Shown here: positions 1 to 64,000 of the stretch, in pieces
How positions within the stretch are numbered: position 1 is the first letter of the stretch
How the letters are laid out: each line of letters opens with the position of its first letter
Source of the DNA: Candidatus Tumulicola sp.
Lineage (GTDB): Bacteria; Vulcanimicrobiota; Vulcanimicrobiia; Eremiobacterales; Eremiobacteraceae
Assembly (NCBI GenBank): GCA_035601835.1
Contig: DATNNM010000009.1
Location: 62,001 to 126,000, forward strand
Direction of reading: 5' to 3'
DNA: 64,000 nt
Made by a program: the position numbers and the translations under genes
The notes under the pieces: generated by a model
The model's database searches: none
What the model saw: the letters and a program-made list of their open reading frames with translations, nothing else
Told to the model about the DNA's origin: nothing

Positions 1-102
1 CGCGAGGACAGCTAGGGCGCGAATCTGGTGATGGGGACACAGGCGGCTCGGTCGAATAACTTCTACTGGGCCGCGCTCGGCGTGCACGACAAGCTTTGGG
101 AA

Positions 103-351
103 CTAGTTAGCCGATTGATCGGCGGACGCTTCTTCTTTTACGCCGGCTTCGATTGCTTTCTTCTTGATCACCTCGGCTGAGGCTATCGCTGCTTTCTTGA
201 CGTTGACGGCGGCTATGCTGATGATAAGCACCACAAGTACTAGGGCGAGTGGCCAAAGGGAGGCCAAAAGGATATCGTTCTGCTGGGCGTGCCATAGCTC
301 GGTTGGCGGTGTAGCTGTAGTAGTGTGACCGGCTCCCAGGACGAGCATCAC
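103..351 (-). CDS. Small single-pass membrane protein, unknown
   Basis: I do not recognise this 82-residue protein. One hydrophobic segment lies at about residues 28-50 and is followed by a charged Lys/Glu/Ala-rich tail that could form a helix in the cytoplasm. The start is either GTG at 351, giving a 4-base GTGA overlap with the upstream gene's stop, or ATG at 348, giving a 1-base overlap. Either way translation is probably coupled to the gene at 348-623. Composition is normal for the window. The overlap is the main argument that it is real; function is unknown. Confidence 0.5.
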   Translation of the reverse strand: MMLVLGAGHTTTATPPTELWHAQQNDILLASLWPLALVLVVLIISIAAVNVKKAAIASAEVIKKKAIEAGVKEEASADQSAN

Positions 352-623
352 CCGTTTTCTGCTTTGGTGGCGTTCGGATTCGCGTTGGTTGCGGCGCCAG
401 AATCGGGTTTGGTGGCGTTCGGGCTAGCGCCGGTCGTGGTGCCGGGATTAGTATCTCCGGATTTGGGTTGCATTCTTATCGGCGGATTGTCTCGGTCGAT
501 GTTGTCCACGGTGACGCCGCGAACGCCCTTCTCGACCAACGGCTGCTCGCTCTTCCTTGGCGTGATGATCTCACGTAGTTTCTGAATACCAGGGTTCTTG
601 TTTCCTTTGCTATCTGAAGCCAT
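348..623 (-). CDS. Small hydrophilic low-complexity protein, unknown
   Basis: This is a 91-residue soluble protein with a Lys/Arg-rich N-terminal half and an Asn/Ala/Thr/Lys-rich repetitive C-terminal half (PNATKPDSG, NPNATKAENG). No domain, signal peptide or membrane segment is visible. It starts 14 bases after the DUF6338-like gene and overlaps the next gene, so it looks like the middle of a three-gene leftward unit. The ATG at 623 is preceded by GAGAGAA, an acceptable ribosome binding site. The low-complexity tail suggests a disordered linker or surface protein. Function is unknown. Confidence 0.5.
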   Translation of the reverse strand: MASDSKGNKNPGIQKLREIITPRKSEQPLVEKGVRGVTVDNIDRDNPPIRMQPKSGDTNPGTTTGASPNATKPDSGAATNANPNATKAENG

Positions 624-637
624 CAGCGTTCTCTCCT

Positions 638-1228
638 TTACTCAAAAAACTCGATTGTGTCGATTTCGCCACCGCTGACCAGAAATCCGGCAGAACCTTT
701 CACGCGGTCTCCAAACCCGGTTTCATCTACTTCGTACTGTTCCCTGACATATAGCTGTTCAGGGGCCGGGTATGATGAAGACCACGACCCTTTGCCATAG
801 ATACCGCCAATGTAACCGCCGCTCTTTAGCTTGACGCGCACCCGGTGGGCATGCTGGTCAGCAAAGAACTTGTCCCACGGCGTAGCTTCGGGCTCGAGCA
901 AGTACGAGAGCACTTTAGTCGTTAGGATTCTGTCGCGCCAGTAGTCCCACTTCCGGGCCAGCAATATGATTGGCGGCCAAAGAATCGGCAATATCAGAAC
1001 GACAACGTAGGCGGCTATGAGGCGCGGTACACCCGCCGGCGCGACGAGAACGATCCACCCTGTCAGGGCATAGTGGATTGCGCTGTAGGCGATCACCTCT
1101 GGAAGCCGCTTCGTGAAATCGGAGTTGTTAGTTGCAATGAAGAGTCCGTAAACGCTCATTGAAATGAATCCTGGCACAAAAAAGACCAGAAAAAGCAGCA
1201 ACTTGTCTGTGCTCCATATGTCACCCAT
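638..1228 (-). CDS. DUF6338-like membrane protein
   Basis: A 196-residue protein with two or three N-terminal membrane helices (about residues 8-30, 45-65 and 70-95) followed by a cytoplasmic beta-rich domain. That domain contains the motif VRVKLKSGGYIGGIYG and acidic/aromatic residues. This arrangement resembles the DUF6338 family, which is common in accessory regions and has no established function. I chose ATG 1228 because the protein then begins just before the first membrane helix, as in related proteins. A longer frame to 1279 exists but adds an unlikely 17-residue head. It probably heads the leftward unit with the two small genes downstream. Confidence 0.65.
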   Translation of the reverse strand: MGDIWSTDKLLLFLVFFVPGFISMSVYGLFIATNNSDFTKRLPEVIAYSAIHYALTGWIVLVAPAGVPRLIAAYVVVLILPILWPPIILLARKWDYWRDRILTTKVLSYLLEPEATPWDKFFADQHAHRVRVKLKSGGYIGGIYGKGSWSSSYPAPEQLYVREQYEVDETGFGDRVKGSAGFLVSGGEIDTIEFFE

Positions 1229-1637
1229 ACAGCTTATTTCCCCGAATGCCGCCCGGTACCATCGCGGGGGCTCAAACATAGCGGCCTAAACCCACCGCGC
1301 GCTAACGGGGCGAGATAAGGGTTCTTATCTGGCCAGCACGCTGACTCGGGCAGTCCGAGAGCCCTGGCTGGCAGAATCGAAGCTGTCCTAATTCCTCTAC
1401 GCCGGATTGGTCTCGCGAATGATCTAGGATCTGAAAAGTTCGGCGTTCAGCCGATTGACGGCGTCCTGAAGGATTGGTATGGCCGACGCCTGGTCATCGG
1501 CGTTGTGCCCTCTTGCTTAATGTGGCTGACAGCGTCGGCCTCATATCCAGGATCCTATACTTTGAGTTTGCGCGCGCCTTCAAATCGAAGGGCGGCAACT
1601 CGCGTCACCGCCCCGCGCGCGTGCCGACTACTTTCGA
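1229..1637. other. Intergenic stretch with a short palindrome and a repeat copy
   Basis: About 400 bases without a convincing gene. It holds a perfect inverted repeat (AGATAAG, 4-base loop, CTTATCT) at 1313-1330 upstream of the DUF6338-like gene, possibly a regulatory site. It also holds one copy of an imperfect 31-base direct repeat at 1413-1443 whose partner is at 5217-5247. The frames through 1474-1710 on the plus strand have no coding signature and run into the antisense of the XRE gene. Confidence 0.5.
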
Positions 1638-2078
1638 TCAGGCTACCACAAGCTCACGGGCCGGCTCGACCTTTATTTCGATCTTGCCCCTCAACTTGTC
1701 GATGATCTGATCGACGCGGTTTACGGTGATCCCGTGATACTCGTTGCGCTCGTCGCGAGACACCTGGCTCTCATCTACACCGAGCGCCTCAGCCAACTCG
1801 CGTTGAGTTATGCCGGCCGCAATTCGCAGTCCGATTAGCAGACGGCCCACGCTGTTGAATGTCGTGGCCACCTGGACGTCGCCACGCCTAGCCTGCGTGT
1901 ACCAGTCAACCTCGTCCTTCAGCTGCTCGAACAGCGTGTACTGGGGTGCCATGGCTCGAGCGACCTCCTCAGCCGATCGGCCCTGCTTTCGCAGCTTCTG
2001 TTCGCGTCCCTCGATGGCTTCGCGATCGTGTTGCAATTGTTGGAGTGCGACGTTGTATGCTGCGTCCGTCTTGATCAT
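1638..2078 (-). CDS. XRE-family helix-turn-helix regulator (antitoxin-like)
   Basis: A 146-residue protein. Residues 1-70 form a helical, charged region likely to be a coiled coil. Residues 75-130 are a Cro/C1-type helix-turn-helix with the characteristic stretch RLLIGLRIAAGITQREL followed by LGVDESQVSRDE. It overlaps the stop of the nucleotidyltransferase-like gene by four bases (ATGA), so the two are translationally coupled. XRE proteins in such pairs are usually antitoxins or autorepressors. The palindrome at 2638-2657 in front of the pair is the obvious operator candidate. Calling it an antitoxin is inference; the DNA-binding fold is clear. Confidence 0.8.
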   Translation of the reverse strand: MIKTDAAYNVALQQLQHDREAIEGREQKLRKQGRSAEEVARAMAPQYTLFEQLKDEVDWYTQARRGDVQVATTFNSVGRLLIGLRIAAGITQRELAEALGVDESQVSRDERNEYHGITVNRVDQIIDKLRGKIEIKVEPARELVVA

Positions 2079-2620
2079 AGGCGCGCCTCCTTTAGCAACT
2101 TGACGATACCCTTTGGTTTATCGGTCGCTTTTTGTCGTCGGAATAGCGTCGGAATGTGCTGGTCGCAACCATCCGGAGGCTGGCCCTGCCAGTGCGGAAA
2201 CATGTCCACCCGATAGATGTGCCACATCGGCAGCTCGGCTTTTGTGGAGTCGGGGTGACGTCTACGGGCCCGGTGATCCCAAGTCCAGCACTTGTAGGGG
2301 TCGATGCCGTTGAGCCGCATCTCAAGATCGCCCGTCATCAGATCGAACAGCTTGCACGTGAAGTAGCCGTCGATGTCGTTCGGGTGGGGCCGGTCTTCCA
2401 CGAAAGAGCCATCAACGAACACATCCGACACACCCACGGACCACAACTGCTTTACAACGACGCTGAGATTCTTGAGAAGCTTGAGGCGCCACGCCACGTC
2501 ATACCCTTCCGACGTACCGCCGGCACCAAAGCGCGAGCCCTCTAGCTCGCGAAGTGTCATTGGGTAGTCATCCGGAGGCAAGACGCCATCCGCTGTGAAC
2601 GCGGGAAGGCTGGCGGGCAC
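2075..2620 (-). CDS. Nucleotidyltransferase-like protein (DUF6932-like), partner of the XRE gene
   Basis: A 181-residue protein with a nucleotidyltransferase-like core around residues 60-90. It has DVFVDGSFVEDRPHPNDIDG, close to the GS-x(n)-DxD signature of the MNT/AbiEii superfamily, where the Asp residues bind metal and NTP. A second acidic residue is not obvious further on. The family resembles DUF6932, often found beside XRE genes. The GTG start at 2620 sits about 7 bases after a predicted -10 box, implying a leaderless message. An alternative ATG at 2560 would drop 20 residues. A role as toxin in an XRE/NTase toxin-antitoxin pair is plausible but unproven. Confidence 0.7.
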   Translation of the reverse strand: MPASLPAFTADGVLPPDDYPMTLRELEGSRFGAGGTSEGYDVAWRLKLLKNLSVVVKQLWSVGVSDVFVDGSFVEDRPHPNDIDGYFTCKLFDLMTGDLEMRLNGIDPYKCWTWDHRARRRHPDSTKAELPMWHIYRVDMFPHWQGQPPDGCDQHIPTLFRRQKATDKPKGIVKLLKEARL

Positions 2621-2626
2621 ATTCCC

Positions 2627-2668
2627 AGTCTACCCCGACTTGACATAGAAGTCAAGTTAAGTAATACT
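2627..2668. promoter_or_regulatory. Divergent overlapping promoters on a perfect palindrome
   Basis: A perfect inverted repeat, ACTTGAC and GTCAAGT around six bases, occupies 2638-2657. Each arm supplies a -35 box. Leftward: TTGACT (2655-2650), 17-base spacer, TAGACT (2632-2627). Rightward: TTGACA (2640-2645), 17-base spacer, AATACT (2663-2668). A dimeric repressor bound to the palindrome would block both promoters. The leftward promoter drives the nucleotidyltransferase/XRE pair and the rightward one the small genes from 2746. The XRE protein encoded next door is the likely ligand. Confidence 0.7.
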
Positions 2669-2745
2669 GAGTGTGTAAGGGCGGCTCGAGGCGAGCGCGC
2701 GATCCGGCGGCGGGCTGGGCGCCAACGACAAGGAGAATTCGCGAC

Positions 2746-2856
2746 ATGAACGACGATCTGAACAAGCTCATCAAATTCGGGTTCGCCCTGGGCGGCGCGA
2801 TCACCGCAGTCTACGGTCTCTACCGCATGGCCAAGAGATACGGATGGATCGAGTGA
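2746..2856 (+). CDS. 36-residue single-span membrane peptide
   Basis: The ATG at 2746 is preceded by AAGGAG at a good distance, so this short gene looks genuinely translated. The 36-residue product starts with an acidic and lysine-containing head, has one hydrophobic helix of about 20 residues (FGFALGGAITAVYGLY), and ends with a basic tail. It is the first gene of the rightward unit behind the palindromic promoter. Small hydrophobic peptides beside regulator genes are sometimes type I-like or holin-like toxins, but nothing here proves that. An upstream GTG at 2671 in the same frame is unlikely because it lies inside the predicted transcription start. Confidence 0.55.
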   Translation: MNDDLNKLIKFGFALGGAITAVYGLYRMAKRYGWIE

Positions 2857-2885
2857 CCCCGATCAGGCGCGGGGCGCGACCTAGC

Positions 2886-3164
2886 ATGGCAAACTTCACC
2901 GTGCGCGTGGAACTCCACCGGGCGTCGGTCCTCGACTACGAAGTGCTGCACGCCGCAATGGAAGAGCGCGGTTTCAGCCGGACGATCGCCGCCGACTCCA
3001 ACGAGACGTACAAGCTACCCACCGCTGAATACACCATCAGCGGAACGGACAGAGGACAGGTCCTCGCTCAGGCTAAGCGCGCCGCGGGCGACACGGGAAA
3101 GAGCTTTGCTGCCCTCGTCACCGAATCCGCCGGCCGCACGTGGCACGGCTTGGAGAAAGGTTGA
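2886..3164 (+). CDS. Small protein resembling DUF2622 family
   Basis: A 92-residue soluble protein starting at ATG 2886 (MANFTVRVELH). The body has an alternating beta/alpha pattern with conserved-looking stretches LHAAMEERGFSRTI, KLPTAEYTISG and a C-terminal LVTESAGRTWHGL. This is the pattern I associate with DUF2622-like small proteins, a family that includes accessory-region proteins of enterobacteria. The family link is from memory and not certain. An earlier in-frame ATG at 2844 overlaps the preceding gene and gives an arginine-rich head, so I prefer the shorter start. Role in the block is unknown. Confidence 0.55.
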   Translation: MANFTVRVELHRASVLDYEVLHAAMEERGFSRTIAADSNETYKLPTAEYTISGTDRGQVLAQAKRAAGDTGKSFAALVTESAGRTWHGLEKG

Positions 3165-3176
3165 GGTAACGACAAC

Positions 3177-3680
3177 GTGAGCGAGGCCTGGAAATCGTTC
3201 TTCACCGCCCGAAACGCGGGCGACCCTTTTGCTCATCCAGTAAATCACGATCGACTGTTTCGTGAGGCTCTTGCCTCGCTTTTCGATGCGCCGCGGACCC
3301 CATCTCCCCTGCAGGCTGCTCTCTCACAGATGTTGCAGCCCACGCTTCTTCTGTGGGCCAAAAGCGCCGCCGGTTGGCACGACCTTCACCTATCCGATGT
3401 ATCCGCGCTGAAGGTTTCCGGAGTTTACGTCATTTGGAGGGCCTCAGATGGCGTGGTCCTCCGAGTTGGCCAAGGCGATGTCGCTGCGCGCCTGTCTGCT
3501 CATCGAAAAGACCTTCAAGTTCTACTGCTTTCGATGTCTTCCAGACTGCGGGCGACGTGGGCGCCTGTATCGTCGTTCCAGATGGACGGCGTTGAGTGAT
3601 ACCTTGCCGAGCAGTTTCGACCACTTATCGGTGGCCGTTTTCCGACTGCAGCGCCGATCCATGTGAACCTACCCCAATAG
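3177..3680 (+). pseudogene. GIY-YIG-like domain protein interrupted by an in-frame TGA
   Basis: Reading from GTG 3177 gives 140 residues to TGA 3597-3599, but the same frame continues without another stop to TAG 3678-3680. It yields a further 26 residues (YLAEQFRPLIGGRFPTAAPI and so on) that look like a normal domain end. Around residues 80-115 the protein has GVYVIWRASDGVVLRVGQG and ARLSAHR, which fit the GIY, (Y/R)xG and Arg motifs of a GIY-YIG nuclease-like fold. One C-to-T change (CGA to TGA) would produce this stop, so a recent nonsense mutation or sequence error is the simplest reading. GAGGT precedes the GTG start. Confidence 0.6.
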
Positions 3681-3710
3681 CGAAACCCAGATGCTTAGGC
3701 GGTAACGAGG

Positions 3711-4046
3711 ATGTCGGTTAGGCTCTATACGGAAGACGCGGCCGGGCTCCTAGATGCGATCAAGGGCAGCATCGACGAGGGTCACATCGAAACATGGGAC
3801 TACGATGAAGACGGTGATTTTACGCATACACCGGATCAATGGTTCGAGACTGCTTGGCTTCGACCGTCCCTCGAGGACGATTCGCTGCTCCTCAACATCT
3901 TGCCACCCAAAGGCGTCAACATTTCGAGTGAAGTCTACGCCGTTTACCACGGCCGTTTTATCGAAATGGCCATTGAGCATTTTGAAGACTGGATTGGCGA
4001 CGCAGTCGCAACCGCTGCGGTCGATGACGGTGATGTCGTCGCTTGA
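3711..4046 (+). CDS. Conserved-looking hypothetical protein
   Basis: A 111-residue acidic protein with a good ribosome binding site (ACGAGG) just before ATG 3711. It contains TWDYDEDGDFTHTPDQW, AWLRP and VYAVYHGRFIEMAIEHF, motifs that look highly conserved, but I know no function for the family. No signal peptide or membrane span is present. Beta strands probably alternate with helices, so it is likely a small globular protein. It lies between the broken GIY-YIG-like gene and the PIN-like gene in the same direction, with short spacing, so all three may share the rightward transcript. Confidence 0.6.
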   Translation: MSVRLYTEDAAGLLDAIKGSIDEGHIETWDYDEDGDFTHTPDQWFETAWLRPSLEDDSLLLNILPPKGVNISSEVYAVYHGRFIEMAIEHFEDWIGDAVATAAVDDGDVVA

Positions 4047-4073
4047 CGGCGCGAGACAGGTAGGCGTGCTCCG

Positions 4074-5231
4074 GTGAGCTTCGGCGCGCTTCCTGCATTC
4101 CATAGTGGGGCGATAACTGAAGACGCAATTCGGGCTTTCCTCACGCGAACGCACGCTGAAAGCGCTAGGGCGCCCATTATTGGTCCAAATCAGTATGGAG
4201 CCTTTCCCGGATCATGGTTTAGCGGATTGCTCCAAGGAGAAGCTCTCCTGATTGTTCCGGACACGATGGTGCTCCTTAAGGACATCGGGCGGGCGTGCAC
4301 CAGAGCAGGGCGGACAACGCTCATAACGGCTGCGAATAGCGGAGCTCTGCGGCTTGTCTGCGCCCAACATGTGTTGGATGAGGTTCTCCGACACAGTGAA
4401 GAACGGGCCGCCTTCTACAAGGTTCCCCACGAAGTCTATTTGGCTCGTTGGAGCGACGAGTATCTTCCTCTTATACGAACGGTTCGAGATGACGAGTTGT
4501 CCTTGAGATTGCTTGCTCCGAGCGAAGTGGTGCGCGTCAAAGCGTTAGGAGCCTCGCGCGACGTTCCATCGGTAATTCTCTCGCTCGTCCTTGGTGCGTT
4601 TTACGTGACCTTGGACCGCGCCGCGCGGTACGCGGTCTACGCTGAAGATGCTGACAATGAAGACCTTCTAAATTGGCTGCGAGTGCTTATGGACGGCAGC
4701 AACGCCAGCGAAATGGGCAAGATGTTGTTCGTCGTATTGGCGGTGCCCAGTCTAGCGGCCAGCGGCCTATTCCATGGGATTCGATCGCTGGCCAAGAAGC
4801 ATCCATGGGTTCTAGCCGCGATCGCCGGCGGCATCGGATTGCTCGCCTTCCGAACGGCTCCCGAGACTTACAGGAAGATCGGCAACGGCCTGCTCTTTGC
4901 TTTGTCATTGTTAGCTGATCTCTATCGTCCATACTCCGAGGCTCTGGATCGCTTCAGAAAAATGGCTCCGGAGATCCCAACGTGGTGGGAACTGAGTCAG
5001 ACTAATGAACGCGGGTCGGTTCTTGCAAGGGCCTGCCTCCATACGCTCGCACGATCGCCGCGCAGCTTCATTTCTGCCCAAGAGCTGGCAGGCGCACTCC
5101 CGACATTGGGCGTTGGCAAAGACGCGCAACTCGTCCGCGAGACGCTGCGCAGCCACTGCTGCTTCGCTCAACCGTACAGAGGACGGTGGCAAGTGGGACA
5201 TCCGGTTCGCATACCGTCGCGAATGGTCTAG
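4074..5231 (+). CDS. PIN-like nuclease domain with membrane segments and C-terminal winged-helix-like domain
   Basis: A 385-residue protein with three parts. Residues 55-195 resemble a PIN domain: an Asp in LLIVPDTMVLL, a Glu in VLDEVLRH, and an Asp-containing hydrophobic stretch (RDVPSVILSLVLGAFYVTLD) match the spacing of PIN acidic residues. Residues 210-285 contain two or three hydrophobic segments that look membrane-spanning. Residues 310-385 could be a small helical or winged-helix domain. PIN domains are RNases, usually soluble, so a membrane-embedded form is unusual. It may be a membrane-tethered RNase in a defence or toxin role; this is inference. GTG 4074 is the likely start. Confidence 0.55.
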   Translation: MSFGALPAFHSGAITEDAIRAFLTRTHAESARAPIIGPNQYGAFPGSWFSGLLQGEALLIVPDTMVLLKDIGRACTRAGRTTLITAANSGALRLVCAQHVLDEVLRHSEERAAFYKVPHEVYLARWSDEYLPLIRTVRDDELSLRLLAPSEVVRVKALGASRDVPSVILSLVLGAFYVTLDRAARYAVYAEDADNEDLLNWLRVLMDGSNASEMGKMLFVVLAVPSLAASGLFHGIRSLAKKHPWVLAAIAGGIGLLAFRTAPETYRKIGNGLLFALSLLADLYRPYSEALDRFRKMAPEIPTWWELSQTNERGSVLARACLHTLARSPRSFISAQELAGALPTLGVGKDAQLVRETLRSHCCFAQPYRGRWQVGHPVRIPSRMV

Positions 5232-5248
5232 GATCTGAAGACTTCGCA

Positions 5249-5286
5249 TCGGGCACTCCTCGCGGCCGGATAGCGGCAGTGCCCGA
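5249..5286. repeat. Long hairpin between convergent genes
   Basis: TCGGGCACT at 5249-5257 pairs perfectly with AGTGCCCGA at 5278-5286 around a 20-base loop. It lies between two convergent genes and could end transcription, although no T-run follows. On the minus strand a GTAG tetranucleotide directly precedes the arm, as in the REP-like units elsewhere in the window. Confidence 0.5.
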
Positions 5287-5364
5287 CCTACGAAATCTCA
5301 AGCCCCGTAATCAGGCTCTCTTCCGTAATTGCCATCTTCATCCACCCAAACCTGAACTTCACGG

Positions 5365-5832
5365 TCATCGGTTTACGCGACAAAAAATCGGTTCCATTTC
5401 GTCGGTATATTCATTGGGGTTCCAGATGGTGAACCGCCAGCTCGGGAAGACGCGCCAGACGGTCTGGTCAACGACGAAACGCGATAATACGATATGTGCC
5501 AGGATCGCGCTGATCAGGGGCCAATCTAAGCGCCCCTGTTTATCGCGGGGGATTATAATAACACCTGAGTTCTTCTCCCGCTCAACCGACTGCGGGTCGA
5601 CGAACCTTCGATCGTGTGTTATCAGAACTCTGTCTTGTCGCTTAGCCTCAGCCAGTACATCTTCATCGCTGCTGGTTCGCATGGCCGGTGAGAGCTGCAC
5701 GGCGCTCGCACCTGCGCCTTGAATGAATCTCAGCAATTCGACATCGACATCATTATCCAACAAAAACCCCGTGGGACCGCTGTGGTCTTCGTCAGCGTCG
5801 GTCGCAAGGGGAGCCCAATGATACACAGACAA
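5365..5832 (-). CDS. DUF5615 PIN-like (Mut7-C/VapC-like) protein
   Basis: A 155-residue protein whose residues 22-90 match the DUF5615 PIN-like fold. FLLDNDVDVELLRFIQ carries the first Asp of the active site, SSDEDVLAEAKRQDRVLITHDRRF carries the acidic pair and terminal TxD motif. Such proteins are predicted RNase toxins usually paired with a DUF433 antitoxin. No DUF433 gene is visible upstream, so this may be an orphan. The annotated TTG start adds about 20 unusual residues before the domain, so a start closer to LLDND is possible. The C-terminal 60 residues after the domain are unusual for the family. Confidence 0.7.
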   Translation of the reverse strand: MSVYHWAPLATDADEDHSGPTGFLLDNDVDVELLRFIQGAGASAVQLSPAMRTSSDEDVLAEAKRQDRVLITHDRRFVDPQSVEREKNSGVIIIPRDKQGRLDWPLISAILAHIVLSRFVVDQTVWRVFPSWRFTIWNPNEYTDEMEPIFCRVNR

Positions 5833-5850
5833 TTATTCAACGACCAAATG

Positions 5851-6000
5851 ATGGCGCCTGGCGGCGCTGCGCGCTGGCCGCGCGTCCGCTGTCGGGGCGA
5901 ATTGGCTGCGCACCGCATGAGGTTCTGCAGCGATGCGTGTGGGGAAGCGTATATGCACCGCCTCGCATCACCCCGTGACGTACCCCTTAGGCTGGCATAA
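5851..6000 (+). CDS. Possible 49-residue zinc-finger-like peptide
   Basis: The frame from ATG 5851 to TAA 5998-6000 ends with RCRGELAAHRMRFCSDACGEAY. The FCSDAC portion resembles the second half of small zinc fingers found in accessory genes. The expected first CxxC is missing (only one Cys, in RCRGEL), so it may be a decayed or partial gene. There is no strong ribosome binding site. It could also be chance. Low confidence. Confidence 0.25.
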   Translation: MAPGGAARWPRVRCRGELAAHRMRFCSDACGEAYMHRLASPRDVPLRLA

Positions 6001-6042
6001 CAGACTACTCCAGACGAACCAAGGGTACCTCAAGACGACCAA

Positions 6043-6075
6043 GAAAAAATCATCCCCGCGTGAAGGGGGATGATT
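6043..6075 (-). terminator. Intrinsic terminator abutting the tRNA-Asn fragment
   Basis: A 10-base-pair stem (6048-6057 with 6066-6075, loop of 8) is followed on the minus strand by six T residues. It is a strong rho-independent terminator for leftward transcription. Its 5' arm begins inside what would be the anticodon loop of the adjacent tRNA-Asn fragment. Confidence 0.75.
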
Positions 6076-6111
6076 AACAGTCAGACGCTCTACCAGCTGA
6101 GCTATCGGGGA
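6071..6111 (-). pseudogene. Truncated tRNA-Asn (GUU), 5' half only
   Basis: Read on the minus strand from 6111, the 41 bases carry a 7-base acceptor 5' strand (TCCCCGA), a complete D arm (GCTCAGCTGGTAGAGC), the anticodon stem 5' strand and the loop CTGTTAA with anticodon GTT. The match to bacterial tRNA-Asn stops after TCA of the anticodon stem's 3' strand. No variable loop, T arm or acceptor 3' strand follows; instead the sequence runs into a terminator hairpin. It cannot be a functional tRNA. It marks the edge of the accessory block and is probably a recombination scar. Confidence 0.75.
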
Positions 6112-6158
6112 ATGCTGGCGACGCCGCTATCTTTGACGGGGTTCTGGCCGATTCCGCC

Positions 6159-7025
6159 TCACGCGAGCCGAAGATCAGTTGCGGCCTTCGTCTCTTGATC
6201 GTGGTATTGGACGAGCTCGTCGAAATCGGCGGACGCGCTTCCCGTGCCGACCGTCGTCACGTAGCGGCATGTCGCGAAGGCAGCGGTTTTCGCGTTGTAG
6301 TCGGCCTCCCAGCGGCGGCTCCGCTCGAGGTCCTCTGGTGTCTCAAATGGGAACTCGACGGGCGGGTTCAGCATAGCACAACGCCACGGTTTGGGCGTCA
6401 GGCGCGCCCGAAAACACTCCTGCGATCGACACAACCGCACGTAGAGAGGATCGCAGTCGAATTCCGTGAGCAGCGCTTCCGCCTCCGAACTGGTCGCCTC
6501 AAACGGTGCGCTGGTGATCAAGAGCCGATACCCGGCTGCCGTCTGGTAGACCCGTGCAGAGAGGTCGTGGCGTTGCGCCACCTGATTCATCGCTTCGACG
6601 ATCGGGTTTGAAGGCGGCGGCCCAAGTTTCGGCTTTGGGAAGAGCGATGAGACCATTTTCCCGAGCGCCGCGCCCGCATTTGATGGCGCGCCCTTGCGGT
6701 CCACATCGACGAACATGAGCCGGTCGGCGTTGAGCACCAGCGCTCCGTACACGTTGCGTGTCACGATCGCGCATCGCTCCCCGTCAGTACCGTTGAACTC
6801 GCGGATCACGGGTTCGGGCAGCGGGCGGTCGCCGTAGGGATAGCGTTGCTTCGATTCGTCCTTGGAGGCGATGCGCTCGGCGACACGCTGGGCGATCTCT
6901 TGTGCGCGCGTGCGGGCCGAGTCTAGGCTATCATCGGACCAGCCGCGCGCTTCGACGCTGATGGTCTTGCCGTCGGAAGTGGTCGTCTCTCCCTGGGCGC
7001 GCGTCCAGTAACGGGCAAGTTTCAT
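6159..7025 (-). CDS. Conserved hypothetical protein
   Basis: A 288-residue soluble protein I recognise only as a recurrent hypothetical. The N-terminal 60 residues are a charged helix region (GWSDDSLDSARTRAQEIAQR). The middle contains VTRNVYGALVLN, LMFVDVDRKG and a TAAGYRLLITSAPFEA segment, and the C-terminal part has RARLTPKPWRCAMLNPP. The FVDVD plus TAAGYR pattern is loosely reminiscent of primase/polymerase-type palm folds, but I would not name a function. No signal peptide is seen. It lies 18 bases after the DUF2461 gene in the same direction, so they may be cotranscribed. Confidence 0.6.
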   Translation of the reverse strand: MKLARYWTRAQGETTTSDGKTISVEARGWSDDSLDSARTRAQEIAQRVAERIASKDESKQRYPYGDRPLPEPVIREFNGTDGERCAIVTRNVYGALVLNADRLMFVDVDRKGAPSNAGAALGKMVSSLFPKPKLGPPPSNPIVEAMNQVAQRHDLSARVYQTAAGYRLLITSAPFEATSSEAEALLTEFDCDPLYVRLCRSQECFRARLTPKPWRCAMLNPPVEFPFETPEDLERSRRWEADYNAKTAAFATCRYVTTVGTGSASADFDELVQYHDQETKAATDLRLA

Positions 7026-7043
7026 ATCAGTGCTCCGGCGATT

Positions 7044-7724
7044 CTAACGTGTGAGGCTCCAGCCGTACTCCAGCAGCGGCTTTACTTTCTTCGCGAAAGC
7101 GACGGCACGCGTGATGAGGCGTGGACTGCCGACGTCCCCATCGGTGAGCTGTTCGCTTGCCATGAAGGATTTCAAGCGGAAGTAGTCCGCGATCGGGCTT
7201 TTCGCGTACGCCTCGAAGCCTTTTGGCATGCGCTTGAGCGCCGCGTCGGATTCTTTGGCCGTGCGCACGTGCGCGCCGTTTCGTTTCAGCGCCTCCAGCA
7301 CGCGTTGGAACTGGGCGGGCTTGGCGGCCATCGCTTCGCGCCAGCGCTGCAACAAAGGCGCGTCGATCTGGTAAAAACCGGCTGCGAAGAACGATTCTTT
7401 GGGCTGGATGTGGATGTAGAGCCCGCCCGGCGTGTCGCCTTCGCCATGCGTCAGAAAAGCGCCGAGATTCGTCTTGTATGGACTCTTGTCCGCCGAGAAG
7501 CGGATGTCGCGGTAGATGCGAAACGTGCGCCCTTTCGTATCGGAGCCCAGCGGGATTTTCGCCTTGCGCATCGCGGCTGAGAGATCCGCGACCATCGCGC
7601 GCCACGGTTCGAGTAATTCCCGCTCGAAGATCGGTTTACGAGAATAGAACCAAGCGCGCTCGTTGTTCTTGGCGAGATCGCGCAAGAAGCGCAGCGCCTC
7701 GGCGGAGTAGCCTTTGAACGCCAT
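7044..7724 (-). CDS. DUF2461 family protein
   Basis: A 226-residue protein matching the DUF2461 (TIGR02453) family along its whole length. The start has FLRDLAKNNERAWF (family pattern FL..L..NN.R.WF), the middle has RIYRDIRFSADKSPYKTN, then GGLYIHIQPKESFFAAGFY, with KGFEAYAKSPIADYFRLKSF near the end. These are the hallmark blocks. Function is not established for the family. ATG 7724 gives a product of the usual length. It stands just downstream of the beta-propeller lipoprotein gene (9-base gap), so the three leftward genes 6159-8864 may form one unit. Confidence 0.85.
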   Translation of the reverse strand: MAFKGYSAEALRFLRDLAKNNERAWFYSRKPIFERELLEPWRAMVADLSAAMRKAKIPLGSDTKGRTFRIYRDIRFSADKSPYKTNLGAFLTHGEGDTPGGLYIHIQPKESFFAAGFYQIDAPLLQRWREAMAAKPAQFQRVLEALKRNGAHVRTAKESDAALKRMPKGFEAYAKSPIADYFRLKSFMASEQLTDGDVGSPRLITRAVAFAKKVKPLLEYGWSLTR

Positions 7725-7733
7725 ATCTAAATC

Positions 7734-8864
7734 CTATCGGTAGTTGCCGGTATGCCCCAGACTGAAGCGACCGGGCTGCGGAAAAAGGCAAAGCCCGTGA
7801 GGCCCGACGCCTACGCGGATGCGCTCGAGCACGGCGCCGCTTCGAGTATCCAGCACGTAGACCTCCCGATTGTAACGGCCGGACACCCAAAGTTGGCTAC
7901 CATCAACCGACACGCCGCCCATGTCCGGGCTCCCGCTTGGGATGACCCACGTGTGCGTTACTTTGCGTGAAGCGAAATCAATCACGGAGATGGTATGGCC
8001 GAGCCGGTTCGTGACGTACAGCGAGCGCCCATCGCGGCTTAGGATCTCTCCGTGAGCGCCGGCCCCGGTCGGGATGTACCCGATGAGCTGCATGCGCACT
8101 GGGTCCACGAGCTGCACGCCGCCGAATTTTGAGTTTTGGTTCGCCACATACATGACTTGGCCGTCGGGGGAGAGGCGCACGTCGATCGGACTACCGCCGA
8201 GGTCCATTGCTGCGTCAACGCGGAGCAGGCGCATGTCGACTTTGATCAATGTGCCTGAATACTCGCAGCTCAAGAGAAAATAGCGTTCGTCCGCGGTGAA
8301 ATCGCCGTGGTCCGCGCCCTTGCACGGCATCGGGATGCGCGCCAGCAGCGCCCACGACTTCGGATCCCGGATATCAAGTGATCGATTTCGCTCGGCGACG
8401 ACGATCGCTTTGGAGCCATCCGGTGTGAAATACAAGTTGTACGGATCGTCCACTGGGATCGGCTGACCGGGGAGTCCGGTGCTTGGGTCGATCGGGATGA
8501 GGGTGTTGCCGCGCGTGTCGTCGACATATAACGTTTGCATGTCCCATGCCGGCGTGATGTGCTGCGGCTCGAAGCCCGCCCGGAACGTGCGAACGACCGT
8601 GAACGTATGCGGATCGATGACAGAGACGGTGTTCGAAATCGAATTCGGCACGTAGACGAGCGGGGTAGCGTCCGCCACCAAAGAGCTCAGCATGCCTTGG
8701 CGCGTTTGGGCGTAGACGTCGAGTTCAATGGGCATACGGGGTCTTAGCGTTTGTTGCGGGATTGCGGTCACCGGCGCCGGGAGTTTCGGAGCCGTAGCCT
8801 GCCCGGCGCAGCCCCCGCACAATATCACACTCGCCGCAATCGCAAACCAAAGGCGCGCTGCCAT
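7734..8864 (-). CDS. YVTN/YncE-like beta-propeller, probable lipoprotein
   Basis: A 376-residue exported protein. Residues 1-19 form a signal peptide ending in a lipobox-like CGGC, so it is probably a lipoprotein. The rest is a seven-bladed beta-propeller of the YVTN type: repeated blades contain LVYVPNSISNTVSVIDPHTFTVV, LYVTNRLGHTISVIDFAS and QLWVSGRYNREVYVLDT. Such propellers bind ligands or partner proteins in the envelope, and no catalytic residues can be inferred. The length and blade number fit an ordinary YncE-like protein. It is the first gene of the leftward run 6159-8864. Confidence 0.8.
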   Translation of the reverse strand: MAARLWFAIAASVILCGGCAGQATAPKLPAPVTAIPQQTLRPRMPIELDVYAQTRQGMLSSLVADATPLVYVPNSISNTVSVIDPHTFTVVRTFRAGFEPQHITPAWDMQTLYVDDTRGNTLIPIDPSTGLPGQPIPVDDPYNLYFTPDGSKAIVVAERNRSLDIRDPKSWALLARIPMPCKGADHGDFTADERYFLLSCEYSGTLIKVDMRLLRVDAAMDLGGSPIDVRLSPDGQVMYVANQNSKFGGVQLVDPVRMQLIGYIPTGAGAHGEILSRDGRSLYVTNRLGHTISVIDFASRKVTHTWVIPSGSPDMGGVSVDGSQLWVSGRYNREVYVLDTRSGAVLERIRVGVGPHGLCLFPQPGRFSLGHTGNYR

Positions 8865-9101
8865 GACGCCAAGTTTTGGCGCGGGCGGGAGGTTACCTTG
8901 GGCGGTGTGAGCTCGACCGCGCCTTCGTCCGCTCGGGCTTCGATCAGCTGCTCGGGGCGACCGGCAATGGGGCAGATCACAAGTGCTGGCCGAGCGGCAA
9001 GAACGAAAGCGAGAACGGCTAGGGCGCGGCGAGCTTCACAATTTGATGCTAGCCGGACGAGCATAAGGAAGCCTGGGAAATTCAACAGACGCGCGTCTCG
9101 T

Positions 9102-9494
9102 CTAATCTTTGTCTAGTAACCGCAGCAGGATCCGCCCGCCTAGCGCGGTCAGAGCGAGCGCAAGCACGAACATCGCGGCAAGGAGTACTAAAGAGGCGCC
9201 GCCGCGTCCGAAGCCGCCGGTTTGGATTTCGGGGCCGTGGATGACGATGATGCCGATCGTCCAGATCAGCCCGATGACGATCATGGCCCACGCGCCGAGC
9301 CTGCCGCGCCGGCTGGCGTCGAACACGGCAAGCACCAGCAGCGCGTGAAGGCCGCCGACGACCAAACCCGCTTGAAGCATCGTGAGCCCGAGGCGCGCCG
9401 TTTCTCCGAAGGTCACGTCCTCGATGACGTGCGGGATCGTGAGCGCGATGAACAGCGCAGCTACTACGATCAGCGCTCGTTCCAAGGCTTTCAC
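9102..9494 (-). CDS. Four-helix membrane protein, last gene of the ahcY-haem operon
   Basis: A 130-residue integral membrane protein with four hydrophobic helices and short basic loops, ending in LLRLLDKD. I do not recognise the family. GTG 9494 gives a GTGA overlap with the hemY stop, which strongly supports this start over the upstream in-frame codon at 9530. The overlap makes it the sixth and last gene of the ahcY-metK-hemE-hemH-hemY operon. It could act in haem handling or membrane association of the oxidase, but only context suggests that. Confidence 0.65.
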   Translation of the reverse strand: MKALERALIVVAALFIALTIPHVIEDVTFGETARLGLTMLQAGLVVGGLHALLVLAVFDASRRGRLGAWAMIVIGLIWTIGIIVIHGPEIQTGGFGRGGASLVLLAAMFVLALALTALGGRILLRLLDKD

Positions 9495-10852
9495 AAGTCC
9501 GCCGTCTCTTCTCGAGCCACTCGGATGCAATCGCTCACGCTTGCCCCGCGGAGGAAGTTACCGATGAGCCTGACGTTGGGAAGGCGCGAGAGGCCTCGCC
9601 GTATGCGCGCCACGCGTTCGGCGTGACCCAACGTGTATTGTGGGATGCCGGCGTCCCAGCGGAAACCGGCGACGATTTTCGCGGGACCTAAAGATCCCGC
9701 TCCACCTTTGTTGATTTTCATGATGCGGGTGAGCTCGGCGTGTGCGGTGCGCGCAAGGTCCTCATCGCTGCAGTTCGCGACGTCGGGGTCCGTCGCGCCG
9801 CCGAAAAAGGCCGTGACCAACACCTCGTCAGACGGGCAGCGGTCGGGAAACACGACGGAATTCCAAACCGCTCCCAACATGCGGACGCCTTCTTGGCGAC
9901 AGGCAAGAAATCCGAAACCGTCCAGCGGCACGCCGACGGCCGCGCGCGGGTACGCGAGCGCCAACTGCGCCATCGGCGGCGTTTCGATCTCGCGCAGCGC
10001 CGCCGCTGCGTCGGGCTCCAGCAACGCGAGCAGATCGGCCGCGGCGGGCGCCGGCAACGCGACCACCACCCAGCGCGCCTCTATCGTGGACTCCGGCAGA
10101 CCTTCACATTCGAGCGCAATGCTCGCGCCCTTTTGCGACAGCCGTTTCACCCGGACGCCGGTGCGCAACGCGTCGCCGAGCGCGCGCGCGAATGCACACA
10201 CGAGCGCGCGGCTTCCCTGGATGAATCCAGCGGCACGGCGCTTGACCGCGCCCGAGCGCATGCGCCGCGCCGAGCCGACCAAGACGCTGCCATCGCGACG
10301 TTCGATCTCGCGCAGCAGCGGCGCTGTGCTTTGCATCGAGAGTCGAGCCGGATCGCCCGCGAAAATCCCGGAGACGATCGGCGCCACCAGCGCATCGACG
10401 ACGTCGGGGCCCGCGCGCCGCTGCGCAAACGCGGCGATCGACTCATCCGCTACATCGATTCTTCGGCGAACGAATGGCTCCATCAAGAGACGACATTTCG
10501 CGCCGGTCGAGAGCAACGGCGTCTCAAGAAAGCCGGCAAGCGACGTCGGCATCGCGTTCAGCCGGCCGTGCCTGAAGATGTAGCGCCTCGCCGCCGCGCG
10601 GTCGGCGCTCGTGAACGCTCCATCGAGATTCAATTCGCGCACGAGTTCCAAGAGCGGCTCGGCTGTTGTGAACGTTTGCGGCCCGCGGTCGGCGACATAC
10701 GGACCCTGCGCAGTTGAGCCGATGCAGCCGCCCGGTACCGGCTCCGCCTCGAACAGCGCTACGCGCCGGCCCGCCTTCTGCAGATAGTAGGCGGCGGTGA
10801 GGCCGGATATCCCGGCGCCGATGACGGCAACGTCAATATCTCCAAGTTTCAT
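9491..10852 (-). CDS. hemY: FAD-dependent protoporphyrinogen/coproporphyrinogen oxidase
   Basis: A 453-residue flavoprotein of the HemY/CgoX family, which oxidises a porphyrinogen to the porphyrin with oxygen. The N-terminal dinucleotide-binding motif is VIGAGISGLTAAYYL with the downstream acidic residue in ALFEAEPVPGG. A second typical block is GIFAGDPARLSMQSTAPLL, and the C-terminal FAD contact region includes LPNVRLIGNFLRGASVSDCI. ATG 10852 overlaps the hemH stop by four bases (ATGA). The order hemE-hemH-hemY equals the Bacillus operon used for the coproporphyrin-dependent route, so CgoX activity is possible. Sequence alone does not decide between the two substrates. Confidence 0.9.
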   Translation of the reverse strand: MKLGDIDVAVIGAGISGLTAAYYLQKAGRRVALFEAEPVPGGCIGSTAQGPYVADRGPQTFTTAEPLLELVRELNLDGAFTSADRAAARRYIFRHGRLNAMPTSLAGFLETPLLSTGAKCRLLMEPFVRRRIDVADESIAAFAQRRAGPDVVDALVAPIVSGIFAGDPARLSMQSTAPLLREIERRDGSVLVGSARRMRSGAVKRRAAGFIQGSRALVCAFARALGDALRTGVRVKRLSQKGASIALECEGLPESTIEARWVVVALPAPAAADLLALLEPDAAAALREIETPPMAQLALAYPRAAVGVPLDGFGFLACRQEGVRMLGAVWNSVVFPDRCPSDEVLVTAFFGGATDPDVANCSDEDLARTAHAELTRIMKINKGGAGSLGPAKIVAGFRWDAGIPQYTLGHAERVARIRRGLSRLPNVRLIGNFLRGASVSDCIRVAREETADL

Positions 10853-11829
10853 GCAAGAGCCCGCTCGGCCTGATTCGCCAGGCACGCGATGTACGACGGG
10901 TGGCATTTCACCGCGCAGACGCGGCCAAATTCAGCGATGCCGGCTCTCTCGGCGACCCGTGCATACTGGATGTCGATCTCGTTGAGCGTCTCGACGTGCT
11001 CGCTGACGAATGCGACCGGCACGATGCAGACCGCGCGCGCACCGTTGCGGGCGAGTCGCTCGAGCAGCACTTCGGTGGCCGGCGCCAGCCACTTGGCCGG
11101 TCCGAGCCGGCTTTGAAACGACAAATGGACCGGGCCTGGGTGTTCCAGCCGAGCGGACGCGGCGGCGACGGAGCGTTCGACTTGTTGGAGGTACGGGTCT
11201 CCGCGTTCGATGTAGCTCAGCGGCAGGCCGTGCGCCGAGAAGATCAGGTGCACGTCCTCTGCGGGCGTGCGGAATGCGGCCAGGTGGCGCCGGGTGAGCG
11301 CGACGAGCGCGTCGATGTACAGCGGGTCGTCGCAGTAATCGTGGACCGTCAGAAGTTCCGGCGCGTAGTCGAGCGCGTGCATGGCCCGTTTGAGCTCGTT
11401 GAGGCTCGAGCGCGTGGTCGAATACGAATATTGCGGATATAAAGGAAGGAAGACGAGGCGCGTCACGCCGTCCGAGCGCGCATGAGCCAGCGCTTGTTGC
11501 GAATACGGCCGCCAATTGCGCATGGCGAGGTAGACCGGGAGCGCCCGGCCGCGCCTTCGCAGTTCATCGCGCAACGCCTGCGCCTGCGCCTCGCTCTGCG
11601 CGCGCAGGGGCGAACCGCCCCCAATCGAGGCGTACAGCCCGCGCGAGTACGGAGCGCGCCATCGGGAGATCAGCCAAGCAGTCGGCTTCACCAAAAAACC
11701 AGGCACGGGGATGTTGTCGGGGATGAGGTCGACGAAAAAATTGAAGAGGAACGGGCGCACGTCGTCGAGCGTTTCCGGACCGCCCAGCTGCGCAAGGACG
11801 ACCCCCGCGCGTTCAGCCGCGCGGTGCAT
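10849..11829 (-). CDS. hemH: Ferrochelatase
   Basis: A 326-residue ferrochelatase, which inserts ferrous iron into a porphyrin in the last or penultimate step of haem synthesis. Visible features are the N-terminal VVLAQLGGP block, the RYSYSTT-like PQYSYSTTRSS segment, the catalytic His in LIFSAHGLP and the conserved acidic patch EHVETLNEID. Length is normal. ATG 11829 is preferred to the earlier frame start at 11853, though both overlap the end of hemE. It lies between hemE and hemY in a tightly packed operon, which fits sequential use of the porphyrin. Confidence 0.95.
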   Translation of the reverse strand: MHRAAERAGVVLAQLGGPETLDDVRPFLFNFFVDLIPDNIPVPGFLVKPTAWLISRWRAPYSRGLYASIGGGSPLRAQSEAQAQALRDELRRRGRALPVYLAMRNWRPYSQQALAHARSDGVTRLVFLPLYPQYSYSTTRSSLNELKRAMHALDYAPELLTVHDYCDDPLYIDALVALTRRHLAAFRTPAEDVHLIFSAHGLPLSYIERGDPYLQQVERSVAAASARLEHPGPVHLSFQSRLGPAKWLAPATEVLLERLARNGARAVCIVPVAFVSEHVETLNEIDIQYARVAERAGIAEFGRVCAVKCHPSYIACLANQAERALA

Positions 11830-12829
11830 CGACGAATGCCGCCGCGCACGCAAGCGGCGTCGCCGGCAAGATCCCGTGACCGAGGTTGAGGATGTGCCCG
11901 AGAGGCCCCGCGTCGGCGATGGTTGCGAGGGCTGCGGCGGTGACCAGCTCGGGCGTGGTCAACAAAATCGCCGGATCGACGTTGCCTTGCAGCGCGATAT
12001 CGACACCGACTCTGCCGCGCGTCTGTGACAGCGCGATGCGCCAATCCAAGCTGAGGACGTCTGCGCCCGTGCGGTGCATCAGCTCGAGCACGCCGGCACA
12101 GCCGTTGACGTAGAGGATCGCCGGCACGCCGCTAGATCGCACGCGCTCGATCACCGCGGTCTGGTAGGGCAGCGCGAACTGCTCGTAGGCGCGCGGTTCC
12201 AGCTCGCCGGCCCACGTGTCGAAGACCTGTATCGCCTGCGCTCCGGCCGCCACCTGCGCCGCCGCGTATCGCCCTACCGTATCGGCGAGCTTGGTGAGCA
12301 GCGCATGCATGGCGCGCGGCTCTTCATACATGAAACGCTTAGTGATGGCGAAGCTCTTGGATCCGCCGCCCTCGAGCATATACGAAGCCAGCGTGTACGG
12401 CGCCCCGGCGAACCCCACCAGCGCAGCGCGGCCGTTCAACGCGCGCCGCGTCAGGCGCAGTGTCTCCATCACGAACGCTGTCGCGACATCCGGGTCGGGC
12501 ACGCTCAGGCGCTCGATGTCCGCCAGACTACGCACCGGCTTTTCGAGCACCGGACCTGCGTCGCCGAAAGCCAGCGGCGCGCCCATCGCCTCGACCGGGA
12601 TGAGGATGTCCGAGAACACGATGCACGCATCCATGCCGAAACGCTCGATGGGCTGCAGCGAAACCTGCGACGCCAGCTCCGGCGTCTTGCACAGCGTGAG
12701 AAAATCCACGCGTTCTCTGACGGCGCGATACTCGGGTAAATAGCGGCCGGCTTGGCGCATCATCCAGACCGGCGTACGATCGACGGGTTGACGCGCGCAG
12801 GCGGCGAGAAAGCGCTGCGGCGCGTCCAT
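11813..12829 (-). CDS. hemE: Uroporphyrinogen decarboxylase
   Basis: A 338-residue cytosolic enzyme that converts uroporphyrinogen III to coproporphyrinogen III. Both family signatures are intact: PVWMMRQAGRYLPEY near residue 20 carries the substrate-binding Arg residues, and GFAGAPYTLASYMLEGGG occurs near residue 140. The catalytic Asp is in the VFSDILIP block. The ATG at 12829 shares one base with the metK stop (TGATG). A TTG directly before it would give one extra residue. It starts the haem part of the operon. Confidence 0.95.
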   Translation of the reverse strand: MDAPQRFLAACARQPVDRTPVWMMRQAGRYLPEYRAVRERVDFLTLCKTPELASQVSLQPIERFGMDACIVFSDILIPVEAMGAPLAFGDAGPVLEKPVRSLADIERLSVPDPDVATAFVMETLRLTRRALNGRAALVGFAGAPYTLASYMLEGGGSKSFAITKRFMYEEPRAMHALLTKLADTVGRYAAAQVAAGAQAIQVFDTWAGELEPRAYEQFALPYQTAVIERVRSSGVPAILYVNGCAGVLELMHRTGADVLSLDWRIALSQTRGRVGVDIALQGNVDPAILLTTPELVTAAALATIADAGPLGHILNLGHGILPATPLACAAAFVDAPRG

Positions 12830-14067
12830 CAACTCAGGACGAGCTGCGGGAACTTCTCCTCGTCGATCTTGATGCCGGCGGCTTCGCGCAAGGTACGGGC
12901 CATGTCAAGCTTCTCCCACGGCAGATCCAGATCGGGGCGGCCGAAGTGGCCGTAGTTCGAGACCTGCTTGTAGATGGGCCGGCGCAACTCGAAGCGTTCG
13001 ATGATCGCGCCCGGGCGCAGGTCGAAATGCTTGGCGACCAAATCCGCGATCGCATTCTCCTCGATGCGGTTGGTGCCGAAGCAATCCACATAGACGGAAA
13101 CGGGGCGCGCCAGGCCGATCGCGTAGGCGACTTGGATCTCGCAGCGATCCGCCAGGCCCGCCGCGACGATATTCTTCGCGGCATGCCGCGCGGCGTACGC
13201 GGCCGAGCGATCCACTTTCGTCGGATCCTTGCCGGAGAATGCGCCACCGCCGTGTCGCGCCATCCCGCCGTAGGTGTCCGCGATGATCTTCCTGCCCGTG
13301 AGGCCGGCATCGCTAAGGGGTCCGCCGATGACGAAGCGGCCGGTCGGGTTGACGTAGATCTTCGTCTTCTTGTCGAGCAGATTGGCGTCGATGGCCGTGT
13401 CGATGACGTGCGAGATGATGTTGTCGCGGATCACGTCCATGGGGTACTTGTCGGCGTGCTGCGCCGATATCACGATCGTATCCACGCGCACGGGTTTGAA
13501 CCCGTCGTACTCGACCGTGACCTGAGCCTTGCCGTCGGGCCGCAGGAAATCCACCGCGTTGGTCTTGCGAACGGCGGCGAGCGTTTTCGTCAAGCGATGC
13601 GCGAGCACGATCGGCATCGGCATCAGCTCTGGGGTCTCGCGGCAGGCGAATCCGAACATCATGCCTTGATCGCCGGCGCCGATCGTGTCCAGGTCGCTCC
13701 CGCCTTTGAGCCCGCCTTCCTTCACTTCGAAGGCCTTGTCGACGCCCATGGCGATGTCCGGCGATTGCTCGTCCACGGACACCGAGATTCCGCACGTGTC
13801 GGCATCGAAGCCATACTTGGCGCGGGTGTAGCCGATGTCGCGCAGCGTCTGGCGCACGATGCGAGGGATGTCGACATAGCACGATGTGCTGATCTCGCCG
13901 GCGATGTGGACCTGACCCGTGATGATGAACGTCTCGCAGGCCACGCGCCCGTTGGGGTCCTGCGCGAGGATGGCGTCGAGCACGGCATCGGAGATCTGAT
14001 CCGCGACTTTGTCCGGATGGCCCTCGGTGACGCTCTCCGATGTGAACAGTCTCTTGTGTGCAGCCAC
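12829..14067 (-). CDS. metK: S-adenosylmethionine synthetase
   Basis: A 412-residue enzyme that makes S-adenosylmethionine from methionine and ATP. The family motifs are plain: [21 protein letters not shown] at the N-terminus (ATP-binding His and metal-binding Asp), [12 protein letters not shown] in the middle, and [19 protein letters not shown] near residue 255. Length is slightly above average. The GTG start at 14067 follows the ahcY stop TAA without a spacer and has AGGGGA upstream, so translation is likely coupled. Placing it with ahcY puts SAM supply and SAH removal in one transcript. Confidence 0.97.
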
Positions 14068-15507
<1,440 letters not shown>

Positions 15508-15560
15508 TCACCACCTTGGGCAGGGTGCGCTTGCCTGTGATAAATCGGGAAGGCAGATTT

Positions 15561-16628
15561 ATGCGAATCGTTCGTGTTCTGGCGATAGCCACCGTACTCT
15601 CGCTCCTCATTCCAAGCGTGGGCCTGCTTCTGTCGGTGCAAGCTCTCGCGGCCGATGTACGCATCATCGTGAACGGCCAATACGTATCGTTCGATCAACC
15701 GCCGATCGAGCGCGGCGGGCGCGTGTTTGTGCCTCTGCGCGGCGTTTTCGAACGGCTTGGCGCGACGGTCGTCTACGATAACGGCACGATCAACGCGACC
15801 GGCAACGGCCGCAATATCCAACTGCACATCGGCTCGACGGCAGCGACCGTGAACGGCCAACAGACGAATTTGGACGTCGCCCCGTTCTTGGTGGGTGCAC
15901 GCACGTTGGTGCCGCTGCGCTTCATCTCCGAATCGTTGGGAGCGAACGTCAATTACGACGGCAACTCCCGCACGGTTTCCGTGGCGATGGCCGGTGCGCC
16001 GCCGCCGCCGAATCCGACGGCGACTCCGGCGTCCAATACCATTCGATTGACAAACCTTAACCCGCCGCGAAACGGTTCCGTGCAATCGAATCGGCCTGCG
16101 GTGTCCGGCGGGTTTAGTTCGTCCGTCGACCCCAACAGCGTGAGGATCACGATTGACGGGCGCGACGTGTCGAGCACGACCTACGTCTCCGCTAACGACT
16201 TCCTGTTCTCGCCGAACTTCGATTTGCCGGCGACGCAACATACGGTTGTGGTCACGGGCAGGTCCGCGGATGGCGTCCCCTTCAGCCGCAACTGGTCGTT
16301 CGGCTCCGGCGGCAGCACGACCGTGAACTACCTCAACAACCTGTTGCCGGCCAGCGGCTCGACCGTGGGCAGTCAGTTCACCGTTTCGGGTAGAACGCTG
16401 CCGAACTCTAGCATCCACCTGGCGGCGACGGGCTCAGGCGTGTTCGGAGGCATCTTCCAGATCACGTCGGGCACGTACACCGCAGATCTCACCGCCGACG
16501 GCAACGGTAACTTCTCGCAACAAGTAAGCGTGAACACCGTGTCCGGCGGCAACGTCGCGGTGCGCATCACCTCGACCGCGCCGGGTACCGGCGCCGCAGT
16601 CACGGCGACGATCAACCTGCACAGTTAG
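15561..16628 (+). CDS. Secreted copper-amine-oxidase N-terminal (stalk) domain protein
   Basis: A 355-residue exported protein. Residues 1-31 are a signal peptide ending in QALAAD. Residues 32-145 contain two copies of the copper amine oxidase N-terminal-like fold, with PPIERGGRVFVPLRGVFERLGATV and a second FLVGARTLVPLRFISESLGANV, a domain used for wall or carbohydrate contact in many bacteria. A Pro-rich linker follows, then two Ig-like or bacterial beta-sandwich segments to the end. There is no amine oxidase catalytic domain. ATG 15561 with GGAAGG upstream is better than the GTG-type start 15 codons earlier. It is followed by a terminator. Confidence 0.8.
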   Translation: MRIVRVLAIATVLSLLIPSVGLLLSVQALAADVRIIVNGQYVSFDQPPIERGGRVFVPLRGVFERLGATVVYDNGTINATGNGRNIQLHIGSTAATVNGQQTNLDVAPFLVGARTLVPLRFISESLGANVNYDGNSRTVSVAMAGAPPPPNPTATPASNTIRLTNLNPPRNGSVQSNRPAVSGGFSSSVDPNSVRITIDGRDVSSTTYVSANDFLFSPNFDLPATQHTVVVTGRSADGVPFSRNWSFGSGGSTTVNYLNNLLPASGSTVGSQFTVSGRTLPNSSIHLAATGSGVFGGIFQITSGTYTADLTADGNGNFSQQVSVNTVSGGNVAVRITSTAPGTGAAVTATINLHS

Positions 16629-16655
16629 ACACGAGTACCAGCAACAACGTGAGCT

Positions 16656-16690
16656 GAGCCGGACCTGAAAAGATCCGGCTCTACTTTTTT
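16656..16690 (+). terminator. Intrinsic terminator (hairpin of the repeat family)
   Basis: GAGCCGGA (16656-16663) pairs with TCCGGCTC (16674-16681), followed by TACTTTTTT. It ends the stalk-domain gene and overlaps the stop end of the convergent TPR gene. The hairpin-plus-CTAC arrangement shows that a member of the REP-like family has probably been recruited as a terminator. Confidence 0.7.
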
Positions 16691-18284
16691 ATAGATCGTT
16701 GACGGAGAGTTTGATGTCGGCGTGCTTCCACGCGTCATCGAATTGACGCGTCACCTCGAGCGCGTCGGCGCTCTTGCCTTGCGCCTGCAGCGCCGCCGCC
16801 AAACCGAACAGCGAGCGCGGGTTCTTGGGATTGCGGGCAAGGTCGTCGCGGAAGACGCTTTCGGCTCGAGCGCTCTCCCCGCGGCGCAGCAACGCCCCGC
16901 CGAGCGCTTCGCGCACCGGGAAGTACCAATCGGGGGGCTCGGTGTACACCAACCGGTCCTGCGTCGCGACGGCGCTCTGCAGCCGTGCGATCTCCTTTGC
17001 GGAATCTCCGCGCGCGCGCTCGACGGCCGCATCGAGCACGTCTTGCGCCATGTGGATCAGACTAAACGAGCTGTTGTTGCTGCCCGCCTGCGCGAAGAAG
17101 TGCACGCTCGTCGTCGCCTGATGCACGGCGTCGCGCTCCGGCGCAACGGCGTCGAATTGCTTTCGCGAGACGAGCGCCATGCCACGCCCGAAGTGCCACA
17201 TGACCGTGCGCATGCCCCGCCCGTTCTCTTGGGGTTTGGGCATCGAAAGCAGCTCATCCCAGCGATGGAATCGCAGCGCATCGTAGGTGACGGGAACCAC
17301 GTCCTGCTGATCGGCGAGCTGTTTCGAGATGCGCGCCGCATCCGCGCTGTCTCCTTCCATCTCATAGCCGCTCACCAGCATCGTCAGGTTATGATTGTAG
17401 TAGCCGGAAGCTTCGCTGTCGTCGGGACCCATGTGCAGGTACGCGCGATCGTGCGCCGTCGCGTGCTCGTTGCTGCTCGTGGCCTTGTCGTAGTTGCCCG
17501 TCCGCATGTAGATGTGAGCCGGCATGTGGACGAGGTGCGCGGCGGCGTCCTCGAAATGCATCGCATCGAGGCGCCCCGCCGAGATGAGCGCGCGCTCGGG
17601 ATGGCGTGACTCCTCGACGGCGTGGATATAGAAATGATTCGCGCCGATGTGCAGCGGGTCGCGCCGCATCACCGACTCCAGCGTTGCGATGACCTCGTTG
17701 GTGCCCTCGACCGGCGCGCCGTCCGAGGTGAACCATTTCCACGGGTGCAGCTCGAGGCCGCTTTCGGCATAGAGGGTGGCGGCGTCGAGGTCATCCGGAT
17801 AACGCGCGACGAGGCCGGCCATCGCGGCATGATACGCGACGGCGAGCGCGCGCAGATCGCGCCCCGGATCGGACGAGTAACGCGCTGCGAGCGCCTCGAT
17901 GTAGGCCTTCTCTTCATCGGATGCATAGGGTTCGAGCGTTTTCGCATCGACCACGTCGTCGTATGCGGCTTTCTGACTTTGGCTGTCGGCCGTTGTGTTC
18001 ACGTTGGAACCCTGCGCGATCCCCATGCCCCACCAGCACATCGCGCAATGGGGGTCGGCCTTGGCAGCGCGCTCGAACGCTTTGTACGAAGCGGCGCGGT
18101 TGTACGAATAGAGCAGCGTCAGGCCTTCGTCGAAAGCGTCTTGCGCAGCGGCGACGGTGGTGGAGATCGGGTGATGTTGGAGGGAGAACTGTCCGCCGGC
18201 GAGCGCCGGTGCGTTGAGCAGACATAGGACGAGAACTATGATGACTTGTTTCAATGTGACTCCATTTACAAACAGATAGGGCAT
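16689..18284 (-). CDS. Secreted TPR protein
   Basis: A 531-residue exported protein with a hydrophobic N-terminal segment ending in NAPALAGG. The first part has ALAGGQFSLQHHPISTT and a DPHCAMCWWGMGIAQG block, and the rest is a series of TPR-like helical repeats, including HFEDAAAHLVHMPAHIYMRTGNY, which keeps several His and Met residues. I recognise it as a widespread hypothetical TPR family without a fixed function. ATG 18284 is used. A TTG at 18254 has GGAG at a better distance and would shorten the signal region only. It is divergent from the cyclodeaminase gene. Confidence 0.65.
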   Translation of the reverse strand: MPYLFVNGVTLKQVIIVLVLCLLNAPALAGGQFSLQHHPISTTVAAAQDAFDEGLTLLYSYNRAASYKAFERAAKADPHCAMCWWGMGIAQGSNVNTTADSQSQKAAYDDVVDAKTLEPYASDEEKAYIEALAARYSSDPGRDLRALAVAYHAAMAGLVARYPDDLDAATLYAESGLELHPWKWFTSDGAPVEGTNEVIATLESVMRRDPLHIGANHFYIHAVEESRHPERALISAGRLDAMHFEDAAAHLVHMPAHIYMRTGNYDKATSSNEHATAHDRAYLHMGPDDSEASGYYNHNLTMLVSGYEMEGDSADAARISKQLADQQDVVPVTYDALRFHRWDELLSMPKPQENGRGMRTVMWHFGRGMALVSRKQFDAVAPERDAVHQATTSVHFFAQAGSNNSSFSLIHMAQDVLDAAVERARGDSAKEIARLQSAVATQDRLVYTEPPDWYFPVREALGGALLRRGESARAESVFRDDLARNPKNPRSLFGLAAALQAQGKSADALEVTRQFDDAWKHADIKLSVNDL

Positions 18285-18347
18285 GGCCGCGCGCGGCTGG
18301 AATCGCCTTCTACCATCCAGCTCGGGAATCCTCAAAGAGGGTCGCTT

Positions 18348-18986
18348 GTGAGTCTTGCCGGTCTATCGATCGAGGAGTACGCTCGCCGTTTGGGTTCGTC
18401 GGATCCAACGCCGGGCGGCGGCAGCGCGAGCGCCGTCGTCGGCGCGATGGGGGCAAGCCTGGTGCGAATGGTCGCGCTCCTCACCCTCGAGTCCCCGAAA
18501 TACGCGGCAGTCGCCGCGCGCGCCGACTCGATCGCTCGCGATGCAGAAGCGCTGGCCCGCGAATTCTTGCGCTCCGTCGACGAAGACGTCACCGCGTTCG
18601 ACAAGGTCAGCGCGGCGTACAAACTGCCCAAGGCAAGCGACGCCGAAAAAGCGGCTCGAACGGCGGCCATCCAAGCGTCCCTGCGCGGCGCGTGCGATCC
18701 TCCGCTCCAGGCCATCACGCTTGCGCAGCGGACTTGCGCGCTCGCCGTCGAGCTGGTCGATTTCGGCAACCCCAATGCGATCAGCGACATCGGCTGCGCG
18801 GCGCTCTTCGCGCAGGCGGCCGCGCGAGGCGCCGCGCTGAACATCGCGATCAACGCAAAGGCGCTCAAAGACGAAAGCGAGGCCGGGCGCGTGCTCGCGC
18901 GCATGACGACCAGCCTCGCGCAGGTGGGTTTGCTGGCCGAGGTCGTCAACGGCAAGGTCAAGAGCGCCATCGGATCGAGATCGTGA
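18348..18986 (+). CDS. Formimidoyltetrahydrofolate cyclodeaminase-like protein (FTCD C domain)
   Basis: A 212-residue, all-helical protein of the cyclodeaminase/cyclohydrolase (FTCD_C) family, which forms 5,10-methenyl-THF with loss of ammonia. The diagnostic segments are SSDPTPGGGSASAVVGAMGASLVRMV and NAISDIGCAALFAQAAARGAALNIAIN. The formiminotransferase half found in mammals is absent, as usual in bacteria. GTG 18348 has AGAGGG upstream. The gene overlaps folD by four bases, which pairs two steps of one-carbon folate interconversion. Confidence 0.88.
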   Translation: MSLAGLSIEEYARRLGSSDPTPGGGSASAVVGAMGASLVRMVALLTLESPKYAAVAARADSIARDAEALAREFLRSVDEDVTAFDKVSAAYKLPKASDAEKAARTAAIQASLRGACDPPLQAITLAQRTCALAVELVDFGNPNAISDIGCAALFAQAAARGAALNIAINAKALKDESEAGRVLARMTTSLAQVGLLAEVVNGKVKSAIGSRS

Positions 18987-19837
18987 CCGCGGCCGTCCTG
19001 AGCGGCCGCGAGCTCGCCGACCGCATTCGCGCTGACGTCCGCAACAGAGCGCGCGCTTTGCGCGAGCGCGACATCGTGCCGCGCTGCGCCGTTTTTGCCG
19101 CCGAGGGCGATGCCGAAGGGATCTACTACGCCGAATCGCTCTCGAAGGTCGGTTTGAAAACCGACGTCGACGTCGGGCTCGTCGTGATCCCGTCGAAGGC
19201 CGGCACCGCCGGTTTTGCTGCAGCGGTGGCGGGCGCGAGCGCTGACCCTTTGATCCACGGGATCCTCGTGCAGCGCCCGTTGCCGGCGCCGTTCGACCGC
19301 AGGCGGGTGTGCGATGCGATTGTCGTCGGCAAAGATGTCGACGCATCGAATCCATACTCGTTCGGTCTGCTGGCACAAGGCACGCCGGCGTTCGCGCCGG
19401 CGACGGCCGCGGCGGTGCTGGAGCTTGCGCGGTCGCGCTCCGTGGTTCCGCTAGCAGGCGCAAGCGTCGTCGTGGTCGGTCGGTCGCCCGTGGTCGGCAG
19501 GCCGGTCGCGCTGCTGTTGTCGGTCGCCGACGCGACCGTGACGCTATGCCACTCGCGGACGCGGGATCTCGCGTCGGTATGCGCGCGGGCCGACATCCTC
19601 GTGGCGGCGATCGGAAGACCGCGCTTCATCGGCGCCGCTCACGTCAAGCCGGGCGCGACCGTCATCGACGTCGGCATAAACTTTGTGGACGGCCGCATGG
19701 TCGGCGACGTCGACTTCGATGCGGTGAGCGAAATAGCAGGCGCTGTTTCTCCCGTGCCCGGAGGCGTCGGCCCGGTGACGACGTCGATTCTGCTCAGGCA
19801 CGTCGTCGAAGCAGCGGAAAAGCTCAAAGGCCCTTAG
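18983..19837 (+). CDS. folD: Methylenetetrahydrofolate dehydrogenase/cyclohydrolase
   Basis: A 284-residue bifunctional enzyme that interconverts 5,10-methylene-, methenyl- and 10-formyl-THF. The N-terminal catalytic region has YYAESLSKVGLKTDVDV with the expected catalytic Lys. HGILVQRPLP and VVGKDVDASNPYSFG follow, and the dinucleotide site is VVVVGRSPVVGRPVALLL. The C-terminus has PVPGGVGPVTTSILLRHVV. The start is GTG 18983 overlapping the cyclodeaminase TGA. The family's usual KDVDG reads KDVDA here, and QLPLP reads QRPLP; both are small departures, and the rest is regular. Confidence 0.93.
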   Translation: MTAAVLSGRELADRIRADVRNRARALRERDIVPRCAVFAAEGDAEGIYYAESLSKVGLKTDVDVGLVVIPSKAGTAGFAAAVAGASADPLIHGILVQRPLPAPFDRRRVCDAIVVGKDVDASNPYSFGLLAQGTPAFAPATAAAVLELARSRSVVPLAGASVVVVGRSPVVGRPVALLLSVADATVTLCHSRTRDLASVCARADILVAAIGRPRFIGAAHVKPGATVIDVGINFVDGRMVGDVDFDAVSEIAGAVSPVPGGVGPVTTSILLRHVVEAAEKLKGP

Positions 19838-19848
19838 AAACTGCCCGC

Positions 19849-20439
19849 GTGTCCACAGCACGCGCCGGCAACGGCGGGGCGCCTTCGCCAGAACAAATCG
19901 CCTTCGTCGAAGAGGCGATGGCGAAGTTCGGTCGCCAGACGTACAATTACGCCTATCGCCTGACCAGCAACGAAGCGGACGCGCGCGATCTCGCGCAAGA
20001 CGCGTTCATCCGCGTGTTCCGCGCCTGGCAGTCGTTCCGGCCGGGCACGTCGTTTCTCGCGTGGATCTACCGCATCGTCACCAATCTGCATCGCGACGAG
20101 CTGCGCCGCCGCAAGGGCATCTTCACGCAGCCGCTGCCCGAAGACAACCAACCTCAGGAAACGCCGCATGCCGTGACCGTGCACGATCCGATCACCGCGA
20201 TGCACGAGCAGCAGCTTTCGCCGGCTATGGATCGAGCGCTGCGGGGACTCACGCCCGAGCAACGCACGGTGGTGATCCTCGCCGACGTCGAAGACTATTC
20301 GTATCAGGAAATCGCCCAGACGGTAGGCTGCTCGATCGGCACGGTTCGGTCGCGGCTTCACCGTGCGCGCTCGCAGTTGCGGCGGCTGGTGCAGCGCGAG
20401 CGCACGCCCGGTGTCGGTGGCGGAGCAGCAAGCATATGA
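19849..20439 (+). CDS. ECF-type RNA polymerase sigma factor (SigE-like)
   Basis: A 196-residue group 4 sigma factor. Region 2 is at about residues 20-90 (NYAYRLTSNEADARDLAQDAFIRVFRAW, then SFLAWIYRIVTNLHRDELRRR). Region 4 is at about residues 130-180 (LRGLTPEQRTVVILADVEDYSYQEIA, then SIGTVRSRLHRAR). No region 3 is present. It begins 11 bases after folD at GTG 19849. The next genes encode a zinc anti-sigma factor and an RseB-like protein, so it likely directs an envelope-stress regulon like RpoE/SigE. The exact promoter it uses is not visible. Confidence 0.92.
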   Translation: MSTARAGNGGAPSPEQIAFVEEAMAKFGRQTYNYAYRLTSNEADARDLAQDAFIRVFRAWQSFRPGTSFLAWIYRIVTNLHRDELRRRKGIFTQPLPEDNQPQETPHAVTVHDPITAMHEQQLSPAMDRALRGLTPEQRTVVILADVEDYSYQEIAQTVGCSIGTVRSRLHRARSQLRRLVQRERTPGVGGGAASI

Positions 20440-20533
20440 CCCGCATAGTGGAACGACTTTTGGCTCATCGTTGCGGCATCGTCCCGCAACGCTTTACCTC
20501 TACGCTGCGTTACCTATTTCAGGAGGAGTCTGC

Positions 20534-21037
20534 GTGCAACGCCAGACTTATATTATGACTTGCGATCTTTGCCGAGAATTACTGACCGACTACATCCACG
20601 GGGAGCTCGACGCCGCCCGTGATGCGGCCATACACGGTCACATCCAATCGTGTGTGGACTGCCGCAACGAGTGGCAGGCCGAAGTGGAGCTGACCGAGTC
20701 GATCCGCAGCGCGATGGGCGAAGAGCGCGAGCTGCCGATGGCTGTGGTCGTGGGCGTTCGTCACGCGATGCGCGGACAAGCCGCGCCCGGCATGCTCGAG
20801 AAGCTTCGCGCCGCGTTGCGGCCTGCGATCCTCGGGCCGGCGGCCGCCGCGGTCTTGCTGGTCATCGGCATCGTTCGCTACGATCAGGCGCAGCACGCTA
20901 CCTCCGCGCTTTCGTCTTCGTACTTCGTGCGCCAGCACGTCGCGCAGACGATCGGCTCTCCGTCCAACGATCGCGCGTGGGACGCGTACCTCCTGACATC
21001 TGCAAACGCCAACACCGCGGATGTCGTTTCGCCTTAG
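20534..21037 (+). CDS. Zinc-finger transmembrane anti-sigma factor
   Basis: A 167-residue protein. The N-terminal 55 residues carry the zinc-binding anti-sigma motif: TCDLCRELLTDYIHGELD and then HIQSCVDC (His-x3-Cys-x2-Cys). A single membrane helix, AAAAVLLVIGIV, is near residue 110, and a short periplasmic tail follows. It should hold the sigma factor inactive until cleaved or changed by a signal. GTG 20534 is chosen because it follows a perfect AGGAGGAG. The internal ATG 20555 would remove seven residues. It overlaps the next gene by 17 bases. Confidence 0.88.
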   Translation: MQRQTYIMTCDLCRELLTDYIHGELDAARDAAIHGHIQSCVDCRNEWQAEVELTESIRSAMGEERELPMAVVVGVRHAMRGQAAPGMLEKLRAALRPAILGPAAAAVLLVIGIVRYDQAQHATSALSSSYFVRQHVAQTIGSPSNDRAWDAYLLTSANANTADVVSP

Positions 21038-22070
21038 CGGGCTTTTCAGCCGCTGCGCGATCATCGTAGCCGCGCTCATGGCGGCCGCGGCGCCGGCGTT
21101 TGGTGCTTCGACCGCGCTTGACGGCCTTTCGCTGCTCACCCAGGCGGTCGCCGCCGACGACCGCGTTTCGTTTTCGGGCACGGTCACCTCGGTCGTCTAC
21201 GATCGCGAGTCGGCAAACGCGACGGTCGTGCGCATCGATCATCTCGCGCCGCACAGTTGGCGGCTGTGGTTCGTAGCTCCGGCGGACGCGTACGGCCGAC
21301 TGATCTTGTCCAACGAGTCGGTGGCCTATCAGTACGAGCCGAAGACCGGCAAAGTGTTCAGCAACGATTGGGGTCTGCTCGCGCCGGGCATTGACGCGGC
21401 GCTCGATCTCGGGCGGGTGCAGCAAAACTACGCGATCCAGGTCGGCGCCGAGACCAGCGTCGCCGGGCACAAGGTGCTGACGCTTTCGCTCGTCTCGAAT
21501 TTCTCAGACGCGCTGGTGCAGCGCCTGTGGATCGATGAGGTCACGAAAGTGGTGCTGCAGCGCGAGGCGTATCACGCGGATGGGACCATCGCCTCGAAGA
21601 CCACGTTCGACAACATCAAGTACGTCAAGAGCTTGCCGGAGGAGCTGTTCCGCCTCACCGTGCCGGCCGGCATGACGCTCGTGCGCGGCGCGGCCTACGG
21701 CAAATCGACGACGGACGTTGCGACTCTCGCCGCCAACGCCAAATTCAAGGTCGTAGCGCCGAAGAGTCTGCCCAACGGTTTCTCGCTTCAGAAGGCGTCG
21801 ACCGAGACGCGCGACGGCGTTGAGACGGTCCAACTCATCTACAGCGACGGCTTGCGCACGTTCTCGCTGTTCGAGAACGCGACGGCTCGGCTGCCGAAGT
21901 TCGAAGGCGCGGCGCCGAAATCGATCAGCGTCGGCGGTCAGGCAGGTCAATACGCGTTGCTGTCCGGCCAGTCGATTCTGTCCTGGAACGCCGGCAAGCT
22001 CAATCTGACGATGGTCGGCGACGTGGGACCCAAAGAATTAGCGCGCATCGGCGCGGCGCTTAGGCCGTAA
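21021..22070 (+). CDS. RseB/MucB-like periplasmic sensor protein
   Basis: A 349-residue exported protein. Residues 1-28 are a signal peptide (LMAAAAPAFGAS). Residues 40-220 resemble the MucB/RseB N-terminal, LolA-like beta domain (VSFSGTVTSVVYDRES, HSWRLWFVAP and VAYQYEPKTGKVFSNDW). The rest is a second smaller domain. In proteobacteria RseB binds lipoproteins or LPS intermediates and shields the anti-sigma factor. The order sigma, anti-sigma, RseB-like here suggests the same circuit. No membrane anchor is seen. Confidence 0.8.
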   Translation: MSFRLSGLFSRCAIIVAALMAAAAPAFGASTALDGLSLLTQAVAADDRVSFSGTVTSVVYDRESANATVVRIDHLAPHSWRLWFVAPADAYGRLILSNESVAYQYEPKTGKVFSNDWGLLAPGIDAALDLGRVQQNYAIQVGAETSVAGHKVLTLSLVSNFSDALVQRLWIDEVTKVVLQREAYHADGTIASKTTFDNIKYVKSLPEELFRLTVPAGMTLVRGAAYGKSTTDVATLAANAKFKVVAPKSLPNGFSLQKASTETRDGVETVQLIYSDGLRTFSLFENATARLPKFEGAAPKSISVGGQAGQYALLSGQSILSWNAGKLNLTMVGDVGPKELARIGAALRP

Positions 22071-22339
22071 AACGCGACTGGGGCTAAACCCGCACCTCGG
22101 CAGACCACGCCCCCACCATTAGCTGTCTCGGTTGCCTCCCGCACCCGCCTCCCAAGATCACAACGCGCACACACAGATCCTCGCCTACCATTTTCGGTGC
22201 TAGGCTAGGCTTAAGTTTGCGGACTTCACTAGTGGCCCCGCGACGTCTTTCTGGCAGACTGAAACGTGGAGGTATCCGGGTAGAGAGCCTGGGCTAGCTC
22301 CTTGCGATTGCTTGTGGAAGGGGATTGAATCTCCGCATC
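22071..22339 (+). other. Gene-free stretch
   Basis: About 270 bases with no convincing gene and no recognisable RNA. It presumably holds the promoter of the secreted-protein pair that follows, but I cannot point to clear boxes. Confidence 0.4.
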
Positions 22340-22936
22340 ATGCGCAAACATTGGTCCAAGCCGCTCGTAGTGCTTTGCCTCTTATCGGTGTCGGCCACTG
22401 CCGTAGCTAGTTGTTCGAATTCGCTGGGTCCGGCTTCTGGAACGATTGCCGGATCCGGTGCGTTTCAGACAAACACAAGTCTAATCCCTGGGACGGATAG
22501 CGGCATTAACGCCTGCGTCGCGGCTCTGCAGCAGATTCTACAAAATGCTGGGCTTCCTACGCTCGGCAATGGTACGGTCGGCGTCGAGCGCTTCGTTGAT
22601 GCTTTGCGCACCGGCTGGGCGAGTCAGCCGTACGGAACGGCGACAAACGGTTCGCCGGGGCAGCGTGGCTCCATCGCGATCGGTGTCACGCAGTCGCAGG
22701 CAGTTCAGGGCGACATAGTCGTACAGGGAGACGGCTACCTTGGCAACGATGGCGAGAACCACGTCGGGATTTGCGAGAACAACGGATGCACAATGATCCT
22801 GTCGAATGCCAGCCGCTCGGACCCCAGCGTTTCGTGCGTCGCCCCGTGCTTTGGCTGGGAAGCCACGAGCGCAGACTATCAAAACGCCTTTAATCCAGTG
22901 AATCCAAGCGGCTATTACCACTTGGCGCCTTACTAA
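22340..22936 (+). CDS. Secreted NlpC/P60- or CHAP-like cysteine amidase (predicted)
   Basis: A 198-residue exported protein whose signal peptide ends before a Ser/Gly-rich linker. The mature part has a Cys in NACVAALQQIL (about residue 59), a GDIVVQGDG turn, and a His in GENHVGICENNGC (about residue 141). This Cys/GDxxxx/His layout matches papain-like NlpC/P60 and CHAP peptidoglycan amidases, although overall identity is unknown to me. The ATG at 22340 lies about 17 bases from AAGGGG; an in-frame TTG at 22325 is closer but too near. A small exported protein gene follows after 30 bases. Cell-wall hydrolase activity is inferred. Confidence 0.5.
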   Translation: MRKHWSKPLVVLCLLSVSATAVASCSNSLGPASGTIAGSGAFQTNTSLIPGTDSGINACVAALQQILQNAGLPTLGNGTVGVERFVDALRTGWASQPYGTATNGSPGQRGSIAIGVTQSQAVQGDIVVQGDGYLGNDGENHVGICENNGCTMILSNASRSDPSVSCVAPCFGWEATSADYQNAFNPVNPSGYYHLAPY

Positions 22937-22966
22937 TCGATAGTGATAAGGAGCGCGAAGGACAGA

Positions 22967-23386
22967 GTGAGAAAAAAAACTTTAGGACTCCTTTGGATGT
23001 CGGCCTTTCTGTTGGCCCTGATTATCGTAGCGATTGTTCCCAACCGCGCCGTGCTGGGAGGTGGGACTCAATCCGATCTTGTGCAACTTGAAGAGCTGAC
23101 CAATAAGAAACTCACCGGCGTTTACGCTGTGCCCGCGCAGCCGCAAATCACTTATTACGCAATTGATTTGAACTCTTCTCCGCCCTACGCCCTGGTCGAC
23201 TGGATCGGTTACAGGTTTGCGGGCGCTGAATTCGTGGCCACGAAGAGCAAGAGCGGCATTTGGTCACTGACGTTCGGATCTGGTGGGCTTTACAGCACAC
23301 AGGAGCTCATCGACTACGGAGTGCCCTCGGCCGTGGCGACATATCTCAAGGCCAACATGAAACCGTTGCCGACGCCGACACCGTAG
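22967..23386 (+). CDS. Small membrane-anchored periplasmic protein
   Basis: A 139-residue protein with a basic N-terminus, one membrane helix (LGLLWMSAFLLALIIVAIV) and a periplasmic domain with YAVPAQPQITYYAIDLN and a repetitive Pro/Thr end. The family is unknown to me. GTG 22967 follows AAGGAC and is preferred to GTG 22943. It sits 30 bases after the NlpC/CHAP-like gene in the same direction, so they are probably one transcript. An anchored periplasmic partner next to a putative wall hydrolase could be an inhibitor, immunity or localisation factor, but only position suggests this. Confidence 0.5.
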   Translation: MRKKTLGLLWMSAFLLALIIVAIVPNRAVLGGGTQSDLVQLEELTNKKLTGVYAVPAQPQITYYAIDLNSSPPYALVDWIGYRFAGAEFVATKSKSGIWSLTFGSGGLYSTQELIDYGVPSAVATYLKANMKPLPTPTP

Positions 23387-23568
23387 CGAAAACATCGCCG
23401 CCCAAACCCTTTTCTATCGAAGAGGTGGTTTCGAGTCCTGGGATAAGACGACCGACGAGGGACGCCGGACGCGCGTAACACGGCCGAGCGAAAGTAAGTT
23501 GCCGAAGACTCGGAGGAAGAGAACTCCGTCGGTAGTTGCTTATATCGTTTAATTCGGAGCCTCCCTTG
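23387..23568. other. Gene-free stretch
   Basis: No gene or RNA signature is visible in this stretch before the repeat cluster that starts at 23569. Confidence 0.35.
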
Positions 23569-23633
23569 GCACGGACCTAAAGGTCCGTGGCTACGTATAC
23601 GCGGGTCCGTGGCTACGAAGGTCCGTGGCTACA
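23569..23633 (+). repeat. REP-like cluster, three units
   Basis: A complete unit, CACGGACC-TAAA-GGTCCGTG plus GCTAC, is followed by two partial units (GGGTCCGTGGCTAC and GGTCCGTGGCTACA). The last tail overlaps the stop codon of the HDAC-like gene, which is read in the opposite direction. Confidence 0.75.
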
Positions 23634-24660
23634 TTACCAGCCAGCGAAGCGCTTCAGCGGTCATCGCTGCTAGGCGCTTGTCTGCGGGCACGCGCGCCGC
23701 GGGCACGGCCGTGCGAGCCGAACACGCGCCAAAGGAGCGCGCCAAGGCTTCTCCGCTCGCCTTGAGGTTCTCGAGCGAGTAGCCGCCTTCGAGGACGAGC
23801 GCGATGCCGGCGCCCGCGTCCGCGCCGGCCTGGCCGATGAGACCACACAACGCATCGACTGCGCTGATGTCGATCGGCAGGCCTGCGATTGGATCGCCCG
23901 CTAGAAAGTCAAACCCGGCGGACACGACGATCGTGGCCGGCTTGATCCGCCGGGTCGTGGCCGGCAGCAACGTCGACCAGACGGCCACAAAATCTTCCGT
24001 GTCGGTTGAGTGCGCGAGCGGGATGTCGATGACGAAGCCGTTGTTTGCGACTTGGGATTCGTCGAACGCGCCGGTGCCGGGATATGCCGGATAGGCATGC
24101 GTCGAGATGAAGCCGAGCGGCGGTCCGGGCCGCGCGTGGGCTTCTTCTACCCACGCTTGGGTGCCGTTGCCGTGATGGTAGTCCAAGTCGACGATGAGGA
24201 CGGCGCCGTTCGCGCGCGCGTGCGCGGCCGCCAGCGCCGCGTTGTTGAGAAGGCAGAAACCCATGCCGCGCGCGGGTTCGGCGTGATGCCCGGGCGGCCG
24301 CGTGACCCCCAGCGCGGGCGCGTCGACGCGAGCACGCTCGGAGGCCGATACCGCGGCGCCGGCGGCCAGCAGTGCGATCTCGAAAGAATCATGCCCGACC
24401 ATGGTGTCGCCGGTGGGAAGTTCGCCGACTTCGCCCGGCTGCAGCGACTCGCAATATCGCTCGATCAGACTGAGGTACGGCTCGTCGTGCACGCTCGCGA
24501 GCGCGCCACGATCCAGCGGCGTCGGGGCGATGAACGAATCGGGCGCGCTTCCGCCCTGCGCGAGACCCTCTATGAACGCCGCGAGCCGCGCGGGCCGCTC
24601 GGGATGGCCCCGCCCGGTAAGGTGCTCGGTGAAGCGATGGTGATAGAAGACTTGGAGCAT
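23629..24660 (-). CDS. Histone deacetylase/AcuC-like zinc deacetylase family protein
   Basis: A 343-residue protein of the arginase/deacetylase fold. Markers in order are YHHRFTEHLTGRGHPERPARL (start block), RPPGHHAEPARGMGFCLLNNAA (catalytic His pair), VLIVDLDYHHGNGTQ (metal Asp and His) and IVVSAGFDFLAGDP (second metal Asp region). The C-terminal VLEGGYSLENL is also typical. These enzymes remove acetyl groups from proteins, polyamines or small amides; the substrate is not evident. The stop codon is formed by the tail of a repeat unit, so the extreme C-terminus has been set by that insertion. Confidence 0.92.
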   Translation of the reverse strand: MLQVFYHHRFTEHLTGRGHPERPARLAAFIEGLAQGGSAPDSFIAPTPLDRGALASVHDEPYLSLIERYCESLQPGEVGELPTGDTMVGHDSFEIALLAAGAAVSASERARVDAPALGVTRPPGHHAEPARGMGFCLLNNAALAAAHARANGAVLIVDLDYHHGNGTQAWVEEAHARPGPPLGFISTHAYPAYPGTGAFDESQVANNGFVIDIPLAHSTDTEDFVAVWSTLLPATTRRIKPATIVVSAGFDFLAGDPIAGLPIDISAVDALCGLIGQAGADAGAGIALVLEGGYSLENLKASGEALARSFGACSARTAVPAARVPADKRLAAMTAEALRWLVM

Positions 24661-24679
24661 TTAAGGAATCAGCACACTC

Positions 24680-24766
24680 CCGGGGCTAAAGCCCCGGCAC
24701 TACACACATGCACGGACCTAAAGGTCCGTGGCTACATTTTACCCGAGCTTCGCTCGGGTCGCTACA
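24680..24766 (+). repeat. REP-like cluster, three units
   Basis: Units CCGGGGC-TAAA-GCCCCGG + CACTACA, CACGGACC-TAAA-GGTCCGTG + GCTACA, and CCCGAGC-TTC-GCTCGGG + TCGCTACA lie head to tail on the plus strand between two leftward genes. Confidence 0.8.
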
Positions 24767-24767
24767 T

Positions 24768-26255
24768 TTAGGAGCTGAGGGTTTTGATGTACTGACGCGC
24801 CTTGTCCGCGATCGGGCCCTTCGGTATGATCACGAGGAAGTTCCGATACGCAGCGATGGCATTGCGCTTGTCGCCCATCATCCTATCGGTTTCGCCAAGC
24901 GCATACCAGAGCTGCGGATCCGGGTGCCCCTTCGTCTGGTGTGACGCGAGCGCTTCGAAGGCATCGCGCGCCTTTCGATACTGCTTCAGGTTCAAGTACG
25001 AAAGCCCGAGGTTGAACAGCGGAGTGTAGCCGCGCGTGACCTCGAACGCGCGCTGATACGTGTCTCTGGCCTGCGCCCATTTCAGTTGGAGGGCGTACGT
25101 TTCGCCGAGCGTCATCAACACGTCGGGGTTATTGGGATCTTGCGCCGAGAGTTTGCTGAGGAGCTCTTGCGCTTTGCCGTACTGCTTTGTCGTCAGCTCG
25201 ATGCGCCCGTATTCGAAGAGCGCCCGTGGGTCGTTGGGCGTGAGCGCCAGCGCTTGATCGTACTCCTGCGCCGCTTTTTTATAATTCTTCTCGTTGACGT
25301 CGTATTCGGCTTGGAGCAAATACGGCTCGGCTGACTTCGGATGGTCCTTGATCGCTTGGGCGAACGCCTGACGCGCCGGATCAATCATCTTCTTCGAAAG
25401 GTAGAGCTCGGCGATGTCGTCTTCCGGTTCGACGCGATCCGGTTGCAGCTTCACGATCGTTTGCAGCGCGGCCAGCGCGCCGGCAACGTCGTTCTTCGCC
25501 GCCAATGCCTCGGCTTTGGCATGCAGTGCATCGAAATTCTTGGGATCGTCGGCGAGGATCAATTGGAACTGCGCGAGGGCGAGGTCCGGGTTAGCATTCT
25601 TGGCGCCCAAGTACGATCGGCCCAGGAGCATGTGGGCGCGAGCGTCCTTCGGTGAGAGCGCGAGCGCTTGGTTCAGCGTCTTGCGGCCTTCGTCGAGCTT
25701 GCCCTGATCGAGCTGCACGGTGGCCAACGCGATGTAGCCGAAGCTCTCTTTTGGATGCAATTGGATGGCTCGGTTGGCGATGCGCGCGGCGTCGTCGAGG
25801 CGGTTCATCGCGAGATACGCGTCCGCGAGGTTCGAGAGAACCGCTTGGTTGGCGGGATCATCGCGCTCCGCGCGTTCGAATGCCGTGACGGAGTCTGCGG
25901 GGTCGTTCAGCTCGCGGTCCGCGATGCCGATGTAGAACCATGCCTCGGCGTCTTCCAAGCCGAGACGCACGGCGTTTTCGAGCTGGTCGCGGCCTTGCGC
26001 CGTTTTGCCTGTTTGGACGAGCAGCACACCCAGTTCCGCACGCGCGCTGCGATCGTTCGGATTGTCTTTGACCGTCTGCGAAAGGGTCGCGATGCGCTCC
26101 TCCGGGCTTGGCGTGGGGGAACCGCTTGGCGACGCGCTTGGGGTCGGGCTGCTCGCGGGCGCCGCTTTCTTCGCTTGCGCGAGGTCAGGCGGACCCGCCA
26201 GCCCGGCCAACAACGCGGCGAGCGCGAAGAGCGCGATGATGATCCGGCTACGCAT
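24768..26255 (-). CDS. Periplasmic/exported TPR protein
   Basis: A 495-residue protein with an N-terminal signal peptide (ALAALLAGLAGPPDLAQA) and a Ser/Pro/Thr linker. More than ten tetratricopeptide repeats follow, in helix pairs such as AELGVLLVQTGKTAQGRDQLE, AWFYIGIADRELNDPADSV and ALFEYGRIELTTKQYGKAQ. TPR arrays bind partner proteins. The ATG at 26255 overlaps etfA by 8 bases, so it is cotranscribed with the electron-transfer flavoprotein genes. A link to electron transfer is suggested by context only. No peptidase or other enzymatic domain is attached. Confidence 0.8.
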   Translation of the reverse strand: MRSRIIIALFALAALLAGLAGPPDLAQAKKAAPASSPTPSASPSGSPTPSPEERIATLSQTVKDNPNDRSARAELGVLLVQTGKTAQGRDQLENAVRLGLEDAEAWFYIGIADRELNDPADSVTAFERAERDDPANQAVLSNLADAYLAMNRLDDAARIANRAIQLHPKESFGYIALATVQLDQGKLDEGRKTLNQALALSPKDARAHMLLGRSYLGAKNANPDLALAQFQLILADDPKNFDALHAKAEALAAKNDVAGALAALQTIVKLQPDRVEPEDDIAELYLSKKMIDPARQAFAQAIKDHPKSAEPYLLQAEYDVNEKNYKKAAQEYDQALALTPNDPRALFEYGRIELTTKQYGKAQELLSKLSAQDPNNPDVLMTLGETYALQLKWAQARDTYQRAFEVTRGYTPLFNLGLSYLNLKQYRKARDAFEALASHQTKGHPDPQLWYALGETDRMMGDKRNAIAAYRNFLVIIPKGPIADKARQYIKTLSS

Positions 26256-27228
26256 TGGCGCGACGCTCCTTCACGAGTTTGGTCAGCTCGGGCACGATCC
26301 CGAAGAGATCGCCGACGACTCCGAAGTCGCAAAACTCGTAGATCGGCGCGTTCCCGTCCTTGTTGATGGCGACGATGAGACCGGCGCTGCGCATGCCGAC
26401 CTTGTGCTGAATGGCGCCCGAGATGCCGCACGCGATGTACAGCTGCGGCGAGACGGTCTTGCCGGTCTGCCCGACTTGGTGCGAGTGCGAGATCCAGCCC
26501 GCGTCCACCGCGGCGCGCGAAGCGCCGACCGCTCCGCCCAGGGCTTCGGCGAGCGCTTCGATGATGTCGAAGTGCTCCGGGCCGCCGAGTCCCCGGCCGC
26601 CGGAAACCACGATGCTGGCTTCCTCGACGCCAAGCTTGCCGGCCTCTTGCGCGACCTTCTCCTCGATCACCGCCTTGTATTGCTTCGCGGGCGGCGCCGG
26701 CAGCTTCGCGATCTCGCCTTTGCCGGGTTGCTGGCGCGCGATGAAACTGTTGGCGCGGCAAGTGATGACGCCGTATTCGGAATTCGCGAAGCGGATCGTG
26801 CTGACGACCGAGCCGCCGAACTTCGGCGACTGCACGACCACCGCGCCATCCTTGATCGCGATGTCCGTGGCGTCCGTGATGACGCCGGCTGCGAAGCGCA
26901 CGCCCATGCGAGCGGCCATGTCCTTGCCGCCGTTGGTGCCGGGGCTGAGCAGCAGCGCCGGCCCCGAATCCTTGAGCAGTTGTTCTAGCGCGTCGGCGGC
27001 CGGGTCGGAGTGAAACGAGCCGGTCGGCACGTCTTCGCCCACATGGATCTTGTCGAGCGGCGTGGACTTGAGCTGCTCTGCCGCCGCGGCGGCACCCTTG
27101 CCCAGCACGACGCCGGCGCAGGGCAGGCTCAACTCTTTGGCGATGTCGGAGCCGCGCGTCGCCATCTCCAGGCCGATGCGGCGCAGCGCTCCTTCTTCTT
27201 GTTCGACGTAGACGATGACGGACTTCAA
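26248..27228 (-). CDS. etfA: Electron-transfer flavoprotein alpha subunit
   Basis: A 326-residue ETF alpha subunit, which with EtfB carries electrons from acyl-CoA and other flavin dehydrogenases. The C-terminal FAD domain shows the family motif GQTGKTVSPQLYIACGISGA followed by GLIVAINKDGNAPIYEFCDFG. The N-terminal part has the expected alpha/beta fold. Two bases separate it from etfB. The stop at 26248 lies inside the start of the TPR gene. Length is normal. No ETF-quinone oxidoreductase is in the window. Confidence 0.95.
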   Translation of the reverse strand: MKSVIVYVEQEEGALRRIGLEMATRGSDIAKELSLPCAGVVLGKGAAAAAEQLKSTPLDKIHVGEDVPTGSFHSDPAADALEQLLKDSGPALLLSPGTNGGKDMAARMGVRFAAGVITDATDIAIKDGAVVVQSPKFGGSVVSTIRFANSEYGVITCRANSFIARQQPGKGEIAKLPAPPAKQYKAVIEEKVAQEAGKLGVEEASIVVSGGRGLGGPEHFDIIEALAEALGGAVGASRAAVDAGWISHSHQVGQTGKTVSPQLYIACGISGAIQHKVGMRSAGLIVAINKDGNAPIYEFCDFGVVGDLFGIVPELTKLVKERRANA

Positions 27229-27230
27229 AA

Positions 27231-28022
27231 TCAGATCACCTTTTTAGAAACGAGAAATTCGAAGATTTTGGTAGCGCCTTCTTTGGGGTCGGAGACGGTA
27301 ATGACGGTCCCCTTCTGGCGCGCGCCGACCGGGGTGAAGGCCTCGACCTTGGTCTTGCTGCCGGCGTCGCCGAGCCGGGATGCCTCGGCTCCGATGTCGG
27401 CCAGGGTGAGCGCCTTGACTTCCTTTTTCTTGGCGCCCATGATGCCTTTGAGGGTCGGATAGCGGGGCTCGTTGATGCCCTTGGTGACCGATACCAGCGC
27501 GGGCAAGGGCGCGCTCACGCGCAGGTAGCCGCTTTCGGTCTCGCGCTGGATCTCGATCTTGCCGTCGCTGACGGTGACTTTTTTGGCGTAGGTGAGGCAC
27601 GGCACGCCGAGATGTTCTGCGATGGCGGCGGGCACGACGCAGCAGATCGCGTCGGTGCTCTGCGTGCCCGAGAGGATGAGATCGAAGCCGATGTGCTTGA
27701 GCGCTTGCGCCAGCACGTAGGCGGTGGCCATCGTGTCGCTGCCGCCGACCGCGTCGTCGGAAAGCAGCGCCGCGTTGTCCGCGCCCATGCCGAGCGCCTT
27801 GCGCACGATTTCGAGCCCGCTGGCGGGCGCCATTGTGAGGATCGTGACGGTCGTGTCGCCGCCGAGCGCTTCCTTTATCTTGAGCGCTTCCTCGATCGCG
27901 TACTCGTCGAACGGGTTGAGGACGTTCTCGATGCTGCTGCGGTTCAGGCGCTTGGTGGCAGCGTCGAACGTTTTTTCCGCATTCGTATCGGGCACTTGCT
28001 TGACGGTGACGACGATTTTCAA
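27231..28022 (-). CDS. etfB: Electron-transfer flavoprotein beta subunit
   Basis: A 263-residue ETF beta subunit. The N-terminus KIVVTVKQVPDTNAEKTFDA, then NPFDEYAIEEALKIKE, LSDDAVGGSDTMATAYVLA and ILSGTQSTDAICCVVPAAIAE are the standard blocks, including AMP contacts. The start is a TTG at 28022, chosen because GGAG sits eight bases upstream and the length matches the family; longer frames reach 28307 but add a nonsense head that crosses the divergent gene. It heads the etfB-etfA-TPR unit. Confidence 0.93.
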   Translation of the reverse strand: MKIVVTVKQVPDTNAEKTFDAATKRLNRSSIENVLNPFDEYAIEEALKIKEALGGDTTVTILTMAPASGLEIVRKALGMGADNAALLSDDAVGGSDTMATAYVLAQALKHIGFDLILSGTQSTDAICCVVPAAIAEHLGVPCLTYAKKVTVSDGKIEIQRETESGYLRVSAPLPALVSVTKGINEPRYPTLKGIMGAKKKEVKALTLADIGAEASRLGDAGSKTKVEAFTPVGARQKGTVITVSDPKEGATKIFEFLVSKKVI

Positions 28023-28154
28023 AAGTAGGCGCTCCAGAACGACGGCGACCACATGGTCGCCGTTTGTCGAAAGAGTCTTGGCATTTCTCGGCCGGTCCGG
28101 CCCGAACCTTGCCGCGAGGCGGGTTCTCGCGCGCGGGCGCGGAACGTGGCCGAC

Positions 28155-28796
28155 ATGATCGTCCTGACCCGGCCGAAGCCCGCACCGACCACGGTCGGTC
28201 TTGCCTGGGATGGCATCCGGTTGTGGGCGGGCGACTGGAAAGAAAAAGCGCTGCTCGAGCTCAACGACGAGCAGGCCGTCGCGGCGCGTCACTCCGCGCC
28301 GGGCCAACCTATTGGTCTGATGTTCGGAGCCGGGCGCTTGCTTGCGGTGCTGGCCGATCCCTCAACCGACGACCGCTCGATTCATTGGTTCGACCCGCAC
28401 GCGCAAGCGTGGGCCGAGCGCACGCTGCGCTGCCCCGACGACACGGGATCGCACGTCTTCTGGGCTGGCCAGAAGTTGTGGCTGAGCCAGCGCTACAACA
28501 AGCGGGTTTTCGAATTTCGCGACGACGGCTCGATCGGAGAGACGATTTCGGTTCCGTGGGAGGTCACCGGGTTCTTCTGGATCGACGCCGATCTGTGGCT
28601 CAGCGTGCGCGTGGAGAAAGGCTTCACCGATGTTGCGCGCCTGCGCCCGGGCATGCAGACGCCCGAACTCATCGAGCGCTATCAAGGCTCCTTTGCGAGT
28701 TTGGCCTACGATGGCAGCGGTTTTTGGATGAGCGAGCTGCGCGGCGAGACGATCGTCAAAGTCAGCCCGGCGGCGTTGATCTCCGCCGCCGCTTGA
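28155..28796 (+). CDS. Beta-propeller-like hypothetical protein
   Basis: A 213-residue protein with blade-like repeats: PTTVGLAWDGIRLWAGDW, HVFWAGQKLWLSQRYNKRVFEF, GFFWIDADLWLSVR and LAYDGSGFWMSELRGETIVKV. The repeated pattern of hydrophobic-Trp strands suggests a half or short beta-propeller related to NHL/SMP-30-like folds. No signal peptide is seen. ATG 28155 is taken as the start. The gene precedes the FAD oxidase gene by 7 bases, so they are cotranscribed. It could be an accessory or lactone-type enzyme, but I cannot assign one. Confidence 0.55.
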   Translation: MIVLTRPKPAPTTVGLAWDGIRLWAGDWKEKALLELNDEQAVAARHSAPGQPIGLMFGAGRLLAVLADPSTDDRSIHWFDPHAQAWAERTLRCPDDTGSHVFWAGQKLWLSQRYNKRVFEFRDDGSIGETISVPWEVTGFFWIDADLWLSVRVEKGFTDVARLRPGMQTPELIERYQGSFASLAYDGSGFWMSELRGETIVKVSPAALISAAA

Positions 28797-28803
28797 CACC
28801 GCG

Positions 28804-29925
28804 ATGAACGTTTCTGTCATCGGCGCAGGGATCATGGGGCTTTCGGCCGCCTGGGCACTGCGTCGCTCCGGGCACCATGTCGGCCTGTACGAACAAGGTG
28901 ACGTGCCGAATGAGCTCGGCTCGTCTTTCGATCAGCACCGCCTCATCCGCTATCCGTACGGGGCACGGTTGGGTTTCACGCGCATGGTGGCGGAGGCGTA
29001 TGCGTCGTGGGATCACCTGTGGGAGGACCTCGGCGAAACGCTGCACGTGCGCACGGGCACGCTGGCGCTCGGTCGCGTCGAAAACAGTTGGGCCGAGGCG
29101 TCCGCCGCCACGCTCGCGAGCGCGGGCATGCCGATGCGCGCTTTGTCCGCAGCGGATGTGGAACGCATTTATCCGATGCTGCGCGCGGATGACCTTCGCG
29201 TCGCGTACTATTTGGAAAGCGGCGGCACGCTGCTCGCTTCGCGGATCGTCGCCGCGCTGGCGCGCTGGCTGCGGGAAAACGGCGTCGGTATCCGCGAGCG
29301 GGCCCGTATTGCGCGCGTCGACGTGGAACGAGCTGCGCTGGAAATGGAGGACGGCACACGCGTCAACGCGGACGCTTTGGTGCTGGCCGCGGGCGCGTGG
29401 GTCACGCGTCTGTTGCCGGACATGAGCGGGCGCGTCACGCCATCGCGTCAGGTCGTCGCCTACGTTCGTCCGCCCGCGCGGTTTAAAGGACACTGGAGCG
29501 TGGCTCCGATGCTGCTCGACCTCGACGGCGAATTGGGGTTTTATCTCGTGCCGCCGGTGCCTGGCACCGACATGAAGATCGGGAAGCACGCGTTCACCCT
29601 GCGCGGCGATCCCGATCGCGAGCGCGAGGCCGGTGAGGCTGAGACTCGCGACATCTTCGCTCGCGCCCGGCGCACGCTTCGCGATTTCGATGATTATACG
29701 ATCGTGGGGGCACGCACGTGCTTCTATACGGTCGAGCCGGACGAGCGCTTTATCGTCGAGCAGCGCGGCAAGACCTGGCTGATCAGCGCCTGCTCCGGAC
29801 ACGGCTTCAAGTTCGGGCCAGCGATCGGCCGGGCCGTGGCGGACGGGGTGAGCGGACGGCGTGCGGCCGCGGAGATCGCAGCCTGGGCGACGGGAGAATA
29901 CAAGGAGGCAGATGTCCGTTCTTGA
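28804..29925 (+). CDS. FAD-dependent amino-acid/sarcosine-oxidase-like flavoenzyme (DAO family)
   Basis: A 373-residue flavoprotein. The FAD motif is VIGAGIMGLSAAWALRRSG. Close to residue 300 is TCFYTVEPDERFIVE, where the Cys corresponds to the residue that carries covalent FAD in monomeric sarcosine oxidase and N-methyltryptophan oxidase. The C-terminal SACSGHGFKFGPAIG block is also that family's signature. Substrate is probably an N-methylated amino acid, but the pocket cannot be read. It overlaps the potassium channel gene by 14 bases. Confidence 0.82.
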   Translation: MNVSVIGAGIMGLSAAWALRRSGHHVGLYEQGDVPNELGSSFDQHRLIRYPYGARLGFTRMVAEAYASWDHLWEDLGETLHVRTGTLALGRVENSWAEASAATLASAGMPMRALSAADVERIYPMLRADDLRVAYYLESGGTLLASRIVAALARWLRENGVGIRERARIARVDVERAALEMEDGTRVNADALVLAAGAWVTRLLPDMSGRVTPSRQVVAYVRPPARFKGHWSVAPMLLDLDGELGFYLVPPVPGTDMKIGKHAFTLRGDPDREREAGEAETRDIFARARRTLRDFDDYTIVGARTCFYTVEPDERFIVEQRGKTWLISACSGHGFKFGPAIGRAVADGVSGRRAAAEIAAWATGEYKEADVRS

Positions 29926-30976
29926 CGTTTTGCTGCTGATCGCCGGCTTGTTCGGCGTAGCGATCTTCCTCTTCGACCTCTTCAACGCGGTCGTCGTGCC
30001 GCGTCAGACTTTCAACCCGTTGCGCGTCGGCTCACGGCTCGTGCGCTGGTCCTGGATCTGGTGGCGCGAGCTCTGCCTGCGCTTCAGTCCTGGCGACCGG
30101 CGCGAGGAGTTGCTGGCCGCGTTCGCCCCGGTCGCCATGGTCGGGTTGCTGTTCGTGTGGATGGGCGGCTTGATCGTCTGCTACGGGATCGCATTTTACG
30201 CCCTGCGCGCTAACTACAATCCGATCATCGCAAGCTTCGGCGACGCGGTGTACCTCTCCGCAAGCTCGATGCTGACGATCGGTTTCGGCGACATCGTCGT
30301 CACGGGCGCGTTCGCGCGTGTGCTGGCAATGGCGTCCGCCGCCTCAGGTCTTGCCGTCGTCGCGGTCGTCATCTCATTTCTGTTCCAGACGTTCGCAGCG
30401 TTTCAGCGCCGAGAAGTCTTTGTCGTCACGCTCGGACAGCGCGCAGGGGCGCCGCCGTCGGGCGTCACGCTGCTCGAGACGGCGATGAAGCTCGATCTCG
30501 TGGACGACTTGATGGCGACGCTTCGCAGCGGTCAGATCTGGAGCAACGAAGTGTTGGAGAGCCACCTCGCGTATCCAATCCTCATATTCTTCCGCTCGAG
30601 TCATGACGATGAGTCGTGGGTGGGCGCGCTCGGGGCGCTGCTGGACGCTTCGACGCTCTTGCTGACCGTGACGGATGGATTGCCCAAGGGCCAGGCGACC
30701 TTGATGTTGGCGACTGGGCACCACCTGGTGAACGATCTTGGCCGTTACTTCGCCTCCGGCGACGACGACGACCCGGGTCTTGAGCGCTTCGAGTTCGATC
30801 AGGCGTGCGAGCGGTTGAAGTCTGCTGGAGCGCACGTCCAGACCGGCGACGACAGCTGGCTTGCCTTCAAGAAAATTCGTGCGAAATACGCGGCGCCGCT
30901 CAACGCCATGGCTAAGTCCTTAGCGATTCCTCCGACGCTTTGGATCGGTGACCGCTCGCCCTTACGCCGCCACTAA
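29912..30976 (+). CDS. Potassium channel-like membrane protein
   Basis: A 354-residue protein with three or four membrane helices: residues 5-30, 75-100 and 138-165, with a pore loop between the last two. The selectivity filter is TIGFGD at residues 132-137, close to TVGYGD, so it is a two-pore-helix ion channel of the voltage-independent type. The cytosolic C-terminal region of about 180 residues is helical with no RCK/TrkA motif I can see. AAGGAGG precedes ATG 29912. It is translationally coupled to the flavoenzyme gene. Confidence 0.75.
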   Translation: MSVLDVLLLIAGLFGVAIFLFDLFNAVVVPRQTFNPLRVGSRLVRWSWIWWRELCLRFSPGDRREELLAAFAPVAMVGLLFVWMGGLIVCYGIAFYALRANYNPIIASFGDAVYLSASSMLTIGFGDIVVTGAFARVLAMASAASGLAVVAVVISFLFQTFAAFQRREVFVVTLGQRAGAPPSGVTLLETAMKLDLVDDLMATLRSGQIWSNEVLESHLAYPILIFFRSSHDDESWVGALGALLDASTLLLTVTDGLPKGQATLMLATGHHLVNDLGRYFASGDDDDPGLERFEFDQACERLKSAGAHVQTGDDSWLAFKKIRAKYAAPLNAMAKSLAIPPTLWIGDRSPLRRH

Positions 30977-30986
30977 TACAGTTGAT

Positions 30987-31011
30987 GTGGTATGCCGGAC
31001 TTTAGTCCGGC
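30987..31011 (-). repeat. REP-like hairpin, opposite orientation
   Basis: GTGG at 30987-30990, then GCCGGAC-TTTA-GTCCGGC at 30994-31011. This is the only unit in the window with its foot on the plus strand. It also lies between two convergent genes, directly after the stop of csaA. Confidence 0.6.
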
Positions 31012-31350
31012 CTAGTAGAGTTTCTCGCCGTTCGGCACCGGCAGGTCGGGGGTCAGCAGCACCGTGTCGCCGCTGATATCGGGCAAGCCGAGCACCAGCA
31101 CCTCGCTGACGAAGTCGGCTATTTTTTTCGGGCCTAGGTTCACCGCGGCGATGATCTGCTTGCCGATCAGTTCTTCCGGCTTATAGTGTACGGTGAGCTG
31201 CGCGCTGGATTGCTTTCGGCCAATCGTAGGACCGAAATCGATCGTCAATTGATACGAGGGTTTGCGCGCGCCTTCGAACGGCCTAGCTTCGGCGATAGTG
31301 CCGACACGGACGTCAAGTGCCGCAAAAGCCTCGGCCGGATCGACTGGCAT
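31012..31350 (-). CDS. csaA: CsaA-like tRNA-binding protein
   Basis: A 112-residue protein with the tRNA-binding OB domain seen in CsaA and the C-terminus of MetRS. Characteristic segments are FAALDVRVGTIAEARPFEGARKPSYQLTIDFG, then SSAQLTVHYKPEELIGKQIIAAVNLGPKKI and PDLPVPNGEKLY at the end. Length is that of typical CsaA. It probably binds tRNA or acts as a secretion chaperone; function in this lineage is not known. It lies 11 bases after the DUF5069 gene. Confidence 0.9.
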   Translation of the reverse strand: MPVDPAEAFAALDVRVGTIAEARPFEGARKPSYQLTIDFGPTIGRKQSSAQLTVHYKPEELIGKQIIAAVNLGPKKIADFVSEVLVLGLPDISGDTVLLTPDLPVPNGEKLY

Positions 31351-31361
31351 CCTGACTCTCC

Positions 31362-31787
31362 TTACGCGTGCTTGGAGAACGCCTCGTTGTCGTCCGCGTC
31401 GAGCATGTCGAAGAGCGTGACGATCTCGGGTCGCTCCGCGACGGGGTATTTCTTGCGGATCGCAGCCGGGTCTTTCGTATCGTCGATCTTCCGTTTGGAC
31501 AATCGCTCGTTGGCTTCGGCGTACTTCGACGTCTGGGCGTGCGAGCGCAGCCAGACCGCGACGTCTTCATCGGTCTGCGCCTCAGCAACGGCTTTGCGCA
31601 GATCATCTTCCGTCACGCCGATGAGCTCGAGGAGCCGTTCGCTCAGACCGGCGATCTTGTACTGGCCGGCGTCCCCACCCGGCAACGTAGCGCGCAATTT
31701 GTCAATCGTGCGCGGCATCATTACGAGTCCATCAAGGCTTTCGCGCGGACTGCGGGGTGGTTGTTTCGTCAAATCAAGTGGTTGCAT
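31362..31787 (-). CDS. DUF5069 family protein
   Basis: A 141-residue helical protein. The start has LDLTKQPPRSPRESLDGLVMMPRTIDKLRA and the middle has DVAVWLRSHAQTSKYAEANERLSKR, blocks that match DUF5069. The family is uncharacterised. No signal peptide or membrane span is present. It is adjacent to csaA in the same direction, 11 bases away, so the two form a short operon. ATG 31787 is the natural start. Confidence 0.8.
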   Translation of the reverse strand: MQPLDLTKQPPRSPRESLDGLVMMPRTIDKLRATLPGGDAGQYKIAGLSERLLELIGVTEDDLRKAVAEAQTDEDVAVWLRSHAQTSKYAEANERLSKRKIDDTKDPAAIRKKYPVAERPEIVTLFDMLDADDNEAFSKHA

Positions 31788-31881
31788 AGTGAGTAATGCT
31801 TTAAGCGCGCGCTGCGTTGGTCTCCTTTAGTCGAGGGTTTCGGGACGTCGGAGGCCAACGCCAGCACTAGTGTCCGCTCGT

Positions 31882-32179
31882 GGGATGATGGTGGAACGGG
31901 AAGACACGACAGACTTGGACATGAGCCGGAGCGCGGGAAACCGCTTCCGGGATGCGCTCAAAGTCGGCGAACTCTGTGCCCGCGCGGCGGGCGTGACAAC
32001 GCCGAGCCAAGCTCCGGCAACGGAGAAGGTGTAGAGACTGGACGGGCGCGGCCTACGTCGTGATAAACGATATGGTCAAGGCACAGTCCGGACCACAAAT
32101 GCTCGCAGTGGCGAAAGCCATAGTGGTGCGAAAATCTGTCGCCCGCAAGGGCGTCCGGGTTCAAGTCCCGGTCATCCCA
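31882..32179 (+). tRNA. tRNA-Leu (UAA) interrupted by a group I intron
   Basis: Exon 1 (31882-31916) has acceptor GGGATGA, the D arm and ACAGACTT. Exon 2 (32131-32179) has AAAATCTGT, a long variable arm (CGCCCGCAAGGGCG), the T arm CCGGG-TTCAAGT-CCCGG, acceptor TCATCCC and discriminator A. Joined, the anticodon loop reads CTTAAAA, anticodon TAA, with every stem paired and a class II variable arm, as expected for tRNA-Leu. The 214-nt intron lies between U34 and A35 of the anticodon. CCA is not encoded. The mature tRNA would be 84 nt. Confidence 0.92.
31917..32130 (+). ncRNA. Group I self-splicing intron in the tRNA-Leu anticodon loop
   Basis: The 214-nt intron starts after a U (last exon base) and ends in G, as group I introns require. 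It contains the conserved core: a Q-like element AACGCCGAGCCAAGC, an R-like GTGTAGAGACTGGACGGGC and an S-like AAGGCACAGTCC. Near its 5' end CCGGAGCG and CGCTTCCGG flank a GAAA tetraloop, the P2-type hairpin. These match the IC3-type introns of cyanobacterial and plastid tRNA-Leu(UAA), which occupy the same position. No intron-encoded protein fits inside. Confidence 0.88.
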
Positions 32180-32195
32180 CGCAAAATTAGGAATC

Positions 32196-32720
32196 GTGAA
32201 GCAGCGAATTAGCGACGAGCAATTCTCGGAAGCCATAGCAACAGCGCATTCTGCGGCATCGGCCATGAGGAGTCTGGGTCGCCGCCCCGCCGGCGGAAAC
32301 TACCGAATTTTTTACTCCCGCATTGTCTCACTTGGTCTGAGCACCAAGCATTGGACCGGGAGGGGTCACCTTCGAGGCAGGACACACAGCTGGGGTCGAA
32401 AAGCTCCGCTTGAACGGGTCCTTGTTCGGAACAGTCCTTACCAAGGTGGGTCGTACAAGCTGAAACTGCGGTTGGTCGAAGCCGGCCTATTGAGTAGCCG
32501 TTGCGAATCGTGCGGTATCTCTCGGTGGTTAGGAGCGAACATTGCGCTTCACCTGGATCACCGAAACGGGGATAACCGCGACAACAGACTTTTCAATCTT
32601 CGCCTTTTGTGCCCAAACTGTCACAGTCAAACCGCCACCTACTGTGGCAAGAACAAGCGGCTACGCCGCCTGAGTCGACCAACGAACGAACCCACGCTTA
32701 GCGCGCTTTTCCACCTTTAG
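32196..32720 (+). CDS. HNH endonuclease, immediately downstream of the intron-bearing tRNA
   Basis: A 174-residue protein. Residues 1-45 look like a helical DNA-recognition segment (AMRSLGRRPAGGNYRIFYSR). The C-terminal half is an HNH nuclease: CESCGISRWLG, then ALHLDHRNGDNRDNRLFNLRLLCPNCHSQTATYCG, with the catalytic DH, the Asn/His and two CxxC zinc pairs. GTG 32196 has AGGA before it and begins 16 bases after the tRNA. Free-standing HNH proteins of this type often sit next to tRNA genes and can be homing endonucleases. It may cleave the intronless tRNA gene; this is inference. Confidence 0.85.
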   Translation: MKQRISDEQFSEAIATAHSAASAMRSLGRRPAGGNYRIFYSRIVSLGLSTKHWTGRGHLRGRTHSWGRKAPLERVLVRNSPYQGGSYKLKLRLVEAGLLSSRCESCGISRWLGANIALHLDHRNGDNRDNRLFNLRLLCPNCHSQTATYCGKNKRLRRLSRPTNEPTLSALFHL

Positions 32721-32723
32721 GGA

Positions 32724-32808
32724 TAATCCGAGCTTCGCTCGGAACGCTACACCCGAGCTAGCGCTCGGGTCGCTACATTCATTCCGGGGCTAAAGCCCCG
32801 GCACTACA
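32724..32808 (+). repeat. Composite REP-like cluster, copy A of an 85-bp duplicate
   Basis: Three units in tandem: TCCGAGC hairpin + ACGCTACA, CCCGAGC hairpin + TCGCTACA, CCGGGGC hairpin + CACTACA. Positions 32724-32808 appear identical to 34759-34843. The two copies bracket the genes at 32850-34646. Confidence 0.85.
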
Positions 32809-32849
32809 AAGTTAGTCAACAAGTAGTAAGTAGCCGAGGGGCGCGCGCA

Positions 32850-33482
32850 CTACCGGCACTGCCCTCCCCCGATTCCAATTCTAGGTTTGTTAGGCGCCGG
32901 AGGTGGAGGGGGTTCGCCGGGGCACTGGTAGGAGCCGGTGTCGCAAAAATATTGGCAGTGGCAACCCTCGTGATGGTTGTACTCCGTTTTGTCTCTTTCA
33001 TTCAGCAGGAACGCGCGGTCACGCATCGCGTTAAAATCCTTTACGTTGAGGGAATGACGACTCTTACCGTCCTCGCTGTATCGCTTCTGGAGATCCCTCA
33101 ACGTGGCGAGGTCCGTAGTGCTGCCGGGCGACTCTGCTTGGTCAATCCTCACCTGCAGAAGAGCCATGTCGGCGTCCAGGGCCGCTATTTCAGCGTCTAA
33201 TGTGTCGATTAGGTCAGTTAAGGCCTTGATTTTGGCCTCACGGTCTTTAACATAGCTCGCCTCAGGACCACGGTCAGTGCAGGCAAAGGTACCTCCCCTG
33301 CCCTGATAACTGGGATTGCACGAGCCTGGGTCGCCCGCATTTGCGGTTTGACAGCCGGTGAAGTTTCTGGGAGGAATTGTGTACGTGGGTGATGACCCTC
33401 CGGCCGCAGCGCGTGGGAACTGGAAGAGCGTCAAAGCCAAAGCACCTGCAAGCAAACCCCGGAGCGTCTGTGTACTACGCAC
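32850..33482 (-). CDS. Secreted cysteine-containing coiled-coil protein, unknown
   Basis: A 210-residue exported protein. After the signal peptide (ALALTLFQFPRAAAGG), two Cys-containing segments (FTGCQTANAGDPGSCNPSY, then GGTFACTDRG) precede an Asp/Glu/Leu-rich coiled coil at about residues 75-120 (ALTDLIDTLDAEIAALDADMALL). The C-terminal part has EGCHCQYFCDTGSYQCPGEP and a Pro-rich tail. The Cys residues probably form disulfides. I do not know the family. GGAGG precedes GTG 33482, which supports the start. It is followed 12 bases upstream by the multi-span membrane gene. Confidence 0.6.
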   Translation of the reverse strand: MRSTQTLRGLLAGALALTLFQFPRAAAGGSSPTYTIPPRNFTGCQTANAGDPGSCNPSYQGRGGTFACTDRGPEASYVKDREAKIKALTDLIDTLDAEIAALDADMALLQVRIDQAESPGSTTDLATLRDLQKRYSEDGKSRHSLNVKDFNAMRDRAFLLNERDKTEYNHHEGCHCQYFCDTGSYQCPGEPPPPPAPNKPRIGIGGGQCR

Positions 33483-33494
33483 GTTAGGCCTCCC

Positions 33495-34646
33495 TCATTG
33501 AGCTGCGTCGACCCGGAGGATTCCTGGCTCGGCCAGGATGCCGTTTATGGAAATCCGCAGGAAGTACCCGCCAGGCTGCGCGCCTTGCTCGAGGGTAAGG
33601 GTGAACCAAAGGCGCCCCTTCTTGGGGACCGCAGCCCCGTAGATCTCCGACATTTTGAACTTCCGCTCGGCCAGTTGCGCAGCCCCCTTGTACCATATCG
33701 AGTCGATCGTGTCATCACCCGTCAGACCCTCGAAATCGGCGAAGGCGTAAACTGCCTTGATGCCTTGCTGGAAACTCGTTGCCTGACCGATTGGCTGATC
33801 GCCGGACTGGCCGCTTGCGAAGATGACCGGACCAAGCTGGTAAGAAAGCGGGGGAACCTCGATGCGCAGCCCGGTTAGCGCCAAACTCGCGGGTGTACTC
33901 AAGCCCGCCACGGCCACGATGACAGCCGCGCTCAACCCGGCGACCTGGAACCCGCGCCTGCGTAAGAACGAGTGTTGGCTCGGGCTTTCACGCAAGCCGG
34001 TGGCGAGCTGGAACACCAGCGCCGCAGGAACCAGAATCAACGCACCGATGAATGTCCCCTGGAGCCAAAATGGCAGCCGCGCCCATAGGCTCGCGCCGTG
34101 AAAGAGATCCGCATAATCGTTACCCGCGATGATGGCGGGCACGAACGCCGCGATGCCGTAGGCTGCGATGATGCCGGCTGCCCATCTCACCGGCGGTGGG
34201 AGCGCTGTCGACACAGCCAGGACGCCGCCGGCCAGTAGAATCGCCAGAGCCGTGGCCAGGGCGAGAACCGTGGACGTGGGCCATCCGAGCAAGACGATGC
34301 CGCGCGATACGCCGTCTGGAAGCCAAGCAGTCAGTGTGATGAGGAAGAGCAGCACCAGCGCCGAGGCCACCATCTTGGTCGCCCAGGAAGTGCGGCGCCA
34401 GAACAGGGCGGTGGCGGCAGCGTAGAGCGCAACCGTCCCTGCGGTGATCCAGCGCCCCGGCGAACCGCTAATGAAGGTCTCAATCGCGGCATCCGCAAGG
34501 ATGACGTAGAAAGCAATCGCGAGCGCGACCCAGCCGATCGCCGGCATGTTGGAAAACCACTCTCGCGCTATGCCGGGGCCCAGCGGACTCGACGGTGCGG
34601 ACTCCACCCCCGGCGCGGATGACGCGGGGTGATCAACGCCTTCCAT
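33495..34646 (-). CDS. Multi-span membrane protein, unknown
   Basis: A 383-residue integral membrane protein with about eight helices in residues 30-265 (WVALAIAFYVILADAAIETF, GTVALYAAATALFW, GIIAAYGIAAFVPAIIAG among them). The C-terminal soluble part from about residue 270 has SFQQGIKAVYAFADFEGL and KKGRLWFTLTLEQGAQPGGYF, a beta-sandwich-like domain, probably extracytoplasmic. No family is recognised. ATG 34646 follows AGAAGGGA and is preferred to the frame start at 34667. It precedes the secreted Cys-rich gene, so the two probably work together at the envelope. Confidence 0.6.
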   Translation of the reverse strand: MEGVDHPASSAPGVESAPSSPLGPGIAREWFSNMPAIGWVALAIAFYVILADAAIETFISGSPGRWITAGTVALYAAATALFWRRTSWATKMVASALVLLFLITLTAWLPDGVSRGIVLLGWPTSTVLALATALAILLAGGVLAVSTALPPPVRWAAGIIAAYGIAAFVPAIIAGNDYADLFHGASLWARLPFWLQGTFIGALILVPAALVFQLATGLRESPSQHSFLRRRGFQVAGLSAAVIVAVAGLSTPASLALTGLRIEVPPLSYQLGPVIFASGQSGDQPIGQATSFQQGIKAVYAFADFEGLTGDDTIDSIWYKGAAQLAERKFKMSEIYGAAVPKKGRLWFTLTLEQGAQPGGYFLRISINGILAEPGILRVDAAQ

Positions 34647-34758
34647 AGGAACCGATTCCCTTCTCACTCGCGCCTGATCTAGGTGTGGGTGAAGCTAACT
34701 CGATTCGTCGGTGGGTTGTGGACCGGAGGTTTGGGCGTCTAGAGTTGTATCCCTCCGG

Positions 34759-34910
34759 TAATCCGAGCTTCGCTCGGAACGCTACACCCGAGCTAGCGCT
34801 CGGGTCGCTACATTCATTCCGGGGCTAAAGCCCCGGCACTACACGGTTATGACGTCCGAGCTTCGCTCGGAACGCTACATTCATTCCGGGGCTAAAGCCC
34901 CGGCACTACA
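34759..34910 (+). repeat. Composite REP-like cluster, copy B plus two more units
   Basis: Positions 34759-34843 repeat the 85-bp cluster at 32724. A further pair, TCCGAGC hairpin + ACGCTACA and CCGGGGC hairpin + CACTACA, follows to 34910, making five units. The cluster precedes the stop of the Ppx/GppA-like gene. Confidence 0.85.
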
Positions 34911-34919
34911 AGCGAGCGT

Positions 34920-35831
34920 TTATGGGCTGTTGAGCAAGAGGTAGCCGAGGAGCAGGTCGCTCTCGGCCACCATCATTGCGTCTCTTTTCGCTGCGCGCGC
35001 GATCTCGTCGAGGATCATCAGCCCCGCTGGAAAGATGTCCGCGCGTTGCGGCGGCAGACCACGCAGCCGCTTCCGCTCGGCGAGCGGCAGGGCGACAGTC
35101 AAATCTGTCAAGTCGGCGATATCCGCGCGCTCGATTCTTGCGACGCCCGGACCGATCGCGTCGTATGCTTGCAGCATGCGGGCTGCTGTGTCGGCAGTGC
35201 CGCCGACCGCCACGAGCGACTGGTTCTCGCCGAGCGCGGGCAGAGCGTTCGCGAGCGAAATTCTGATCGCCGTGCGGCATGCGGCTATCTCGCTCGCCGC
35301 GGGCGGATCGGTCTTGAAGAATTCTTCCTTAAGCGCGACTCCGCCCAGCGTCAGGGAAATCGCACGGATCGCGGCGTCACGCGCGTCGCTCAGCGCAAGT
35401 TCGGTGCTGCCGCCGCCGACGTCGGCCACGCAGGCTCCGTTTGATCGATCGATGCCAGCGCGGTCGAGCGACCACATCGCGCCGGCGAACGAGGCGCGCG
35501 CTTCTTCTTCTCCGCTCAGGACTCGCAGAGTGAGCCCGGTCTTCGCCTTGACCTGATCCGCGAAGGCGCTCGCGTTTGCCGCCTGGCGCAGTGCGCCGGT
35601 GCCGATGAGGAACGTCTTCTCCGCCTGGCTCGCCAGACGGTTGAACTCGACGATCGCCGCGAGGGTGCGCGCCATGGCCTCGTCGGAGAGTTTGCCGGAT
35701 GCCGTTACGCCCTCGCCGAGCCGCGTGCCTCGGATATCGTGGTGCTCAATTTCGATCGGGTCACGGCCTTCTCGGCGCACGATCAGCAACCGGCACGAGT
35801 TGGTGCCGGCCGAGATGACGGCAAGGCGCAT
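34920..35831 (-). CDS. Ppx/GppA phosphatase family protein
   Basis: A 303-residue member of the exopolyphosphatase/pppGpp phosphatase family (ASKHA fold). ISAGTNSCRLLIV is the phosphate-1 motif, in which the usual Asp of DxGSNS-type sequences reads Ala-Gly-Thr-Asn. GACVADVGGGSTELAL is the phosphate-2 block, with SGEEEARASFAGA between them. LVAVGGTADTAARML and the C-terminal helices complete the fold. ATG 35831 starts two bases after the S1-like gene. It is last in the hrcA operon. Substrate (polyphosphate or pppGpp) cannot be told. Confidence 0.85.
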   Translation of the reverse strand: MRLAVISAGTNSCRLLIVRREGRDPIEIEHHDIRGTRLGEGVTASGKLSDEAMARTLAAIVEFNRLASQAEKTFLIGTGALRQAANASAFADQVKAKTGLTLRVLSGEEEARASFAGAMWSLDRAGIDRSNGACVADVGGGSTELALSDARDAAIRAISLTLGGVALKEEFFKTDPPAASEIAACRTAIRISLANALPALGENQSLVAVGGTADTAARMLQAYDAIGPGVARIERADIADLTDLTVALPLAERKRLRGLPPQRADIFPAGLMILDEIARAAKRDAMMVAESDLLLGYLLLNSP

Positions 35832-35833
35832 GA

Positions 35834-36262
35834 CTAACGCTTCTTGCGCGGGGGCCGCTTCGCCGACTCGCGATACTGACGGCGGGCGCGCATCTCGAAC
35901 GGCAGCAGGCGATCGGCACGCGGCGGTCCGGTTTGATACGCCTGCTCGGCGATAGCGCCTTTGGGATCCCAATCGGCCGTCTGGCGCAAGTAGTCGATGA
36001 TCTTCTCGTCGAGTGTGGATGTTTGGGTTTGTGTGACGGGGGTCTCGACGGCGGGTTGGTCGGGCGCGAGGCTCAAGCGGGGCCGGCCGTCGGTCTCCTC
36101 GAGCATGAATCCGAAGCGCGCGCGTTTGCCTCCTGCGAGCGCGCGGCGGACGGCGGCGTGCCCCGGTTCCGACGGCGCTAGATTCGCGAGGCGGCCGTCC
36201 TCAAGACGAACGACGCAGCCGAAGCGGCTGCAATGAACGGCAGTTCCGTTGACACGTTCCAT
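35834..36262 (-). CDS. S1-like OB-fold protein, unknown
   Basis: A 142-residue protein. The N-terminal 65 residues resemble an S1-type RNA-binding OB fold: VNGTAVHCSRFGCVVRLEDGRLANLAPSEPG, with the strand-turn pattern GxVxxxxxFGxxVxLxDG. Residues 75-142 are a low-complexity basic tail (PRADRLLPFEMRARRQYRESAKRPPRKKR), probably RNA-contacting. It lies between divIC and the Ppx-like gene, 8 and 2 bases from them. In Firmicutes an S1-domain protein (YabR type) also follows divIC, which supports the call. Confidence 0.6.
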   Translation of the reverse strand: MERVNGTAVHCSRFGCVVRLEDGRLANLAPSEPGHAAVRRALAGGKRARFGFMLEETDGRPRLSLAPDQPAVETPVTQTQTSTLDEKIIDYLRQTADWDPKGAIAEQAYQTGPPRADRLLPFEMRARRQYRESAKRPPRKKR

Positions 36263-36270
36263 CGGCGGCG

Positions 36271-36672
36271 CTATTTCGGGGCTGGGGCGACTTGGATGAA
36301 GACTTCGTTCGGTTTGGTGAGACCCAGCTGTTCGTGGATGAGCGGCACCAAGTACTCAGGATTGTGTGAGTACAGGATCTCGCGGCTCAGCGTGACCGCG
36401 CGGGCACTCAAGTTGTGGTTTTGCGCCTCGAGCGTCACGATCTGCTTGTGAAGCTCATAGTTCCGGTAGCCGATGTGCCATGCTTGCGCGCCGAACGATA
36501 CGGCGACGAGCAGCACCGCAACGATAGCGATCGTCCGGCCCGCCAGAACGGTCCAGTGCAGCAGCTTACGTTCGCGCGCGCGGCGAGCGGCACGCCCTGC
36601 GGGCTTGCCGGCGATGCGGCTGACTTTGAAGCCGAAGCTACCGCGCCGCACGGTCGTGCACCAGTTCGGCAT
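36271..36672 (-). CDS. Septum formation initiator (FtsB/DivIC-like)
   Basis: A 133-residue bitopic membrane protein. A basic cytoplasmic head, one helix (AIVAVLLVAVSFGAQA), then a coiled coil (ELHKQIVTLEAQNHNLSARAVTLSRE) and a short segment with PEYLVPLIHEQLGLTKPNEV give the DivIC/FtsB profile. Such proteins join the FtsL-FtsQ complex at the division septum. The start is uncertain: the frame overlaps accA by 35 bases from ATG 36672, and GTG 36651 would shorten it. Its place between accA and the S1-like gene is consistent with coupling of growth and division. Confidence 0.8.
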   Translation of the reverse strand: MPNWCTTVRRGSFGFKVSRIAGKPAGRAARRARERKLLHWTVLAGRTIAIVAVLLVAVSFGAQAWHIGYRNYELHKQIVTLEAQNHNLSARAVTLSREILYSHNPEYLVPLIHEQLGLTKPNEVFIQVAPAPK

Positions 36673-37612
36673 GCGCGCCGATCTTGCGGTACTTCTCGTA
36701 ACGACGGTCGAGGAGCTCGTCCGTCGGCAGACGCAGCAACTGGGCTAGCGCGCGCTTGTCGGTTTCGAGCACGCTTCGAATGACCACATCTGGTTTGCTG
36801 TGCGCCCCGCCGAGCGGTTCGGGCACGACCTCGTCCACGATGCCGAATTCGAACAGATCGTCTGAGGTCAGCCGCAAGCGGCTCGCCGCCTCTTCTGCCT
36901 TCGAGGCGTCGCGCCACAGGATCGAAGCCGCGGGCTCGGGCGAAGCGACCGAATAGATCGCGTGCTGCAGCATGGCGATGTGATCGCCGATGCCGATGGC
37001 GAGCGCTCCGCCGCTGCCGCCTTCGCCGATGACGTTGATCACGATCGGCGTGCGCAGCCCGGCGAGCACCGTCAAGTTCGCTGCGATGGCTTCGGATTGG
37101 CCGCGCTCTTCCGCTCCGATGCCCGGATAAGCGCCCGGCGTGTCGATAAAGGTCACCAGCGGCTTGTGAAATTTCTCGGCCAAACGCATGATGCGCTGCG
37201 CTTTGCGATAACCTTCCGGATGCGACATGCCGAAATTGCGGTAGAGATTTTCTTTGGTGTCGCGGCCCTTCTGCTGGCCGAGCACGAATATCGGTACGCC
37301 ACCCAGGCTTGCGAAGCCCGCGACCATGGCTGGGTCGTCGCGAAAGTGCCGATCGCCGTGCAGCTCGACGAACCCGTCGAGTGCGGCGAGATAGTCGAGC
37401 GCGAGCGGCCGCTTCGGATGGCGCGCCATGTGAACGCGCTGCCATGGCGTGAGATTGCCGAAAATCTCCTGCCGGAGCGAGACCGCCTTTTCTTCCAGCG
37501 CGCGGATCTCCGCCGAGAAATCGACGCGCTGCGACTCGTTGAGCTTCTTGAGCCCGTCGATCTTCGCTTCGAGCTCGACCAGCGGGCGCTCCAGTTCGGC
37601 GATGAGGTTCAC
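36638..37612 (-). CDS. accA: Acetyl-CoA carboxylase carboxyltransferase subunit alpha
   Basis: A 324-residue carboxyltransferase alpha subunit, which with AccD moves the carboxyl group from biotin to acetyl-CoA for fatty-acid synthesis. Markers are LTPWQRVHMARHPKRPLALDY, LGQQKGRDTKENLYRNFGMSHPEGYRKA and FIDTPGAYPGIGAEERGQSEAIA. The oxyanion-hole segment is VINVIGEGGSGGALAIGIGD. GTG 37612 overlaps the accD stop (GTGA). Biotin carboxylase (AccC) and AccB are not in this operon. Confidence 0.97.
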   Translation of the reverse strand: MNLIAELERPLVELEAKIDGLKKLNESQRVDFSAEIRALEEKAVSLRQEIFGNLTPWQRVHMARHPKRPLALDYLAALDGFVELHGDRHFRDDPAMVAGFASLGGVPIFVLGQQKGRDTKENLYRNFGMSHPEGYRKAQRIMRLAEKFHKPLVTFIDTPGAYPGIGAEERGQSEAIAANLTVLAGLRTPIVINVIGEGGSGGALAIGIGDHIAMLQHAIYSVASPEPAASILWRDASKAEEAASRLRLTSDDLFEFGIVDEVVPEPLGGAHSKPDVVIRSVLETDKRALAQLLRLPTDELLDRRYEKYRKIGAHAELVHDRAAR

Positions 37613-38457
37613 GCCGGCACCGCCTTGGCGGTGAGAAAGCGCAGCACGCCCGCGAGCGCGCTCTTCATCTCGCTGCGGCGCACGACCATGTCCACCTGTC
37701 CGTGCTCGAGCAGAAACTCTGCGGATTGGAAGCCTTCGGGAAGCTTTTGCCGGATCGTCTGGTCGATCACGCGCCGGCCTGCGAACCCGATCGCCGCGCC
37801 GCTCTCCGCGATGATGACGTCTGCTTGGAAACCAAACGAGGCCGAAACGCCGCCGGTGGTCGGATCCGTGAGGATAGTGATGAGAGGCAGGCCGACCTGG
37901 CCGAAACGCTGCACCGCCGCGCTGGTCTTCGCCAGCTGCATGAGCGCGATCATGCCTTCTTCCATGCGCGCGCCGCCCGAGGCGGTCACAATGACGGCCG
38001 GCAACTTGCGCCGGGCGCAATCTTCGATCAGCAGCGTGATCTTTTCACCGACGACCCCGCCCATGGTACCGCCTCGAAATGCGAAATCCATCACGCCGAG
38101 ACCGATTGGGATACCGTCGACCGTGCAAAACCCCGTCATCACCGCTTCGAGCAGACCGGCTTTGGCGCGATCGCCGGCGATCTTCTCCGCATAAGGAATG
38201 CGGTCGTGCCATTGCAGCGGATTGCCGGTGGCAAGATTTTCCGCGGTCTCGTGAAAATCGCCGTCGGCGAGCAGCGCGATGCGCTCGAGCGCGCTCAAAC
38301 GGAAATGGTAACCGCACTTCGGGCAGACCCGCAAACGCTGCTCGAGGTCTTTGATGTAAAGACGCTCGTTACAGCTTGGGCAGATCTCCCATAGCGTGTC
38401 TTCGGCCGCTTGCGGCCGTGGGGTGCGCCGACGCAACCAGTTCGGTGTCGGTGTCAA
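37609..38457 (-). CDS. accD: Acetyl-CoA carboxylase carboxyltransferase subunit beta
   Basis: A 282-residue carboxyltransferase beta subunit. An N-terminal zinc ribbon has CPSC at about residue 26 and CPKC at about residue 45. The carboxyltransferase fold follows, with FAFRGGTMGGVVGEKITLLIEDC and VTASGGARMEEGMIALMQ. Length and order are normal. ATG 38457 starts six bases after the glycosyltransferase gene. It precedes accA, the partner subunit. Confidence 0.97.
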   Translation of the reverse strand: MTPTPNWLRRRTPRPQAAEDTLWEICPSCNERLYIKDLEQRLRVCPKCGYHFRLSALERIALLADGDFHETAENLATGNPLQWHDRIPYAEKIAGDRAKAGLLEAVMTGFCTVDGIPIGLGVMDFAFRGGTMGGVVGEKITLLIEDCARRKLPAVIVTASGGARMEEGMIALMQLAKTSAAVQRFGQVGLPLITILTDPTTGGVSASFGFQADVIIAESGAAIGFAGRRVIDQTIRQKLPEGFQSAEFLLEHGQVDMVVRRSEMKSALAGVLRFLTAKAVPA

Positions 38458-38463
38458 ATGAGA

Positions 38464-39222
38464 CTACTCACGTCCCTTGGAGGCTTCAAGCGAGGCGGCG
38501 AGTTCGGGCCGTTTCTTTCGCCTAAGGTAGAATTTCGACAATTGTTTCAAATAGTTTATGATCTCACCGGAGTTGAGCTTGCTCGAACCGTGGGCGCGGT
38601 CGGTGAAAACATATGGTATTTCCTTTGCGGCGCGATACTTCCCTTTCATGATGACCTCGAGCCCGATCTTGAATCCGATCGGATCGAGCGCGACGCCTTC
38701 GATCACCGAGCGTCTGCAAAAGAAAAAACCAGAGGTGATGTCGCGGATCGGCGTGAGCGGGCGCGCGAGCGCGATCGCGACGCGCGAGGTTATCCTGCGT
38801 CGCAACGGCCAATTGATGATGGCGCCGCCCTTCACGTAGCGGCTGCCGATCGCCAGCTCGCATGCGCCGCTCTTGATCGCTTCGATCATCTGCGGCACGA
38901 CGTTGGGATCGTGACTGAAATCCGCATCCATGACGCCGATGATCGGCGACATGCAGGTCGCCCAGCCGTCGATGACGGCTGACGACAGACCGAGTTTGCC
39001 GGCGCGATGCACGCAGCGCACGGGATATTTCGCAGCGAGCGAATCCACGAGCGCGCCGGTGCCGTCGGGCGAGTTGTCGTCGACGACGACGATCTCGCCG
39101 GCAATATTATTCTTCGCGAAGACGTCCGTGAGGGCGGCGATCAGCTTCTCGATGCCGCCGGCTTCGTTGTAGGACGGACTGACGACGGACACTTCGTATT
39201 GCGGCATTTGGTGTGTGTTCAT
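38464..39222 (-). CDS. Glycosyltransferase family 2, polyprenyl-phosphate mannose/glucose synthase-like
   Basis: A 252-residue GT2 enzyme like dolichyl- or polyprenyl-phosphate mannosyltransferase (DPM1). SPSYNEAGGIEKLIAAL and VVVDDNSPDGTGALVDSL start the GT-A fold, MDADFSHDPNVVPQM supplies the DxD-like metal site, and IGSRYVKGGAIINWPLRRR and DITSGFFFCRR are DPM-family signatures. No membrane helix follows, so it is the single-domain soluble form. It probably makes a lipid-linked sugar for envelope glycans or glycoprotein. It lies between rsmE and accD. Confidence 0.88.
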   Translation of the reverse strand: MNTHQMPQYEVSVVSPSYNEAGGIEKLIAALTDVFAKNNIAGEIVVVDDNSPDGTGALVDSLAAKYPVRCVHRAGKLGLSSAVIDGWATCMSPIIGVMDADFSHDPNVVPQMIEAIKSGACELAIGSRYVKGGAIINWPLRRRITSRVAIALARPLTPIRDITSGFFFCRRSVIEGVALDPIGFKIGLEVIMKGKYRAAKEIPYVFTDRAHGSSKLNSGEIINYLKQLSKFYLRRKKRPELAASLEASKGRE

Positions 39223-39240
39223 GGACGCTGTTAACCCGAC

Positions 39241-39960
39241 CTACCAGAAATGGGAGGCGATCGCGGCGAGCAGCGCCATCGCCGCAGTTTCGGTTCGCAA
39301 AATCGTGGGGCCGAGCGAGACGAGTGTCGCGCCCGCGGCTCGCGCGGTCTCGAGTTCGCTTTCCGTGAAGCTGCCCTCCGGACCGACGGCGATGGTCAGC
39401 ACGTCGCGCGCTTTTAGTGCGCGTACGATCGGCGCGAGCGAACCGGGCGGAGCGCTCTCGACCGCCACGATAAGCTTGCCGGCCGCTTCTCGGACGGCGC
39501 TCGCCCAATCGCGCGTGGCCTCGACCGTCGGGAGATTGACGCGGCGTGATTGCTCCGCCGCGGCGCGAGCGATGCGCCGCCACCGATCGATCTTTTGCTG
39601 GCCTGCGCGCGCGCTGCTGCGCTCGCACTCCACCGGCACGATGCGCCGCACGCCTAACTCGACGGCCTTCTCGACGACGAAGTCGAATTTCGCGCCTTTG
39701 GTGACGCCTTGCAGCAGCGAGACGTCCAGCGGAAGTTCGCCGCGCTCGCCGGCTGCGACACCGGCGCACGTCGCGCGCACGCCGTCGGCTCCGACATGCG
39801 AGAGCGTTGCGTTCCACGCGACGCCATCGCGCACGAGCGTGACCTCCCCGCCCGCTTTCATGCGCAGCACGAGTGTGGCGTGGCGTGCATCGAGTGCGTC
39901 GAGCTCGATCTCTCGGCCAGGCCCGCAGGTTTGCGAAACGAAAAAGCGCGGCCGGCTCAT
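39241..39960 (-). CDS. rsmE: 16S rRNA m3U1498 methyltransferase
   Basis: A 239-residue SPOUT methyltransferase that methylates U1498 of 16S rRNA. MSRPRFFVSQTCGPGREI opens the PUA-like domain, LRMKAGGEVTLVRDG follows, and the C-terminal knot contains LTIAVGPEGSFTESELE and LGPTILRTETAAMALLAAI, with the usual Gly-rich loop. The ATG 39960 overlaps the prmA stop (ATGA). prmA-rsmE downstream of dnaJ is a common bacterial arrangement and adds support. Confidence 0.95.
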   Translation of the reverse strand: MSRPRFFVSQTCGPGREIELDALDARHATLVLRMKAGGEVTLVRDGVAWNATLSHVGADGVRATCAGVAAGERGELPLDVSLLQGVTKGAKFDFVVEKAVELGVRRIVPVECERSSARAGQQKIDRWRRIARAAAEQSRRVNLPTVEATRDWASAVREAAGKLIVAVESAPPGSLAPIVRALKARDVLTIAVGPEGSFTESELETARAAGATLVSLGPTILRTETAAMALLAAIASHFW

Positions 39961-40769
39961 TTGACGTGCACTTGCGCCAGCCACTCACCGGAGCGGCGCT
40001 CCTCTTCAAGCTCGAAGCCCGCCATGGCGAGCGCGTGCTGAACCTGCATGCGCGAGCGGCGCGTGATGCCGCTGGTGACGAGGATGCCGCCGCGCAGAAG
40101 TTTCTTAGCGAACGCGGGAGCGAGATCGATCAGCACCTCGGCGCTGAGATTGGCCGCGATGATCGCTACGCGCGGAAAGGCGCGCGGCACGCCGCACGCG
40201 CGCAGGATCGCCCGCGCCTTGAGCCGGTTCTTGCGAAAATTGGCGCGCGTCGCGGTGACTGCCAGCGGATCATTGTCGGAGGCATACACAACCGCGCCGC
40301 GTCGCGCGGCCGCGAGCGCAAGGATGCCGGACCCGCAGCCGACGTCGAGCACTCTGTGCCGGAGACGGATGCGCGGCAGCAAAAGTCGCAGGGTCAGCGC
40401 GGTCGTCGCGTGTTGGCCCGTGCCGAAAGCCATGCCGGGATCGATGACGATCGCGTCGTGTCCGCGCGGCACCCGGAAATCTTTCTCCCACGAAGGCACG
40501 ACGTACAAACGCTCGGCGATCTTAGAGGGTTTGAAGAAACGCTTCCAAGATTCGGCCCATTCCTCTTGGCGCACGCGCTTCGTGCGAAGACGCACGGGAC
40601 CGAGGATGCCGGCTCGACGCGCTTGCGCGAGCACCGCGGTAAGCCGTTTTTTGACGGCCGCCGCACGGTTCTGCGGCACCCATGCCGACACGAATGCCTT
40701 GCCTACTCGATGGCTGCCCGAGAGCGGCTGCTCGATCGCCACGCGCGCGCGGGTAGCGTGGTGCAGCAC
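39957..40769 (-). CDS. prmA: Ribosomal protein L11 methyltransferase
   Basis: A 270-residue methyltransferase that modifies ribosomal protein L11. WAESWKRFFKPSKIAERLYVVPSW, IDPGMAFGTGQHATTALTL and VLDVGCGSGILALAAARRGA give the SAM-binding and family blocks; NLSAEVLIDLAP is also typical. The frame extends upstream of GTG 40769 with a credible N-terminus (HLVRFSLEVAAEEFEPASA) but no ATG, GTG or TTG is found there; a CTG at 40823 or a small sequence error might explain this. The gap to dnaJ is 14 bases if CTG is used. Confidence 0.9.
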   Translation of the reverse strand: MLHHATRARVAIEQPLSGSHRVGKAFVSAWVPQNRAAAVKKRLTAVLAQARRAGILGPVRLRTKRVRQEEWAESWKRFFKPSKIAERLYVVPSWEKDFRVPRGHDAIVIDPGMAFGTGQHATTALTLRLLLPRIRLRHRVLDVGCGSGILALAAARRGAVVYASDNDPLAVTATRANFRKNRLKARAILRACGVPRAFPRVAIIAANLSAEVLIDLAPAFAKKLLRGGILVTSGITRRSRMQVQHALAMAGFELEEERRSGEWLAQVHVK

Positions 40770-40837
40770 CGCTGAAGCCGGCTCGAACTCTTCCGCCGCG
40801 ACCTCGAGTGAGAAGCGGACCAGGTGCGACGCCGGGG

Positions 40838-41947
40838 CTACTCGCCGCCGAATGCTTCCTTTACCTTCTTGAAAAAGCTTCGATCGTGGACATCTTCGCC
40901 GCCAGAGCGCGCGAAGGCTTCGAGCAGCTCGCGCTGCTTCTTGGTCAGTTTGGTGGGCACGCGCACGCTCACGTCCACGAGCAGGTCACCGCGCCCCGCG
41001 CCGCGCATGCGCGGCAAGCCGCGGCCGGGAATGCGAAAGCGCGTGCCGTTTTGCGTGCCCGGCGGCAGTTCGAGCTCCTCCTCGCGATCGAGTCCTTCGA
41101 TCTCGAGTTTGGCACCGAGCGCCGCTTGCGTGAACGACACGGCCGTCTCGCAATGGATGTCCGCACCGTGGCGTTCAAAGACGTCGTGCTCGAGCACCGA
41201 CACGAAGATGTACAGATCGCCGCTGGTGCCCCCGCGTTCTCCCGCCTCGCCCATGCCCGCATAGCGCAGTCGCGTTCCGTCTTCGACGCCCGGCGGGATC
41301 TTGACGGTCAGTCGCCGTGAGATTTCGCGCCGGCCTTGGCCGCGGCACGCCTTGCACGGATCGACGACGACGCCGCCGGTTCCTCCGCAGCGCTGACACG
41401 GGCCCGTGCTCATGAACTGACCGAGCAGCGTATTGCGCACCGAGCGCACCTGTCCGGTACCGCGGCAATCCGGACACGTCGCCGGGCGCGACTTGTTGGC
41501 CGATCCGGTGCCCCCGCACGCGTCGCACAGACCGAGGTGTTCGAACTTGATCTCCCGCTCGACGCCCTCGAGCACTTCTTCGAGACTCACGCCGACGTCG
41601 TAACGCAGATCCGCCCCGCGCGCGGGCCCGGCGCGCCGCCCGGCGGCGCCGCTGAAAAAAGCGTCGAAGATATCGTTGAACGGCGAGAAGTCGCTGAAGC
41701 CCGACGGTCCGGCTTGCGGATGCACGGTGCCGAAGCGATCGTACTGCGCGCGCTTGTTCTGGTCGGACAGCACGGTGTAGGCTTCGTTGATCTCTTTGAA
41801 GCGTGTCTCGGCGCCGGACTTCTCGCGCTCGTGCACGACGTCGGGGTGATGCTGCCGCGCCAAATGCCGGTAGGCGCGCTTGATCTCCGCATCGGATGCC
41901 GTGCGAGAGACTCCTAGGACTTCGTAATAGTCGCGCTGCGTGGGCAC
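40838..41947 (-). CDS. dnaJ: Molecular chaperone DnaJ
   Basis: A 369-residue type I J-domain protein that activates DnaK and delivers unfolded clients. The J domain has DYYEVLGVSRTASDAEIKRAYR with the HPD motif. A Gly/Phe-rich stretch (PSGFSDFSPFNDIFDAFF) follows, then four CxxCxGxG zinc repeats (CDACGGTG, CPDCRGTG, CQRCGGTG, CKACRGQG). The C-terminal substrate domain is complete. It follows hrcA after seven bases. grpE and dnaK are not next to it, unlike the classic hrcA-grpE-dnaK-dnaJ order. Confidence 0.97.
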   Translation of the reverse strand: MPTQRDYYEVLGVSRTASDAEIKRAYRHLARQHHPDVVHEREKSGAETRFKEINEAYTVLSDQNKRAQYDRFGTVHPQAGPSGFSDFSPFNDIFDAFFSGAAGRRAGPARGADLRYDVGVSLEEVLEGVEREIKFEHLGLCDACGGTGSANKSRPATCPDCRGTGQVRSVRNTLLGQFMSTGPCQRCGGTGGVVVDPCKACRGQGRREISRRLTVKIPPGVEDGTRLRYAGMGEAGERGGTSGDLYIFVSVLEHDVFERHGADIHCETAVSFTQAALGAKLEIEGLDREEELELPPGTQNGTRFRIPGRGLPRMRGAGRGDLLVDVSVRVPTKLTKKQRELLEAFARSGGEDVHDRSFFKKVKEAFGGE

Positions 41948-41954
41948 CGTGCGT

Positions 41955-43055
41955 CTATTGCTCGCCCTGGAACAACTCGTTGAGGTTTTCGGCCATGCAG
42001 TTCACCAGCGCGATGAGTCGCGCGTAGTGCATGCGGCGCGGTCCGAGCACGCCGACCGCTCCCGCGTTGCGATCGGCGACTTTGTACGGCACGGTGACGA
42101 CGCTGCACTCGTTCATGTCGATATTGCCAAGTTCGCTGCCGATGACGACGGTCGTGCCGTCGTGCAGCAAGGAATCCTGAAGCCAACGATACAGGGTGCG
42201 CTGCTCTTCCAGCAGATCGAGGATGGCGCGCAGCTTGCGAAAGTCGCGGAATTCCTGTTGATCGAGCAGATTGTTGGCGCCGCCCGCGAAGAGGCGCTGC
42301 TCGACGATGTTCTCGCCATGTTGCGCGAACATGCCGGCGAGCGCGCGCAGGAGGTCGGGCGGCAGCGGCTGCTCGCGCGCGAGCTCGCGCAGCAGTTCGA
42401 TCGAGATGGCTGACAGGCGCCGGCCGGGCAAGAGGCCGTTGAGCTTGTTGCAAAAGCGGGTAAGATCGTCCGGCAGAACGTCCTCTGAAGTTTCGATGGT
42501 CGTCTGCGCCGCCAGGCCGATGTCGGTGACGAGCACGGCGTGCACGCTTCGGCTGCCCAGCCAGATGAGTTGCAAATGACGATAGGTCTGACTGTTGAGC
42601 CGAGGCGCGATGGCGAACGCGATGCTGCGCGTGAGGCCGGACAAAACATGGGAGGCGTGATCGACGGCTGTGTCGAGCTGGCGGCTCGCGCGGCGCACCT
42701 CGCCGTGGATCTGCTCGCGCTCCTCGTTGCTGAGCATCTCCGGCAGCATCAGGCGGTCCACGTAATAGCGATAGCCGCGGTCCGACGGCACGCGTCCGGC
42801 CGAGGTGTGGGGTTGGTCGAGATAGCCCTCATCCTCCAGGCTCGCCATTTCGGCGCGCACCGTGGCCGGGCTGATCCCAAGGTTGTATTTTTGGGTGAGC
42901 GTGGCGGAGCCGACCGGCTCGCCGGTGGCGATGTACTCATAGACGACCGTGCCTAGAATCGAGGTCTTGCGGCGGTCGAGCTCGGGTTGGCTTGACGCCT
43001 TGTCCGCTTCGGTCTGAGGCTCCGGCAGGTCGCTTGTTTTAGCTTTTTTTGGCAT
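41955..43055 (-). CDS. hrcA: Heat-inducible transcription repressor HrcA
   Basis: A 366-residue HrcA repressor. The N-terminal winged helix has RRKTSILGTVVYEYIATGEPVGSATLTQK and ISPATVRAEMASLEDEGYLDQPHTSAGRVPSDRGYR, family signatures. The rest is the GAF-like dimerisation domain. It binds CIRCE, which lies right at its start (43055-43081), so autorepression is expected. It is the first gene of a ten-gene leftward operon. The first 30 residues are a charged extension not seen in most HrcA proteins. Confidence 0.95.
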   Translation of the reverse strand: MPKKAKTSDLPEPQTEADKASSQPELDRRKTSILGTVVYEYIATGEPVGSATLTQKYNLGISPATVRAEMASLEDEGYLDQPHTSAGRVPSDRGYRYYVDRLMLPEMLSNEEREQIHGEVRRASRQLDTAVDHASHVLSGLTRSIAFAIAPRLNSQTYRHLQLIWLGSRSVHAVLVTDIGLAAQTTIETSEDVLPDDLTRFCNKLNGLLPGRRLSAISIELLRELAREQPLPPDLLRALAGMFAQHGENIVEQRLFAGGANNLLDQQEFRDFRKLRAILDLLEEQRTLYRWLQDSLLHDGTTVVIGSELGNIDMNECSVVTVPYKVADRNAGAVGVLGPRRMHYARLIALVNCMAENLNELFQGEQ

Positions 43056-43081
43056 TAGCAGTCGGCACTCGAGAGTGCTAA
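43055..43081. promoter_or_regulatory. CIRCE operator for HrcA
   Basis: TTAGCAGTC, nine bases, GAGTGCTAA. This matches the CIRCE consensus (TTAGCACTC-N9-GAGTGCTAA) with one mismatch. It overlaps the first base of the hrcA start codon, so bound HrcA would cover the ribosome entry or start of transcription. Confidence 0.92.
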
Positions 43082-43114
43082 ATGTATGGTACGCCGACCC
43101 GGCACAGCGTCCCT

Positions 43115-45046
43115 TTAGCCTGAAAGGAACGCGCGCACTTCGTCAAGCGAATGCACCCGGCGCGCGGGCGGCAGCGCCGCCAAAATGCGCCGGCCGTATT
43201 TCATCGTTTCCAAGCGGCCGTCGAGGATGCACATCAAGCCCTTATCGGAGCGGCTGCGGATGAGTCTACCCAAACCTTGTTTCAAGCGCGTGATCGCCGC
43301 CGGCACCATGAGCGCGTCGAACGCATCGACGCCTTCGGCCTGGAGCAAGCTCGAGCGCGCGGCGACGATGGGATCGTCGGGCGGCGGAAACGGAATGCGA
43401 TCGATGATGACGCACGAGAGCGCTTTGCCGACGACGTCCACGCCCTCCCAGAACGACGCGGTCGCGAACAGCACCGGATTGGATTCTGCGCGGAACCAGT
43501 CGAGCAGTTGACCTTTCGGAGCTTCGCCCTGCATGCGGCTAGGGAACGGCAGCGTCGGGCGCAACGCAGCAGCCACTTCGCGCATCACGGCATAGGACGT
43601 GAACAGCACGAACGCGCGGCCGTGCGTCGCCGCAAGCACCGGGTCGATGGCGGCGGCTGCGAGCGTGGCGAAACGCACGTCCTTGGGATTGATCCGTTCG
43701 GGCGGCAGATACAGCATCGCTTGGCGTTCGAAGTCGAACGGCGAATCCAGCACCAGTTCGTCGACTTGCGCGCCCTCGAGTCCGACTTGGCGGCGCAAGT
43801 AGTCGAAATCGCCGCCCGCCGCGATGGTCGCGGAGGTCATGACGACGCTGCGCGCGTTTTCGAAGAGCCGCTCGCGCAGGAGCGGCGCGACCGTGACCGG
43901 CGCGCACAGGGCCGCGTGCGAATCCCGCCGCTCGCTCGTGCGCTCGACCCATGATATCCAACCGTCGAGGTCGGCGCGCAGCCGTTCGATGGTCTGCGTG
44001 TGCGCGGTGATCGAGTGCATCAGCAGATCGCGGCGCCGCTCGAGCGCCTGCTCGCCCATCTGCGGAAACCGCGCGCCGCGCGCCCAGTGCTCGGCGACCC
44101 AGTTCTCCGTGCGATACAGAGCGCGCTGCAGCGGATCCATCAACTCCAGCGCTTTTTCGTTCGCGCGCATCGGGTAGCGCCCGTTGGGACCGTCGGCCAA
44201 TGCTGCAGCGAATGCGTCGGCGGTATCGCTCACTTCGGCGTGCAGCGCTTCATTGAAAACATACGCGCGGTTGATCTTTTGGAGCAGCCGCCCGATGCCG
44301 GCGCGCGAAATGGAAGAAGAAAACGCGGCGGTGGCCCATTCCTCGATTTGATGCGCTTCATCCAGGACCGCATAGTCGTAGGGCGGGATCAGGCCGCCTC
44401 CCATCGCGAGGTCGATGAAGAACAGCGCATGATTGACGACCACGATGTCGGCGTGCCGGGCGGACTCGCGCGCGCGCATGTGATGGCAGCGCTCCGGCCC
44501 GAAGAAGTCGCACGCCTCCATGATGCAATCGTCCGCGTCGGTGTCGAGCTCGCGCCACAGCGCGTCGGAAGGCACGAAATCCAACTCGGACCGATCGCCC
44601 GTGTCGGTCACGCCTGCCCAGCGGAAGATCTTGCGCTCTTGATCGCTTTGCGCGAGGGTGAAGCGCCGGCGCAGCTGCTCGAGTTTGTCGCGGCACAGAT
44701 AGTTGCTGCGGCCCTTGAGCTGCACCACGCGCGCTTTGCTGGCGAGCGCGTCGAGCACCAGCGGAATATCTTTGTTGAGCAGCTGCTCTTGAAGCGCGAG
44801 CGTGGCCGTCGAGACCACGATGCGCTGCCCCGAGAGCAGCGCGGGGATCAGGTAGCCGAGCGACTTACCGGTGCCGGTGCCGGCTTCTACCATCACGTGG
44901 ACGTGCTCGAGGAAGCCGCGGTTCACGAGTTTGGCCATGGCGATCTGCGCCGGGCGGGTTTCGTAACCGCTCAGCGAGTCGGCCATAAGGCCACCGGGCC
45001 CAAGCGCGCGTTCTATCGTTAGCAATGTTTTCGCCACGTGTACCAA
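43115..45046 (-). CDS. DinG/XPD-like ATP-dependent helicase
   Basis: A 643-residue superfamily 2 helicase of the DinG/Rad3 type. Walker A is VEAGTGTGKSLGYLIPALL; the DEAH box is YAVLDEAHQIEEWA. Between them four cysteines (SNYLCRD, DDCIMEAC, ERCHH) fit an iron-sulfur cluster as in XPD and DinG. Motifs V and VI are near the C-terminus (GLGRLIRSRSDKGLM). The start is TTG 45046 inside a 22-base palindrome, or GTG 45037. Such helicases unwind damaged or forked DNA. No exonuclease domain is attached. Confidence 0.9.
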   Translation of the reverse strand: MVHVAKTLLTIERALGPGGLMADSLSGYETRPAQIAMAKLVNRGFLEHVHVMVEAGTGTGKSLGYLIPALLSGQRIVVSTATLALQEQLLNKDIPLVLDALASKARVVQLKGRSNYLCRDKLEQLRRRFTLAQSDQERKIFRWAGVTDTGDRSELDFVPSDALWRELDTDADDCIMEACDFFGPERCHHMRARESARHADIVVVNHALFFIDLAMGGGLIPPYDYAVLDEAHQIEEWATAAFSSSISRAGIGRLLQKINRAYVFNEALHAEVSDTADAFAAALADGPNGRYPMRANEKALELMDPLQRALYRTENWVAEHWARGARFPQMGEQALERRRDLLMHSITAHTQTIERLRADLDGWISWVERTSERRDSHAALCAPVTVAPLLRERLFENARSVVMTSATIAAGGDFDYLRRQVGLEGAQVDELVLDSPFDFERQAMLYLPPERINPKDVRFATLAAAAIDPVLAATHGRAFVLFTSYAVMREVAAALRPTLPFPSRMQGEAPKGQLLDWFRAESNPVLFATASFWEGVDVVGKALSCVIIDRIPFPPPDDPIVAARSSLLQAEGVDAFDALMVPAAITRLKQGLGRLIRSRSDKGLMCILDGRLETMKYGRRILAALPPARRVHSLDEVRAFLSG

Positions 45047-45061
45047 ACAAGTGTTTGGTAC
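45040..45061. promoter_or_regulatory. Perfect 22-base palindrome at the start of the DinG-like gene
   Basis: GTACCAAACA and TGTTTGGTAC around two bases. It spans the TTG start (45046) of the DinG-like gene, so a dimeric repressor could act there. A DNA-damage (LexA-like) site is possible, but this is not a canonical SOS box. Confidence 0.55.
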
Positions 45062-45090
45062 CCTGGTGGGGCGGCACCTTTAGGTTTACC

Positions 45091-45115
45091 CCGGGGCTAA
45101 AGCCCCGGCACTACA
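45091..45115 (+). repeat. REP-like hairpin unit
   Basis: CCGGGGC-TAAA-GCCCCGG followed by CACTACA. It lies between the divergent/convergent boundary of the DinG-like gene and the small basic gene. Confidence 0.8.
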
Positions 45116-45118
45116 TCT

Positions 45119-45313
45119 TTAGAGGTTCTCCCAGTCGCGTTTTTGGACACGGCGCTTTTCAAGGCGGCGCTTGCGCTCCACGAGCGATTCGCTCACCTGC
45201 GCGTGCGCGTTGACCGGCAGCGTCGGTCTTGCTGCTCTGCGCCGCTGAATCGCGAGTTTTTTCTTGGCCGTCGCGATCGCGCGTTTCGGCGATTTCTTCT
45301 TCTTACGCTTCAT
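45119..45313 (-). CDS. Small basic protein
   Basis: A 64-residue, Lys/Arg-rich protein (KRKKKKSPKRAIATAKKKLA, RRRAARP, VERKRRLEKRR). No membrane or signal segment. Composition suggests an RNA- or DNA-binding helper, similar to small basic ribosome-associated proteins, but I do not recognise it. It lies between the DinG-like gene and tdh. It may be coding or chance; the consistent basic pattern and normal start favour coding. Confidence 0.4.
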   Translation of the reverse strand: MKRKKKKSPKRAIATAKKKLAIQRRRAARPTLPVNAHAQVSESLVERKRRLEKRRVQKRDWENL

Positions 45314-45430
45314 GTTTTATGGCACGAAGTTCGCAAAGGCAAGCCAGAAATGCTGCCCGAATATGCGGGACTTGTGTCCATAGCGCAACCAGTTCGCGCC
45401 GCGGCTGCGAGGCACGACATCCCGCGCAGC

Positions 45431-46471
45431 ATGCGTGCACTCGTCAAAGAGCGGCCCGGTCCCGGCATGGCTTTGCGCGAAGTGCCTGTTCCCGCGATCG
45501 GTCCCAACGACGTGCTCATCCGCGTGCTCAAGGCCGGCATCTGCGGCACCGACGCGCACATCTGGGCCTGGGACCCGTGGTCGCAAAACCGCTTGCGCCC
45601 GCCGCTGGTCATCGGGCATGAATTCATGGGCGTCGTCGCCGCGATCGGCGCCGCCGTTCGCAGCGTGAGCGTCGGCGAGCGCGTGTCGGCCGAAGGCCAC
45701 ATCCCGGACGGCACCTGTTTCCTGTGTCGCTCGGGTCAGGCGCACATCTGCGCCGCCGTCAAAGTGATCGGCGTGGATCGCGACGGCTGTTTCGCCGACT
45801 ACATCGCCATGCCCGAGAGCAACGTCTGGAAGCTCGATCCCGGCGTGCCGGATGAATGGGCCGCCATCTTCGACCCGTTCGGCAACGCGGTCCACACTGT
45901 TGCGGTCGGTGACGTCAGTCTGAAGTCCGTCTTGATCACCGGCGCCGGGTCGATCGGGCTCATGGCCGTCGGCGTGGCGGCTGCGGCCGGCGCTTCGAAG
46001 ATCATCGCCGTCGACCCGAATCCGCACAAGCTCGCGCTGGCCCGCGTCATGGGCGCCCACGTCGTCCTGGACTCCGCGGCGCCAAACCTCCGCGAGGCGA
46101 TCCGCAGCGAGACCGGCGGCAACGGCACCGACGTCTTGCTGGAGATGAGCGGCAATCCGGTCGCGTTCGATTCCGGTCTGGCGGCGCTGCGCAACGGCGG
46201 ACGCGCGGCGGTGCTGGGCATCCCCGGCGGTAACGTCACCTTCGATCTCGCCGAGCACGTGGTGCTCAAGGGCATCACGGTGGTCGGCGTGTTCGGCAGG
46301 CGCATGTGGGAGACGTGGTATCAGATGCAAGCGCTCGTGAGTTTGGGGCGCATCGACTTGAAGCCGGTCATCACGCACGTCGTGCCGTTCGAGCGCTTCG
46401 AAGAATGCTTCACGACGCTCAAGCGAAGCGAGGCCGTCAAGATCGTGCTTGACTTGACGTCCGGAGCCTAG
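45431..46471 (+). CDS. tdh: L-threonine 3-dehydrogenase
   Basis: A 346-residue zinc-dependent medium-chain dehydrogenase that oxidises threonine to 2-amino-3-ketobutyrate. The catalytic zinc block is AGICGTDAHIW and HEFMGVVAAIG, the structural zinc Cys residues are in DGTCFLCRSGQAHIC, and the NAD motif is VLITGAGSIGLMAVGVAAAAGA. GTCFLCRSGQ and the DPFGNAVHT segment are typical of Tdh. The kbl gene follows eight bases later, and the pair catalyses threonine to glycine plus acetyl-CoA. The start ATG 45431 has only a weak ribosome binding site. Confidence 0.93.
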   Translation: MRALVKERPGPGMALREVPVPAIGPNDVLIRVLKAGICGTDAHIWAWDPWSQNRLRPPLVIGHEFMGVVAAIGAAVRSVSVGERVSAEGHIPDGTCFLCRSGQAHICAAVKVIGVDRDGCFADYIAMPESNVWKLDPGVPDEWAAIFDPFGNAVHTVAVGDVSLKSVLITGAGSIGLMAVGVAAAAGASKIIAVDPNPHKLALARVMGAHVVLDSAAPNLREAIRSETGGNGTDVLLEMSGNPVAFDSGLAALRNGGRAAVLGIPGGNVTFDLAEHVVLKGITVVGVFGRRMWETWYQMQALVSLGRIDLKPVITHVVPFERFEECFTTLKRSEAVKIVLDLTSGA

Positions 46472-46478
46472 ACCGCCC

Positions 46479-47693
46479 ATGAATCAAACCTACAATCGCA
46501 AGCTGCGCGAGGACCTCGACGCGCTGCGTGCCGCCGGTACGCTGAAGACGCTGCGTCACATCACCACGCCGATGGGTGCAGTCGTTCACATGGAAGAGGC
46601 CGGCGATACGATCGTGCTTTCCAGCAACAATTATTTGGGTCTGGCCGACAACCCGCGCGTCGTGCAGGCGGGCATTGAAGGACTCAAGCACTACGGCGCG
46701 GGTACGGCGAGCGTGCGCTTCATCTGCGGCACGCTCGACATCCATCGGCGCCTTGAAGAGCGCATCGCTTCGTTTTTGGGGACGCAGGCGTCGCTCACGT
46801 ACGTGTCATGCTGGAGCGCGAACACCGGGCTGATCCCCACCGTTGCGGTCGAGGGCACCGCCATCGTCTCGGACGAGCTCAACCATGCCTCCATCATCGA
46901 CGGCTGCCGGCTCGCGACACAAGCGCAGCGGCTGCGCTACAAGCACGCCGACATGGCGGATCTCGAGGCGAAACTAGCCGCCCTGCCGCCCGAGATGACG
47001 AAGTTCGTGATCAGCGACGGCGTTTTTTCGATGGAGGGCGACCTCGCCAAACTGCCCGAGGTCGCCTCGTTGGCAAAACGCTACAATGCCGTCACCATCG
47101 TCGACGACAGCCACGGCACGGGCGTGACCGGCCGGACGGGGCGCGGCACGATCGAGCACTACGGCCTGGAAGATCAGATCGACATCATCACCGGCACGCT
47201 GGGCAAGGCGCTCGGCGGCGCGGCCGGCGGTTTTGTGGCGGGCTCCGCCGAGCTCGTCGATACGCTCATCCAGAAATCTCGGCCTCAGCTTTTCTCCAAC
47301 GCGCTCCCCGCAACGGTCGCGTGCAGCGCGCTTGCTGCCATCGACGAACTCGACGAGCATCCAGAGCTGCTCGCCAAGCAGCGCGAGAACATCCGGTATT
47401 TCCGCGAGCGCCTGGGCGCGCTGGGCTACAAGCCGCTCGAGGGGACGAGCGCGATCATCCCGATCATCGTGGGCGAAACCGCGTTTGCGATCAAGATGAG
47501 CGAGATGCTCTTGGCGCAAGGCGTGTTCGTCACCGGGTTCGGCTACCCGGTGGTGCCCGAGGGCACCGCGCGCATCCGCGTGCAGATGAGCTCGGCGCTC
47601 GAGCGGGAGCACCTGGACCGCGCGCTCGCGGCGTTCGAAAAGGTCGGCCGCGAACTCGGCTTGCTCAAGGCGCCCCAGCCCGCTAAGCGATAA
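46479..47693 (+). CDS. kbl: Glycine C-acetyltransferase (2-amino-3-ketobutyrate CoA ligase)
   Basis: A 404-residue PLP enzyme that splits 2-amino-3-ketobutyrate with CoA to glycine and acetyl-CoA. LSSNNYLGLADNPRV, GAGTASVRFICGTLDIHRRLE, VDDSHGTGVTGRTGRGT and the PLP lysine motif TGTLGKALGGAAGG are the family blocks. Length is normal. It follows tdh, making the standard threonine-degradation pair. Other oxoamine synthases (BioF, HemA) are similar, but the tdh neighbour favours Kbl. Confidence 0.95.
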   Translation: MNQTYNRKLREDLDALRAAGTLKTLRHITTPMGAVVHMEEAGDTIVLSSNNYLGLADNPRVVQAGIEGLKHYGAGTASVRFICGTLDIHRRLEERIASFLGTQASLTYVSCWSANTGLIPTVAVEGTAIVSDELNHASIIDGCRLATQAQRLRYKHADMADLEAKLAALPPEMTKFVISDGVFSMEGDLAKLPEVASLAKRYNAVTIVDDSHGTGVTGRTGRGTIEHYGLEDQIDIITGTLGKALGGAAGGFVAGSAELVDTLIQKSRPQLFSNALPATVACSALAAIDELDEHPELLAKQRENIRYFRERLGALGYKPLEGTSAIIPIIVGETAFAIKMSEMLLAQGVFVTGFGYPVVPEGTARIRVQMSSALEREHLDRALAAFEKVGRELGLLKAPQPAKR

Positions 47694-47820
47694 CACCACC
47701 TTAGAACGTCCGCCAAGAAGAGTCGAGGAGCCGCGCGCCAAAACGATGTCGCCGAAATGACGTCGAGGTGATCGCGCGCCGCTCCCGGAACCGCGCGGCA
47801 CTTTAGCGGGAGGTTAGGCG

Positions 47821-48252
47821 ATGGCGGATTTCCTCGGGTTCGATCACGTCGACACGCGCGTGTGCTCGCTTGCCGCGGTCGAAGCTTTTTACGATAAACT
47901 CATGCCTGAGATCGGGTTACCGGACAAAGAGTGCCACAATGTCGATGCTACCGGCGCCTGGAGCAGAGCTAAACCGGGAGAGCAGTACAATACGATCGAG
48001 TACCACGAAAAACCGTCGGACCGACAACCAGCGCATTTCATCGGCTTCATCGAGGACCCAGCGATGAAGCCCGTTTCCACTCGCATCGCTTTCCGCATCG
48101 CCTCGGTCGGCGAGCTCGATCGTTGGGTCGCGTTGCTCGGCCGCATCGGCGCGCGCAATGTTGAACCCTCATCATCCTTTGAAGACTGGTCTGCCGTGTT
48201 CTTTGAGGATCCGGCGGGCACGAAGCTCGAGGTCGTCGCGCGCAAGCCGTAG
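47821..48252 (+). CDS. VOC-family (glyoxalase/dioxygenase-like) protein
   Basis: A 143-residue protein of the vicinal oxygen chelate fold, two beta-alpha-beta3 units. FLGFDHVDTRVCSLAAVEAFYDKLMPEIG starts the first unit, the metal-binding His is in HVDTRV, and the second unit ends with FEDPAGTKLEVVARKP, where the Glu is a likely ligand. GGGAGG precedes ATG 47821. Substrate is unknown. The next segment (48383) is a fragment of another VOC gene. Confidence 0.82.
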   Translation: MADFLGFDHVDTRVCSLAAVEAFYDKLMPEIGLPDKECHNVDATGAWSRAKPGEQYNTIEYHEKPSDRQPAHFIGFIEDPAMKPVSTRIAFRIASVGELDRWVALLGRIGARNVEPSSSFEDWSAVFFEDPAGTKLEVVARKP

Positions 48253-48382
48253 CGCCTCGCCCTCAAGAGGCCCTGGCTATGCGCTCCGCTGTGTTAGATT
48301 GTGCGTCGCCTTGATGCGGCCAGAGTGGGTGGCTGCAAGCAACGCATTGTAGTCGCGGTCGTTTTTAAACAGAAAGGAAAAT

Positions 48383-48475
48383 ATGATAGACCACGTTATT
48401 CTCACGGTCAGTGACTTCAAGCGTTCAGTCGCGCTCATGATCCGAAATTCGACGCCACCGGCTGCGCCGATCTAG
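48383..48475 (+). pseudogene. 5' fragment of a VOC-family gene
   Basis: ATG 48383 with AAAGGA before it begins MIDHVILTVSDFKRSVA, the N-terminal strand and helix of another VOC family. From about 48432 the sequence diverges and the frame stops at 48475. The rest of the gene is missing. Its truncation point marks the left edge of a small patch that includes the tail-tube gene. Confidence 0.55.
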
Positions 48476-48702
48476 TGCGGATCGGCTTTGTAGTGCGCGC
48501 CGCAGTCGTCACAGTATTCTGCGCCTGCGCTGGCCTCGTTTTGGCAACGAACCGACTTGCGCCGCTCGGTCGCGTCCTTGGGCCAATCGTTTTCGCCGCG
48601 AACCAGCTTGCGCCGCTCTTCATCGTCGCGGCCGAGTTCGGGGCTCATCGCAGGTCTGTGGTTCCCGCCCTCGTGAGCCGACTCGTAGCATTGGCATTGC
48701 AC
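48472..48702 (-). CDS. Small zinc-ribbon-like protein
   Basis: A 76-residue hydrophilic protein. Its C-terminal part has VRCQNEASAGAEYCDDCGAHY, a Cys-rich segment that could bind zinc, and the N-terminal end has CQCYESAHEGG. It starts 15 bases after the tail-tube gene and points the same way. Its function is not known; position suggests it belongs to the tail-tube unit. Possibly a remnant. Confidence 0.4.
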   Translation of the reverse strand: MQCQCYESAHEGGNHRPAMSPELGRDDEERRKLVRGENDWPKDATERRKSVRCQNEASAGAEYCDDCGAHYKADPH

Positions 48703-48717
48703 GGGCCGAAGTTCCGG

Positions 48718-49176
48718 CTACGGTGGCCAGACGACCTGCGTGTCGCGCTCCCAACCCTCATTTTCGAGCTTGATGTGCTCGATCGCGACCGCATCGGCGT
48801 TCGCGTCAAGATCGGGGAGGGCCTGATACTCCGAAACCCAGCAGCGGTGGATCAAGTACGAGAGCACTTTTTGGCCGGCTTCATTGAAGACATCGAGGAT
48901 CATGTCTTTTCGGAAATTGGCGATGCCCGGGCCGGCGCCCGGATTCACCGCGAGATTGGCCCACTTCTCGAATTCAGTGTCGCTGGTGATGCCGCGCTCG
49001 AGCGTGATCGGCTCATACTTGGTCCGCCCCGGCAACTCGAGAATCCCGCTCGGGTCGCCGCCTTCGCGGTGTTGGACGACCTCGGTCGTGCGTCGCAATG
49101 CGCTCACCTTACTCACGCCGGCGACGTAGCGGCCATCCCACTTGACGCGGAATTTGAAGTTCTCTAGGGGGTCCAT
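48718..49176 (-). CDS. Contractile tail tube protein (T4 gp19/eCIS tube-like), orphan
   Basis: A 152-residue protein like phage T4 gp19 and the Afp1/PVC tube proteins. DPLENFKFRVKWDGRYVAGVSKVSALRRTTEVVQHREGGDPSG, then KYEPITLERGITSDTEFEKWANLA, and a C-terminal half with ILDVFNEAGQKVLSYLIHRCWVSEY form the tube beta-barrel. In phages and extracellular contractile injection systems it builds the inner tube. No sheath, baseplate, spike or ATPase gene is near. It may be the remains of a larger system or a domesticated tube. Confidence 0.85.
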   Translation of the reverse strand: MDPLENFKFRVKWDGRYVAGVSKVSALRRTTEVVQHREGGDPSGILELPGRTKYEPITLERGITSDTEFEKWANLAVNPGAGPGIANFRKDMILDVFNEAGQKVLSYLIHRCWVSEYQALPDLDANADAVAIEHIKLENEGWERDTQVVWPP

Positions 49177-49272
49177 AGTCGCCCGAGGATTCCAGACGGC
49201 CTTTTGCCAGTCCCCCGCTCCTGCGGCCGCAAGGCGTAACGTTTTCGGGGCTTCGGCGGTCTAACTAATACG

Positions 49273-49422
49273 ATGAAAACGCTCTCTGAGGCCCTGCGCG
49301 ACGGATGGCGGTTAGCCGGCCGGATTGATTCACAATTCGTGCACGTGGTCCGCCAAGAAGGCAGATACTTGCGCGGCGCACTGGCCCTCGCTCCGCTGCC
49401 CACCCAACCAACAACAAAGTAG
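49273..49422 (+). CDS. Possible 49-residue protein
   Basis: ATG 49273 to TAG 49420 gives a peptide with MKTLSEALRDGWRLAGRID, then VVRQEGRYLRGALAL and a Pro/Thr tail. The pattern of short helix plus strands looks protein-like and the frame is free of shadow from known genes, but there is no clear ribosome binding site. It lies just before the cupin gene and behind the tail-tube gene. Function unknown. Confidence 0.35.
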   Translation: MKTLSEALRDGWRLAGRIDSQFVHVVRQEGRYLRGALALAPLPTQPTTK

Positions 49423-49494
49423 CTCCCCTTCGCAACTCCACGGCGGGTTGCAGCCGTTTTGGCATTGAACCTCAAACGGTGAGGGGAGAAGTTC

Positions 49495-49992
49495 ATGCTC
49501 GCTTCACTAATCCGTCCACTAACCATTCTCGGCCTTCTCATCACGTTGGGCTCGGGCGCCACAACCTCGCACCCGTTCATCGATACTGTTGGGGACCGCA
49601 TGACGGTAGAGGTATCCTCGACCGACACGAACGGCGTCAGCTCGACGTTGCGCGTGGATCCTTCCCCGGGCCATGGTCCGAGAGCGCATATCCACAGCCG
49701 CGAGGACGAGATCTACGTTGTCATGCGTGGGCACTTTCGTTTTTGGAGCGGTACGCGCGTTGTCGACGCAATGCCAGGGAGCGTTATCTTTTTGCCACGT
49801 AATAAACCGCATCAGTGGCTCAACGTTGGTAAAACGACAGGTGAGCTGATCTTGACAATAGTCCCCGGCGGTTTGGACCGATTCTTTGTAGAGGCGAGTA
49901 AGCGGGGTCTGAGGATCCCGAAAGATAATGCCGCGATAGATCGCCTGCGCGCCACGTATGGCATACGCCCCGCTCCCTCATTCGTAAAATAG
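49495..49992 (+). CDS. Exported cupin-domain protein
   Basis: A 165-residue protein. Residues 1-22 form a signal peptide. The cupin motif 1 is HGPRAHIHSREDEIYVVMRGHFRFW (two His and a Glu bind the metal) and motif 2 is PGSVIFLPRNKPHQWLN (third His). The fold is a single double-stranded beta-helix. GAGGGGAGAAG precedes ATG 49495. Role is probably binding or oxidation of a small molecule; the substrate is not evident. Confidence 0.82.
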   Translation: MLASLIRPLTILGLLITLGSGATTSHPFIDTVGDRMTVEVSSTDTNGVSSTLRVDPSPGHGPRAHIHSREDEIYVVMRGHFRFWSGTRVVDAMPGSVIFLPRNKPHQWLNVGKTTGELILTIVPGGLDRFFVEASKRGLRIPKDNAAIDRLRATYGIRPAPSFVK

Positions 49993-50005
49993 CGTCACGA
50001 AAAGG

Positions 50006-51430
50006 TCATTCCTGGAGCAGGCGCAGCAGCGTCGCTTGGATCGCGTATGCGTTGAGCAGCGCTTGAGCGTCATCGACCACACGTGGCGTTCGGCGTTCCA
50101 GCGGCAGAATCGAAATCTCTTCGAGCGGCGGAAGCGGGTTTAACGGCAGCACGGTGGCGCTGCGGAAGATCAACTCCGCAAACATCGCGTTGCCCCATCC
50201 GAACTCCGTGCGCGTGAACTGTGACGGATCGTTCGGGTCGAAGCTCTCGTGGATGAGCTCGTCCGTTGGATTCGAGAGATGGACCTGGCCGATGGTGTCG
50301 GACACTTCCTTGGGCGTCGGCGCGGTGAGCCCACGAGCGATGATGCCGAGCGGCCACACCCATCCCGTGCGCGTGTGCGGGCTGCCCAATCCTTCCGCGT
50401 AGCGGCCCCGATAGTAATACGGGTTGTCGGACGAGAGCGCGAAGCGCCGCGTGTTGTTGTAGACCGGATCTTCCTTAGATACGTAGCCGAGGTACGGCGC
50501 CGAGACCAGATTGGGCACGTTGGCGTCGTCCATCAGCTCGACGTTGCCCCTGCCGTCCACCTCGTACGCGTAGAGCCAGCCATAGCGGAAGTCGTAGACG
50601 ACGCCGTTGCGGTCGATGCCGGCCCGGACTTGGCCGGCGAGCGCGCGCGCCTTTGCGGCCAGGTCGAGATCGCCGTATCCCGTCACCGCCAGCTCGGCAA
50701 GTTCGCGCAGCGCCACTTCTGCCAACATCTGCTGCGGAATATTGAACGGATAGCGCACGGGATCGTCTGACGGGCGGAATGCGCTCCAGATCATCCCCGT
50801 GTCGGCATAGTCCGCGCCGCGGCCGTGATTGTCCAAGAACCGAGACGTGTACTGCGAGCAGCGCCGGTGTTGCTGCTCGCAAGCAAAGGTCGAAACCGTA
50901 TGAGCCAGCGCCCAGTGCAGCTTTCGCGTGAAGACCCTGCGGTCGTGCGTCTGTTTCCAATAGGTCCACGCGAGCGTCACGGGGTAGGCCAACGAATCGA
51001 CCTCCCACTTCTCTTCCCAGATCTGGTAGCCGACCGTGAACGCGTTGGCGCGCGGATTCTTGAGCACGTTCTTCGCGTTGCGCTCGATCACGGCGCGTAT
51101 CAGTGAGCCTAATCTTGTGACCGCCGGGATGAAGCGCACGTAGGGGATGGTCTGCGCCGACGAATCGCGCAGCCACATGGCGGGGATATCGCCGGTCTGG
51201 ACGTACATGGTCCCGTCATCTTGGCGGAAAAAATCTCTGGCCAAAGTATGGAAAAGCGTGACGGTCGGGATGTCGAGCGTCGGCTGCCTGCCGATCTGCA
51301 TGACGATGCGTACCGTGCCGGCGAGCGGATCCACGGTGAACGTCGTGTCGGTTTGCTGGGAGGCTGCGGGCGAAGCGCCGGCGATCATCACCGAGACAAG
51401 AGGCAACGCCAAGCGGTATAAATGCAACAC
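50006..51430 (-). CDS. Glycoside hydrolase family 125 (exo-alpha-1,6-mannosidase-like)
   Basis: A 474-residue exported enzyme. After a signal peptide (VMIAGASPAASQQ) the (alpha/alpha)6 barrel has YVQTGDIPAMWLRDSSAQTIPYVRF, YQIWEEKWEVDSLAYPVTLAW and LMDDANVPNLVSAPYLGYVS, the GH125 hallmark blocks with the Asp of MWLRDSS and Glu/Asp residues as general acid/base. The family releases mannose from alpha-1,6-mannosides. It fits with the DPM-like transferase elsewhere in the window in suggesting mannose glycans in or near this organism. Confidence 0.85.
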   Translation of the reverse strand: MLHLYRLALPLVSVMIAGASPAASQQTDTTFTVDPLAGTVRIVMQIGRQPTLDIPTVTLFHTLARDFFRQDDGTMYVQTGDIPAMWLRDSSAQTIPYVRFIPAVTRLGSLIRAVIERNAKNVLKNPRANAFTVGYQIWEEKWEVDSLAYPVTLAWTYWKQTHDRRVFTRKLHWALAHTVSTFACEQQHRRCSQYTSRFLDNHGRGADYADTGMIWSAFRPSDDPVRYPFNIPQQMLAEVALRELAELAVTGYGDLDLAAKARALAGQVRAGIDRNGVVYDFRYGWLYAYEVDGRGNVELMDDANVPNLVSAPYLGYVSKEDPVYNNTRRFALSSDNPYYYRGRYAEGLGSPHTRTGWVWPLGIIARGLTAPTPKEVSDTIGQVHLSNPTDELIHESFDPNDPSQFTRTEFGWGNAMFAELIFRSATVLPLNPLPPLEEISILPLERRTPRVVDDAQALLNAYAIQATLLRLLQE

Positions 51431-51491
51431 GCGGCCGCTTCGCAGCCGCGGGTCGTTATTCCGGTTCGTGAAAGAGTTTTAGGAGGGGGCT

Positions 51492-51647
51492 TTAGCTGGC
51501 GGCTGCGTCCTCGTCGAAACACATGGTGTCGACTATCGTCATAACACGGCGTATTTCGTCTTGCTCTTGACGGCGTAGGCTAAGGGCCACAACGGCGAGC
51601 GATACGGTTGCCAGCGTAACGGCGATCGCGGTAGCGGCTATAGGCAT
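51492..51647 (-). CDS. Possible 51-residue membrane peptide
   Basis: ATG 51647 begins MPIAATAIAVTLATVSLAVVA, a membrane helix, followed by a charged tail (LRRQEQDEIRRVMTIVDTMC). A longer frame to 51791 adds unlikely residues. No strong ribosome binding site precedes it. The hydrophobic-plus-charged pattern looks protein-like, but support is weak. Confidence 0.35.
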   Translation of the reverse strand: MPIAATAIAVTLATVSLAVVALSLRRQEQDEIRRVMTIVDTMCFDEDAAAS

Positions 51648-51805
51648 GATGGTCGTAATGAAGAGATGCAACTTGAGTCTTTTCCTCTCGCCCCCAGGCA
51701 CTAGTATGACGAAGCCGCCAGGCCTTTCGTTACATGGGCTTCCGCACTTCGGGACGTCGCGAGCACAGGTAAAGCGGCCCGCACGGCGCACCCATACTAA
51801 AGCGC

Positions 51806-52999
51806 ATGTTCACGAAGCTTCTCCCCATCCTCGGCATCACGTTCATCGACATTCTGGGATTCTCCATACTGATCCCGATCATGCCCTATTTCGCGAAGCA
51901 TTTCGGCGCTTCGGATCTGGTGGTCGGCCTCTTGTTTTCGACTTTTGCCGCTTTCCAGTTCCTCGCGGGCCCTGTCTGGGGCAACGTCAGCGACCGCATC
52001 GGGCGCAAGTCGGTGCTCATCATCAGCCAGATCGGCGCGACCCTCGGATGGGGGCTGCTCGCGTTCGCCAATAGCCTGCCGCTGGTGTTCGTGGCACGCA
52101 TCATCGAGGGGGCCTCCGGCGGCAACATCAGCGTGACCCAAGCCTATGTCGCCGACCTTGTGGAACCCAAGAAGCGCGCACGCGCGTTCGCGTACGTCGG
52201 CGCGGCGTTCAGCGCAGGCATCGTCTTCGGCCCGCTGTTCGGCGGCTTGCTGTACGCGCGTTTCGGTTTCCCTGCACCGTTTCTCGCGGCGGCTGGGCTG
52301 CAGTTCTTCACTTTGCTGCTGACGATCTTCATGCTGCCCGAGTCGCGCAACCGCGACCAGCAGGCGCAGGTGGCGACCTTCGCCGACATCTCCAAGTCGC
52401 TGGGCAATCCGAAGCTCGCTCCGTTGCTCTGGCAGCTGTGGGCGTTTTCGCTCGCGCTCTACGCGTGGTTCGCCGTTTTCACGCTGCTGATGCAGGAAGG
52501 GCTCGGCTTCAGCCCCACGCAGACCATGTTCTTCTTCGCCAGTTTCGGCGTCTTGAGCGTCGTGCTGCAAGTCTTCGTGGTGGGGCGGATCTACGACCGG
52601 CTGGGCGATCGGGGCAGTTCCAACATCGGCATCGCCAGCGCGCTGCTCGCGTTTCTGCTCGTTCCCATCGCGCACGATATTGTGACGGTGCTGCCGACGA
52701 TGGTGCTTTTCGCCTTCGGCATGGCGCTGGCGCGACCCGGGCTGACTTCGTTGCTCACCGAGGCGTCTCCCGAGAATCAGCGCGGCACGATATTGGGCGT
52801 CGGCTCGTCGCTCGACAATCTCTCGGGCGTGCTGATGCCGCCGGTGTCGACGGGGATCCTCGGACGTTTCGGCCCGCATTACGCCGGATTGACGTCGGCC
52901 GTGTGGGCGACCGTCGCGCTAGTCATGGGATTGCTCGCGCAACGCCGCGAGGCCGTGCCTGCTGAGATAACCGCCGTGGAGTCCTCAGCTACAGACTAG
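51806..52999 (+). CDS. MFS transporter, TetA/DHA1-like
   Basis: A 397-residue, 12-helix major facilitator transporter. The loop 2-3 motif is GNVSDRIGRKSVLIISQIGA (GxxxDRxGRR), and RIIEGASGGNISVTQAYVADL and GIVFGPLFGGLLY are the antiporter motifs of the drug:proton family. It is likely an exporter of an antibiotic, dye or metabolite; substrate is not predictable. It starts 20 bases or so from the preceding region and has no visible regulator next to it. Confidence 0.88.
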   Translation: MFTKLLPILGITFIDILGFSILIPIMPYFAKHFGASDLVVGLLFSTFAAFQFLAGPVWGNVSDRIGRKSVLIISQIGATLGWGLLAFANSLPLVFVARIIEGASGGNISVTQAYVADLVEPKKRARAFAYVGAAFSAGIVFGPLFGGLLYARFGFPAPFLAAAGLQFFTLLLTIFMLPESRNRDQQAQVATFADISKSLGNPKLAPLLWQLWAFSLALYAWFAVFTLLMQEGLGFSPTQTMFFFASFGVLSVVLQVFVVGRIYDRLGDRGSSNIGIASALLAFLLVPIAHDIVTVLPTMVLFAFGMALARPGLTSLLTEASPENQRGTILGVGSSLDNLSGVLMPPVSTGILGRFGPHYAGLTSAVWATVALVMGLLAQRREAVPAEITAVESSATD

Positions 53000-53087
53000 C
53001 CCCCCAATTGTTAGGGGTCATCGGCTGACGTACGCGAACAACGAGCCTATGCATTACGCTTTGAACACTCCAAGGGTCCGCGATTCG

Positions 53088-54020
53088 ATGCGGTTACAGC
53101 TCTCGCTTGCCGCGGTCGTGCTCATATCCGGGATGGTGTTGTCATGGGGCGTTGCCGGTGCCGGCACGACGCGCACGTGCTTCGAGTGGGAGAAAAACAA
53201 TCCCGACGCAACCGGCGTGAATCTCATCTCCCTGTGTCAGAACGAGTTGGCGGTTCGTGCGAACGAATGGAGAGCGACGAGCGATCCCATCAAAAAGGGC
53301 CACTTGCAGATAGGGATGGGAGAAGACTACTGGGCGATCGCGTACTACTGCAGGTACGGCATCCTCAGACATCGCAACGTCGATGCCCGGTGTGCGCCTG
53401 GAACTGACCACGATCTGGCAGTGTCATCTATAGTCGCCGCCAAACTAGCCTACAACAACGCAAAAAGCGATTCGAACAATGCGCGCGAGATCGTCAAAAT
53501 AGCAGACGATCTTCTGGCGGGCGAGTTCAACGTGCCGTCGGCGAGCCATCCTGCGTGGCTGCCGGCCCCCGAGAAGCTTTGCGCGCTCCTGGCTAAGGGG
53601 ATCAGGGACAGAAATGTCGCCAAGTGGCAGCGATCGGATAAGGGATACTTTTGCGGCAGCCAGGATATGATCTATATTAATTCGAGCGAAGTCTACATGA
53701 CTAACTATGACGCCACGGGGCCGACGAAGAAGCGCGTCAGCCGCTTCTATTTAAAGGTTCACGTCTCTGCCAATAGCCTCCAGAAGGACCAAATCGCAGC
53801 GCCGATCTTATCTCGGCTTTCGGCTATATTTTTTGCGGCCTGCCACCACGACACGCCGGATGATCTTGCAAAAGCCGTACGCGATGTCACGACGAGTTCG
53901 CTATCGGGGTGCCTCGGCGTGGCGCAAACGCGCTTCACGCCAGGAAGGCATGACCTTAACAGCAGCAATAGCACTGACTCCAATGGCTCAGAGTTTGAGG
54001 TTCAATTGGATGTACCGTGA
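53088..54020 (+). CDS. Exported hypothetical protein
   Basis: A 310-residue exported protein. ATG 53088 gives the signal peptide MRLQLSLAAVVLISGMVLSW; an earlier ATG at 53049 adds 13 residues before it. The mature part contains six or more Cys residues (RTCFEWEKNN, ISLCQNELAVRAN, YYCRYGILRH, AACHHDTPDDLAK), probably in disulfides, and no recognised domain. Function is unknown. It ends just before a large repeat cluster. Confidence 0.55.
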   Translation: MRLQLSLAAVVLISGMVLSWGVAGAGTTRTCFEWEKNNPDATGVNLISLCQNELAVRANEWRATSDPIKKGHLQIGMGEDYWAIAYYCRYGILRHRNVDARCAPGTDHDLAVSSIVAAKLAYNNAKSDSNNAREIVKIADDLLAGEFNVPSASHPAWLPAPEKLCALLAKGIRDRNVAKWQRSDKGYFCGSQDMIYINSSEVYMTNYDATGPTKKRVSRFYLKVHVSANSLQKDQIAAPILSRLSAIFFAACHHDTPDDLAKAVRDVTTSSLSGCLGVAQTRFTPGRHDLNSSNSTDSNGSEFEVQLDVP

Positions 54021-54029
54021 GACTGACTG

Positions 54030-54191
54030 AACGGACCTGAAGGTCCGTTGCTACATGAGGGGGTCAGCAGGATCTAAAGATCCTGCTCCACCGACGTCCG
54101 AACTTCGTTCGGAACGCTACACCCGAGCTTCGCTCGGGTCACTACATTCTTTCCGGGGCTAAAGCCCCGGCACTACAACCGGTCGCTACAT
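54030..54191 (+). repeat. REP-like cluster, five or six units
   Basis: Units of different stem classes in tandem: CGGACC-TGAA-GGTCCG + TTGCTACA, AGGATC-TAAA-GATCCT, TCCGAAC-TTC-GTTCGGA + ACGCTACA, CCCGAGC-TTC-GCTCGGG + TCACTACA, CCGGGGC-TAAA-GCCCCGG + CACTACA, and an orphan tail GGTCGCTACA. All point the same way. Confidence 0.85.
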
Positions 54192-54203
54192 AGCTTCGCT
54201 GAG

Positions 54204-56105
54204 TCAGATCTTGTGGGGTTTGTCGATGTAGTCTTGGTACACGAGCCCCACGGCGATCTCCATCGATTCCGCCATCAACTGTTTGTCCAGCGTCAGATCC
54301 ACGCACGTGCGGCCGGTCGCTTGCGCTTCACGGATGAGATCCGCAGCCGGCCTCTTCGTCTCATAGCCGAGCCACGCCGCGCATGCGACTTCGCCCGCCG
54401 GCACGCCCAAGCTCAATAAGGTGTCGTAATCCGGCAGCGCGACGCCTGGGAACCTGAAGTTGAGGGCGCGCGCATAGGCGGTGTAGCGCGTGCGCGATGA
54501 CGTCATGTCGAGCAACGTGACCTGGGCGGAGAGTGCGCGCGTCTGCGCCGCGTAGGTGCCGTCTTGCGAGCGTTGCGCCATGGCGAGCACGGCATCCCAC
54601 GCCGCCACGGCTTTATCCATGGCCGTCTGCACCTTCGGCATGTCTTTCGCCTCGATGTCGCCTTTGGTGGTGTCGATCGCGTTCAAGGCGACGAGAAAGT
54701 CGTTGAGCGAGCGCACCGAATCTTCGCCCATCGAAACGGCGGCGCGCGCGTGGTCGGTCGAGCGCACCAGCTCGTTCGACGATGTGCCGACGCTTGCGAT
54801 CAGCGCGCCGTAGTACGGCAGCTGCGCGAGCGTCTTCGCCGAGGGCTGCGCATCGCGCAGCGGCCCGGCCATCTCGCGCAGCAGCGTGAGGTTATCGTCG
54901 AGGAGACCCGGCGTCGCGCCCTGCACGTCGGAGGTCAGATCGAGCGTGCCGTTGATGTCGCGGGTGATGTGGTCGAGGCCCGCGATGGCGACGCTCAGAT
55001 TGTTGCCCTCCTTCTTAGGCTCGCCGACGTTCGGCACGGCGTTGGATAGCGATTGCAGCTGGTTGAAGAACGACGCGAGATCTTGGCGGCCCGACTTGAC
55101 TTGCTCGCTGACGATTGAACCGTCGCTTTTCGTGGCGCTGGTGGCTTCGGCGATCTGCATACTGAGATCACGCCGCCCCGCGTCGAAAATGCCTGCCTGC
55201 TGGAACGCCTGCTGCGACCCGGCCACCGCGCCTGCGACGTCCGGTTTCAGCGCCGCGTCGAGTTCGGCTAAGTGCTGGGTCGCCAGGGGATTCTGGGGGC
55301 GTACTTTGAGCGCCGCGCGCAGGCGCGCTTGCGCGTAGGAAAGGCGTCCTTCTTGTTCGTCGTGCAGTGCTTGGACCGTGAGTTGATCTGCGTTCGGCCG
55401 ATCCAGCGCGGCATAGCCGAGCATGTGCGAGACCCGATCTTTGGGCGCCGGATGATTCTCGAACGCTCTGTCCGCTTTGCTTTCGGGAAGGGTTTGCAGG
55501 TCCGCCAGGCGCTCCATCATGTCGACCATAGAGCGCGGGTCGTAACCGGCGCGCGACATCAGCAGCAGCCCATACTGGTCGGCCTGCAACTCGTCTTGGC
55601 GCGAGAACTTGTTGAACAGCAAGTCGCCGCCGTAACCACCGAAGATGTACGCGATCGGCGTCAAGATGGACAGCACGCCGATGAGGATGCTGAGCAGGTT
55701 GCCCTTCTGTCGCAGCGTCACGACGTGGCGGCGCTCGACGTGGCCCATCTCGTGGGCCATGACCGAGGCAAGCTCGTCATCCGACGAAACCGTGTTCAGC
55801 AGCCCGAGGTCGAGATGGATGAAACCGCCCGGGAGCGCGAATGCATTGATCTCGTTGGAGTTGATCACGGTGAATCGGTACGTGATGTCTTGGCGCACCC
55901 GGTATTGCGCGAGCTTGCCGCCGATGCCGGTGACCCACGTCGTGAGGAATGGATCGGTGACGAGCAGGCTTTGTCGATCTATCTGCTTGTTCAGTCCCTC
56001 GCCCTGGGAGATCTCGGCGCTCGTGCTCATGGCGCGAGCGGGCGCAGACGGCATGGCGATGGTGGCGATGAAGACGCTGAGGGTGAGGGCAGCGATGAAG
56101 CGCAT
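54204..56105 (-). CDS. Periplasmic M48 metalloprotease with TPR-like repeats
   Basis: A 633-residue exported protease. A signal peptide is followed by the peptidase domain: FALPGGFIHLDLGLLNTVSSDDELASVMAHEMGHVERRH carries the zinc motif HEMGH at residues 118-122, and FSRQDELQADQYG carries the third ligand Glu. The rest, about 350 residues, contains TPR-like and unidentified helical regions (LSYAQARLRAALKVRPQNP). It resembles BepA/LoiP-type M48 enzymes that look after outer-membrane assembly. This fits the sigma-E-like cassette in the window. Confidence 0.88.
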   Translation of the reverse strand: MRFIAALTLSVFIATIAMPSAPARAMSTSAEISQGEGLNKQIDRQSLLVTDPFLTTWVTGIGGKLAQYRVRQDITYRFTVINSNEINAFALPGGFIHLDLGLLNTVSSDDELASVMAHEMGHVERRHVVTLRQKGNLLSILIGVLSILTPIAYIFGGYGGDLLFNKFSRQDELQADQYGLLLMSRAGYDPRSMVDMMERLADLQTLPESKADRAFENHPAPKDRVSHMLGYAALDRPNADQLTVQALHDEQEGRLSYAQARLRAALKVRPQNPLATQHLAELDAALKPDVAGAVAGSQQAFQQAGIFDAGRRDLSMQIAEATSATKSDGSIVSEQVKSGRQDLASFFNQLQSLSNAVPNVGEPKKEGNNLSVAIAGLDHITRDINGTLDLTSDVQGATPGLLDDNLTLLREMAGPLRDAQPSAKTLAQLPYYGALIASVGTSSNELVRSTDHARAAVSMGEDSVRSLNDFLVALNAIDTTKGDIEAKDMPKVQTAMDKAVAAWDAVLAMAQRSQDGTYAAQTRALSAQVTLLDMTSSRTRYTAYARALNFRFPGVALPDYDTLLSLGVPAGEVACAAWLGYETKRPAADLIREAQATGRTCVDLTLDKQLMAESMEIAVGLVYQDYIDKPHKI

Positions 56106-56126
56106 GAGATCAGTCCGTTTCCGTTT

Positions 56127-56175
56127 CCGGGGCTAAAGCCCCGGCACTACACCCGAGCTTCGCTCGGGTCGCTAC
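56127..56175 (+). repeat. REP-like cluster, two units
   Basis: CCGGGGC-TAAA-GCCCCGG + CACTACA and CCCGAGC-TTC-GCTCGGG + TCGCTACA, between the M48 protease gene and the amidase gene. Confidence 0.8.
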
Positions 56176-56183
56176 ATGGCAAA

Positions 56184-57632
56184 TTACAGGGCCAGGGGTG
56201 GGTGGCGGCGGTGCCAATCGGTGCGCGACTGGAACTCGTCGCCGAGCGCTATGAGGTCAGCTTCTGAAAATGCTGGTCCGATGAACGAAAGACCCGTCGG
56301 CAGCCCCTGCTGCCCGAAGCCGTTCGGCACGGCGATCGCCGGAATGCCGGCCAGGTTCGCTGAGGCGATCGGCGATCCGCCCTCGATGCCGGGATACGCC
56401 TTGTCGAATGAGACGCCGATGGGCAGCGCGACGCTGCCGAACGTGGGAGCGACAAGCGCGTCGAAGCGTTTGAAAAGCTTTGAGAAGCCGCGCTTGATCG
56501 GCGCGCGCTCGCGCATCGCGTCCACATAGTCCACCGCGGGGACGGTGAGATACGAATACCCGCCGCGACGGTCGTCGGGATCGGCCAGCGTCGCGGCGCG
56601 GCCGTCTTGGATGATGTCGCGGAAGGCCGCGGCGCCCTCGGCTGCCAGAATCGTGACGATGCTTGCGCCGTAGCGATGCGCCGGCACCGCGACTTCTTCG
56701 ATGTCCGCAAATTTTCGCAGCACGCCGAGCGCTTTGTCGAAGTTCTTGACGACTTCGGGTTGCGCTTTCTTCGTCGAATCCTTCACCAGGCCGAGTCGCA
56801 AGCGGGATGGTTTCACCAAGTCCAAAACGTCCCTGACTCTCACAGATCCCGGCGCCCCTGGTTTAAGTGAATACAGTGGAACTTCTCTGCTCGATGAGGT
56901 CGGGTCGTTCGGGTCGCGGCCGGCTATGGCGGCGAGCACGAGTCCGGTGTCCTCTGCGGTCCGGCACATCGGGCCGATTTTGTCGAGCGTCCAGCACAGC
57001 GCCATGGCGCCGTGGCGGCTCACTCTGCCATACGTCGGGCGCAGCCCGGTGATGCCGCAATACGTCGAGGGGTTCACGATCGAGCCGCTCGTCTCCGAGC
57101 CGATCGCGAAGGCCACGAGACCGGCGCCCATCGCGGCGCCTGGTCCGCTCGAGGAGCCGCCGGTCCAGTAATTCGTGTTCCACGGGTTCTTGCACGGGCC
57201 GGTGAACGAAGCGTTGGCCGAGTTGTAACCGAGACCACCGGCAAGTTCGATCATCGCGAGTTTGGCGATGAGCACGGCGCCGGCCGCCCCCAGCAGCTTG
57301 ATCACCGTCGCGTCTTGTTTGAATACCTGGTCGCGATACGGCGCCGCGCCCCAGGTTGTCGGCGCGCCCTTGGCGGCAAGCAGGTCCTTGACGCCGTACG
57401 GAATGCCGTGCAGCGGTCCGTGATCGGTGCCGGCTGCGAGATCGGCGTCGGCCCGCTTGGCCTCGGCCAGCGCGCGATCGGGCATCAGCGTCACGACCGC
57501 GTTGAGTCTCTTTCCGATGCGTTCGAGCCGCCGCAGGTACATCTGCGTGAGTTCGACCGAGGACACGGAGTGCTTGCGCAGCAACGCGCCGAGTTCCGAA
57601 ATCGAAGAGAACGCCATTTGCGCTTCGGTCAC
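56184..57632 (-). CDS. Amidase signature (AS) family enzyme
   Basis: A 482-residue amidase of the Ser-Ser-Lys family. The Lys is in GIPYGVKDLLAAKG, the cis-Ser in TGGSSSGPGAAMGAGLV and the nucleophilic Ser in GSETSGSIVNPSTYCG; GLRPTYGRVSRHGAMA follows. It hydrolyses an amide such as a carboxamide or an aminoacyl amide. It is not GatA, because GatB/GatC are absent and the C-terminus is different. The GTG 57632 overlaps the upstream Tat-exported protein gene by four bases. Confidence 0.88.
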   Translation of the reverse strand: MTEAQMAFSSISELGALLRKHSVSSVELTQMYLRRLERIGKRLNAVVTLMPDRALAEAKRADADLAAGTDHGPLHGIPYGVKDLLAAKGAPTTWGAAPYRDQVFKQDATVIKLLGAAGAVLIAKLAMIELAGGLGYNSANASFTGPCKNPWNTNYWTGGSSSGPGAAMGAGLVAFAIGSETSGSIVNPSTYCGITGLRPTYGRVSRHGAMALCWTLDKIGPMCRTAEDTGLVLAAIAGRDPNDPTSSSREVPLYSLKPGAPGSVRVRDVLDLVKPSRLRLGLVKDSTKKAQPEVVKNFDKALGVLRKFADIEEVAVPAHRYGASIVTILAAEGAAAFRDIIQDGRAATLADPDDRRGGYSYLTVPAVDYVDAMRERAPIKRGFSKLFKRFDALVAPTFGSVALPIGVSFDKAYPGIEGGSPIASANLAGIPAIAVPNGFGQQGLPTGLSFIGPAFSEADLIALGDEFQSRTDWHRRHPPLAL

Positions 57633-57979
57633 GACTCGTTCTCCTCCGCGGAGAACACGAAGTCAGGCTCATCCCAGTTCTTGAACTTCACTTTTCGAAA
57701 CGCTTTGCTCAGGCCGAAGCCGTCCTCGATGTCGCTTGCGATCTTCTTGGCCATCGCGTCCGAGATCTTGGCCTGCGGCAGATCCTTCTGAATTTTCTTG
57801 GCCATTTCGAGCGCGAGGGGCGACGGTTTCGTCGGCCCGGGCGGGGCAGGCGGCGGTGTCGGTGTGGGCGACGGCGCGGCGGCAGGCGCCGAAGCCGCGG
57901 GTTGCGTGCCGGATGAGGCGGCCGCGATACCGGCGGCCGCAGCGATCGTTCCGGCGAGAAACGAACGTCGCGTGGTCAT
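57629..57979 (-). CDS. Tat-exported small protein paired with the amidase
   Basis: A 116-residue protein with a twin-arginine signal (TTRRSFLAGTIAAAAGIAAASS) and an Ala/Pro-rich linker of about 30 residues. A 55-residue soluble part follows (PLALEMAKKIQKDLPQAKISDAMAKKIASDIEDGF). No cofactor motif is visible. It is translationally coupled to the amidase gene. Tat signals are normally used by folded or cofactor-bound proteins, so this small protein may be exported with a partner by hitchhiking, possibly the amidase, which lacks its own signal. That is inference. Confidence 0.65.
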   Translation of the reverse strand: MTTRRSFLAGTIAAAAGIAAASSGTQPAASAPAAAPSPTPTPPPAPPGPTKPSPLALEMAKKIQKDLPQAKISDAMAKKIASDIEDGFGLSKAFRKVKFKNWDEPDFVFSAEENES

Positions 57980-57997
57980 GCGCTCTAGAGTACCTCG

Positions 57998-58540
57998 CTA
58001 GTCCTTAACGATTGCTGAAAGACCGTCGTGCAGCACGCCGGCGGGCAAGAAGCCGCGCCAGATCTTGCGCACCACACCGTACTTGTCGATGAACACGCTT
58101 TCCGGAATGGAACCCACTTCGTACTTCTCGGCGAACGTGCCCGGATCGAGCCCGACCTGGAACGCGATGTGGAATTGCTTGACGAACGGGGTCACCTGCC
58201 CGGCTTCTTCTTGCTCGTCTAGGCCCAGAAACACGATCTTGTCGCTGTACTTCGGGTAGCTCGCGACGATTTGCGGCAGTTCTTCCTTGCACGGCGGGCA
58301 CCACGTGGCGAACACGTTGATGAAGACGGCCTTGCCTCGAAAGCGGGCGAGGTTGATGCGCGTGCCGTCGATGCCCTTGACCGTGAAATCCGGAGCCAGA
58401 GCGCCGACGCGTGCCAAGGTCGGGGCGGTCTCGCCCGGTTGTGGCCTGCCGCCGGCGCCGCTCGAGGGACCCGCGTTTTGCGAACAGCCCGCCGCGACAA
58501 GGACTAGGGCCGCCAAAGCGGCCCCCGCGAGAATCTTCAT
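57998..58540 (-). CDS. TlpA/ResA-like thioredoxin lipoprotein
   Basis: A 180-residue exported thioredoxin-fold protein. The signal ends in the lipobox AAGCSQN (about residue 19). The redox motif is FATWCPPCKEELPQIV, and VFIDKYGVVRKIWRGF is the typical cis-Pro side strand region. It should reduce cytochrome c or other periplasmic thiols. The ATG 58540 is the proper start, as frames extending upstream add non-homologous sequence. It lies between the Tat gene and acs. Confidence 0.9.
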   Translation of the reverse strand: MKILAGAALAALVLVAAGCSQNAGPSSGAGGRPQPGETAPTLARVGALAPDFTVKGIDGTRINLARFRGKAVFINVFATWCPPCKEELPQIVASYPKYSDKIVFLGLDEQEEAGQVTPFVKQFHIAFQVGLDPGTFAEKYEVGSIPESVFIDKYGVVRKIWRGFLPAGVLHDGLSAIVKD

Positions 58541-58649
58541 TAGACAAAAGGTGCGGCGCGGGTCCGGCTGAGCCCTCCTCGCGTTTGGAGGAGGTCGCTG
58601 AAAGCCCGCCGGAGAGGCAGGGACGTTCCAGGAGGCGCGGAGGTTTCCC

Positions 58650-60626
<1,977 letters not shown>

Positions 60627-60632
60627 GAGTTA

Positions 60633-60657
60633 CCGGGGCTAAAGCCCCGGCACTACA
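60633..60657 (+). repeat. REP-like hairpin unit
   Basis: CCGGGGC-TAAA-GCCCCGG + CACTACA between the convergent acs and MCO-ZIP genes. Confidence 0.8.
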
Positions 60658-60668
60658 TCCGGATTCGG

Positions 60669-62531
60669 CTAGGCTCCTGCAGCCGAGAGGATGAGGTCTG
60701 TCCCGAGCCCTAGCAGAAAGCCAGCCAGCACGCCTACCGAAGCCAGCCGTTTGTAGCCGATCCGGGATCCGGCCTTGGTCATTTCGCCGATGACGTAGAT
60801 GATGGCGCCCGCGGCGAGCGTCAGGAACAGCACGGAGAGCAGCGGCGAGACGAAATGATAGCCGACCACCGTGCCGAGAAACGTCGGGCCGCCTCCGATC
60901 AGACCGAGACGCACGATCGCAGCGAGATTCGCCGGCGTGCCCGTTCCCGCCAGCGGGGCAGCGATGCCGAAGCCTTCGGTCATGTTGTGCAGCCCAAAGC
61001 CGATGATGAGCAGCACCGCGAGTTGGATGGCGCCGGTCGCGGCGGATTGGCCGATGGCGAGTCCCTCGCCGAAATTATGCAAGCCGATGCCGACGGCGAT
61101 GGTCGTGGCGAGCGTCATCGGGGAGAGGTGGCCCTCGGCGGCCAGTGACTTTGAGCGCATGAGGATGACGCGCGTGAAGTAGACCAGCCCGACCAAGCCC
61201 GTGCCCAAGCCGAAGACGTACGTCGCGAGCAAGACGACGAGCTGAGTCACACCGCCGCCGAGCTGCATGAGGTGCAGCGCGGAGCTGAGCGGTTCGCCGG
61301 CTTGGCGCAAGATGTCGAAGAGCAGGAAGAACAGCACGCCGATGGCGGTGGCGTTGAGGAACGAAAGCCAGGCGGGCGGCACGCGACGCAGCGCGGCGAA
61401 CGGCAGGCCGAAAAAGATCGTCAGACCGGCGATGGCGCCGAGGATCAAGGCGGCGGGTTGCGTCATCGGAGGACCGGAGGACTGCGCGCCTCCGCCCGGG
61501 GACGCTACGCTCATCATGTCGCCCATGGACGTAAGCTTGTCGGGGGCGCCCTCGTATTGGATGGACGCGATCAAGCCGCCCGGCCCCATGCCGCCGTTGA
61601 GCATGTGGTCGACGACGTGGCAGTGCACCATCCACGTGCCGGCTGGCGCGTCGGCGCGGAATTCGATGTCGCGCAGTTCGCCCGGACCGAGGAGCACGGT
61701 GCTCATCAGCTGGCGGTTTTGCGGCGAGACCCGCTGGCCGTCCACGGCGACGACGCTGAAGTGGTGACCATGGATGTGCATGGTATGGAATTCGGTGCCG
61801 CTGATATTGATCTCGCGAATGCGCACGCGCTCGCCACGCTTGACCACGAAAGGTTTGGTCAGCGGATAGCTCTTGCCGTTGATGCTGAAATAGTTCTCGG
61901 TCGAGCTGAAAACGCGCCACGATGACAGCAGCATGAGATAATCGCGCTGGTACGCTTGTGCCGCCGGCGTGGCCGGATCGACGACGAGCGCACCGTACAA
62001 ACCGCGGTCGAGTTGGTTGAGGTCGTCGAAGTGCGTATGGTAAAGGTACGTGCCTGACTCTTTGACCGTGAATTCGTACACGTAGCTCTGGCCCGGGGGC
62101 ACGGGCGACTGGCTCAGGCCCGGCACCCCATCCATGTCTGCGGGAAGTTCGACGCCGTGCCAATGGATGGTCGTGGGCGCGGGCAGATGATTGGTGAGGA
62201 TGACGCGCAGACGGTCGCCCTGGCGCACGTGAATGGTCGGGCCCGGAACCGTGCCGTTGTACGTCCATGCTTGCGTGCTGATTCCCGGCGCGATCTCCCA
62301 TGGCTTGATCTCGGCGATCAGGTGGATCGTCTTGATCTTGCCTGCGAGCGGCGGCGGGAGCGCGGGCAACAACGCCGCGCTCTTTTGCGCGTCAGCTTCG
62401 GCGCGCGCGACGATGTCGGGTGCGATGTCCGTGGCCACAAGACCGGGGCGGGCGTCGTCGAGCGATGCGCCGAGCGCGCGAGATTCCAGTGCGAAAACGA
62501 GCGCGCCGATGAAGAGAACTGCCCGCAACAT
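60669..62531 (-). CDS. Multicopper oxidase fused to a ZIP-family divalent metal transporter
   Basis: A 620-residue fusion. After a signal peptide (1-19), residues 65-330 are a two-domain multicopper oxidase. Domain 1 has HWH (123-125) and HTH (165-167); domain 2 has HTMHIH (249-254) and HCHVVDH (303-309), which together supply type 1, 2 and 3 copper ligands. A Gly/Ser-rich linker (340-355) leads to a ZIP transporter, residues 360-620, with the two ZIP metal motifs HNFGEG (485-490) and HNMTEG (515-520). The predicted topology puts the oxidase outside. It may oxidise and import one metal. DtxR gene lies just upstream. Confidence 0.88.
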   Translation of the reverse strand: MLRAVLFIGALVFALESRALGASLDDARPGLVATDIAPDIVARAEADAQKSAALLPALPPPLAGKIKTIHLIAEIKPWEIAPGISTQAWTYNGTVPGPTIHVRQGDRLRVILTNHLPAPTTIHWHGVELPADMDGVPGLSQSPVPPGQSYVYEFTVKESGTYLYHTHFDDLNQLDRGLYGALVVDPATPAAQAYQRDYLMLLSSWRVFSSTENYFSINGKSYPLTKPFVVKRGERVRIREINISGTEFHTMHIHGHHFSVVAVDGQRVSPQNRQLMSTVLLGPGELRDIEFRADAPAGTWMVHCHVVDHMLNGGMGPGGLIASIQYEGAPDKLTSMGDMMSVASPGGGAQSSGPPMTQPAALILGAIAGLTIFFGLPFAALRRVPPAWLSFLNATAIGVLFFLLFDILRQAGEPLSSALHLMQLGGGVTQLVVLLATYVFGLGTGLVGLVYFTRVILMRSKSLAAEGHLSPMTLATTIAVGIGLHNFGEGLAIGQSAATGAIQLAVLLIIGFGLHNMTEGFGIAAPLAGTGTPANLAAIVRLGLIGGGPTFLGTVVGYHFVSPLLSVLFLTLAAGAIIYVIGEMTKAGSRIGYKRLASVGVLAGFLLGLGTDLILSAAGA

Positions 62532-62538
62532 GGTCTTG

Positions 62539-63291
62539 CTACTTGCCTTTGGTCGCGGACTTCTTCTGTGGGTTGCGAACGAGGATGTCGCCCGCCAATT
62601 GCGTGCTGACGGTGTGCTTCTTGCCGGCGACGACGATCGTCAGCAGTCCGACCGCGTGCTCGCGGTGCTCGACGCTGACCGGCGTGCCGGGGCGCAGCCC
62701 GATCTCGGCCAGAAACTTGAGCAGCTCGGGAATGTCGTGCTTGATCTCGAGCACCGCGGCCGGCACGCCCAGCGGCAGGTCCGCGAGCTCTATCGCGCCG
62801 TCGTGGCGCCAGATCGAGCCATCCTCGCGCGGAATCGGGTGACCGTGAGGGCAGGTCGTCGGTTCGCCCGTGAAGCGCGACAGATGACGCTCGACGAGCG
62901 GCGATATGGCGTGTTCGAGACGGCACGCCTCTGAGGCCGAGATCTCCCACGGAATACCGAGATGATCCACCAACAGGCGCTCGGCGAGGCGCTGGCGCCG
63001 CAACGTTAGGGCACCGATTCGCGCGCCTGAGTGCGTGGGGAGCACGCCGTGGCGGCCGTCATGGGTCACGTAGCCTTCTGAATCCAGACGCTTGAGCATC
63101 GCCGAGGCGGAAGCCGCCGAGACGCCGAGCTCCTGCGCGATAGCTGAGGTGGAAACCGGCTCGACGCCATCCTGCAGGCGCACGATCGACTTCAGGTACA
63201 TCTCGACGTTGGGGCTGACCTCGGTCTCGTGGGCGACCGATGGCGTGGCCGTTTTGAGCGCGGAGTTGCCCCCACGGTGCTGCTGTGGCAT
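62539..63291 (-). CDS. DtxR/MntR-family metal-dependent repressor
   Basis: A 250-residue regulator. Residues 25-90 form the winged helix (VEMYLKSIVRLQDGVEPVSTSAIA, then SASAMLKRLDSEGYV). The dimerisation domain has HLGIPWEISASEACRLEHAISPLVERHL and CPHGHPIPRED, with metal-binding Cys, Glu and His. The C-terminal SH3/FeoA-like domain ends near GDILVRNP. It binds Fe(II) or Mn(II). It is eight bases from the MCO-ZIP gene and preceded by a perfect DtxR-like box, so it probably controls both genes. Confidence 0.92.
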   Translation of the reverse strand: MPQQHRGGNSALKTATPSVAHETEVSPNVEMYLKSIVRLQDGVEPVSTSAIAQELGVSAASASAMLKRLDSEGYVTHDGRHGVLPTHSGARIGALTLRRQRLAERLLVDHLGIPWEISASEACRLEHAISPLVERHLSRFTGEPTTCPHGHPIPREDGSIWRHDGAIELADLPLGVPAAVLEIKHDIPELLKFLAEIGLRPGTPVSVEHREHAVGLLTIVVAGKKHTVSTQLAGDILVRNPQKKSATKGK

Positions 63292-63294
63292 GAT

Positions 63295-63308
63295 TTAGGC
63301 ATGCCTAA
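63295..63308. promoter_or_regulatory. DtxR-type operator (perfect 14-base palindrome)
   Basis: TTAGGCATGCCTAA is a perfect palindrome three bases upstream of the regulator's ATG (63291). It shares the TTAGG/CCTAA half-sites of DtxR/IdeR boxes. A further half-site GTTAGGCT follows at 63317-63324. Autoregulation of the regulator and MCO-ZIP is expected. Confidence 0.8.
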
Positions 63309-63455
63309 TTCGCGCCGTTAGGCTACCATATCCTTCAGCGTCAGGCTACCCAGCCAGCCGCCTGACTGGAGCCTGGGAAATCGCCCTGATTTGTGGAGGA
63401 CACGAGCTGGGTAAATGTGATACAGGGTGCAACGAACGCTAGGCCCGTTTTCGTT
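63309..63455 (+). other. Gene-free stretch
   Basis: No gene is visible. The stretch leads to the promoter of the last gene on the plus strand. Confidence 0.35.
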
Positions 63456-63461
63456 TATAAT
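63456..63461 (+). promoter_or_regulatory. Promoter -10 box
   Basis: A perfect TATAAT with a T-rich run before it, 56 bases before ATG 63518. No good -35 box is found at the right distance, so it may depend on an activator or an alternative element. Confidence 0.5.
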
Positions 63462-63517
63462 AGTAGAGCAAGGGGGCCGCGCAAAGCCGCTCCCGCCTCA
63501 AGAGGGGAATAACCGGA

Positions 63518-63988
63518 ATGAAATCTTTCAAAATCATCGCAGCGCTCACGTTGGCTGCTTTCGCGCTGACGCTGGCTCCGACACCGCAGGCACTTGCGGA
63601 CGGCGCAGCGAGCACGCGCAATATCTTGATCGGCACGGCTGCGGCCACGCTGATCATCATCAACCATAACAAGAAGGTCCACCAGCGCTACGCTGAGGAC
63701 GCGCAAAAACAGGCCGCGCTTGCCGAACAGGCCAACAACGCCAAAGCGGCTGCAGCACAGTACAAGACCGCCTACGAGCACGAAGCCGTAGTGGCCTCCA
63801 ACTTGAAGCGCGAAGTCGCACTTCAGCAGACTCAGATCAACCAGTTGAACGCGCAGGTCGCTTCGCTGAATCCGTCAGGCAACTTCGTGTCTGCCAATAG
63901 CGCCTCGACGGCGACAACGAGCAAACAGCCCGTTTCAGCCAAGTCGGTGCAGGTTGCGATGGTGTCGTACGGCTGGGGAAGCTTCTAG
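63518..63988 (+). CDS. Exported coiled-coil protein, unknown
   Basis: A 156-residue exported protein. The signal peptide is MKSFKIIAALTLAAFALTLA and cleavage is likely after QALAD. A second hydrophobic segment (ILIGTAAATLIIIN) is followed by an Ala/Glu/Lys/Gln-rich coiled coil of about 60 residues. A Ser/Thr-rich tail ends with VAMVSYGWGSF; the aromatic C-terminus resembles outer-membrane-targeting signals. GAGGGGAATAACCGG precedes ATG 63518. Function unknown. Confidence 0.6.
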   Translation: MKSFKIIAALTLAAFALTLAPTPQALADGAASTRNILIGTAAATLIIINHNKKVHQRYAEDAQKQAALAEQANNAKAAAAQYKTAYEHEAVVASNLKREVALQQTQINQLNAQVASLNPSGNFVSANSASTATTSKQPVSAKSVQVAMVSYGWGSF

Positions 63989-64000
63989 CTCCGAATACCT

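Follow-up and report, generated by a model that had tools for sequence, protein, structure and literature searches.

The window analyzed here, a stretch of 64,000 nucleotides from a genome of the phylum Eremiobacterota, carries at 31882-32179 a tRNA-Leu(UAA) gene that is split between U34 and A35 by a 214-nt group I intron. An open reading frame for an HNH protein starts 16 nt past the last base of the tRNA. The features of the locus are as follows.

31882..31916, plus strand: 5' exon of tRNA-Leu(UAA), from the acceptor to U34, called by ARAGORN with introns allowed and on the spliced exons, and matched by intronless alleles of the class.
31917..32130, plus strand: group I intron, 214 nt, between U34 and A35, from ARAGORN, a 23-intron alignment with pair counts, and a weak RF00028 match at 31952-32050.
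31953..31959, plus strand: 5' strand of P3, which pairs with the 3' strand at 32044..32050 (pseudoknot); 7 pairs, invariant in 23 introns.
31964..31969, plus strand: 5' strand of P4, which pairs with the 3' strand at 32000..32005; 100% paired.
32012..32025, plus strand: P6a hairpin, CTCCG-GCAA-CGGAG, with changes on both sides in 5/5 pairs.
32036..32040, plus strand: 5' strand of P7, which pairs with the 3' strand at 32084..32088; invariant.
32131..32179, plus strand: 3' exon of tRNA-Leu(UAA), from A35 to the discriminator A, from ARAGORN and intronless alleles.
32189..32192, plus strand: AGGA, a possible, closely spaced Shine-Dalgarno sequence ahead of the GTG at 32196.
32196..32720, plus strand: intact HNH gene with a GTG start, 174 aa, a relative of phrog_10822, from the open reading frame, a profile match, and an alignment-based AlphaFold2 model with a mean pLDDT of 88.
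32196..32333, plus strand: N-terminal three-helix, helix-turn-helix-like domain (residues 1-46 of the AlphaFold2 model), presumed to bind DNA.
32502..32624, plus strand: HNH beta-beta-alpha-metal core of the C-terminal domain, with C103, C106, H122, N134, C139, C142, and H143.

The earlier note had joined the two halves into one tRNA-Leu(UAA) with an insertion between U34 and A35, and this reading was confirmed. With introns allowed, ARAGORN called a tRNA-Leu(UAA) with a 214-nt intron; the joined exons alone were also scored as tRNA-Leu(UAA), and removal of the insertion restores a complete tRNA, with no CCA encoded at its 3' end. Run without the intron option, the program reported zero tRNAs across the window, and an Rfam scan at gathering thresholds likewise came back empty. 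The 5' exon ends in GACTT and the 3' exon starts with AAAATC. Intronless tRNA-Leu(UAA) alleles of the same class, identified by ARAGORN at 15 exon-only loci in 14 genomes, have an anticodon loop of exactly GACTT-AAAATC, except for AAAATT in place of AAAATC at one of the 15. The intron ends are therefore natural rather than guessed. A DNA search of the window genome (G000) gave a single match for tRNA-Leu(UAA), which is the basis for counting no second copy, and splicing is therefore probably required for the reading of UUA codons in this organism. The intron would have to splice itself out of tRNA-Leu(UAA), and we predict that it is self-splicing.

For two other intron-bearing tRNA-Leu(UAA) genes (L004 and L008), ARAGORN chose the wrong splice points and reported tRNA-Trp(CCA). 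In automatic annotation, genes of this kind would go missing or receive the wrong name, and default tRNA and Rfam searches miss tRNA-Leu(UAA) genes in such genomes. Misses by default ARAGORN or at the Rfam gathering threshold were not counted as absence of the tRNA or of the intron.

A group I structure with helices P2 to P9 and a P3/P7 pseudoknot was drawn by hand on the window sequence and counted over 23 aligned Eremiobacterota introns. Standard pairs made up 93.6% of the drawn structure, compared to 32-41% in slid versions, although a structure derived from the window sequence is somewhat favored in this comparison. Changes on both sides were found in 23 of the 56 pairs (144 cells versus 48.7 after shuffling), and the covariation score was 0.306 (0.113 when shuffled). 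The covarying helices are the variable ones, namely, P2, P5, P6a, P8, and P9b; P3 and P7 never vary. The P3/P7 core is accompanied by P4, P6, P8, and P9, and both the U before the 5' site and the terminal G of the intron are present. Judged by this covariation in relatives, the intron belongs to the short group I type known from tRNA genes, presumably to subgroup IC3. The group I core visible at first reading is upheld. In the covariance search, which the earlier note had named as a check, Rfam RF00028 scored 12.5 bits over 31952-32050, well short of the curated cut-off of 50. This cut-off is a detection threshold rather than a defining trait, the model is general, and the intron is short; the covariation in relatives supports the fold. 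Two further group I intron matches in this genome lie within the 23S rRNA gene, at G000:C12:203600-203870 (L001; 64.7 bits, above the cut-off) and G000:C12:204824-205097 (L002; 39.6 bits, below the cut-off).

The adjoining gene had been recognized as an HNH gene from its letters, and all family-invariant HNH, catalytic, and zinc residues are indeed present in its product. The protein matches phrog_10822 (E value of 1.6e-43) and, like that family, combines the HNH motif and zinc cysteines with the family-wide N-terminal domain. It falls under the cut-off of Pfam PF01844 (18.9 versus 21.4 bits). A fold search of the model returned general HNH matches only, none with an E value of <=0.001 in Foldseek and none with a Z score of >=8; the N-terminal domain weakly resembled GcrA (residues 2-49, Z score of 3.3). 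The GC content of the gene is 56.2%, versus 62.9% for the window, and one neighboring gene is similar (57.2%).

A DNA search of the phylum matched tRNA-Leu(UAA) in 82 of 149 Eremiobacterota genomes. The intron is present in approximately 50 of the 149, a figure read off the match list from matches that extend into the intron, and the remaining matches are exon only. The suspicion that the host is not a cyanobacterium was correct, since a genome of the same class (G038) is that of "Candidatus Eremiobacterota bacterium palsa_1504." When intron and host were compared, as had been suggested from the sequence, the introns were found to follow host family: in a tree of intron cores, those of family f1, including the window intron, form one group (support of 94/91), and ORF-bearing introns of other phyla form groups apart from f1. 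Three relatives (G004, G011, and G013) have the same gene order, with genes that align to parts of window 25853-30961 and 34993-43601 flanking the intron-bearing tRNA. The tree and this synteny point to an intron passed on largely by descent and lost or absent in several cases. The approximately 50 genomes, the grouping by host family, the exact intronless junctions, and the covariation over 23 introns together argue that the intron is old and mainly inherited. In one of the three relatives (G013; L254, 8937-9240), the tRNA-Leu is inverted compared to its syntenic neighbors, so that either the tRNA by itself or a small segment has been turned around locally.

The history of the HNH gene appears to be different. 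In the three relatives, the intron-bearing tRNA and the flanking genes on both sides are shared, but the HNH gene is absent. In G004, about 69 nt separate the tRNA from the downstream gene that can be aligned, whereas about 2.8 kb intervene in the window genome. This extra DNA, window 32181-34992, is missing from all three relatives; its ends are approximate, as the 3' flanks of the relatives are unalignable as DNA even though the genes on both sides are syntenic. The segment also holds two minus-strand ORFs, at 32850-33482 and 33495-34667. Across the phylum, an HNH gene adjoins the tRNA at 2 of the approximately 50 intron-bearing loci, and the only other genome with an HNH gene beside an intron-bearing tRNA-Leu(UAA) is the palsa_1504 genome, where the gene lies 58 nt away and its product is 46-48% identical. 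The other f1 genomes searched gave no match near the strength of the window HNH. Presence is patchy and relatives have empty sites at the same locus, as expected of a homing endonuclease; the intron and the free-standing HNH gene are not codistributed, contrary to what a collaborative pair would show. Among the best matches, the nearest relatives of the window protein are HNH proteins of viral contigs, at <=54% identity; their genes are mostly beside tRNA-Leu(UAA) and commonly on its 3' side, like the window gene. The occurrence of an intron-bearing tRNA without HNH in three relatives with the same gene order marks the window HNH as a later arrival. Together with the patchy presence, the lower GC content, and the viral nearest relatives, it indicates a later acquisition that was plausibly from a phage.

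We examined the genomic setting of the HNH family in its 80 strongest matches from genome contigs and its 79 strongest from viral contigs, which are top matches rather than random members; the 80 stand among at least 523 confirmed family members. An ordinary tRNA lies within 300 nt in 68/80 of the genome-contig and 68/79 of the viral-contig best matches. With long-intron tRNAs added, a tRNA-Leu lies within 150 nt of the HNH gene or surrounds it in 74 of the 79 bacterial cases that could be classed among the best 80. The best matches in viral contigs comprise 44 with tRNA-Leu and 26 with other tRNAs among 77. None of 30 control HNH genes (PF01844) from the same genomes had a tRNA within 800 nt, although most of these controls look like one orthologous family. 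The tRNA specificity also tracks the HNH tree, with 16 changes between Leu and other tRNAs compared to at least 36 in 100 label shuffles. The tie to tRNA-Leu genes noticed at a single locus is thus strongly supported by relatives in many phyla and in phages, and the family stays with the same conserved gene in lineage after lineage, as is typical of homing endonucleases.

Nearly all other free-standing copies adjoin intronless tRNA-Leu genes, including UAG and CAA genes, at which no intron was seen. These neighbors suggest that the target is wider than the UAA anticodon. Of the free bacterial copies among the best matches, 52 of 57 lie immediately upstream of a tRNA-Leu that is read in the same direction, and the stop codon often falls within the tRNA or right ahead of it; phage copies occur on either side. 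A search for split-tRNA remnants on the far side of the HNH gene gave nothing other than neighboring tRNAs. In named phages, the family gene lies between tRNA-Leu-TAA and tRNA-Leu-TAG (Enterococcus phage EFDG1), exactly between tRNA-Glu and tRNA-Gly (Rhodococcus phage Francesca), and in a tRNA array (Pakpunavirus B8); Staphylococcus phage YCP has no annotated tRNA near it. Close pairs of family members have dN/dS ratios of 0.06-0.38, as is characteristic of purifying selection. In clades of Pseudonocardia and CPR bacteria, the gene has apparently been kept vertically upstream of tRNA-Leu, which might also point to domestication.

Several settings depart from tRNA-Leu. A sister subfamily in Eremiobacterota relatives (L037-L062) is almost always found at a tRNA-Gln(CUG)-tRNA-Glu(CUC) pair, sometimes in 2-3 copies or as decayed ORFs, and often with its stop codon inside tRNA-Gln. 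Another Eremiobacterota genome (G072; L035, 1-2549) has a family HNH gene amid an array of 19 tRNAs that resembles phage or plasmid arrays. In three viral contigs (L190, L192, and L219), HNH relatives adjoin a tRNA that ARAGORN calls tRNA-Pyl(CUA).

In other bacteria, the same family is encoded within the tRNA-Leu(UAA) intron itself. We found 16 such bacterial loci, spread over five or more phyla (Pseudomonadota, Acidobacteriota, a cyanobacterium, Armatimonadota, and Bacteroidota), as well as three viral contigs. The 16 loci came from bacterial cases in which a tRNA-Leu was at first unseen; for two of them, ARAGORN joins the exons wrongly and calls Phe and Ser tRNAs. The HNH-bearing introns are approximately 680-750 nt long and have the same junctions and core as the intron type of the window. 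The HNH gene is antisense near P6, close to where the window intron has its P6a hairpin, in Proteobacteria, Acidobacteria, and the cyanobacterium Alkalinema. It is in the sense orientation near the 5' end in Bacteroidota and Armatimonadota, and sense but further 3' at one locus (L083). At L088 (2804-3593), a stop or frameshift breaks the gene, which is thus decaying in an intron whose core is kept. The organism names of most of these loci rest on metagenome binning; a Gly-Cys-Leu tRNA order beside several of them supports the gammaproteobacterial assignment. Monophyly of the 18 intron-embedded proteins was rejected (AU test, P = 4.5e-5, for a grouping picked after the first tree was seen), and free mycobacterial and phage HNH genes nest among the intron-embedded ones. 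This polyphyly and nesting indicate that the HNH gene has switched between the free and intron-borne states more than once.

We consider it likely that the window combines an old, mainly inherited intron with a free-standing homing endonuclease that was acquired later and horizontally and whose family targets tRNA genes, those for tRNA-Leu above all. In many bacteria and phages, relatives of the HNH gene are found next to tRNA-Leu genes or within the same intron of them; it is therefore probably a selfish element with tRNA genes as its homing target, and we infer with good support that its product cuts them. The enzyme would cut or nick the tRNA-Leu gene in DNA that lacks the HNH gene, such as that of an incoming phage or another strain, and repair from the donor would copy the HNH gene along with the tRNA. 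A family that seeks the very gene housing the tRNA-Leu(UAA) intron would account for the repeated arrival of the HNH gene inside that intron, which would make composite mobile introns; at the window locus, the intron and the HNH gene are neighbors that have not fused. Counting against homing, a free copy beside an intact intronless tRNA-Leu would expose its own locus to cleavage, unless the enzyme nicks, has weak expression, or recognizes the flank. The window HNH also lies 3' of its tRNA, in contrast to most free bacterial copies, and the lack of a split-tRNA remnant across the HNH gene and the vertical retention in some clades likewise speak against homing.

The earlier note had imagined the intron and the HNH gene as a possible mobile unit, with the HNH enzyme cutting intronless tRNA genes. 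In a collaborative pair of this kind, the cut would fall where the intron inserts in tRNA-Leu genes that lack it, and intron and HNH gene would be copied together. The model for this is F-CphI, the endonuclease in the collaborative homing of psbA introns in cyanophages. The short distances at the two Eremiobacterota loci (16 and 58 nt), the intronless alleles of the same class as potential targets, and the presence of the family inside the tRNA-Leu(UAA) intron elsewhere are all in its favor. However, the intron is older and far more widespread in the phylum than the HNH gene and follows host family, the HNH gene joined a locus that already bore the intron, and nearly all other free copies are at intronless tRNA-Leu genes with UAG and CAA anticodons among them. 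Such a pair is therefore unlikely here, and the different histories of its two parts make it at most a nascent collaborative couple. The mobile unit is not supported for the window genome, with its three HNH-less syntenic relatives. Because the family sits inside the intron elsewhere, such a unit does seem to exist in other bacteria.

The HNH gene might instead land at safe tRNA flanks, as integrases do, without recognizing the tRNA gene. Since tRNA genes are common insertion sites and some members lie by non-Leu tRNAs, such as the Gln(CUG)-Glu(CUC) pair of the same class, this has some appeal, but we regard it as improbable: the far side of the HNH gene has no tRNA remnant, the choice of tRNA-Leu follows the HNH tree, the family has come to lie inside the tRNA-Leu intron several independent times, and the control HNH genes have no tRNA preference. 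That the gene is a domesticated nuclease or antiphage gene, transcribed with the tRNA and no longer selfish, would agree with the purifying selection and the apparent long retention in Pseudonocardia and CPR bacteria but is very improbable given the patchy, lineage-specific presence in Eremiobacterota and the jumps between phage, chromosome, and intron.

The homing endonuclease favored here resembles known systems in part. I-HmuI, whose host gene is a phage DNA polymerase gene, shares the HNH beta-beta-alpha-metal fold and intron homing. Its structure (1u3e) is a weak match to the window protein (Z score of 2.9), in which the N-terminal domain is unmatched. I-Ssp6803I, reportedly described by Bonocora and Shub in 2001 (cited in PMC3984707) as encoded in the cyanobacterial tRNA-fMet group I intron, also pairs such an intron with a nuclease that targets a tRNA gene; however, it has a PD-(D/E)XK fold, acts on tRNA-fMet, and is intron encoded, whereas the window enzyme is an HNH protein. 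The collaborative homing mechanism of phage psbA introns (PMC3984707) involves a phage protein gene, in contrast to the bacterial tRNA gene of the window. SegB of T4/T6 phages is a free-standing homing endonuclease near tRNA genes, as here, and cuts inside them, but it is a GIY-YIG enzyme of phages, and is not described as associated with an intron (PMC13096335). HNH genes have also been described amid mycobacterial and phage tRNA arrays (PMC5966550 and PMC6582537), which are alike in position, with HNH genes lying among tRNA genes; these reports describe arrays, and neither a tRNA-Leu-wide family nor copies in tRNA-Leu introns. Introns in tRNA-Leu have been described from cyanobacteria and plastids and from giant sulfur bacteria (PMC3984707, PMC4853749, and PMC3610870), including tRNA-Leu-TAA introns in Beggiatoa and Thiomargarita (PMC4853749). 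The window intron is like the cyanobacterial and plastid one in its tRNA, its U34/A35 site, its short length without an ORF, and its kind of core but differs in its host, a member of the Eremiobacterota, and in the intronless alleles within the class. The openly accessible papers searched contained no report of this HNH family in a tRNA-Leu intron or of a tRNA-Leu-wide family.

The tRNA-Leu(UAA) intron is the textbook ancient intron of cyanobacteria and plastids, and its mobility is an old question. This intron type is common in Eremiobacterota, and an HNH family that shadows tRNA-Leu is found inside it in other phyla. The family is a concrete candidate for a mobility enzyme, with ready intron-plus and intron-minus alleles and independent captures, and offers material for testing the endonuclease-invasion and collaborative-homing models. 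It may also explain HNH genes that adjoin bacterial tRNA-Leu genes. On the most far-reaching reading, which is about as likely as not, the HNH family would drive the spread of a tRNA-Leu intron that is usually treated as ancient, ORF-less, and immobile, and it would provide natural stages in which the invasion of introns by endonuclease genes can be followed.
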